A DNA stretch of 34,006 bases from a virus. The translations under genes and the position numbers were made by a program. Positions 1 to 34,006 of the stretch are shown here, piece by piece (within the stretch, counting starts at the first letter, position 1; each line of letters begins with the position of its first letter). The notes beneath the pieces were generated by a model that was not told the origin of the DNA, did not search any database, and saw only the letters and a program-made list of their open reading frames with translations. The stretch spans positions 1 through 34,006 of IMG/VR virus record IMGVR_UViG_3300010430_000285; one strand, 5' to 3'.

Positions 1-1
1 C

Positions 2-187
2 TGGTTGTTGATGCTTGATCCTAAAGCAGAGGCCAAAAAACGGATCGATGCGGATCCTCAATTGCGGGGGGATCTTGACATGTTCCGCGAAGTTTTCGGT
101 GATGGTGTAAGATTGACCTACATAAAATTCAACTCAGATGGATTTGAGGTTGGTAAATGTCGGCAACCAACGCAACCGAAGAACTAA
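2..187 (+). CDS. 3' part of a small gene of unknown function, cut by the window edge
   Basis: The frame is open from the first complete codon and ends with TAA at 185-187. The first ATG is at 11, but only ten bases precede it and they hold no Shine-Dalgarno sequence, so I favour a gene that starts before the window. The visible 58-60 residues are charged, with a central stretch FREVFGDGVRLTYIKF. It overlaps the terminase start by 31 bases, which implies one transcript. A terminase small subunit often sits here, but nothing in these residues shows that, so the function is left open. Confidence 0.5.
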   Translation, partial: WLLMLDPKAEAKKRIDADPQLRGDLDMFREVFGDGVRLTYIKFNSDGFEVGKCRQPTQPKN

Positions 188-1761
188 TACTCCGCTTACA
201 GGGAATGCCAGAAGATCAACTGGCACAACTTGTGGCCACCGCAACATCAGCAGTAGGCAACCGGCTTTGGACACCGAACATCGGTCCTCAGTCGGATGCC
301 TATTTTTGTGAGGCCGATGAACTTTTCTATGGCGGGCAAGCTGGTGGTGGTAAGACGGATCTGGTTGCCGGACTTGCCATTGAAGAACACAAGAAATCAC
401 TGATCCTTCGCCGCTTCTCCGATGACGCGGATTCGATTGCTGAACGAGTGATGGATATAACCGGTACCCGTGAGGGTTGGAACGGCCAGAAGAAAATATA
501 CCGTTGGAAAGACGATAAGGTTCTCGACTTCGGCGGGTGTAAAGAAGAACAGGATAAGCAGAGATACAAAGGTCGGCCCCACGACATGATCTGCTTTGAT
601 GAAGTAACCGACTTCCTGCAATCACAGTTTGAATTCATTATCGCTTGGAACAGATCCGCCGATCCGGACCAGCGATGCCGTGTTGTTTGCACCGGCAATC
701 CGCCGACAACTGCCGAAGGCCTTTGGGTAATTAAACGATGGGCCGCATGGTTGGATCCGGACCATCCGAATCCTGCCAAGCAAGGTGAACTCCGTTGGTA
801 TTGTCAGGGTGACTCCGGCCAAGAGTACGAAGTGGGTGGCCCAGGTGAACATGAGATCGAAGGCCGGTTGGAAAAATCCAAGTCGCGTACCTTCATTCGC
901 TCAACACTGGAAGATAATCCGGATCTGGCAACAACCAATTACGCATCCGTTCTGGCTGGACTGCCGGAGCATTTGCGTAAAGCGTATCGTGATGGCCGTT
1001 TTGATTTGGGCCTTCGTGATGACGAAGCGCAGGTCATTCCGTCACTGTGGATCCGTGAAGCACAAGCTCGCTGGACTGAGAAGCCACCGACCGGCCAAGT
1101 CATGTCTGCAATGGGTGTGGATATAGCCCGTGGTGGTGAAGATCAGACTGTAATTGCTCCAAGATACGGCGGTTGGTATGCGCCATTGATCGCAATCGAT
1201 GGTAAAGATACGCCTGATGGCCCGACCGCAGCAGGTTTTGTTGTTGGTCATCGCAGGCACGGTGCTACGGTCGTGATCGACATGGGTGGTGGCTACGGCG
1301 GATCGCCGTATGACCACCTGAAACAGAACGGTGTAGATGTTCGTGCGTACCGCGGAGCGAACAAATCCGTAAGGAAAACCGCGGATCGGCAGCTCAAGTT
1401 CACCAACAAAAGGTCCGAGGCCTACTGGAGATTCCGTGAGGCTTTAGACCCTGGACAGGCCGGTGGCTCTCCGATTGCACTGCCTTCTGACGCTGAATTG
1501 TGGGCCGATCTCACGGCCCCGCGTTTTGAGATTACGTCTAATGGTATTAAGATTACGCCAAAGGACGTTCTTGTTAAGAACTTAGGAAGATCGCCCGATA
1601 AAGGTGATGCTGTTGTGATGGCATGGTGCGAAGGCCACATTCCAACAAATGCCGTTGAAGAAGCCGGTAGACCCGATCAGTATTCATCTGGATACGGACG
1701 GAAAAGTGGAATGCAAGTAAACTTAGGTCCGAGGAGAAATAATCATGTCAAAGGCCGTTAA
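157..1761 (+). CDS. terL: Terminase large subunit
   Basis: ATP-driven DNA packaging motor and nuclease that docks on the portal and cuts concatemeric phage DNA. The 534 residues hold a Walker A motif GGQAGGGKT (59-67) and a Walker B motif MICFDE ending in D148-E149. The C-terminal RNase H-like nuclease has three acidic positions where the family needs them: D322 in GVDIARGGED, D375 in VVIDMGGG and D484 in DKGDAVVMAW. Length is normal for the family. Start ATG 157 lies inside the end of the preceding frame. The gene runs into the first small basic protein with a 17-base overlap, so the packaging and head genes are probably one transcript. Identity is secure from motifs and from the portal gene close downstream. 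Confidence 0.95.
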   Translation: MSATNATEELILRLQGMPEDQLAQLVATATSAVGNRLWTPNIGPQSDAYFCEADELFYGGQAGGGKTDLVAGLAIEEHKKSLILRRFSDDADSIAERVMDITGTREGWNGQKKIYRWKDDKVLDFGGCKEEQDKQRYKGRPHDMICFDEVTDFLQSQFEFIIAWNRSADPDQRCRVVCTGNPPTTAEGLWVIKRWAAWLDPDHPNPAKQGELRWYCQGDSGQEYEVGGPGEHEIEGRLEKSKSRTFIRSTLEDNPDLATTNYASVLAGLPEHLRKAYRDGRFDLGLRDDEAQVIPSLWIREAQARWTEKPPTGQVMSAMGVDIARGGEDQTVIAPRYGGWYAPLIAIDGKDTPDGPTAAGFVVGHRRHGATVVIDMGGGYGGSPYDHLKQNGVDVRAYRGANKSVRKTADRQLKFTNKRSEAYWRFREALDPGQAGGSPIALPSDAELWADLTAPRFEITSNGIKITPKDVLVKNLGRSPDKGDAVVMAWCEGHIPTNAVEEAGRPDQYSSGYGRKSGMQVNLGPRRNNHVKGR

Positions 1762-1972
1762 AGTCGTAAAACGTGCAGTACGATCAGCAACCAGTTTGTT
1801 CAAAAAGCCCAAAGATGGTGGTGGTCCGTTAACAAAAGTGGCTAATGCCATGAAGGACAAGAAAGGTGATACTGCTGCGATGAAAGCCCGCAATAAAAAG
1901 AAACGGGAAAAAAGCACGGGCGGTCGATCATCAACAGACTTAGGCGGAAACCAAACCGTTTTAGGTGGCTGA
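1745..1972 (+). CDS. Small basic protein with C-terminal GRSST...LGG motif
   Basis: A 75-residue, very Lys/Arg-rich protein between terminase and portal. A good ribosome site, AGGAG, precedes ATG 1745, inside the terminase end. The N-terminus MSKAVKVVKRAV resembles that of the 78-residue protein at 2222, and the C-terminus GGRSSTDLGGNQTVLGG matches that protein's GRSSTVLTDGSQDALGG. Similar G-R-x-S-T endings occur in small podovirus proteins coded beside the portal, whose job is unknown to me. It may bind DNA or a head component because of its charge, but this is inference. Nothing suggests an enzyme. Confidence 0.7.
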   Translation: MSKAVKVVKRAVRSATSLFKKPKDGGGPLTKVANAMKDKKGDTAAMKARNKKKREKSTGGRSSTDLGGNQTVLGG

Positions 1973-1973
1973 C

Positions 1974-2225
1974 ATGTCAAGTATCTTCAAAACGCTTAAG
2001 CGCGGCATCAAGAGTGTCGCTCACATGTCTACTTTCGGAATGGTAGGCCACAACCCGAAGAAGAAAGATCCTCATCCGTGGCAGCAAGCTCAAAATGCTG
2101 CGGAGGGTTATCGTAAAGACAAATCCGAAAAAGCAAAGAAAGCATCGCAAAAAGGTTCTGCAATAAAGAAGGCCGTTAAAAAATCTTCCGCAGGATCTCT
2201 CGGCAATAGGGGGTCTGGATTATGA
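1974..2225 (+). CDS. Small basic protein, second member of the terminase-portal trio
   Basis: An 83-residue lysine-rich protein. I chose ATG 1974 over the in-frame GTG at 1965 because AGGTGG ends six bases before the ATG and because MSSIFKTLKRG then lines up with the MSKA... starts of its neighbours. It shares a segment STFGMVG with STFGKMG of the next protein but lacks the GRSST ending, finishing instead in a Lys/Ser-rich tail and GNRGSGL. Its coding frame is separated from the previous stop by one base and overlaps the next start by four (ATGA). Function unknown. Confidence 0.7.
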   Translation: MSSIFKTLKRGIKSVAHMSTFGMVGHNPKKKDPHPWQQAQNAAEGYRKDKSEKAKKASQKGSAIKKAVKKSSAGSLGNRGSGL

Positions 2226-2458
2226 GTAAGGCATTTGATGTAGTAAAAAAAGTTATTAACAAAGGTATGTACTACTCCACCTTTGGCAAGATGGGCGGTA
2301 AGAAGCAACATGCTCCGGAACCAAATCCTATTTACATGCCGGACAAAGAAGAACAGGAAAAGATCGCCCGCAAAGAAACCGCACGGCGCAGATCAAAAGG
2401 CAAAGGCCGGTCCAGCACTGTACTTACTGACGGATCGCAAGATGCGTTAGGAGGTTAG
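2222..2458 (+). CDS. Small basic protein with GRSSTVLT...LGG C-terminus
   Basis: A 78-residue protein that combines features of its two upstream neighbours: an N-terminus MSKAFDVVKK like the first, the STFGKMGGKK segment of the second, and the GRSSTVLTDGSQDALGG ending of the first. Between them is a run of charged residues (EEQEKIARKETARRRSKGKG). The start overlaps the preceding stop in ATGA form, with a G-rich ribosome site about ten bases upstream. The portal gene follows after four bases. The arrangement suggests a family made by duplication and exchange of segments. Function unknown; a minor head or connector component is possible. Confidence 0.72.
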   Translation: MSKAFDVVKKVINKGMYYSTFGKMGGKKQHAPEPNPIYMPDKEEQEKIARKETARRRSKGKGRSSTVLTDGSQDALGG

Positions 2459-2462
2459 GGCT

Positions 2463-4097
2463 ATGAGCAAAGGTAGTGATCTGATTAGCCGCGGTGAGAA
2501 GTTGTTTGGAAACCGCGGTACATTAATGCAGTTATGGCAGGACATAGCGGAACAGTTCTATGTTGAACGTGCCGACTTTACTGCTACACGAACTATCGGT
2601 AATACCTTTGCCGAGCATCTTCAAACCAGTTACCCAATGATGATCCGGCGTGAGCTGGCTGACCAGTTCAGCGCAATGCTTCGGCCGACCAATCTTCAAT
2701 GGTTTCATACGAGTGTAGTGGATGAGGACTCTCTATCGACTGAATCTCGCATTTGGTTGGAGCGAGCCACCAAGATTCAGCGAAACATGATGTACGACCG
2801 GCGATCTCAGTTTAATCGTGCGACCAAAGAGGCCGACAACGATTTTGCTGCTTTCGGTCAGGCCGTTATCAGTCGTGAAATCAATTGGGCCGCAAAACAA
2901 CCTCATCTGATGTACCGGTCATGGCATTTGCGTGATGTTGCCTGGGCGGAAAATAAAAGCACTACCATTGGTGAAGTTCATCGCCGCTGGAAACCAGAGA
3001 TCCGCGAACTTTTGTCGGACTATCGCGGCAATGTACATGGTTCGGTTGCACGGGCCGAGCGAGATAAGGGTCAAGAAATTCCATGCCGCCATATCGTCAT
3101 GGATTCTGAGCGTTACGACAGTAAGTTCAGTAAAACTCATCCGTGGGTATGTCTGGTGGTTGATTGTGACAACGATCACATCATGGCTGAATACGGCCGA
3201 CACAATATGGGCTACAACATACCGCGCTGGCAAACTGTGTCCGGCAGTCAGTATGCGTACAGCCCTGCTACTGTGGCTGGACTGCCAGATGCGCGGCTCC
3301 TCCAAGCTATTACGCTGACTCTGCTTGAAGCAGGGGAAATGGCGGTCCGGCCTCCCTTGATTGCAGTTCAGGACGCGATCAAAGAAGGCACTAACTATTA
3401 TTCTGGTGGAGTAACCATTGCGGATGCGGATTATGACGAGCGATTAGGTGACGTTTTACGTCCGATCACCCAAGACAAATCCGGCCTGCCTTTCGGGATA
3501 GAAATGGCACAGGACCAGCGCGAAATGCTGGCATCCGCCTTTTATTTGAACAAGCTGACATTGCCTGAAGGAAATAAAGAAATGACAGCTACAGAAACAA
3601 TGGAGCGGATCGAAGAATATGTTCGTGGTGCGCTTCCGTTGTTTGAACCGATGGAGATCGAATACAACGGTGGTTTGTGTGAGGACACTTATCAGGATTT
3701 GATGCAGGCCGGTGTGTTTGGCTCATTCAAAAATGTTCCTGAAGAACTCCGTCACCGTGATGTTCACTTCAAGTTTGAGAGTCCGCTTCACGATGCTCTT
3801 GAGCGTAAGAAAGGCATTCATTTGCAGGAAGGTATCGAACTTACTGGTGCCGCTTTGCAGATCGATCCGACTTGCTTGCCGACTATCAATGCCAGGGTCG
3901 CTCTACGCGATGCTCTGCATGGTATTCAAATGCCTGCTCGTTGGATGAATTCAGAACGCGCAGTGGAGGAGGCCGCTATGCAACAGATCGAAATGGAAAG
4001 CGAGCGTCAGGCCGCGGCTGGTGTAGTCAACCAGAGCGAGGCCGCAGTAGCAGCAGCAGAAGGCGCACAGGCCGTGCAGCAGTTAGCCGATGCCTAA
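2463..4097 (+). CDS. Portal protein (head-tail connector)
   Basis: Dodecameric ring at one capsid vertex through which DNA is packaged and ejected. The 544 residues match the T7 gp8 type in length and in the N-terminal pattern: a helical start (GEKLFGNRGTLMQLWQDIAE), then FYVERADF, then the conserved region ending in LRPTNLQWF. The C-terminus is a Gln/Glu/Ala-rich helix (from about 500 to the end), as is usual for the barrel or crown end. A strong ribosome site TAGGAGG sits ten bases upstream of ATG 2463. It overlaps the next gene by eight bases and lies directly after terminase and the small basic proteins, as expected. Confidence 0.92.
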   Translation: MSKGSDLISRGEKLFGNRGTLMQLWQDIAEQFYVERADFTATRTIGNTFAEHLQTSYPMMIRRELADQFSAMLRPTNLQWFHTSVVDEDSLSTESRIWLERATKIQRNMMYDRRSQFNRATKEADNDFAAFGQAVISREINWAAKQPHLMYRSWHLRDVAWAENKSTTIGEVHRRWKPEIRELLSDYRGNVHGSVARAERDKGQEIPCRHIVMDSERYDSKFSKTHPWVCLVVDCDNDHIMAEYGRHNMGYNIPRWQTVSGSQYAYSPATVAGLPDARLLQAITLTLLEAGEMAVRPPLIAVQDAIKEGTNYYSGGVTIADADYDERLGDVLRPITQDKSGLPFGIEMAQDQREMLASAFYLNKLTLPEGNKEMTATETMERIEEYVRGALPLFEPMEIEYNGGLCEDTYQDLMQAGVFGSFKNVPEELRHRDVHFKFESPLHDALERKKGIHLQEGIELTGAALQIDPTCLPTINARVALRDALHGIQMPARWMNSERAVEEAAMQQIEMESERQAAAGVVNQSEAAVAAAEGAQAVQQLADA

Positions 4098-4485
4098 TTT
4101 AAAGGTACCTGAGAACGCTCATCCGAGTCAGTACCCACACGCAACGCGGGTAATCGACCGGCCTTTTCACCGTGAGCATGATGTTGAAGCACTTCGGGCT
4201 TTGGCCCGTGGTACCGCTACGGCGGACCAGCAGAAACATGCTCTTGATTACATCATCTATACCATGTGCGAAACCTACGGTAACAACTACCGTGCAGATG
4301 ATCGTGATACTTATGTGGCCATTGGCAAAGAGCTGGTTGGCCAAAACCTAATTTATCTTCTTCAGAATGTGCAGGTGTCCACCAACACTACTCAGCAAAG
4401 TGTTCGTGAGCATTTTGCCAATCTGGATAAGAGCGATGCCGACAAATTGATAGAAGCCGAGGAGAATCGAAATGTTTACAGGTAA
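4090..4485 (+). CDS. Bbp19-like small structural-region protein
   Basis: A 131-residue protein coded between portal and scaffold. The middle, roughly residues 38-95, has the look of the Bbp19 family known from Bordetella phage BPP-1-type clusters: a helix TADQQKHALDYIIYTMCETY, then YRADDRDTYVAIGKELVGQN and a Leu/Ile-rich helix. The role of that family is not established; position suggests a head or assembly factor. The start ATG 4090 is inside the portal end, and the stop overlaps the scaffold start by 14 bases, so translation is probably coupled. The family assignment is by pattern and gene order only. Confidence 0.65.
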   Translation: MPNLKVPENAHPSQYPHATRVIDRPFHREHDVEALRALARGTATADQQKHALDYIIYTMCETYGNNYRADDRDTYVAIGKELVGQNLIYLLQNVQVSTNTTQQSVREHFANLDKSDADKLIEAEENRNVYR

Positions 4486-5425
4486 TAACTGGTTTAGGAA
4501 ACTTGAAGGAGATCCGGATGCCGGTGTTGGTGGTGGCGATCCTAGTGGTGCAGATCCCGCAGGCGGCGATCCTGCCGGTGGTGGTACCGTACTGAATGAT
4601 AACGGTGGCGATCCTGCCGGTGGCGGCGATCCTGCCGGTGGTAATGAAAACCCGTGGGGCGATGACTGGCGCACTCGCATGGCCGGTGAAGATGAAGGCC
4701 TGTTGAAACGTCTTGAGCGTTACACCAGTCCGGACAAAGTTGCTGCGGCCCTGCGTGAAACTCAGGATCGTTTGCGGTCCGGCCAGACTTCAGATCCTTT
4801 GCCAGACAATCCTACGGATGCCGAGGTAGCTCTGTACCGTGAGCAAAACGGCATTCCTGATACGGTTGATGGTTACTTCGACTCTATGCCGGAAGGCATT
4901 GTGATCGGTGACGAAGATCGTGAAGTTATGGGATCTTTGTTTGGTGAGTTGCACAACGCCAACGTGCCACCGGAAGTCGCTCACAACATTGCGTCATGGT
5001 ATGACGGATACAAGGATGTTATTGAGCAGCAGGAATATGATCGTGTTCAGGGTGAAATCAACGCAACAACTGATGCACTCACTGAGAAGTGGGGGCCGCA
5101 GGAGTTTCGGGCCAACCTGAATATCATCCGGTCAATGGTTGAAACGAACTTGGGCGAAGAAGCCGCAGATCTGTTCTTGAGCGGTGACATTGCCAACAAC
5201 GCGGAGATCATTGAGTGGCTGGCCGGTGTTGCCAGGGGCCAGAATCCGATTATGAGTCATGGCCTACCGTCTAATGCCGATGCCGGTACTGTTGATGATC
5301 GTATTGCGGAGATTGAGAAAGTTCTTCGCAAGGATCGTAAGGCCTATAACAATGATCCGAAGATGCAGAAAGAGTATGGCGAGTTGCTTGAATTGCAGGA
5401 GAAATTGCAAAAAGCAGCAGGCTAA
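4472..5425 (+). CDS. Capsid scaffolding protein
   Basis: Assembly scaffold for the procapsid, expected just before the major capsid gene. The 317 residues are acidic and helical. After a short start (MFTGNNWFRKLEG), residues 16-58 form a low-complexity Gly/Asp/Pro segment with four D-P-A-G-G units and one D-P-S-G variant. The rest is charged helix with a basic, Lys/Gln-rich C-terminal helix (EKVLRKDRKAYN onward), the usual capsid-binding end of scaffolds. The ribosome site GAGGAG lies seven bases before ATG 4472. It is the last gene before a 397-base non-coding region with a terminator. I infer identity from composition and position, not from an enzyme motif. Confidence 0.82.
   Translation: MFTGNNWFRKLEGDPDAGVGGGDPSGADPAGGDPAGGGTVLNDNGGDPAGGGDPAGGNENPWGDDWRTRMAGEDEGLLKRLERYTSPDKVAAALRETQDRLRSGQTSDPLPDNPTDAEVALYREQNGIPDTVDGYFDSMPEGIVIGDEDREVMGSLFGELHNANVPPEVAHNIASWYDGYKDVIEQQEYDRVQGEINATTDALTEKWGPQEFRANLNIIRSMVETNLGEEAADLFLSGDIANNAEIIEWLAGVARGQNPIMSHGLPSNADAGTVDDRIAEIEKVLRKDRKAYNNDPKMQKEYGELLELQEKLQKAAG
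4535..4641 (+). repeat. Short direct repeats coding the Asp-Pro-Ala-Gly-Gly segment of the scaffold
   Basis: The 17-base unit GGCGATCCTGCCGGTGG occurs exactly at 4565-4581, 4607-4623 and 4625-4641. A diverged copy, GGCGATCCTAGTGGTG, lies at 4535-4550. The units keep the reading frame and encode the D-P-A-G-G repeats near the scaffold N-terminus. Unit number could vary by slippage or recombination without breaking the frame. Confidence 0.85.
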
Positions 5426-5431
5426 CCAGTT

Positions 5432-5497
5432 TCGGTGGGGGGAGTCAGTCGTCTTATGAGCGTTTGGCTTCGGCGGTTATGAGGCGCAACCCCACCG
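5432..5497. repeat. Inverted repeat after the scaffold stop
   Basis: CGGTGGGG at 5432-5439 pairs perfectly with CCCCACCG at 5490-5497, enclosing 50 bases. The enclosed segment repeats TTATGAG twice. No T-run follows, so this is not an intrinsic terminator by itself. In the scaffold mRNA it could form a 3' end hairpin that slows decay, or it could be chance. Confidence 0.35.
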
Positions 5498-5560
5498 GAT
5501 TTATCTGCTACAATTGATTTGTGACCAAGTTCTTCCTCCCGATGAATCCCGTCACACTTG

Positions 5561-5593
5561 AAAATCCCTTGTCATTGGCAGGGGATTTTTTTT
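5561..5593 (+). terminator. Intrinsic terminator after the scaffold gene
   Basis: Stem AAAATCCC (5561-5568) with GGGATTTT (5582-5589), loop 5569-5581, and an uninterrupted T-run to 5593. This is a classical rho-independent structure. It ends the terminase-portal-scaffold transcript, 136 bases after the scaffold stop and just upstream of a promoter. Confidence 0.88.
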
Positions 5594-5606
5594 GTCCGGA
5601 TCGGAC
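5594..5606. promoter_or_regulatory. Dyad GTCCG-GAT-CGGAC upstream of the capsid promoter
   Basis: A 13-base hyphenated palindrome with perfect five-base arms (5594-5598, 5602-5606). It lies between the terminator T-run and the -35 hexamer at 5612, a position suited to an activator or repressor site. Since TCCGGATC-like words are very common in this genome, chance occurrence is possible. Confidence 0.35.
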
Positions 5607-5611
5607 AGTAT

Positions 5612-5641
5612 TTGACAAAATCCGCTTGGCCGGAATAGAAT
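5612..5641 (+). promoter_or_regulatory. Sigma70-type promoter for the major capsid unit
   Basis: A perfect -35 TTGACA (5612-5617), 18-base spacer and -10 TAGAAT (5636-5641, five of six consensus); ATAGAA at a 17-base spacing is an alternative register. It is the best promoter match in the + strand non-coding space and sits directly after a terminator and 182 bases before the capsid start. The expected start of RNA is near 5648. It implies that the host RNA polymerase reads the capsid gene from its own start. Confidence 0.72.
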
Positions 5642-5649
5642 TAACCTCA

Positions 5650-5679
5650 AGTTGGCATTCCCGCTTTGCGGCCCCAACT
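5650..5679 (+). promoter_or_regulatory. Hairpin at the predicted 5' end of the capsid mRNA
   Basis: Outer stem AGTTGG (5650-5655) with CCAACT (5674-5679) and inner stem CCGC (5661-5664) with GCGG (5668-5671) around a TTT loop. It begins within a few bases of the transcription start predicted from the promoter at 5612-5641. A hairpin at the extreme 5' end is known to protect mRNA from RNase E in other systems. The rest of the leader to 5822 holds only the AAAGGGG ribosome site that I recognise. Confidence 0.5.
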
Positions 5680-5822
5680 GATTTCCATAAAATTCGGCCC
5701 TGTTGTAGCACCAATGACTAGCCCCGTTTACCGGCTTTCCTAGTCCAGCAGAAAACAGCCTCCCCGATGTAAGCGAAATCCTGAAATGGTTTTTTCTTTT
5801 ATCTTTCCGAAAGGGGATTGTT

Positions 5823-6695
5823 ATGTCCGAACAAGCAGTACAAAAACAATACCGTCAGGAATTCATTGCAGGCTTTGAAGTGAATGAGTCACTTCTGCGC
5901 CAGTCAACGACTACCGAGGCGGTAATTAAGGGCAACGAGGCAGTATTCCTTGTTGCAGACTCAGGTGATGCAGAAGCGCAGACTCGCGGTATCAACGGAA
6001 TGATTCCGGCCCGCGGCGATAATCTGGCGCAACCTTCTGCGATTCTGGTCGAATGGCATGATCTGGTTCGCAAGACCAAGTTCAACGTCTTTTCTTCTCA
6101 GGGCAATCAGCGCGAAATCATGCAGAAAACCACTTACGGTGTTGTTAATCGTAAGATGGATAGTGACATTACCAGTCAGTTGAATCTGGCAACCGGCAAT
6201 GACATTACTTCTGGTGCGACCGGTGCTGATCTGAAGTTCATCACTAAAGCCAAAACCAAACTCGGTAACGACAAGGTGCCGTGGGATGGAAACATCTTTG
6301 CTGTAATCAGCCCAGGCTTTGAAGCTGCACTGATTACCAACATTGATGACTTCAAGAGTCGTGATTACACCTCTCGCCGCCCGATTGACGATGGCCTTGC
6401 ATGGGATGACACAGTTCAGACATATCGTTGGCTCGATATTAACTGGATCGTACATCCTGAACTGCCTGATTCAGTTGGCGTAGGTGGTGCCGGTAGTGCT
6501 GAGAAGTGCTTTATGTATCATCGCACCGCGATTGGTCATGCGTACAACAGCGACGATATGGAAACTGAGATCGGTTACGACCGTGAACAGGCCTATTCTT
6601 GGTGCCGTTGTTCAATCTTCATGGGATCTAAACTTTTGCAGAATAGCAATCGTGGCGTGATCCGTATGATCCATAACTCAACAGACTTTGTATAA
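5823..6695 (+). CDS. Major capsid protein
   Basis: Main shell protein, 290 residues, HK97-fold type expected. The N-terminus (MSEQAVQKQYRQEFIAGFEVNESLL) and the following VIKGNEAVFLVADSGDAEAQTRG resemble capsid proteins of BPP-1-like and related podoviruses. Position after the scaffold and before the tail tubular genes fits. The ribosome site AAAGGGG is well spaced from ATG 5823. The gene has its own strong promoter and 5' hairpin and is closed, with its small neighbour, by a terminator at 7001, which suits the most abundant virion protein. Segments GGAGSAEKCFMYHRTAIGHA and YDREQAYSWCRCSIFMGSKL near the C-terminus look like the conserved shell core. Confidence 0.88.
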   Translation: MSEQAVQKQYRQEFIAGFEVNESLLRQSTTTEAVIKGNEAVFLVADSGDAEAQTRGINGMIPARGDNLAQPSAILVEWHDLVRKTKFNVFSSQGNQREIMQKTTYGVVNRKMDSDITSQLNLATGNDITSGATGADLKFITKAKTKLGNDKVPWDGNIFAVISPGFEAALITNIDDFKSRDYTSRRPIDDGLAWDDTVQTYRWLDINWIVHPELPDSVGVGGAGSAEKCFMYHRTAIGHAYNSDDMETEIGYDREQAYSWCRCSIFMGSKLLQNSNRGVIRMIHNSTDFV

Positions 6696-6707
6696 GGGGA
6701 ATTAATC

Positions 6708-6977
6708 ATGGCTTACGCTACTACAAATCCTCCGAAACTGTTGGTAACTGGTCTTGGCACAGGTGGCCCCGCGATATTCCATTACGCAAGTACGGATGCT
6801 CACGGTGTTGTTTCAGGCGCGAACTATATTTCAAACGGTCAACAGCTTGGTATGAAGCTGTACGACATTTGTTATGTGATCGACACTGACGGTGGTGAAA
6901 CCACGTTGCATCATGTTTCGGCTCTACAAGCGGCACCAGACAAGGGTGTTACGCTGTCCGCAGCAACATTGGCCTAA
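6708..6977 (+). CDS. Small capsid-associated (decoration or head-fibre-like) protein
   Basis: An 89-residue protein 12 bases after the capsid gene in the same short transcription unit, with ribosome site AAGGGG. The pattern MAYATTNPPKLL...GGPAIFHYASTDAHGVVSGANYISNG is typical of small beta-rich proteins coded next to capsid genes in many podoviruses and siphoviruses, often annotated as hypothetical or as capsid-stabilising proteins. The shared promoter and terminator with the capsid gene suggest it is made in similar amounts, which supports a capsid-surface role. This is inference; no catalytic residues are apparent. Confidence 0.7.
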   Translation: MAYATTNPPKLLVTGLGTGGPAIFHYASTDAHGVVSGANYISNGQQLGMKLYDICYVIDTDGGETTLHHVSALQAAPDKGVTLSAATLA

Positions 6978-7000
6978 TAGCCAGTCTGATGCGATAATCA

Positions 7001-7033
7001 AGGCACTCCCGATCTTGGGGGTGCCTTTTTTAT
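7001..7033 (+). terminator. Intrinsic terminator closing the capsid unit
   Basis: Stem AGGCACTCCC (7001-7010) with GGGGGTGCCT (7017-7026), one G-T wobble, loop GATCTT, followed by a T-run to 7033. It lies 24 bases after the stop of the small capsid-associated gene. Genes from 7050 onward must be read by read-through or from a promoter I could not recognise. Confidence 0.9.
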
Positions 7034-7049
7034 TTAACTGGAGATAACC

Positions 7050-7691
7050 ATGTCAGATGCAGCGCAGAAGCAGAAAGATCCAAACGCCGCTGGCGAGGGT
7101 GCCGATCAGGCAGAACTTGAAGCCAAAGACGCAACCATTATTGGATTGCAGGAACAACTTGAGAAAGCACAGCAGGAGCGTGATGATGCCGATGCCCGTG
7201 CAGATGAAGCAGAAACCAAACTGGAAAACAAAGTGTCCGATCCGGACGTTAAGCAAACCGGACCGGAAGCAGGCAAGAGTGTAGTCCGCGCTTGCGATCC
7301 TCCGCGTTTGAAACTGGCTGAACATCGCCGCCGTGTGTTCACAATTACACCGGCCCCTGAAACAGAGTTTAAAGATCTGCTTGATGAGGCCTATTACAAG
7401 CGCATCGGTGAACTGCTTAAGCCTATGGATCAGATTGAAGTTGTTCCGGAACGGGGCGATTACTTTGCAATCCTGATCGTTCAGGCCAGTGGTAAAGGTT
7501 ATGCTCACGTTGCTACGTTGCTTAAGAAAGATCTTGATCCTGAGATCGCAGCAAAACGCCGCGCTGAGTATGTTGTTAAGTGGGCCGGACCGGTTCACAA
7601 ATTCCGCGTAACCCGCAGTAGTGATGGCATGATTATGGCTCATGGGTATGACACAGAGATCCAAGCTCTGCGGGCCGTAAAAGATATGTAA
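7050..7691 (+). CDS. Virion-region protein with N-terminal coiled coil, function unknown
   Basis: A 213-residue protein between capsid and tail tubular A, with a GGAG ribosome site seven bases before ATG 7050. Residues 18-66 are a strong coiled coil (QAELEAKDATIIGLQEQLEK and the following Asp/Ala/Glu repeats). From about 85 the protein changes to a globular part with RLKLAEHRRRVFTITPAPET, and it ends with KFRVTRSSDGMIMAHGYDTEIQ. Position suggests a head completion or connector-zone protein, but I do not recognise the family. It follows the capsid terminator by only 16 bases. Confidence 0.72.
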   Translation: MSDAAQKQKDPNAAGEGADQAELEAKDATIIGLQEQLEKAQQERDDADARADEAETKLENKVSDPDVKQTGPEAGKSVVRACDPPRLKLAEHRRRVFTITPAPETEFKDLLDEAYYKRIGELLKPMDQIEVVPERGDYFAILIVQASGKGYAHVATLLKKDLDPEIAAKRRAEYVVKWAGPVHKFRVTRSSDGMIMAHGYDTEIQALRAVKDM

Positions 7692-7703
7692 CGGAGAGTT
7701 CTA

Positions 7704-8339
7704 ATGACCGACAAGCTGAGTGTATGGAACGGTGCGTTGACCGCTATAGGTGAGCGTGAACTGGCAAACGATCAGGAAAACCGTGAACCGCGCTATGTTC
7801 TTGAGCGACTTTGGAATCGTGACTTCATTGAAACGATACTCCAGATGGGCCAATGGAACTTTGCTATACGGTCATTGAAACTTGAACCGGACCCAAACAT
7901 TACGACCAAGTTCGGTTACGAACACGCATATCCGCAACCCGAAGATTATGTGCGGCTGGTTGGCTTCTGTGAAGATGAAGCCTTTGAATACGAGAACAAG
8001 GCGTATCAAGTAGAGAACGGCGTTTTCTACACCGGCCGCGCAGAAGTCTATTTCCGTTATGTTTCAAACGATCCTAAATACGGCACCGACTTTTCCAAGT
8101 GGCCGTACAATTTCACTCGCTTTGCCGAGGAGTATCTTGGTTACTGCGTTACCCGCAGACTGACACATTCAAACCCCGATACTGAACAAGCAGAGAAGCG
8201 GTATAAAGCGGCACTGAAAGCGGCTAAAAATACCGATGCAATGGAGCAACCGCCAAAAACGGTTCCGATAAGTGGCTGGACGCATTCTCGCTTCGGTCGC
8301 AGAGGTGATGGCGGTAGTCGTGATCGGCTTTTAGGCTAA
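7704..8339 (+). CDS. Tail tubular protein A (gatekeeper/adaptor, T7 gp11-like)
   Basis: Forms the ring that joins portal to nozzle in short-tailed phages. The 211 residues begin with the family's typical pattern: LSVWNGALTAIGERELAN, then an Arg/Glu-rich link and VLERLWNRDFIETILQMGQWNFA. A conserved Pro/Asp/Tyr stretch PQPEDYVRLVGF follows. The length is close to T7 gp11 (196 residues). It has a GGAGAG ribosome site and lies 12 bases upstream of the tail tubular B gene, the usual pairing. Confidence 0.9.
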   Translation: MTDKLSVWNGALTAIGERELANDQENREPRYVLERLWNRDFIETILQMGQWNFAIRSLKLEPDPNITTKFGYEHAYPQPEDYVRLVGFCEDEAFEYENKAYQVENGVFYTGRAEVYFRYVSNDPKYGTDFSKWPYNFTRFAEEYLGYCVTRRLTHSNPDTEQAEKRYKAALKAAKNTDAMEQPPKTVPISGWTHSRFGRRGDGGSRDRLLG

Positions 8340-8351
8340 GGGGGCCGGTCA

Positions 8352-11081
8352 ATGTCCACAAAGAAAGAACTTCTCGCGTTTAACCGAGGTATTGTGTCCG
8401 AGCTTGGCTTAGGCCGAGTGGATCTGGACCGTGTTGGCCTTTCTGCCAGTCAGCAATACAACTTCGTTCCCCGTGTGTTGGGGTCGATGATGTTTCGCCC
8501 AGGCATGGGATATATCAACAACACTCACCAGAACCGTCCAGCGTATCATCTTGGTTTTCAGTTCTCCGTTGACGATAACGCAATCCTTGAACTGACCGAC
8601 AACATCATGCGTGTTGAGGTTGACGATCAATTGCTTGTGCGCGAGGACGTTGATAGCGCAACAACAAATGGTGAGTTCTTAACAGATCTTTCGGATTGGG
8701 ATGATTTTGATGAGTCGGGAACCGTTTCTATATGGGCCGATTCCGATTATTTTGGTAGCACAGCTTGTTACTTGGTTGGTGACGGAACCAATGAGTCTCG
8801 CCGTAGGCAGGAAGTGACGGTTGCTGTAGGAGATCAGGGTATTCCTCATGCGCTTCGCATTAAGGTGGATCTTAATCCAGTTACTATCCGGATCGGATCC
8901 ACTTCCGGTGGTGACGAGTATCTTCGTGAAGCCACTTACGGAGTGGGCGAGCATTCACTGGTGTTTACACCTCTGGATAACTTCCACATACAGCTCGCAA
9001 ACAAAAAACTTTATGGCACTCGCATTTCCTCAATTCAGATTGAGGATGCGGGTATTTTTGAGATTAATACTCCGTGGAAAGAATCAGATTTTTCATTGAT
9101 CCGTACATGGCAGTCCGGTGATGTTATTTTTGCGGCCAAAGACGGGGATCAGCAAAACCGGATTGAACGCCGGTTGAATGGATCTTGGTCGGTTGTAAAG
9201 TATTACACCACCGATGGCCCGTGGCGTTTAATTAACGTCAGTACCACTAGAATGAAGGTGGATGATCTTTCTGGTGAAACTGTTTTGACAGCGGATAAGC
9301 CTGTTTTTACTACAGATGACATTGGTGCCATATTTAAACTGGAGTCGAAGGGCCAGATTGTAGAAAAGAATGTTGATGGTGAGGACCAGTGGAGCGACTA
9401 CATTCGTGTCACCGGCACCTTCACTCAACACAAGTTCAAATTGAAGGTTGCTAACGCTGCAAACTTTACCGGCGTGATTCAGTTGCAGTATTCGGCTGGC
9501 AACCCTGGCGCATGGGTGGATTGGACCGAGAACGGATCACCGTGGACATACGTTACTAATAACGGCACATATAATTACGATATTGATCCTGATGACGGTC
9601 GGTGGGGAAATCAGATCCTTTACTTCCGAGTGGGTATCAAGGTTGGTGATTACACTCAAGGCAACTCAGACCTGACGCTTAACTACGAGTCGGGGTCGAT
9701 CACGGGTATTTGCCGTGCATACGGTTATGATTCTGCAACTAAGTTGCAGGTTACGGTGCTTAAAACGATGGGTAATCGTGAATACACCGATGATTGGTAT
9801 GAAGGGGCATGGAGTCCGCGGCGAGGTTGGCCAACGGCCGTGTCTTTATTTGAGAGCCGATTGTGGTGGGCCGGTCGAGATAAGATCTATGGATCCGAAA
9901 CAGATTTGTACGATTCCTTTTCCGATGAGGCCGAGGGCGATGCCAAACCGATCAGCAGAAGTATCGGTGCAGGCCCGATCCGGAGCATTCACTGGTTACT
10001 GCCTTTGGGCCGTATCGTTTTTGGTACCGCTCACAACTCCAAGAATCTTGAAGCGTTGGAGATTAACGGCAATAACGTGCTGTCCGGCCGGTCATCATCT
10101 TTCGATGAGGCCTTAACCGCTACGAACTTCAATATCAAAACAGCCGGTGCGGCCGGTATATTTGTCGATCGATCTGGTACCCGACTTTATGAGGTATCGA
10201 TGCGCGGATCCGAAACTATTGCGGATGACTATCTGACCGAAGATCTGAACGTGCTTACGCCGGATCTGAATGAAGCTGGTATCAAGCGTATTGCGGTCCA
10301 GTTTAAGCCTGACATGCGTTTCCATGTGATTCGCAATGACGGTACTGCCAGCATGGTCGTTTATGACGCAGCAGAGAATGTTCTGGCATGGCTGGAAATA
10401 AAGACGGACGGAATAATTGAGGACGTTGTTATTCTGCCTGGCAGTGTCGAAGATCAGGTCTATTACTGTGTAGCAAGAACAATCAACGGTGAAACGGTTC
10501 GGTTTCGTGAAAAGTGGGCTATGGAAAATGAGGCAATAGGCGGATCGATCACAAAACTGTCTGACGCTCACATCACCTATGACGGTGCATCCACTGACAC
10601 GATTACCGGACTGGATCATCTTGAAGGCCGTGAAGTAACTATTTGGGCTGATGGTAAAGATTGCGGTACCGCGACTGTTTCAGGTGGTTCTATCACGCTG
10701 TCCGATCCGGCCAGTCAGGTTGTTGTTGGTCTGGCCTATGACGGATTCTTCAAAAGCACGAAGTTATCTAAACTGGATTTCAATGATGTTCGGTTAGGTG
10801 AACGCCGGATCATTGGTGCCTATGGACTGGTTTTGCAAAACACGCATCATTTAGGCCTTCGTATCGGCACGGATCCGGACAACATGTCGGATCTGCCTCA
10901 ACAGGTCAAAGGCCGGAATGTTGATGAGCATGAGATTTTTACGCAACTGGACGATGATGAAACTTCTTTCGATGGGGTCTATGACAGTGATACACGGATC
11001 TGTTTGGCCGCGGCCTCACCAAGACCGGCCGGTGTTAAGGCCGTAAGCGTTTGGATGAAATCCGATGACAAACGAGGCTAA
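8352..11081 (+). CDS. Tail tubular protein B (nozzle, T7 gp12-like)
   Basis: Forms the distal nozzle of the short tail. The 909 residues are rich in beta structure and start with the nozzle pattern: LLAFNRGIVSELGLGRVDLD, then QQYNFVPRVLGSMMFRPG. Around residues 490-510 is the family signature GWPTAVSLFESRLWWAGRDK followed by a YGSETDLY motif. It is longer than T7 gp12 (794), the excess probably lying in inserted beta domains between residues 320 and 460. The ribosome site AAGGGGG precedes ATG 8352. The gene overlaps the next one by 17 bases. Confidence 0.9.
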   Translation: MSTKKELLAFNRGIVSELGLGRVDLDRVGLSASQQYNFVPRVLGSMMFRPGMGYINNTHQNRPAYHLGFQFSVDDNAILELTDNIMRVEVDDQLLVREDVDSATTNGEFLTDLSDWDDFDESGTVSIWADSDYFGSTACYLVGDGTNESRRRQEVTVAVGDQGIPHALRIKVDLNPVTIRIGSTSGGDEYLREATYGVGEHSLVFTPLDNFHIQLANKKLYGTRISSIQIEDAGIFEINTPWKESDFSLIRTWQSGDVIFAAKDGDQQNRIERRLNGSWSVVKYYTTDGPWRLINVSTTRMKVDDLSGETVLTADKPVFTTDDIGAIFKLESKGQIVEKNVDGEDQWSDYIRVTGTFTQHKFKLKVANAANFTGVIQLQYSAGNPGAWVDWTENGSPWTYVTNNGTYNYDIDPDDGRWGNQILYFRVGIKVGDYTQGNSDLTLNYESGSITGICRAYGYDSATKLQVTVLKTMGNREYTDDWYEGAWSPRRGWPTAVSLFESRLWWAGRDKIYGSETDLYDSFSDEAEGDAKPISRSIGAGPIRSIHWLLPLGRIVFGTAHNSKNLEALEINGNNVLSGRSSSFDEALTATNFNIKTAGAAGIFVDRSGTRLYEVSMRGSETIADDYLTEDLNVLTPDLNEAGIKRIAVQFKPDMRFHVIRNDGTASMVVYDAAENVLAWLEIKTDGIIEDVVILPGSVEDQVYYCVARTINGETVRFREKWAMENEAIGGSITKLSDAHITYDGASTDTITGLDHLEGREVTIWADGKDCGTATVSGGSITLSDPASQVVVGLAYDGFFKSTKLSKLDFNDVRLGERRIIGAYGLVLQNTHHLGLRIGTDPDNMSDLPQQVKGRNVDEHEIFTQLDDDETSFDGVYDSDTRICLAAASPRPAGVKAVSVWMKSDDKRG

Positions 11082-11439
11082 TACTGAGGTTTCGTGGGAA
11101 CTGGCCACTCGCCAGTCGATTGACGAATACTACGATGGCCTGCTCAATGGCAAATCCCTGCGGGCCGTTGTGATTCGTTTGGACGGGAAAGTGTCAGGGG
11201 TCATTGGTATCATTAAAGATATGCAAGGCCCGAAGTTCTTTTCGGATCTGGATGATGAAGTTGATCCGAAGGCCTTTACTGTTTTGAGGGCGATGTACGT
11301 TGTTGTTGGATGGGTCCGGAAATACAAGGTACCGGTACACGCAATTGCATCGCACCAGACCGGAGCCGAGTTACTAAGCAAACTTGGCTTTGAGCATTTT
11401 GATGAGGACATTTACTTATGGCAACCGCACTCTTTGTAG
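11065..11439 (+). CDS. GNAT-fold-like small protein (T7 gp13-position)
   Basis: A 124-residue protein coded between the nozzle and the internal virion proteins, the place occupied by gp13 in T7-like phages. The sequence has a GNAT look: a central strand KVSGVIGIIKD, a helix VLRAMYVVVGWVRKYKVPVH, and an ending AELLSKLGFEHFDEDIYLW that resembles the last strand and 'LGF' motif of acetyltransferases. No clear Q/RxxGxG/A acetyl-CoA loop is visible, so it may be an inactive fold used in assembly. The start overlaps the nozzle gene by 17 bases with only a weak ribosome site, which suggests coupled translation. Confidence 0.62.
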   Translation: MTNEANTEVSWELATRQSIDEYYDGLLNGKSLRAVVIRLDGKVSGVIGIIKDMQGPKFFSDLDDEVDPKAFTVLRAMYVVVGWVRKYKVPVHAIASHQTGAELLSKLGFEHFDEDIYLWQPHSL

Positions 11440-11954
11440 CAGGCATGGCATTAGCCGGAGGCGGCACCTTACTTAAAGGTAAAGCCGCTAAAGATGCTGC
11501 TGATGATACTGCCGAATCTTTACGCAGAAAGGCCGGAACCACAAAGGCTATCGCTACCCGAAAAGTCGCTTCTGAAATAGAGAAGCGTGATGTTCTTATT
11601 GGTACAGCTCGCGCCCAGGCAGGCAAGTCTGGATCAAACCTAAATGACAAATCCATTGTTGAGAATGAAGCCGACATTATGGCCGAGGGAACTTATCGGG
11701 CATTGATGCAGATGTGGGAAGGCAACAACGAAGCTGAAGGCATGGAAGAACAGGCCGAGATTGTTAAGAATGAAGGTAAGGCGGCATGGAAGTCCTCTAT
11801 CTTGCAAGCAACCGGCACGGTTATGAAGGGTGCTGCAAGCATGGGAATGGGTGGTGCCGCTGGTTTGGGTCCAAGTGCAGCGGCTCAAGCTGGTAATAGC
11901 AATCTTGCTGTCTATCAGGGTGCCACCAATCAAGGTATGGGGGTGTTAGCCTAA
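11418..11954 (+). CDS. Internal virion protein, small (T7 gp14-like)
   Basis: Likely an ejected protein that forms part of the channel across the host envelope. The 178 residues begin with a short hydrophobic Ala/Gly segment (ALFVAGMALAGGGTLL), continue with a long Ala/Lys/Arg/Glu-rich helix typical of gp14-like proteins (AADDTAESLRRKAGTTKAIA), and end in a Gly/Ala/Met-rich hydrophobic part from about 130. GAGGA precedes ATG 11418 by nine bases. The stop and the next start share one base (TAATG). Identity rests on composition and gene order. Confidence 0.75.
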   Translation: MATALFVAGMALAGGGTLLKGKAAKDAADDTAESLRRKAGTTKAIATRKVASEIEKRDVLIGTARAQAGKSGSNLNDKSIVENEADIMAEGTYRALMQMWEGNNEAEGMEEQAEIVKNEGKAAWKSSILQATGTVMKGAASMGMGGAAGLGPSAAAQAGNSNLAVYQGATNQGMGVLA

Positions 11955-14071
11955 TGCCTAAGATTATTGATGAAACAGTTTACGGGCAAACGCCAGCACC
12001 GGTAGACCGGCGCACGGTTGTTAAAGGTGACAGATCCGGAGTAATTCTTGGAGAAGGAGTTCAGTCACTAGGTCAGGACATGATGGCCGTTGGCGGTGAA
12101 ATGATAGATCGCCGCGATAAGTCGATATTTGCCGATGGCCGGTCGAAGTTCCTTCTGGCCGATGCGCAAGCTCGCCGGAAAGCAATGGAAGATTCTAATG
12201 ACTACGAGAATTGGGAGGGCAACTACCGTGAGAACATGAACAAAGTTCTCAGTGAAATGAGCGGTGCCTTCCGGAACAACGAACATAAGAATCAGTTTCT
12301 AACCGAGGGCAAGCTGACTATTGAGCGCGGTGGTAATGCGATCTTTGGCGAATCCTTCAAACGTGAGATCGATGATAACCGTGCAACCGTTGTGAACAAC
12401 AACGAGGCACTGCTCCGTGAATTGGAAAATACTGCGTTGAGCGATCACGATACCCGCATGGCTTTGATCGCCCGTATGAACGACAACATTAATCAGGCCC
12501 AGCTAAACGGGTACTACACGGCACCTGAAGCGGAAAAACTCCGCATGTCCACATCCAGTCGTGCTGCCGAAAGTTACATCGGCATGATGGACTACGATCA
12601 GCAAATTAAGATTCTTGGCAATACAGCGGCCAGTTCGGTTGATGGGGTGGCCGGATCGGACACTGTTCTGGCTCACAGTCAAAACATTATCGACTCAGGG
12701 AAGGCTCAAACCAATCCGGATGGTTCTATAACAACTTTCAAAGGATCGGTTGTTACTGAGGATTGGCTTAACGATGGCAAGCCAACTCTGATTCCTACCT
12801 TTTGGGATGGTAAGCAGTACGACATTTCAACCGATGAAGGCATGAAGGCAGTTAAGGAAAAGGTCGAGGCCAGCGGAAAAACTTGGCCTTCTGCCGACAC
12901 CATTGATGAAGCGTTAGCAATGGAGAAAACGATCCATGACGAAATGGAGAAGCAAGGCCGAGGAGGCGTTGCCGATCTGTTGATGCCGAGTACGCGAAAG
13001 CAGATGCTTCGCACCGCTCAGAATGCCTCTGCTGAAGAACGGGTCATGGAAGTCATTAATGACAATGCCAGCGAGATCGTTGATACATCGGCAAGTTTGT
13101 CTGAAGCGCGAAAGCAGGCCCGATCACTTGAAGGTATTGATAGTGATATTGATGCCCGTGCCAGAGCAAGGCTGGCCACCGAAGTTGAACAGCGTTGGAA
13201 GGAAAAAGAACAAGCCGAAAAGGATGCCCAGGACGAACTGTTTGAAGGGTATCGTGAAATGAAAGAAAAAGGTGAATGGTCGTGGAACGAAGCAAGTGGC
13301 CTTGAGCAAAAGGCTATTATGGACAACTTGCCACCGGACTATATTGCCGCTCTTAAGGAACCGGCCTCCACTGAGCATAATGAAGATCTGTATCTTGAAT
13401 TCTTGGGCATGGATCCGGAAGAACAGCGAGCAGTGAAACTAAGCGAATATGAACGTCAGCTTGATACAGCTCACTATCATAAGGTTCGTGACATAGTTGG
13501 TGAAATGCGCGGTTGGCCGGTAGGCAACAAGTCCAGCGGCAAGCGCGGACCGCAAGGAACGAAGGTCAATACTGTGAACAGTGCCGTTACTGATCGCTTA
13601 GGCGGAACGGATCTGCGGAGAACCGACTTCGGTAAGAGGTATATGGACCGTGTTCAGATTGAGATCGACAAACTGGAAGAAACAATTGGTGCTGGCCAGT
13701 CCGGTTATACCGATTGGACGAAGATCATGGATGTTCTTGATGCCGAATTCATCGTGACATATCAGGCCATTGATGAAGGAATCGTTGGGGTATTCCCGTT
13801 CGCAAGCGGAATGCGAAGTCAGGAAATGGATACGTTGAAGTGGGAACAATGGTCTAAAGACAAAGAAAACCAAGAGGATTTCCGCGGCATTAATTTACCG
13901 GTTTCTGAGATTCCCGATTGGGCCTTGATCGAAATATACGATGGTTTTGAGGCGGCTGGTAATGCCAACCCAAATGACACGGAAGTTTCTTACAAATTCT
14001 TAAAAGACTATGTTGGATTGAAAAAACTTCGTTACCCGCAGGGTGAAGCGAAGTCACAGGGATCAAAATAG
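11954..14071 (+). CDS. Internal virion protein, large (T7 gp15-like)
   Basis: A 705-residue, highly helical and charged protein between the small internal protein and the giant gene, as gp15 stands before gp16 in T7. The first ~110 residues (LGQDMMAVGGEMIDRRDKSI) and the long helices to residue 250 and from 345 on are typical of internal core proteins. Residues 255-332 look like an inserted domain with a pattern KPTLIPTFWDG...GKTWPSADTIDEALAMEK that I have seen as a small module in other phage proteins; its role is unknown. The stop TAG overlaps the GTG start of the giant gene by one base, so the two are translationally coupled. Ejection with DNA is inferred. Confidence 0.75.
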   Translation: MPKIIDETVYGQTPAPVDRRTVVKGDRSGVILGEGVQSLGQDMMAVGGEMIDRRDKSIFADGRSKFLLADAQARRKAMEDSNDYENWEGNYRENMNKVLSEMSGAFRNNEHKNQFLTEGKLTIERGGNAIFGESFKREIDDNRATVVNNNEALLRELENTALSDHDTRMALIARMNDNINQAQLNGYYTAPEAEKLRMSTSSRAAESYIGMMDYDQQIKILGNTAASSVDGVAGSDTVLAHSQNIIDSGKAQTNPDGSITTFKGSVVTEDWLNDGKPTLIPTFWDGKQYDISTDEGMKAVKEKVEASGKTWPSADTIDEALAMEKTIHDEMEKQGRGGVADLLMPSTRKQMLRTAQNASAEERVMEVINDNASEIVDTSASLSEARKQARSLEGIDSDIDARARARLATEVEQRWKEKEQAEKDAQDELFEGYREMKEKGEWSWNEASGLEQKAIMDNLPPDYIAALKEPASTEHNEDLYLEFLGMDPEEQRAVKLSEYERQLDTAHYHKVRDIVGEMRGWPVGNKSSGKRGPQGTKVNTVNSAVTDRLGGTDLRRTDFGKRYMDRVQIEIDKLEETIGAGQSGYTDWTKIMDVLDAEFIVTYQAIDEGIVGVFPFASGMRSQEMDTLKWEQWSKDKENQEDFRGINLPVSEIPDWALIEIYDGFEAAGNANPNDTEVSYKFLKDYVGLKKLRYPQGEAKSQGSK

Positions 14072-17000
14072 TGGATGATTTTTACAAAGAAGATGCGCCT
14101 GACTTTTCTGATGAAGATGAACACACCTATGATGCCGCGGATCGGGTAAGACAACTTCGCTCGCAGCAAGATGCTGTTCGCGGTGCATCGATCCGTAGTG
14201 CCACAAAGCAGAATCCAGACGAAGCAAGAAAGGCCCGTGATCTTTCTGAGCAAACTAAAATCCCTGAACGGATGGTTAAGGGCAATGCTGATGTTGTTGA
14301 GGAAGGCATTCGCCAGCAAGAAATTAATGAGGCTATTCAAGATACAACAGTTGTAAAACGGCACATGTCCGATCCGGACACCGCAGCTCGCATCCACGAT
14401 GACGCAGAGAATCTGGCTGAAATGGAACGCCGGTTCGGTTACATGACCGAAGAATTTCCGAGTCTACCTGAGTTTGAAGAAGCGTCTTGGACCGATACCT
14501 TATTTGAAGATCGCTTTGAAAAGATGAAGATCGGCATGGCTCAGACTGCCGTTCAAGCAAGACACTGGATCAACGATCAGGCTATTCGTGACTACAATAT
14601 CCAGCTTCGTCAGGATCCGGAGTTTGCGAAGCGGATGGAAGAAAAGGGATATACAGAAAAGCATCTGTCATTTCTTGAGTCCGAATCAAAACGATTGTCC
14701 GCAGCATCCCGTGAACTGGATGACATTTATAAAACTCTTGGCCCCTGGCAGGAGTCAATGACTTGGATGCAGCAGCAGGTCGATAGCGGCATAACGTCAT
14801 TTACAACTCAGTTGCCGACGATTGGTCTTTCAATCGTTACCGGTTCGGCCGCACCGACTTTAACCATTATGGGTTTGAGAACATTCTTTGACTCTTACGG
14901 CAACGGTCGCGCAAATGGCCTTGACCATGATTCAGCGTCAATCTTTGGTGCTATCGATGCCGGTATAGAGGTCGGTACCGAAATGGCACCGGAAAGAGTT
15001 TTCGCCAGTGCGAAAGGCTACAAGACCGGCCTTAAAGGTTGGGCCAAAGACTTTATCAAGCAGGAAATGATCGGTGAGCAGTTTGCTACGTTAGGCCAGA
15101 GTGCCAATGCTTACCTCCACGGCCTTGATGAAGAACTGAATCGTGCAAGAGAGGACGGTGATATAGGTCGCTTCTTCCGGATTCAGATGGAACGTCAGGC
15201 CGGAACGGTTATTGCTACAGCGGTCGGTGGTGGCCTTCAGTCAGGTATTGGTGGTGGAATTGGTTATGTGCAAGAGCGCATGTACCAGAAAGAATTCCAA
15301 AGCATGACGCAAAAGCAGCAGATCGAACATTTGGTCGGCGCGGCCCGTAACAGCAAATTGCGGGAACAGGCACCACGACAGTATTACTCAATGGTCCGAG
15401 ACATGGAGGACGAACATAACGTCCTGCTTGATGTTTACTTTGATACCGAATATCTGGAGCAGTGGCTCACAGAGCGCGGTGTAGATGTAACCAACTTGGA
15501 TCAGGAAAACCCAGCTTACGCACAACTGGTGAGAACGCTTTCTGAAGCCAAAGATACCGGTAACAAGGTAATGATCTCTGCGGCCCACGTTGCCGCATAC
15601 ATGGTGGATCAGGATAAGTTTGATGATCTGGTTCCTCACATGACAACAACTGCCGGTGCTATTTCTCAGGCCGAGATCGTTAAGGAAAAAGAATCCCGTG
15701 TAAAACAGGAACGGGAAGCAATGAAGATCATTGGCGAGGACAGTGATCTACGAGTCAAAATCGATGAGCATGTTGAAGGCATAAAGAAAGAGCTTGAGGA
15801 AGCTGGAAACTACACGGCCGAACAGATCGAGCTGTATGGTGATCTTCTGGCCACCAACATGTACACCAAGTTCGCAAAACTGAAAGGCCATATCCCTGAA
15901 GAAGAAATAATGGGTATGTTCAATATCGGCGTTGAAAAGGCCAGCACAGAGGAACGTGTTGAGCGAGTTCTTAATCAGGACGATCTTACGACAACGATCC
16001 TGAAGAAAAATTTGGAGGAGAGTCAAAACATCCAGTCGCTTCGCGGCGATCTGGATAAAGAACGCACGGCCCTGATCGAAGAACTGGATACGCTTCGCAA
16101 CCCGAATGACAATGACAGTTATAACTTCGATGAAGATGAGGCCGAGTTTGATCGGTTTTATAACGAGCAGGTTGCTATGGGCGATCTGGTTGATTCCGAC
16201 AAAGCAAACCGGTTGCTTGAGAACCAAGAACTGGCACCGGACCGCAAATGGAAAGGCAGTGATGCTGAGACCTTCCGTGAACAAGGTAAGGCCTATCAAC
16301 AGCGTGTTGCTGATCTTAACGATCAGATCGCCGCTCTTGATACCCAGCAGGAACAGATTGATGCCCGTACTGAAATGATTCTTCGCCGTGTCGAGCAGAT
16401 GCAGCGTGAAAATCCTAACCGGCCTACCGATGGCCGTGAGTTGCATCAGGATGAACTGGACCAGCTTAACGAAGAACAGAGTGAGATTGAGCGTGAGGAA
16501 CGGGTAAGATCTGCCGCCGAGAATGAGCCGAGCTTGATCGCCCAGGCATTCGATCAGTCTGGCGAGGTAACAACGGAGTTTGTTAAGCCAAGCACTGACG
16601 ATGGCCGTACTGCAATGATGTTGGGCAATGAGCTTTATGACAACATGGCGGGCCTGCCAGCAATTACAGTGAAGGAGATCTTTCAGAACGCTTTTGATGG
16701 AGTTAAAGCGGCCCTTCTTGATAAAGACGGTAATACCATTATTGGTCAGGGTGAGATTGAAGTAACAGTCGATGCCGTGTCCAGAACGATAACTATTACT
16801 GATAACGGTATTGGCATGTCCAAGCAAACCGTTAAAAAGGCATTTCTGGTAATGGGCGGCACAGAGAAAAACAGCGGCCGTGATTCTGGTGGTCTTGGCA
16901 TAGCTAAGATGGCCTTCCTGTTCGGCAATGAAAACATTTATGTAAGCACAACAAAAGACGGTAGAACAACTCAGTTCAATACTACCGGTGCTGTTCTTCA

Positions 17001-20000
17001 AAAAGGAATAAGGAAGGACAGTGTTGAAGGTGTTGTCATTTCTGATTACGAGTCAGGCAAACCAAGCGGCACATCGATCACCGTAAAATTGCCTAAAACT
17101 TTCTATCATCCAACAAAAGGTCGTGATGTTCCCATTAATTTCAATCTTCGGGAAATGAAGGAAGTTGTTGAGGACAGTCCTTTATTTGAAAACATAAAAA
17201 CAACATTTACTGTAAGGAATAATCCAAGAGCATCGGACAAACGAAAGGGTTTGGATCGGAGAGAGTCCAGCGAAGTAGTCATGTCCGGATCGGAATTACC
17301 GGCTGAAAGTTACACGTTGTTATTTGAGTACGAAGCGGCGTGGGGAAAGATTCAGGTAATTACTGATAAGGATGCAATGGAGTCCAAACCAAGAGGACAT
17401 AATGCTTACGTTCTTTCCAACGGACTGTTCCAATTTAAAACCAGTGTTACCGATGGAAGTGGGAAATGGACGGATAACAACATTCCGCATGAGTTCTTTT
17501 TCAACATTATTCCTAACCCCGATATGAGTGCCGAGCATCCAGGCTATCCGTTCCGCATGGATCGGCAGGGTCTTAAGGAACTGCATGAGCAAGAACTTTA
17601 CAAGATCAAGAGCCGCATCACCAGTGCTTGGGTTTCAACACTTGTTCAAGACACCGTAAACAACTACGGGTCATTCCGTCAGTTTGAAGGCGGCGTTCTT
17701 GGTCAGGCCATACGAGAAGTTATCACTGACACTCAAAAGGCAAGTCTGGATCCGGTTGATTTCAATGGCCGTGTGAATGATAAATCTTCATACAGCAATG
17801 GCGTATGGACTAATGACAACAGAGATACGCTGGTACTCAATAGTGAAAACCTGAATGACGGTGTTGACAGAGATCTTGGTGCATTCCAAGTCGATTACGA
17901 AGTGGATGCCAGCAAGCCGATTCTGCATAACGGTGTGAACGCATCGTTTGTAGATGATTCCGGCAATCAACGGGAAGTTGATCTGGTTCATCACATTAAC
18001 GATCAGTTTGGTCCGAAGGGCATTAACTACATGTCCGAAATGTCGGCCAGTGTTCTTGAGTTAAGAAACGCTATTGCAGAGGTGTTCCCGCGGTATAGCG
18101 ATCTGACCGGTGTGCCGGTCGGTGTTTCTGCCCTTTCAAACGGGCCGGACAGTATTTTATGGGGTGTGAATGTCAAAGTGCCATTCAACTCCATACTGAT
18201 TAATCCGTGGGCTACGCCACTGGACCCGTGGTTGAGTGATGTAATTCAAACGGAAGAAATGTCAAAGAGTGAGCGTATCAGTGCGATTGCCAGCTCAATG
18301 ATTTCAACAATGATCCATGAGTTTGTTCATCACACAGTAAGCGCGCATGAAATAGATTTCATTTTGGAGCAACAGCGTCTTACCGATGCGCTTCATGCTA
18401 AGTGGGATATGGCAGGTTTCCGTCTGAAGATGGAAAAATTGATCCGTGAAAATTATGAGGTATTTGAATATGGCAATCGACTCTATGAGACAAAAAGCAT
18501 TAAGCCTTCTTCAGAGTTCGTTGAAGGACAGGAAAGCTCCAAAAAGATCGGAGATCGATTCACAACTGGTGACTTATTTGACACTGGCCAAGAAGGATCG
18601 GATGCCGCAGGAGTGGATAGCGGCACTAGAACAACTGAGACTAGAACTGAGAGCGAGTCAAGACCTGACCCAATTCCTGAATCCTACGAAGGCCTGACTC
18701 GGATCAATCCTGAAGAAACCTTAGAGTTTCTTGAGGCCCGTGTTGGCCAAGAGATTGATGGCACCGGCATGATGCAATGGGGCATGTTGCAGGACATGGG
18801 TATTGGTCGGGTGATGGCCCAACGTAAAGACGGAAAGATTCGTTACCTTTTCCTGTCGGCCGATCACAAAACTCAGAAGCATTTTGAGTCTTACAACAAC
18901 CTGTTCAAGTTTGCAGAGGAAACGGCAGACAAGCTGGCTAATAAGCCGGATGCGGCTGGTGCAATTGAGCTGGATATTTTCGAGGAAACTACCCATGAAA
19001 AACCAACCAACGATAACGAGCAAAGCGGGCCTGGGGGGAGTGAGCAGTTCACAGAATACGAAACTCCGACTGGCTCACCGGCTCAGTCTCCAGAAGAACG
19101 GCAAGCCAGCGATGTACGGGTCAGTGAAGAAACGGGATCGCAAACCCAAAGTTGGCTTGAGCCGGAACAAACCTTCAACACGGATCAGTTAGTACAAGGT
19201 GATTATCGTTACAGCGAGTTAAACGATGAATTCATGGGCCTGATCGATGAGGCTTATGAACTGTCTATACAGGAAGGTGAAATACCTGCTCCGGTGGCTG
19301 GTGATCGCCAGACTCATAAACGCCGCGAAGCATTCATGGCAGGTTTCCGTGAAGGCTTTAATGCGAAAGACGGTGAGAAGCGTTCATTTAAGAACCCAGC
19401 GAAGGTCGCTGGTTACAAAGCCGGTTTCGATGCCCGTGATGACAGTGCCGAGGAAGGCTCATGGTTATTCGGTGACGGACTTCGTGCAACGATGCTTGAG
19501 CGTCAGGCCGAGGCCGCAATACAAATTGGCAAGTGGAAGGAAGAAGCTCTTAAGATCGGTCAAGAACAGGACAACAGCGACAAGATCATAATCTCTTTGT
19601 TCGACTTCTCTGGCCAGTGGAGTCAACCGTGGATTGATGCTGGTTACTCTGTTTATCAGTTCGACATTAAATCGAATGAAAACTTGCTGGCTACGGAGTT
19701 CCTTGAACGCTTTGATGAGTATGTAAGAGATTCCGGTGCGCAGATACACGGCATCATTGCTGCGCCACCATGCACTTCATTCGCGGCCAGTGGTGCGCGT
19801 TGGTGGGCAGAAGAACACGATGTTGATAGTCGTGAAATGGTTGAAAAGAAATACGGCGGTTGGGCCGCTGAGTATTATTCAAATCCATTGCATGTTGCGA
19901 CTTCAATGGCCGGTGTTGCTCAATACTTTGTCGATGCCTACAGTCCTACTTTCTTTGCGATTGAAAATCCGATTGGCCGGATGCAATCTGAAATGGGGTG

Positions 20001-23000
20001 GCCTTCGCCGCAACTGACATTCAATCCGTATGCTTACGGCGATCCGTACACTAAAAAAACTCAGATCTTCGGTAACTTCAATGGAGATCTGCCGCTCAAT
20101 CCAGTGTTCCCGCTTCAGGGTAGTCAGATACACAAGTTGACTGGTTTTAATGCTGCCGATAAAGCAGCACGATCTGTCACTCCGCAGGGTTTTGCCTATG
20201 CGTTCTTTATGGCAAACCATGAAGCAGGCCCTACCCGTGAAAACCCAATGACTCAGGATCAACTGGATCAGCAAACCTTAATGTCGTTCTCTGAGTTCAT
20301 GTCGTACACCAATATGGTTACGAAACTTCAGAAAGTATATGACTTCCCTGGCGGATGGTCGATAGATGAAGAAGTGCTTCGCAACTACGGTGAATATGAT
20401 AACTACATTAAGCATTGGGAACACCCATTGCTGGACGAGATCAGAGAGCTTCGTAAAAACGGTAATTTTGATGATATTGCAGAGTTGCAGGATCGTGTTG
20501 ATTACGACACCACATTAAAAGAAAAACTTGCGAGAGCGAGAGCAATAGTCAGCTTGGTTAAAGACCTTAACGGTGCTGCCAGTGATGCCTACACACTTAT
20601 GTTTGAAAACATGAGTGACAAAGTTGCAATGCTGGAGCGTTATGGCTTCATAAAAGACGAACCGGAAACGTCCGGCCCGTTCTTTAATAATGACGGTCTT
20701 ACTGACGAGAACATTAACCGTGCTGTCACAATGCTGATGGATAACCATAATGATGATGAAATCATTTTAAGATCCGGCCTTGATGGCGATCAGCTCTATT
20801 TCTTGAAGGATGCGATAGAACTGGAGCAGGACGAATCACGGGTAGCAAAACTTGAAGAAGAAATTCCGGATCCGGAGCAGGTCCTTTCAGATCGTCAGGA
20901 ACTTGTGTCGCAGGCCCGTGAGTTTTTAACAAACATGGAGGCCAACACTTTAGAGATATTGGGTGAACTTCAGAACGGCCATAAAAAAACAATTACATGG
21001 GATCTGACCAACGGATCCAAGTTGGTTCTGAATCTACCGTGGGCCATACAATCTTCTAATCTTGATACCAGCTATGTAAGTAAGCTGTATCTTGGTTGGG
21101 ATTCTATTAACGCCTTTGTTGACCACGATCAGTATTTAGAAATACCGCTCGACACCGAGAACGATTACAAACTGTCTAAGTTTGTTTATCGCAACCGGCC
21201 TGCTTGGAAAATAGAAAACACCAGAACAAACGAAACAGTGAGCTATCTGGTCCAGATGAAATCTAAGCATAAAGATGGAGCTTTCCAGCTTTATTCGGTT
21301 GCTGAAGATGGCGAGGTTGGTAAGCAAATTGAGGGAAGGCACAAGCATTTTCATAAAGCTGTGATGGCCCCAATGAAGTTTGACACTTCAAACAAAAAGC
21401 TAATGAAGTTTGTCAAAACTATTTTGGATACACCGCGAGGTTTTAGTCCGAGTTCTTACAACAGCAATGTTGATGCGTTCCATAAACTATTGATGAAAAA
21501 CGCTGGCATGTCTATGGCAGCTCTTATCACTCGCCGTGAAGCCGCACATATTGTCGGTAAAGAGACTGTTATAAATGCAATAGAAATGTCGTCTAAAGAT
21601 TTTAACCAATATCTTATTGATTCTGGTGCTGGCAAGAGAGCAGATAACGGCCTTTATTATTTGAATGGTATAGATCAAGGTGCTTGGGATTTTAGGAAAA
21701 ACATGGCGGAAGGAAACCTTGAATGGGTTTCTATGACCGCCGATGAGAAAAGCATTAGCCGGATCCTTGATGATGGCCCGCTTCTGGATCTAACGACCGA
21801 AGAAGCGAAGTTGGAAAAATCAATACAGGGCCGTGCCGCTAAACTGGCAAATGCAGATCAGAATAAAGACAGCAAGATCGATGAGAAGTCCGGCCAGCGC
21901 GAATTGCTTCAGAGTAAAAAAGCTCACAAAGCGGCTCGCGTTACTGCGGGCCTTTACGAATATCGTGAGTGGACCATTGAACAGATGGAAACCGGTCACT
22001 GGAACCTTCGCCCGACTGCACAAGAAGAATGGACCGATGCTGCTGAGACTTTAGGTGAAGCCAAAGGCCTGATTGATATGTACACCGAGCAGGCGGAGAA
22101 CTCTGAGCCTGGCCAACGTGAATTGTTCAGCATGAGTCAGGACGATCTGTTTGGTCCGCAGTATGAAGCAGAGGAGGACAAAAGTTCTCGTCACCAGAAG
22201 TATCGTCATGGAGAAAGTTTTGTTCAACGTGCTTATAGCGCGGGAATGAGTGCTAACGGTGATTTGATGAAAGGGATTGAGGCGCAAGCACCAATCGGGA
22301 TCTCTTTGGATTCTTTGTCAGCGGCCAATCTAAAAACTCTCGTTCAGTATGCCGCTTCTGGTGGGTATGTGTTTGTTGATACTGGTGCCTTCGCGGTTCG
22401 TCAACGCAATGCAAAAGTCGTTGAGGCCGCATCTAAAGCGGAACAGCAGCAGGCCGGTCTGTTTGGTGATGAGACTAAACAGGAAGCACTTAATGACGAT
22501 CAGGTAATGAAGCAGTTACAAACGCTTCACGACATGATTCAAAACAACGGCATCCAGCCTGAAAACGTAATGATGGTTATGCCGGATGCAGTTGGTGATG
22601 TTGAAGAAACATTCCGGTTGCTTGAGAAACATGCCGAGCAGTTGCAATTGATGATGGCCGAGGGTGCCAAGTTCATCATGCCGATCCAGACTGGTTCTGG
22701 TTATTCGGCTGACCAAGTGTATTTGAAGGTCATCGATATTTTGCAGCAGGGCGATCCGAACAAGTTTGTCTCATTTATCACGGGAATCCCGTCAAATGCA
22801 GATGCGATGAGTTCAGAAGATGTTGGCAAACTGCTCAAGACAATCCGTGGTGAGCGCATTCACATTTTGGGAGCTGTATCCGAAGAAACCGCAGGGCCGC
22901 GTTTGAAGCAAATCGCTGATTCTGGTGAGGCCTTTGACATCACTATGGATGCCAACGTAATCCGTGCTGCTATCTCTGGCAAGGGCCAACGTGATGAGCA

Positions 23001-26000
23001 GATAGAAAAGGCCTTAGCGGGGATCATTGAAAAATCGGCAGATCCGTTCACACCTCCGTTCTATGGTCCTAAGCATGACGATTTCATTAACGATGAAGGT
23101 GTCCGATCCGGACAGCAGGGCAATAGTCGGATCGAGCTTCCGTTCAAAGAGGTGACTCGTAGGGTTGAGGAAGTTCAGCGGGCCGTTGAAATGCTGGAAA
23201 TGGGTGAGATCACCAAAGACCAGTATGACGAGATTGTGGCCGAGCATAAGCCCTTTACACCGTATGACGCTGTTCCTAAGCCTTCCAGTCGCTCTGACAT
23301 GGAATCGGCACTCAAGTCCTCACAGATCCCGTATATCGGCCTCACAGACGAACTGGAGGCCGGTCAGCCGGTTGCTCTGCGTCTGGACATTCCAGCATAC
23401 AAAGATCATGGACAGTGGGTTGTAACCATTCACGGGCCTTCTAAGGGCCAGTCTGCCGGTAAACGTCTGGCATACAACAGCTACGGGGCCGTTAGTAACC
23501 CCGTATTTGCCGCTCCTGAGAATCCCGCTATCAAGACTGCCAAAGGTGGTCCGAAGGCACCATACGCCCGAATTGAGGGTCAGTGGGTGCCTATGACCGA
23601 GGATGAGGCCATTGCACAGGCCGAGGCCGCGTTAAAAGATCCTGCCTGGGCGCAAGTCGGATACGATCCGGAGCGTCACAGTTTCTTTTGGGATCGTGAA
23701 ACCGGTGAACCGATTGTTGGCGGATCTGAGGTAATTCAGGTGTCCGGTCTGGTTCTGGTTAAAGATCCTCAGTATGCGGACAGAGCTGACTTCCTTTATT
23801 CGGCACCGCTTGAAGAAGGCGAAACTCCGAGGGGCCGGTTGCGGTTCCCTGACGGTAATTACCTGATCGGGCTTTTCAATGCCGCGGATGCTTCTACCCC
23901 GATTCACGAATTGGGCCATATCTTTTTGGAGAACGAGATCCGGATCTTTAATGATCCACGGGTACCGGCCGAACTGAAAAGCGATGAAGAAAAGATACTG
24001 AAGTGGTTTGGTATCGAATCATGGGATCAACTTGAAGATCATCACCATGAGAAGTGGGCGGATTCGTTTGAAGATTACTTCGTTACCAGTGAAGCACCAA
24101 CACCGGAACTGAAAAGAATGTTCCGGCGTTTCTCAAGCTGGCTAACCTTTGTGTATCGCCGGTACAAGAGTCGTTTTCAGAAAACCGAGTTGAACGATGA
24201 AATGCGTAATGTGTTTGATCGTTTGCTGGTTACTGAAGAAGCACTTGAGGCCGCTAAAGCAGAGCAGGCCTATGGACCTATGTTCAAGACTGCCGCTGAA
24301 GCTGGCATGGCTCCGAATGTCTTTGCCAAGTACCGCGAAGAAGATCCTGATGCCGATGAGTCTGCGAAGGAAAAATTGCGGGTTAAGGTACTGAGGCGTT
24401 TGCGTCAGACAACGATGAAGGCATGGAAAGAAGAACTGGCCGATGTTCAGGAAGGTGTTCGGGCCGAACTTGAAAACCTGCCGGTCTATCGTGCGATCCT
24501 TGCAATACGCGGTGATGAAAATCTCCAGATGGATCGTCAGCTTGTTTACAAAATACTTGGCCTTCCGGATCCGAAGATTCCGAAAGAGCGCAGCGTAGAT
24601 AAAGTCGATCCTGAATACGACACAATCTTGGTGGCCATTGCAAAATTGGGAGGTATGGACCGCGATGAAGCCGCAGCAATGGGTGTTGATCCCGCCATGT
24701 GGCACAAGCGGAACCCAGGCAACTATCCGGAGGAGGCTGGTAAGAAGCCAATCTTCCGTGCAGTAACCGGTCGCAAAGGTAGTGAAAAACGGGGCATGAC
24801 TGCTGATGCCATGCGTGAGCGTTTAGTTGAGCTTGGCTATCTGCAAGACTCCGGCATTGACCAGCAAACCGGTGAGGGTGTAACGGATTCAACGATCAAT
24901 GATTTGATGGATGCGATCTTTGCCGAGATTTCCGGTGAAGCTCAATACTCAGTTCACGCCGATCTGTCACTGGCCTTTGCCAACATGCCAGATGAGTACG
25001 TTGCTGAAATGGAGCAGCAACAGCGTGATGCTAAATCGAAAGCGGCCAGACTGAGGCGTTTCATGCCTCCACTGGCTATCCGCGGTCTTTCTAAGATCAA
25101 TACCGCAAACAAGATCTATGCTCATCCTGACGCTGTTGCAAACCTGTTTGGTTACGGGTCTGCGGATCATATGCTTCAAGAGATTTTGGCCGCCAAACCT
25201 ATCGATAAAGCGGTGATTGATCGGGCCAATGAAATAATGATGGAGCGGCACGGCGATCTGTTGAATGACGGAACTCTGGAGCAGGAAGCAATGGAGGCCG
25301 TTCACAACATTGAACGTGGTGAGCAGATACTTGCAGAGCTGGATGCTCTTTACGACAAGTTGTATCCCGATCAGGCAGAAAAGAAACGGATCAGACAAGA
25401 GATTCGTGAAGCTGCAAGAACAATGATTGCTCAAGCTCAGATCGGCCGGTTGCGTCCGGAACGCTTCAGAACTGCGGAACTTAAGGCGGCTCAAGAAGCG
25501 GCCGTTGCTATGGCTGAAGGGGATCTTGCTAAGGCCCATGAAGCCAAAGCGAAGCAGTACCTTAATTTCCACCTTTACCGTGAAGCAGTTAAGGCCAAGA
25601 AAAAAGCTGACAGCATTACTAAGCGTTTGGCCAAGATTGAGAAAACGAAATACAAACCCTCTACGCATAACATGGAGTATGTGAAACGGGCCAAAGCTCT
25701 TTTGGCGGCATTCGACTTCCGGCGCAGCAGTAAGGAGGCCCGTGCAGCGGCTCAAGAACTGGTTAAGGAATTTAACGCTTGGGTCGAAAAGGAAAACGGA
25801 TCTCAAGAAAAGGCTTCTGCCGGTGCAATACTTAAGTTTCATCTTGACGGTGCGGTAAGGCATTACCGTGAAATGACGTTGGACGAATTGGAAGGCCTTA
25901 ACACGGTTGTTGGAAACCTGATGGCAACCGGTAAGTCAGAGCGTGATGAAGAACGGGCGAAGTTCAATGCTGAGAAGAAAGAAGATGCTGCGTGGATCAA

Positions 26001-28131
26001 TAAAGCGGCACCAAGAAAGGTTCTTCCGCCAGAAGGCATGATTGAAAAAGGCTTTGTCAGATCCTTCCGAGTTGCTTCGGCGTATGTTCGTAAGTACGAA
26101 AGCATTGTTCGTCAGGCTGACATGATGAAAGACATGGGCCGGATGTGGAAGCAACTGGTTAGGCCGCTTCTTCATGCCGCTCGTACCCAGGCAGAAATGC
26201 AGGAAAAGGTTCATAAGGATCTTCAGAAGATATTTGAAGGTCACGGAGAACTGTTCAGCTTTATCGGCAGGAACGCATTAAAAAGGCATGTAAAACTGGA
26301 CAGCGGTGAGGACTTTAGCCTTTCACCTTCGGCCGTTGTTGCTATTGCACTCAATTCCGGTAACTCATACAACCGTGCTGCATTGGTTAATATGCCAAGT
26401 CCTATAATGACAGACAACGACATAGATAAAATTCTGGCATTAGTAACAGAGTCAGAATGGGATCTGGTTGAACAGGTTTGGGATTACCTTGATTCTTGGT
26501 GGCCTCAGATCCGTGATCTTGAAGAACGCACTTACGGTGTTGCTCCGCCTGCTGTTCGAGGAGAACCGTTCACGCTACCTAATGGCCGCGTGATTAAAGG
26601 TGGTTACTATCCGCTGATTAGAGATAAAGATATTTCAATCCGCAATGCTGTAGAAAACACTGGCGAACTTATGGCCGGTGAAGATATTGCTCAGATCGGT
26701 CGGGATATGCTTAACGGTAAAGGCCACTACGCAGCAACTAAAAGAGACATGGCCATTGAGCGTACTAGTTGGGGTAATCAGCAAGTTCTCTTGAGCGTTG
26801 ATGGTTTGTTTAATCACATGGACATGGTGATCCATGATCTATCTCATCGTGAAGCGGTCCGTGAAGTATGGAAAACGCTGGTTCATCCGGAGGTATCGGC
26901 AGCTCTTAAATCCCGTGTTGGTGATGAAAACTATCAGAACATGTTGGACACAGTGATGCGTGTTGCCGCCGGTCATATTATGCCGAGTGAGTTGTCGCTT
27001 ATTTCCCGCGCACTACGCCAGTCAAGACTGACGATCACGATTGGTTCTTTGGCCAACTCCATAAGAACTTTCTTCATGCAGGTTCTTGGTGGGCTTACGG
27101 CCCAAGTAGAAATGGGTACCGGAACGCTGCTTCGGGGGGCCGCTGACTTTTACAGCGATCCTATCGGCAATTACCAGATGATTATGGAGAAGTCATCGTT
27201 CATGCGAGATCGTATGGAAACTATGAACCGTGATACCGGTGCGGTGCTTCGTGAACTGAAGGGTATCCAAGTTAATGAAAAAGTTCTTGCGGCTTCTTTC
27301 CGGCCTCTGGTTGCTGGTGACATGCTCATTTCCACCAGCGTTTGGATGGCCGCTTACAACGATGCTCTTGCTCGCGTTGAATCAAACGCAGAAGAAGATT
27401 CAGGGTTTGAGAACGATCAGGATGCAATTGATTGGGCTGACCGAATGGTTGCGAGAACACAGCAGTCCGGTCTGTTGATGGATCTGTCACCGATTGAAGC
27501 TCAGAGTGAGGCCGTGAAGGTTTTCACCGTCATGTACTCAGCGATGAATGCTATTTATCAGATGCTTGTTGAACAAGGCTACAAAGCCAAGTTTGGTAAG
27601 CAGGCAACGTGGAAGTCTGTGACGAATATTATGTACGTCATCATTATGTCGGCTCTCTACGAAACCTATCTGTTTGATGATGAGAATGAGGACGCTGATT
27701 TTGAGGATACGTTATGGCGATACACCAAGAACATCGCCACATGGCCATTAGGTCTTATTCCTCTGGCCAGACAGATCGGCACCATGATTAAGTTTGGTGG
27801 TGATGCCCCGCAAGCTCCGTATGAGCGAGTTATGGAGATCCCTGGCAAGGCTTATACTCAGATAAAGCAGGGCGAACTGGATCAGGCCGCTATCAAAGCA
27901 CTTGGTTGGTTGGGTGCTATGTTCAAATTGCCTACCGGCGCACCGGCCACAAGGCAAGGTGCTTACTTGGTAGAATACGCGAAGGGCGATGAAGGTACGG
28001 AACCAGAATGGAGTACATGGGAGTTCTTGGCCACCGGTCCTCAAGATGACACCGAAGCGAAAAAGATAAAAGTTAAATCCAACAAGGCCCGCAAGGAAGC
28101 GCGGGAAGAAATTGAAAGGAGATCACGATAA
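14071..28131 (+). CDS. Giant polyvalent protein (4,686 residues), probable ejected virion protein
   Basis: An uninterrupted frame of about 515 kDa starting at GTG 14071, with CAGGGA eight bases upstream and no other early Met. Visible order: acidic helical N-terminus; hydrophobic Gly/Thr-rich segment 240-275 and Gly-rich 370-400; coiled helices 550-840; GHKL ATPase 844-1016; HEFVHH 1416-1421; methyltransferase-like 1837-2050; unrecognised 2055-2735; TGT-like 2738-3000; polyvalent-associated module 3101-3240; HELGH 3279-3283; Lys/Ala-rich helices 3700-3920; hydrophobic C-terminal segments near 4324 and 4519-4535. The set of domains and the gene's place after internal virion proteins match 'polyvalent proteins' of phages, thought to be injected to counter host defences (DarB of P1 is a known example). 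The size far exceeds T7 gp16 (1,318 residues). Host-defence and DNA-protection roles are inference. The very long frame makes sequencing frameshift unlikely. Confidence 0.85.
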   Translation: MDDFYKEDAPDFSDEDEHTYDAADRVRQLRSQQDAVRGASIRSATKQNPDEARKARDLSEQTKIPERMVKGNADVVEEGIRQQEINEAIQDTTVVKRHMSDPDTAARIHDDAENLAEMERRFGYMTEEFPSLPEFEEASWTDTLFEDRFEKMKIGMAQTAVQARHWINDQAIRDYNIQLRQDPEFAKRMEEKGYTEKHLSFLESESKRLSAASRELDDIYKTLGPWQESMTWMQQQVDSGITSFTTQLPTIGLSIVTGSAAPTLTIMGLRTFFDSYGNGRANGLDHDSASIFGAIDAGIEVGTEMAPERVFASAKGYKTGLKGWAKDFIKQEMIGEQFATLGQSANAYLHGLDEELNRAREDGDIGRFFRIQMERQAGTVIATAVGGGLQSGIGGGIGYVQERMYQKEFQSMTQKQQIEHLVGAARNSKLREQAPRQYYSMVRDMEDEHNVLLDVYFDTEYLEQWLTERGVDVTNLDQENPAYAQLVRTLSEAKDTGNKVMISAAHVAAYMVDQDKFDDLVPHMTTTAGAISQAEIVKEKESRVKQEREAMKIIGEDSDLRVKIDEHVEGIKKELEEAGNYTAEQIELYGDLLATNMYTKFAKLKGHIPEEEIMGMFNIGVEKASTEERVERVLNQDDLTTTILKKNLEESQNIQSLRGDLDKERTALIEELDTLRNPNDNDSYNFDEDEAEFDRFYNEQVAMGDLVDSDKANRLLENQELAPDRKWKGSDAETFREQGKAYQQRVADLNDQIAALDTQQEQIDARTEMILRRVEQMQRENPNRPTDGRELHQDELDQLNEEQSEIEREERVRSAAENEPSLIAQAFDQSGEVTTEFVKPSTDDGRTAMMLGNELYDNMAGLPAITVKEIFQNAFDGVKAALLDKDGNTIIGQGEIEVTVDAVSRTITITDNGIGMSKQTVKKAFLVMGGTEKNSGRDSGGLGIAKMAFLFGNENIYVSTTKDGRTTQFNTTGAVLQKGIRKDSVEGVVISDYESGKPSGTSITVKLPKTFYHPTKGRDVPINFNLREMKEVVEDSPLFENIKTTFTVRNNPRASDKRKGLDRRESSEVVMSGSELPAESYTLLFEYEAAWGKIQVITDKDAMESKPRGHNAYVLSNGLFQFKTSVTDGSGKWTDNNIPHEFFFNIIPNPDMSAEHPGYPFRMDRQGLKELHEQELYKIKSRITSAWVSTLVQDTVNNYGSFRQFEGGVLGQAIREVITDTQKASLDPVDFNGRVNDKSSYSNGVWTNDNRDTLVLNSENLNDGVDRDLGAFQVDYEVDASKPILHNGVNASFVDDSGNQREVDLVHHINDQFGPKGINYMSEMSASVLELRNAIAEVFPRYSDLTGVPVGVSALSNGPDSILWGVNVKVPFNSILINPWATPLDPWLSDVIQTEEMSKSERISAIASSMISTMIHEFVHHTVSAHEIDFILEQQRLTDALHAKWDMAGFRLKMEKLIRENYEVFEYGNRLYETKSIKPSSEFVEGQESSKKIGDRFTTGDLFDTGQEGSDAAGVDSGTRTTETRTESESRPDPIPESYEGLTRINPEETLEFLEARVGQEIDGTGMMQWGMLQDMGIGRVMAQRKDGKIRYLFLSADHKTQKHFESYNNLFKFAEETADKLANKPDAAGAIELDIFEETTHEKPTNDNEQSGPGGSEQFTEYETPTGSPAQSPEERQASDVRVSEETGSQTQSWLEPEQTFNTDQLVQGDYRYSELNDEFMGLIDEAYELSIQEGEIPAPVAGDRQTHKRREAFMAGFREGFNAKDGEKRSFKNPAKVAGYKAGFDARDDSAEEGSWLFGDGLRATMLERQAEAAIQIGKWKEEALKIGQEQDNSDKIIISLFDFSGQWSQPWIDAGYSVYQFDIKSNENLLATEFLERFDEYVRDSGAQIHGIIAAPPCTSFAASGARWWAEEHDVDSREMVEKKYGGWAAEYYSNPLHVATSMAGVAQYFVDAYSPTFFAIENPIGRMQSEMGWPSPQLTFNPYAYGDPYTKKTQIFGNFNGDLPLNPVFPLQGSQIHKLTGFNAADKAARSVTPQGFAYAFFMANHEAGPTRENPMTQDQLDQQTLMSFSEFMSYTNMVTKLQKVYDFPGGWSIDEEVLRNYGEYDNYIKHWEHPLLDEIRELRKNGNFDDIAELQDRVDYDTTLKEKLARARAIVSLVKDLNGAASDAYTLMFENMSDKVAMLERYGFIKDEPETSGPFFNNDGLTDENINRAVTMLMDNHNDDEIILRSGLDGDQLYFLKDAIELEQDESRVAKLEEEIPDPEQVLSDRQELVSQAREFLTNMEANTLEILGELQNGHKKTITWDLTNGSKLVLNLPWAIQSSNLDTSYVSKLYLGWDSINAFVDHDQYLEIPLDTENDYKLSKFVYRNRPAWKIENTRTNETVSYLVQMKSKHKDGAFQLYSVAEDGEVGKQIEGRHKHFHKAVMAPMKFDTSNKKLMKFVKTILDTPRGFSPSSYNSNVDAFHKLLMKNAGMSMAALITRREAAHIVGKETVINAIEMSSKDFNQYLIDSGAGKRADNGLYYLNGIDQGAWDFRKNMAEGNLEWVSMTADEKSISRILDDGPLLDLTTEEAKLEKSIQGRAAKLANADQNKDSKIDEKSGQRELLQSKKAHKAARVTAGLYEYREWTIEQMETGHWNLRPTAQEEWTDAAETLGEAKGLIDMYTEQAENSEPGQRELFSMSQDDLFGPQYEAEEDKSSRHQKYRHGESFVQRAYSAGMSANGDLMKGIEAQAPIGISLDSLSAANLKTLVQYAASGGYVFVDTGAFAVRQRNAKVVEAASKAEQQQAGLFGDETKQEALNDDQVMKQLQTLHDMIQNNGIQPENVMMVMPDAVGDVEETFRLLEKHAEQLQLMMAEGAKFIMPIQTGSGYSADQVYLKVIDILQQGDPNKFVSFITGIPSNADAMSSEDVGKLLKTIRGERIHILGAVSEETAGPRLKQIADSGEAFDITMDANVIRAAISGKGQRDEQIEKALAGIIEKSADPFTPPFYGPKHDDFINDEGVRSGQQGNSRIELPFKEVTRRVEEVQRAVEMLEMGEITKDQYDEIVAEHKPFTPYDAVPKPSSRSDMESALKSSQIPYIGLTDELEAGQPVALRLDIPAYKDHGQWVVTIHGPSKGQSAGKRLAYNSYGAVSNPVFAAPENPAIKTAKGGPKAPYARIEGQWVPMTEDEAIAQAEAALKDPAWAQVGYDPERHSFFWDRETGEPIVGGSEVIQVSGLVLVKDPQYADRADFLYSAPLEEGETPRGRLRFPDGNYLIGLFNAADASTPIHELGHIFLENEIRIFNDPRVPAELKSDEEKILKWFGIESWDQLEDHHHEKWADSFEDYFVTSEAPTPELKRMFRRFSSWLTFVYRRYKSRFQKTELNDEMRNVFDRLLVTEEALEAAKAEQAYGPMFKTAAEAGMAPNVFAKYREEDPDADESAKEKLRVKVLRRLRQTTMKAWKEELADVQEGVRAELENLPVYRAILAIRGDENLQMDRQLVYKILGLPDPKIPKERSVDKVDPEYDTILVAIAKLGGMDRDEAAAMGVDPAMWHKRNPGNYPEEAGKKPIFRAVTGRKGSEKRGMTADAMRERLVELGYLQDSGIDQQTGEGVTDSTINDLMDAIFAEISGEAQYSVHADLSLAFANMPDEYVAEMEQQQRDAKSKAARLRRFMPPLAIRGLSKINTANKIYAHPDAVANLFGYGSADHMLQEILAAKPIDKAVIDRANEIMMERHGDLLNDGTLEQEAMEAVHNIERGEQILAELDALYDKLYPDQAEKKRIRQEIREAARTMIAQAQIGRLRPERFRTAELKAAQEAAVAMAEGDLAKAHEAKAKQYLNFHLYREAVKAKKKADSITKRLAKIEKTKYKPSTHNMEYVKRAKALLAAFDFRRSSKEARAAAQELVKEFNAWVEKENGSQEKASAGAILKFHLDGAVRHYREMTLDELEGLNTVVGNLMATGKSERDEERAKFNAEKKEDAAWINKAAPRKVLPPEGMIEKGFVRSFRVASAYVRKYESIVRQADMMKDMGRMWKQLVRPLLHAARTQAEMQEKVHKDLQKIFEGHGELFSFIGRNALKRHVKLDSGEDFSLSPSAVVAIALNSGNSYNRAALVNMPSPIMTDNDIDKILALVTESEWDLVEQVWDYLDSWWPQIRDLEERTYGVAPPAVRGEPFTLPNGRVIKGGYYPLIRDKDISIRNAVENTGELMAGEDIAQIGRDMLNGKGHYAATKRDMAIERTSWGNQQVLLSVDGLFNHMDMVIHDLSHREAVREVWKTLVHPEVSAALKSRVGDENYQNMLDTVMRVAAGHIMPSELSLISRALRQSRLTITIGSLANSIRTFFMQVLGGLTAQVEMGTGTLLRGAADFYSDPIGNYQMIMEKSSFMRDRMETMNRDTGAVLRELKGIQVNEKVLAASFRPLVAGDMLISTSVWMAAYNDALARVESNAEEDSGFENDQDAIDWADRMVARTQQSGLLMDLSPIEAQSEAVKVFTVMYSAMNAIYQMLVEQGYKAKFGKQATWKSVTNIMYVIIMSALYETYLFDDENEDADFEDTLWRYTKNIATWPLGLIPLARQIGTMIKFGGDAPQAPYERVMEIPGKAYTQIKQGELDQAAIKALGWLGAMFKLPTGAPATRQGAYLVEYAKGDEGTEPEWSTWEFLATGPQDDTEAKKIKVKSNKARKEAREEIERRSR
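16600..17120 (+). other. GHKL (Hsp90/histidine-kinase-like) ATPase domain in the giant protein
   Basis: Residues 844-1016 of the 4,686-residue protein. The N box is E869-x3-N873-x2-D876 (KEIFQNAFDG), the first glycine box is DNGIGM (911-916), and the second is SGGLGIAKMA (from 939) with the following helix. These are the ATP-binding motifs of the GHKL superfamily. No histidine-kinase dimerisation or H-box is seen, so an Hsp90/MutL-like ATPase that changes shape with nucleotide is more likely. Its target is unknown. Confidence 0.88.
18262..18480 (+). other. First zincin-type metallopeptidase site in the giant protein
   Basis: H1416-E-F-V-H-H1421 lies in a helix SSMISTMIHEFVHHTVSAHE and fits the HExxH zinc and catalytic motif. 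A third ligand could be one of the acidic residues in the next 60 positions, such as those of LIRENYEVFEYGNRLYE. It follows the ATPase domain at about 400 residues, a pairing that suggests protein remodelling with cleavage. Activity is inferred from the motif alone. Confidence 0.65.
19579..20220 (+). other. C5 cytosine methyltransferase-like domain in the giant protein
   Basis: Residues 1837-2050. Motif I is LFDFSGQWSQPWIDAGY (1843 on) leading to an acidic FDI; motif IV is APPCTSF with catalytic Cys1901; motif VI is ENPIG (1965-1969) where most relatives have ENV; motif VIII-like KKTQIFGNF follows at 1995; motif IX-like RSVTPQGFAYAFF ends the domain. Only some 30 residues lie between the last two, where a target-recognition region of 80 or more is normal. 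It may be a non-specific or partner-guided enzyme, or an inactive binding domain. Confidence 0.75.
22282..23070 (+). other. TGT/DpdA-like base-exchange (transglycosylase) domain in the giant protein
   Basis: Residues 2738-3000. The order matches a TGT-type TIM barrel: VDTGAF (D2770, compare DSGG of tRNA-guanine transglycosylases), MPDAVGD (2838-2843), MPIQTGSGYS, ITGIPSNA (near 2905), RIHILGAV (2929-2936) and FDITMDANVIR, where D2960 lies at the place of the nucleophilic Asp. No cysteine cluster follows, so the structural zinc site of true TGTs is missing. DpdA relatives insert 7-deazaguanines into DNA. This domain may act on DNA, on tRNA, or only bind. Confidence 0.72.
23368..23790 (+). other. 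Polyvalent-protein-associated module in the giant protein
   Basis: Residues 3100-3240. The stretch VALRLDIPAYKDHGQWVVTI, then the Pro/Asn/Lys-rich middle, then VGYDPERHSFFWDRETGEP and VIQVSGLVLVKDPQYADRAD is a recurring module in large phage and plasmid polyvalent proteins. The reference function is not known to me. Its presence supports the polyvalent interpretation of the whole protein. Confidence 0.68.
23860..24120 (+). other. Second zincin-type metallopeptidase domain in the giant protein
   Basis: H3279-E-L-G-H3283 in STPIHELGHIFLENEIR, followed at 3324-3336 by HHHEKWADSFEDYF, which resembles the E-x2-A-x2-F-E pattern that supplies the third zinc ligand (E3327) in phage and plasmid zincins. 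It directly follows the polyvalent-associated module, a common order in this class. Cleavage of host defence proteins or self-processing after ejection are possible roles, both inferred. Confidence 0.75.
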
Positions 28132-29042
28132 TGAGTTCTACTGACCGCTATCTCGGTGCGCTGACCAGTTTGGCCATTAAAGCACCGTGCAAAGTAGCCA
28201 CTACCGGTAACATTACTCTCTACGGAGAGCAGACAATCGAAAGCAAAGCGATTGCTGATGGTGATCGCGTATTGGTAATGGCCCAAACCGATGCTAAAGA
28301 AAACGGGATCTATGTTTGCACACCGGCAGACTGGTTGCGGGCCTCAGATTTCGATGGCAATGATGATTTTGTCAAAGGAACATTCTGCGTTGTTAATGAT
28401 GCAATCACGCCGATCTATCAGGTTTCTTCTGAGAACGTCATTATCGGGACAACCGATATTGCTTTCGCTTCAGTCGATCTGCCTACTACCCCGCAGTTGG
28501 CAACATTAAACATTACCGCGGACAAGGCTAAAGCAGATTACATAGCGATCATAGATTCTTCTGGAGAACAAAACCGGATCTTGGCCAGCAACATTCCTTT
28601 GTCAGCGTTTGAAGATGATATAGGCATTCAATCTGCAACGACTTCTTCGGAGGGATTGGTTCAACTTGCTACTGATGATGAAGTCCGAGGACTTTCTGCT
28701 GCTAGTAGAGCTGTTACGCCTTCAGGTTTGGGCGGAATGTTTTATGCGCTTACTTTAGTGTGTGGCGCATCACCAACCATTTTAATCAAAACGCCGAATG
28801 TTTCTGGCTGGACAGTAACAAGGGAAGGTGCTGGCATATATAGAATAGATCACAATCTTGCCTTGACCAGTACAAATGACATGATGGTTTTGGTTTCAGT
28901 TAGAACAACTGACGTTTCCGATTCATACAGGGCGGCATCAACTGACGTTTATACGCAAAACTCATTCAAGGTTTACAACTGGGATTCTTCAAGCAAAGAC
29001 GATGACCACCTTATTACGATTTTCTGCATAAGGACCGCTTAA
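28131..29042 (+). CDS. Tail fibre protein
   Basis: Receptor-binding or adaptor fibre, 303 residues. The N-terminal part carries the common phage-fibre pattern: APCKVATTGNITLYGEQTIE, then ADGDRVLVMAQTDAKENGIY and WLRASDFDGNDDFVKGTFCV. The second pattern SEGLVQLATDDEVRG...AVTPSGL (about 180-205) is the short collar repeat found in many tail fibres, here once. The C-terminal ~95 residues are probably the tip. AGGAG precedes ATG 28131, and the stop of the giant gene overlaps the start by one base (TAATG). The short length suggests it may be an anchor for the downstream esterase tailspike. Confidence 0.82.
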   Translation: MSSTDRYLGALTSLAIKAPCKVATTGNITLYGEQTIESKAIADGDRVLVMAQTDAKENGIYVCTPADWLRASDFDGNDDFVKGTFCVVNDAITPIYQVSSENVIIGTTDIAFASVDLPTTPQLATLNITADKAKADYIAIIDSSGEQNRILASNIPLSAFEDDIGIQSATTSSEGLVQLATDDEVRGLSAASRAVTPSGLGGMFYALTLVCGASPTILIKTPNVSGWTVTREGAGIYRIDHNLALTSTNDMMVLVSVRTTDVSDSYRAASTDVYTQNSFKVYNWDSSSKDDDHLITIFCIRTA

Positions 29043-29044
29043 AA

Positions 29045-29662
29045 ATGAGCGAAGATTTGGAGATAAACGGGAAGGCGCACGGGGAGCATATTGAAGAACT
29101 GTACGCGACTACTAACGAACTTCGCCAGCAAGTAACGCAGGTAGTTACCGAGTTCAGGGCTTTTGCTGGCACAACAGAACGTGCCATTGACCGCATGACT
29201 TCGGCCATATCCGAGGTTCAGAAAGGTCAGGCGAAACTTCGTGATGAATTCTCTGTATCACGGGGAATTACCAACGCTACGCTGATTGGATGGATAGGGG
29301 TGTTCCTCTCATTCATCGTAATTATGATTGGCGGCTTTGCGGCTTACACTCAGCTTGTAGTAAAGCCTGTTGCGGAAATGACAATTGCCGAGCGTATCGA
29401 CAGGAAAGAAGATACCGAAGCGGTTATTGCCATTATTAACGAAACCGAAAAAGATCTTGAGGCCTTTGTTGATGATGAGGCCGGAACCCGCAAGGCTGTT
29501 GATAACAAGTTGTGGGCTATGCTCATTAACCAGCAAAATCAGATAGACGTAATTAAGGAAAATGATCGTAACGATCTGGTGCGTGAAAACAGTAGGCTTC
29601 ATAAAGATGTTCGGGATCTTATTTTCAATGCACAGGATCATGCAGGAGGGGCAAAACCATGA
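29045..29662 (+). CDS. Membrane-anchored coiled-coil protein at the head of the lysis cassette
   Basis: A 205-residue protein with one clear membrane segment at about 81-106 (LIGWIGVFLSFIVIMIGGFA) between two helical, coiled-coil-prone regions (ELRQQVTQVVTEFRAF before; EDTEAVIAIINETEKDLEAF and onward after). I do not recognise the family. It starts two bases after the fibre stop and overlaps the endolysin-type gene by four bases (ATGA), so it is probably made with the lysis proteins. It may be a holin-associated or signalling membrane protein, or a structural item; neither can be decided here. Confidence 0.65.
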   Translation: MSEDLEINGKAHGEHIEELYATTNELRQQVTQVVTEFRAFAGTTERAIDRMTSAISEVQKGQAKLRDEFSVSRGITNATLIGWIGVFLSFIVIMIGGFAAYTQLVVKPVAEMTIAERIDRKEDTEAVIAIINETEKDLEAFVDDEAGTRKAVDNKLWAMLINQQNQIDVIKENDRNDLVRENSRLHKDVRDLIFNAQDHAGGAKP

Positions 29663-30132
29663 TCGATCCTAATCACTTACGAAAACATGTTATCCGGCCC
29701 GCGCTGGAATGTCTGTCACCGCAGATCCAGTATTCGCCGGTTGCCGAAAACCTGTTGATGGGTACGGCCAGTCAGGAGAGCAACCTGATCTATCTGAAAC
29801 AGTTGGGTGGTGGTCCGGCCGTTGGCCTGTTCCAGATGGAGCCAGCGACCTATGAGGACATTTGGGAACACTACCTGAACCGGAAGGCGAATCTTGCGGC
29901 CAAGCTGTTGTCCATGTGTCCGGATCAGAAGGTTCCGGATGCGTCATACATGGCCGGTAATCTTTTCTTCGCGGCCGCTATGTGTCGGGTCCACTACTAC
30001 CGTAAGCCGGATCCGTTGCCGAAGAACGATCCGTTTAGCCTGGGTCAATACTGGAAGAAGTTTTACAACACCGTTCATGGTGCCGGTACTGTTGATGAGT
30101 TCATTGAGAACTACAAGGTGGTTGAAGCATGA
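29659..30132 (+). CDS. Endolysin, lysozyme/transglycosylase-like
   Basis: Cell-wall hydrolase. The 157 residues carry the lysozyme-like signature: TASQESNL with catalytic Glu40, then GGGPAVGLFQMEPATYEDIW, matching the E-S-x-x...G-L-x-Q-x-x-P pattern of SLT/lysozyme-like enzymes. No signal peptide is seen, so export would depend on a holin. The gene overlaps both neighbours by four bases (ATGA each time). Context with a two-helix membrane protein and spanins supports an endolysin rather than a virion muralytic domain, although the latter cannot be excluded. Confidence 0.85.
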   Translation: MIDPNHLRKHVIRPALECLSPQIQYSPVAENLLMGTASQESNLIYLKQLGGGPAVGLFQMEPATYEDIWEHYLNRKANLAAKLLSMCPDQKVPDASYMAGNLFFAAAMCRVHYYRKPDPLPKNDPFSLGQYWKKFYNTVHGAGTVDEFIENYKVVEA

Positions 30133-30488
30133 ACAGAGTATTGTTGAGTGTGGCTGCTACTGTTGGGGCTATCTCAACGATGTATGCTGGTTTTGATATT
30201 TTGCCAAAGGCCATGAAACCGGCCAGTGTTCAAATGGTCGAGCAGGCAGTTGCTCCAATAGCCGAAAACGATAAATATCAGAACTGCAACTTTGCCATAA
30301 GAAACATTCCTTATTTGTCGGATCGCATCTGCAAAACGATGAATGAAGATAATGTTGATTTGGATCAGTTGAATACTGATACGGCCCTGAGAAAACTTGA
30401 ATACCGAACTCATCGTGAAAACTGTGGCATGGAACACCGGTATCAGTCTATGAATGATAAGGAGATCTGCGATGAGCGAAACGAGTGA
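30129..30488 (+). CDS. Small anchored, cysteine-containing protein of the lysis cassette
   Basis: A 119-residue protein with an N-terminal hydrophobic segment, residues 4-26 (LLSVAATVGAISTMYAGF), which could be a signal anchor. The rest is polar and has four cysteines (in YQNCNF, DRICKT, RENCGM and KEICDE), which could form two disulphides in the periplasm. The ATGA overlap couples it to the endolysin, and its end overlaps the holin candidate by 17 bases. I do not recognise it. An antiholin or a periplasmic lysis regulator is possible, as is superinfection exclusion; these are guesses from topology and position. Confidence 0.6.
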   Translation: MNRVLLSVAATVGAISTMYAGFDILPKAMKPASVQMVEQAVAPIAENDKYQNCNFAIRNIPYLSDRICKTMNEDNVDLDQLNTDTALRKLEYRTHRENCGMEHRYQSMNDKEICDERNE

Positions 30489-30690
30489 GCCAAAAGATCT
30501 ATGGAAAAACCGTAGACGGTTTGCCTACAGCTCATTGGTCTTTATGATTGTCTACGCTGTAATTGGGCCGCTATGGATCAGTGATGCGTCATACGCTGTT
30601 GGTATGCCTGCGGTAGCTGTTTTCTGCACCGGCAACATTGTTGTTTACATTGGTGCTGCGGCTTACGAGCATACGAGAGGAGTCAGTTAA
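30472..30690 (+). CDS. Holin candidate with two membrane segments
   Basis: A 72-residue protein whose likely start is ATG 30472, since AAGGAG ends seven bases upstream; an in-frame ATG at 30454 lacks such a site. Two hydrophobic helices are visible, about 24-42 (YSSLVFMIVYAVIGPLWI) and 48-66 (VGMPAVAVFCTGNIVVYIGA), with a charged N-terminus (EPKDLWKNRRR) and short polar end (EHTRGVS). This is class II holin topology. Position between endolysin and spanins fits a pore that releases the endolysin. The family match is by topology and context, not by a specific motif. Confidence 0.68.
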   Translation: MSETSEPKDLWKNRRRFAYSSLVFMIVYAVIGPLWISDASYAVGMPAVAVFCTGNIVVYIGAAAYEHTRGVS

Positions 30691-31103
30691 TGTTCGGCCT
30701 GAATAAATATCTGCTGGTTGGTGCTGGAGCAATAGTAGGATCGATGCTAATTGCTATCTGGTTTCTAAACGGGAAAGCGGATCGGGCCGTAGCGAAAGCT
30801 GCCCAATACGAATCTGAATTGTTATTCGCAGTAGCAACTAACGAAAAGCAAAAGGGGGTGATCTCGCACTTGCAGGGCCAGAACGAAGCCATAATTAAGG
30901 GTTGGCAAGATCAACAGGATCTTACCGGCCATATTGCAATCCGCCTGGGTGAACTGATAGAACAGGGCCAACAGCGGGTAAAAGAGGATAGAGAGAATGT
31001 CGAGCAAGCGGGTAATCTCATGGATGATTCAGACTGGTGGTGCGCTTCTGAGCGTGTGCCTGATATTGTTATTGACGGGTTGCATTACGCGGACGGTGAC
31101 TGA
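30690..31103 (+). CDS. Inner-membrane spanin (Rz-like)
   Basis: Joins with the outer-membrane spanin to fuse the two membranes at the last step of lysis. The 137 residues have an N-terminal anchor (LLVGAGAIVGSMLIAIWFL, about 8-26) and a periplasmic coiled coil of Gln/Glu/Lys-rich helices (KADRAVAKAAQYESELLFAV to VEQAGNL). The start shares one base with the preceding stop (TAATG) after GAGGAG. The o-spanin gene begins inside it at 30997 in another frame, the hallmark Rz/Rz1 layout, and this makes the assignment firm. Confidence 0.85.
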   Translation: MFGLNKYLLVGAGAIVGSMLIAIWFLNGKADRAVAKAAQYESELLFAVATNEKQKGVISHLQGQNEAIIKGWQDQQDLTGHIAIRLGELIEQGQQRVKEDRENVEQAGNLMDDSDWWCASERVPDIVIDGLHYADGD

Positions 31104-31326
31104 GCCAGAACTTGTCACGGTCACGGAATACCAGCGAGTTGAAGTGCCGCCAGTATTACTTGTGCCGTGTCCGGTTGCGGAGTTACCGCGCAAAGGTGTC
31201 ACATGGGAAGATCTGGCCCCGTATATCGCGGCGAAGCACCAACAACAGTTAGAATGCAACAAACGGTTTGACTGCATTCGCGCTTGGCAGAACGGAAACC
31301 CTAATGATTGTGGAGTAGATAAATGA
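30997..31326 (+). CDS. Outer-membrane spanin lipoprotein (Rz1-like)
   Basis: A 109-residue lipoprotein with a signal sequence and lipobox LLLTGC near residue 28, after which acylated Cys would anchor it to the outer membrane. Beyond it are a Thr/Val-rich and Pro-containing stretch (VEVPPVLLVPCPVAELP) and a C-terminal part with three more cysteines. The first 107 bases lie inside the i-spanin gene in a different frame. The end overlaps the tailspike start by four bases (ATGA). It is longer than lambda Rz1 (60 residues), so it may carry an extra periplasmic domain. Confidence 0.85.
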   Translation: MSSKRVISWMIQTGGALLSVCLILLLTGCITRTVTEPELVTVTEYQRVEVPPVLLVPCPVAELPRKGVTWEDLAPYIAAKHQQQLECNKRFDCIRAWQNGNPNDCGVDK

Positions 31327-32876
31327 GTCACAGGCCGGAAACAAATTTAGACATTATTCATCCGTGGTGGAAGCGCACTGCTGCTGCTTCAGCAAAGGCT
31401 GATGCTGATGCGGCAGTTGCCAAAATACCTGCGGCTTCTGACTATGAAAAAGACATAGTTTTTCAGTACGTTTATAACGAGTCTGCATCTGGCCGATGGG
31501 CAGAAATGCACCATGTTGTAATTCCCCGTTTATCCGGATCCGGCCTTGTTGATATTAAGGGTAATGCTACCGCAACACCGCTTGGTGCTGGCGGCAATTA
31601 CCTGCCTCAAGATGGGTGGAACATGCCAGCGGGAGCATGGCTTAACACTGGAATAAATATAGACTCTCTCGGTCTTGCAGATGGAAGAAGTTATTCGCAA
31701 GGCATTTTCTTTTCTGATGTTACTGTTGTTCCTGCATCGGCCGCATATCTATTAAGTGGATCGTTGGGTGGACTTGCTCCATTTAACATTATTCGCTGGA
31801 ATGCCAATTCTGCTTGGCAAACGATATTCAATGCGTTCTGGATTGGTGCAACCGGCACTACAGATGCAAACGATCTCGCTGGCCACTTGGTACACCTCTA
31901 TGGCTCTGCTGACGATGTTTATACCGAATACGGCCCTGCGGGAACAACTGCTTTAACTGCGTCAATGGGTGGAAGCGCGCCAAACAATCCCGCAGAGCAT
32001 CCGACCGAGTTGTTCATAAATGCACAAGCGGCCGCGGGCGGATCAAATACCGCAAACGTGACAGTTGCAAATTATTACGTTGCTTCAGACAAGCTCACCG
32101 GACCTATGTATGACGAGTTCAAGATAAACACAGAAAGAATGATCGCAGAACTTTCTCATACGGCCCACTTGTTTAATGAAATGTTTGAAGAAGGGGATTC
32201 GCTGGCATTTGCGTTTGATATTACAAACAATGTGCCAGTCATAAATAACGGTCATCGTTTTTCTATTAGTTCCAGACAACTTCGAGAAGTTGATGATGAC
32301 ATTGCATCTGAATTAGCCGGTGTTGGTGCGGCACTTGATAGTTCGGTTATTATGGCCGGTGTTAATGACCTTGTTGTAAGCAACGGTTTTTATCAGACAA
32401 CGCTTACCGGATCTCAAGCAATTACAACGCTTGATAGTATTATTTCAAAGATCATTGCTAGTACCCACAATATTCGTTGCTTGGTGTTACACACGGTTCC
32501 TCCGGTAGAGGGGTGGTTGCCACTTCACACTCAAGATCCTGATCCGGTTGATAGAGCAACAACTATTGGCTACATCAAGCAATATAATGATTACATCATT
32601 AGTTTGCAGAAAAATGTTCCTGCTGGATTGGAGCAAGTTGTGGTTTTGGATTGGCTGTATGACACCCTGGCTTCTGATGCAGATGGGCAGCAGGATGCAA
32701 CAGAATCTCTTGGTAACAATGGGAATGCTAATCAGCCCGTAGGCATGTCCACTGGTGGAACGAAGCGTGGCAGAACATGGGATGGTGTGCATCCTGATGG
32801 TTTCGCTGTGAAGCTGGTTAATGACGGGTATCAAAAGGAATTATCAGCGGCCCGATATTATCGCGGCGGAAGGTAA
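31323..32876 (+). CDS. Tailspike with SGNH/GDSL esterase domain
   Basis: A 517-residue protein after the lysis genes. Residues 40-265 are beta-rich and probably form the trimeric stalk or a carbohydrate-binding part. The C-terminal half has the SGNH set in order: GDSL with Ser293, a Gly-containing NNGHRF stretch near 310, GVND with Asn348, and D487-G-V-H490 (DGVHPDG). SGNH domains in phage spikes remove acetyl groups from capsule or O-antigen. ATGA overlap with the o-spanin couples its translation. A bidirectional terminator follows the stop by four bases. The N-terminus (LDIIHPWWKRTAA) is unlike that of the fibre at 28131. Confidence 0.8.
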   Translation: MSHRPETNLDIIHPWWKRTAAASAKADADAAVAKIPAASDYEKDIVFQYVYNESASGRWAEMHHVVIPRLSGSGLVDIKGNATATPLGAGGNYLPQDGWNMPAGAWLNTGINIDSLGLADGRSYSQGIFFSDVTVVPASAAYLLSGSLGGLAPFNIIRWNANSAWQTIFNAFWIGATGTTDANDLAGHLVHLYGSADDVYTEYGPAGTTALTASMGGSAPNNPAEHPTELFINAQAAAGGSNTANVTVANYYVASDKLTGPMYDEFKINTERMIAELSHTAHLFNEMFEEGDSLAFAFDITNNVPVINNGHRFSISSRQLREVDDDIASELAGVGAALDSSVIMAGVNDLVVSNGFYQTTLTGSQAITTLDSIISKIIASTHNIRCLVLHTVPPVEGWLPLHTQDPDPVDRATTIGYIKQYNDYIISLQKNVPAGLEQVVVLDWLYDTLASDADGQQDATESLGNNGNANQPVGMSTGGTKRGRTWDGVHPDGFAVKLVNDGYQKELSAARYYRGGR

Positions 32877-32880
32877 TAAA

Positions 32881-32904
32881 AAAAGGGGCCAATCGGCCCC
32901 TTTT
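32881..32904. terminator. Bidirectional intrinsic terminator between convergent operons
   Basis: A perfect ten-base stem, AAAAGGGGCC (32881-32890) and GGCCCCTTTT (32895-32904), with loop AATC. An A-run precedes and a T-rich stretch follows, so it can stop transcription from both sides. It separates the late + strand genes from the leftward ssb operon, with genes ending four bases before and two bases after it. Confidence 0.92.
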
Positions 32905-32906
32905 CT

Positions 32907-33320
32907 TTATGGTGATGTTTTCAAAGTCCTTTCATACGATCCGGATATTTTTAAGAAGGCCGGAGCAAAGTGCCGAAGTGCGTGATACATGTACCATGCA
33001 CGGATCGGACCCATTCCGTCCTCAATGCAGATCTGTCGAAAAATCTTATCGGCCGTTGACCGATCTTCCTTCTTCAATACGCCGGTTCGGATAAGCTGGT
33101 ACAGCGCATCGTGAACCAGTGATGCCCGTGCAACGCTTTTCGTATTGATAACCGGACCACTGGCACCATCCCAGGCGTAACCCTTATTAATGACAAGTCT
33201 GCCATTCGCATAAAGGGTGATGTACTGAGTAGTAATCATCACGGCCGGTAGCATGTCATTAATATAGGCATAGGTTTTCTTTAACTGGTAACGATAACCA
33301 CCTTTGTATTCAATCGTCAT
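32907..33320 (-). CDS. DUF1353 family protein
   Basis: A 137-residue protein, last gene of the leftward operon. The DUF1353 signature is clear: INKGYAWDGASGP followed by RASLVHDALYQLIR, with an adjacent Lys/Asp-rich helix STADKIFRQIC. The family is widespread in phages, and its biochemical role is not known. An AGGAAAG ribosome site lies upstream of ATG 33320, within the end of the Cro-like gene (11-base overlap). It stops two bases before the shared terminator. Confidence 0.85.
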   Translation of the reverse strand: MTIEYKGGYRYQLKKTYAYINDMLPAVMITTQYITLYANGRLVINKGYAWDGASGPVINTKSVARASLVHDALYQLIRTGVLKKEDRSTADKIFRQICIEDGMGPIRAWYMYHALRHFAPAFLKISGSYERTLKTSP

Positions 33321-33489
33321 AATCTGCTTTCCTGTATTTCAGTTTGCCTCTAGTTAGTCGATCTAACTCCAAAGCCCGCAATTTCGGGACACGGGATTCC
33401 CATTGATTTACTGACTGAACACTAATGGAAAGAACCGCGGCAACATTCCGCGGACTTCCATAGTGCTTGATGACTTTATCCTTCTGCAT
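33310..33489 (-). CDS. Cro-like helix-turn-helix repressor (59 residues)
   Basis: A small gene read from the minus strand at 33489 to 33310. The product begins [20 protein letters not shown] and then gives SISVQSVNQWESRVPKLRAL, which matches Cro-type proteins: a helix-turn-helix (VAAVLSISVQSVNQW) followed by the conserved P-x-x-R-A-L-E-L-D-R-L-T-x-G-K-L and a final Tyr. Its ATG shares one base with the ssb stop (TAATG), and no separate ribosome site is clear, so translation is likely coupled to ssb. It probably binds an operator in an early phage promoter. A YdaS-like antitoxin is the alternative reading. Confidence 0.82.
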   Translation of the reverse strand: MQKDKVIKHYGSPRNVAAVLSISVQSVNQWESRVPKLRALELDRLTRGKLKYRKADYDD

Positions 33490-33926
33490 TAGAACGGAAT
33501 GTCATCGTCCAGTTCATCACTGGCCGCTGGTGCGGATGCCTGACGTTTTGCGGGGGCCGGACCAGATGATGAGCCGCTAGAACCATCAGAACGAGAATCA
33601 AGCATTTGCATTTCCCGTGCTTTAATTTCTGTTGTGTAGCGATCATTACCTTCATTGTCCTGCCATTTACGAGTTTGCAAAGAACCTTCGATGTAAACCT
33701 TCGATCCTTTCTTAAGATACTCACCCATGATCTCAGCCAAACGACCGAATGCCGACACACGGTGCCATTCAGTTTTCTCGACCGGTTCACCTGACTCTTT
33801 ATCTTTCCATGATTCCGATGTGGCCACCGCTAAATTCGCTGCGGCCTGACCGGATGGCATGTACTTGACTTCCGGATCCCGACCGAGATTCCCGATCAGG
33901 ATTACTTTATTGACTCCTCTTGCCAT
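33489..33926 (-). CDS. ssb: Single-stranded DNA-binding protein
   Basis: Coats single-stranded DNA in replication and recombination. The 145 residues start with [19 protein letters not shown], the typical OB-fold opening, continue with [14 protein letters not shown] and [19 protein letters not shown], and end with a disordered Ser/Gly/Ala/Pro linker and the acidic tip DDDIPF that recruits partner proteins. I chose ATG 33926, because GGAG lies six bases upstream; the TTG at 33938 falls on the ribosome site itself. It is the first gene of a leftward operon with a good promoter. Confidence 0.95.
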
Positions 33927-33954
33927 GTTGTTCTCCAAATTAAAAGACGGATCG

Positions 33955-33983
33955 ATTATGACTTAATCAACTTGGGTTGACAA
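33955..33983 (-). promoter_or_regulatory. Leftward sigma70-type promoter for ssb operon
   Basis: Read on the minus strand: -35 TTGTCA (33983-33978), 17-base spacer, -10 CATAAT (33960-33955). Each hexamer has five of six consensus bases. It lies 29 bases upstream of the ssb start and would drive ssb, the Cro-like gene and the DUF1353 gene. The short leader between -10 and the ribosome site leaves room for an RNA start near 33948. Confidence 0.68.
33967..33980. promoter_or_regulatory. Operator-like dyad within the ssb promoter
   Basis: TCAAC-TTGG-GTTGA, a perfect hyphenated dyad of five-base arms (33967-33971, 33976-33980). It overlaps the spacer and part of the -35 hexamer of the leftward promoter, so a bound dimer would block RNA polymerase. 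The Cro-like product of the same operon is the obvious candidate ligand. Only one such site is visible before the window ends. Confidence 0.4.
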
Positions 33984-34006
33984 GCTGGATTGATGGGGGC
34001 AATATC

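Follow-up and report, generated by a model that had tools for sequence, protein, structure and literature searches.

The DNA analyzed here (the window, 34,006 bases) is IMG/VR virus record IMGVR_UViG_3300010430_000285, a contig that holds a late module only and is therefore probably not a whole genome. It contains genes for a terminase, a portal-type head-tail adaptor, a major head protein, tail proteins and an internal virion protein, followed by a giant gene and, 3' of it, by tail-fiber-like and lysis genes. The giant gene (positions 14071-28131) is a single open reading frame of 4,686 codons that starts with GTG and has no internal stop, exactly as the first-pass annotation had drawn it. 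Each end overlaps the adjoining gene by one base, in TAGTG upstream (14069-14073) and TAATG downstream (28129-28133). That annotation had also placed the giant directly after internal virion protein genes, which agrees with a phrog_418 internal virion protein (11418-11954, 1e-16) and with a gene for 705 aa (11954-14071) that, by synteny with BPP-1-type phages, occupies the place of the structural lysozyme. Neither of these two proteins contains cysteine. The giant, its domains and the two genes before it are all encoded on the plus strand.

Two other proteins in the window were recorded. A 317-aa protein (4472-5425) matches phrog_3742, a family of unknown function, and likewise lacks cysteine; it may be a scaffold or a further internal protein. 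A 517-aa protein adjoining the spanins (31323-32876) matches GDSL lipase/acylhydrolase at 1e-5 and is perhaps an esterase of the tail or lysis module.

The two ends of the giant place it in a family. Its C-terminal core (residues 3240-4650, positions 23788-28020) matches phrog_9880 over residues 3249-4646 (E 2e-230) and could be aligned with 12 relatives; searched alone, the core yielded 594 confirmed matching stretches in IMG/VR. Members of phrog_9880 include Bbp10 of Bordetella phage BPP-1 and giants of Vibrio, Pseudomonas, Xanthomonas, Caulobacter, Acinetobacter, Cobetia and Nostoc phages, and where relatives are annotated, the giant comes after internal virion proteins or a lysozyme gene, usually ahead of a tail spike or fiber. 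The window gene has both the core homology and this gene order, which place its product among the short-tailed-phage giants of the BPP-1 Bbp10 type. Its N-terminal chassis (residues 38-610, positions 14182-15900) is common to Vibrio phages and 44 fetched ORFs, and begins with LPD22 (residues 38-122, Pfam E=5e-12), the polyvalent module already recognized in the first-pass annotation. One further Bbp10-type giant, in phage record BK063671, comes from a virus ascribed to Methanomicrobiales and has three cysteines, the most in the annotated family set.

Between these ends the family varies in length, from a middle of about 190 aa in Bbp10 and 550 aa in Vibrio phage 1.185.O to about 2,600 aa here, and the middle is exchangeable cargo. 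The next-longest complete member fetched has about 4,010 aa, which makes the window protein the largest of its family among those fetched. Several disparate enzymatic domains are joined in this one phage polypeptide, together with LPD22 and an HExxH zincin in the core, and it is thus a well-bounded variant of the polyvalent proteins, a general kind that is already known. In the closest relative, L018 (8747-9880), the same module of GHKL and peptidase precedes a weak ART-PolyVal match, at the place where a methyltransferase and a barrel sit in the window protein: a cargo swap.

The first cargo segment (residues 840-1240, positions 16588-17790) is an Hsp90/GHKL-type ATPase with the N-box (E..N..D, including its Glu) and the G boxes (DNGIGM, GGLGIAK) of a Bergerat fold. 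A Pfam scan of this slice of the giant found HATPase_c at residues 867-1008, scoring 29.7 bits where the cut-off is 26.4, and 58 of 59 family members matched HATPase_c or HATPase_c_3. The segment also gave a profile match to Hsp90/TRAP1 (1e-7), and its AF2 model (pLDDT 83.8) retrieved HtpG/Hsp90 structures with Foldseek (best E 3e-13), so that the GHKL motifs listed in the first-pass annotation are borne out at the level of the predicted fold. It is followed by a putative YgjP/WLM-type metallopeptidase (residues 1240-1500, positions 17788-18570) with the motif HEFVHHTVSAH, in which the HExxH lies at residue 1416 and a third His at +10. The H, E, H and H of this metal site are invariant in 59 sequences; among Pfam families the nearest were YgjP-like (31 of 59 members) and WLM (5 of 59), both scoring weakly. 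Two HExxH sites had been claimed, and both this one (HEFVH) and the core zincin (HELGH at 3279) are invariant across homologues and are therefore not chance occurrences.

Scans with single sequences returned no relatives of the GHKL domain or of the barrel described below; relatives of both were found with alignments built from loci L018/L019 and L136/L174. The ATPase and the peptidase travel together, as 60 of 62 distinct giants with GHKL also carry the peptidase. Among 84,980 cellular species genomes the pair occurred on one contig only, which makes it essentially a phage module. This single cellular relative comes from a 6.4-kb Deltaproteobacteria MAG contig and could be contaminating DNA or a fragment of a prophage.

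The second cargo domain is a C5-METHYLTRANSFERASE (residues 1790-2070, positions 19438-20280), for which motifs had been proposed and which now has a phrog_757 match over residues 1831-2061 (E=7e-40). Its PPCT and ENP motifs and SAM-binding loop are intact in an alignment with the giant of Pseudomonas phage 8P and with IMG/VR giants. On the methyltransferase tree, the embedded copies all group in a single clade apart from the free-standing phage copies (support 100/99), and repeated independent entry of the domain into giants is thereby ruled out. The embedded lineage occurs on chassis of at least two unrelated types, that of BPP-1 and a DarB-like one.

The third domain (residues 2700-3005, positions 22168-23085) was modeled by AF2 as an alpha/beta barrel (pLDDT 86.7), so that predicted structures of slices, a check suggested in the first-pass annotation, show both an Hsp90/GHKL fold and a TIM barrel. 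The Asp residues of VDTGAF and DAN (D71 and D261) are invariant in 59 relatives and lie at the strands expected for TGT and DpdA enzymes. Thirteen of the 59 relatives match phrog_887, "queuine tRNA-ribosyltransferase" (best 8e-8), and Foldseek against a viral fold library retrieved a mycobacteriophage queuine tRNA-ribosyltransferase (9e-5). The barrel profile aligned with one built from six phage DpdA-type proteins at a probability of 94% over 61 columns; of 20 column-shuffled controls, 19 fell far below this score and one exceeded it, which weakens this alignment. The window copy itself matched neither TGT nor DpdA profiles, Foldseek against the PDB gave generic TIM barrels with no TGT, and a PDB sequence search gave no convincing relative of barrel, core or methyltransferase. 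Tblastn searches of phages with free-standing relatives of the barrel as queries returned nothing useful. A classical tRNA-TGT was ruled out as close kin, as hhalign to a bacterial TGT gave a probability of 2% and PF01702 had no match in the phage records tested. Since the window copy lacks a TGT profile match as well as two near-invariant residues (S72 is T and Q145 is V; it sits on a long branch of the tree), we prefer to call it DpdA-like rather than TGT. It is confidently predicted to be a TIM barrel and is distantly related to phage DpdA. The earlier TGT-like assignment is upheld for the fold and by the phrog_887 matches of relatives; the enzyme identity is weaker than had been implied, the window copy having no direct family match.

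The distant relationship of the barrel to queuine tRNA-ribosyltransferases, and an Hsp90-like ATPase with a peptidase, which suggests protein substrates, might be taken to mean that the cargo serves not DNA protection but host take-over, by modifying host DNA or tRNA and cleaving host proteins. We consider this unlikely, as, among named proteins, those most closely related to the barrel are of the phage DpdA type and act on DNA (PMC6884629).

Two segments complete the middle. Residues 2070-2690 (positions 20278-22140) are an orphan segment with no homologue among the fetched loci, and residues 3010-3240 (positions 23098-23790) form a shared module of unknown function. The latter has no Pfam name and occurs in seven other giants on different chassis, with 33-37% identity where read. 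Thirteen distinct giants carry both methyltransferase and barrel. The first-pass annotation knew of no other protein with this set and order of domains and proposed a comparison of domain order. The set proved not to be unique, as all four domains also occur in IMG/VR 3300046615_000480 (loci L136 and L265); the order seen in the window was not found elsewhere.

The giant has a single cysteine, Cys1901 (codon at 19771-19773), where 42.6 would be expected (P ~1e-17), and this residue is the predicted nucleophile of the methyltransferase, within the PPCT motif. Cysteines were counted in 13 phages of the family. BPP-1-type giants contain 5 in 32,425 aa, compared with 191 in 21,023 aa of control virion and lysis proteins (Fisher 5e-70), and the two neighboring internal proteins contain 9 in 11,411 aa. 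Proteins proven to be ejected, namely T7 gp15 and gp16, N4 vRNAP (3,500 aa) and P22 gp7, gp16 and gp20, have none at all. The signature is not universal, since P1 DarB, which is virion-borne in a contractile-tailed phage, has 9 cysteines in 2,255 aa and is not cysteine-poor. The likely reason for the depletion is that the chain crosses the tail and the periplasm in an unfolded state, and thiols would form cross-links on that route. No mention of such a rule was found in a small search of open-licence texts.

It is very improbable that the depletion only mirrors the general composition of low-cysteine late genes and has nothing to do with ejection. Giants do differ from the controls in other residues, with Glu, Lys and Met up and Thr, Ser and Tyr down, but no residue other than cysteine falls below a ratio of 0.67, whereas cysteine stands at 0.02, and the portal, nozzle, capsid, spike and lysis proteins encoded nearby have 9.1 cysteines per 1000 residues.

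The same domains can be compared inside and outside giants. Free-standing barrels have 2.63 cysteines per domain, with none of 19 lacking cysteine, compared with 0.09 in giants, where 31 of 34 lack it. The barrel tree requires eight switches between free-standing and giant-embedded states, of which at least four are forced by supported branches; cysteine loss across these repeated switches indicates that depletion recurs with the giant context. For the methyltransferase, cysteines beyond the catalytic one number 1.64 per free-standing domain and 0.41 in giants, a loss that may be one event because the embedded copies form one clade. The catalytic cysteine is kept in 32 of 32 other methyltransferase-bearing giants, and retention of Cys1901 is the best indication here that the enzyme would work. 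Depletion is not absolute, as the L136/L265 protein has an extra cysteine cluster (CxxxxxCxxxC and CxxC, residues 3542-3755 of L265), perhaps a metal-binding or radical-SAM-like insert that escaped the cysteine purge.

These observations bear on whether the middle has any enzymatic role. The giant could be an ordinary ejection-channel protein with a large middle that is partly decayed or structural, as phages with 1,900-2,000 aa versions make do with the family ends, and the orphan segment and the divergent barrel would fit such a history. This is distinctly unlikely given that the GHKL, peptidase and methyltransferase catalytic residues are conserved at 30-50% overall identity, and that the catalytic cysteine was kept while every other one was lost.

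We favor, with a probability of about 0.68, a reading in which the giant is ejected with the genome and its cargo acts on the incoming DNA. The gene product would be the largest of the internal (ejection) proteins in a short-tailed phage of the BPP-1 type, and its conserved ends would package the chain and deliver it through the tail, with the middle as exchangeable enzymatic cargo. After entry the chain would refold in the cytosol, possibly by means of its own Hsp90-like ATPase and cleavage by its metallopeptidases, and the C5-methyltransferase, perhaps with the DpdA-like barrel, would modify the incoming phage DNA ahead of restriction. Injection with the phage DNA is very probable from family and composition, and the cysteine pattern supports both passage through the tail and an active methyltransferase.

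A methylase could act just as well ahead of packaging, and phage C5-methyltransferases can modify DNA at that stage. Taken with the position of the gene in the late structural cluster, this could mean that the giant acts in the producing cell, as a late product that modifies progeny DNA and is not itself delivered. We regard this as improbable, as the chassis is common to giants of internal virion clusters, the depletion is that of proven ejected proteins, and free-standing relatives of the same methyltransferase and barrel have normal cysteine contents. The proposal of a single-chain counter-defense device delivered with the genome is well supported, as regards delivery, by family membership, late-gene position and extreme cysteine depletion; a counter-defense role is a plausible analogy with DarB, and whether the target would be restriction or another defense is a guess.

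On the ejection reading, a more specific and doubtful idea is that the Hsp90-like ATPase and peptidase form a built-in chaperone-protease of ejected giants, which after cysteine-free, unfolded threading through the tail would refold the cargo enzymes and cut them loose in the new host. The basis for this is that the module is common in giants and nearly absent from cellular genomes.

The new result is one of composition; cysteine avoidance was absent from the first-pass annotation. Near-total avoidance of cysteine offers a test, from sequence alone, for proteins injected by short-tailed phages, in which a surviving cysteine can mark a catalytic site. Giant "hypothetical" proteins thereby become interpretable and the DNA-modification hypothesis directly testable. 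The analysis also brings out an Hsp90-like ATPase/peptidase module that recurs and a lineage of embedded C5-methyltransferases on unrelated giant chassis.

Among known systems, the polyvalent proteins (Iyer et al. 2017, PMC5512222) are similar in being phage-borne and in combining many disparate domains, including LPD22 and a zincin peptidase; GHKL, Hsp90 and tRNA-guanine were not found in the text of that paper. Phage DpdA, a 7-deazaguanine DNA transglycosylase, shares a TIM barrel with DSGAF and D-VGDQ motifs in order, but the similarity is distant and preQ0 genes were not seen in the window. IMG/VR 3300046615_000480 resembles the window protein in having its methyltransferase, TIM barrel, GHKL domain and metallopeptidase on a single frame. 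It differs in its order (methyltransferase-barrel-GHKL-peptidase), in its size of about 7,070 aa, as estimated from two loci that overlap, in having no detected BPP-1-type core and in its 9 cysteines.

Bbp10 of BPP-1 shares the C-terminal core with its zincin, the N-terminal part, the near absence of cysteine and a gene position behind those of the internal virion proteins and the lysozyme; it differs in having 2,052 aa with a middle of about 190 aa, compared with 4,686 aa and about 2,600 aa of cargo. The giant of Pseudomonas phage 8P (QIW89234.1, 5,145 aa) likewise lies in a virion module, is annotated as a structural protein and carries the same C5-methyltransferase (41% identity), with the catalytic cysteine as one of only two, but it has a DarB-like methyltransferase-helicase chassis, other ends and no GHKL match. 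The N6-methyltransferase and SF2 helicase dyad of DarB is absent from the window protein, which shares only the C5-methyltransferase with the DarB-like giants 8P, L098 and L099. The DarB-like gp69 of Burkholderia phage JC1 and gp75 of Bcep22 are podoviral giants found in virions, for which antirestriction has been proposed; as described, they are set apart by a DarB-like organization with a helicase (HepA) match. The 4,515-aa gp69 was detected in purified JC1 virions by 51 unique peptides (PMC9144972), and P1 DarB protects DNA in cis (PMC5512222).
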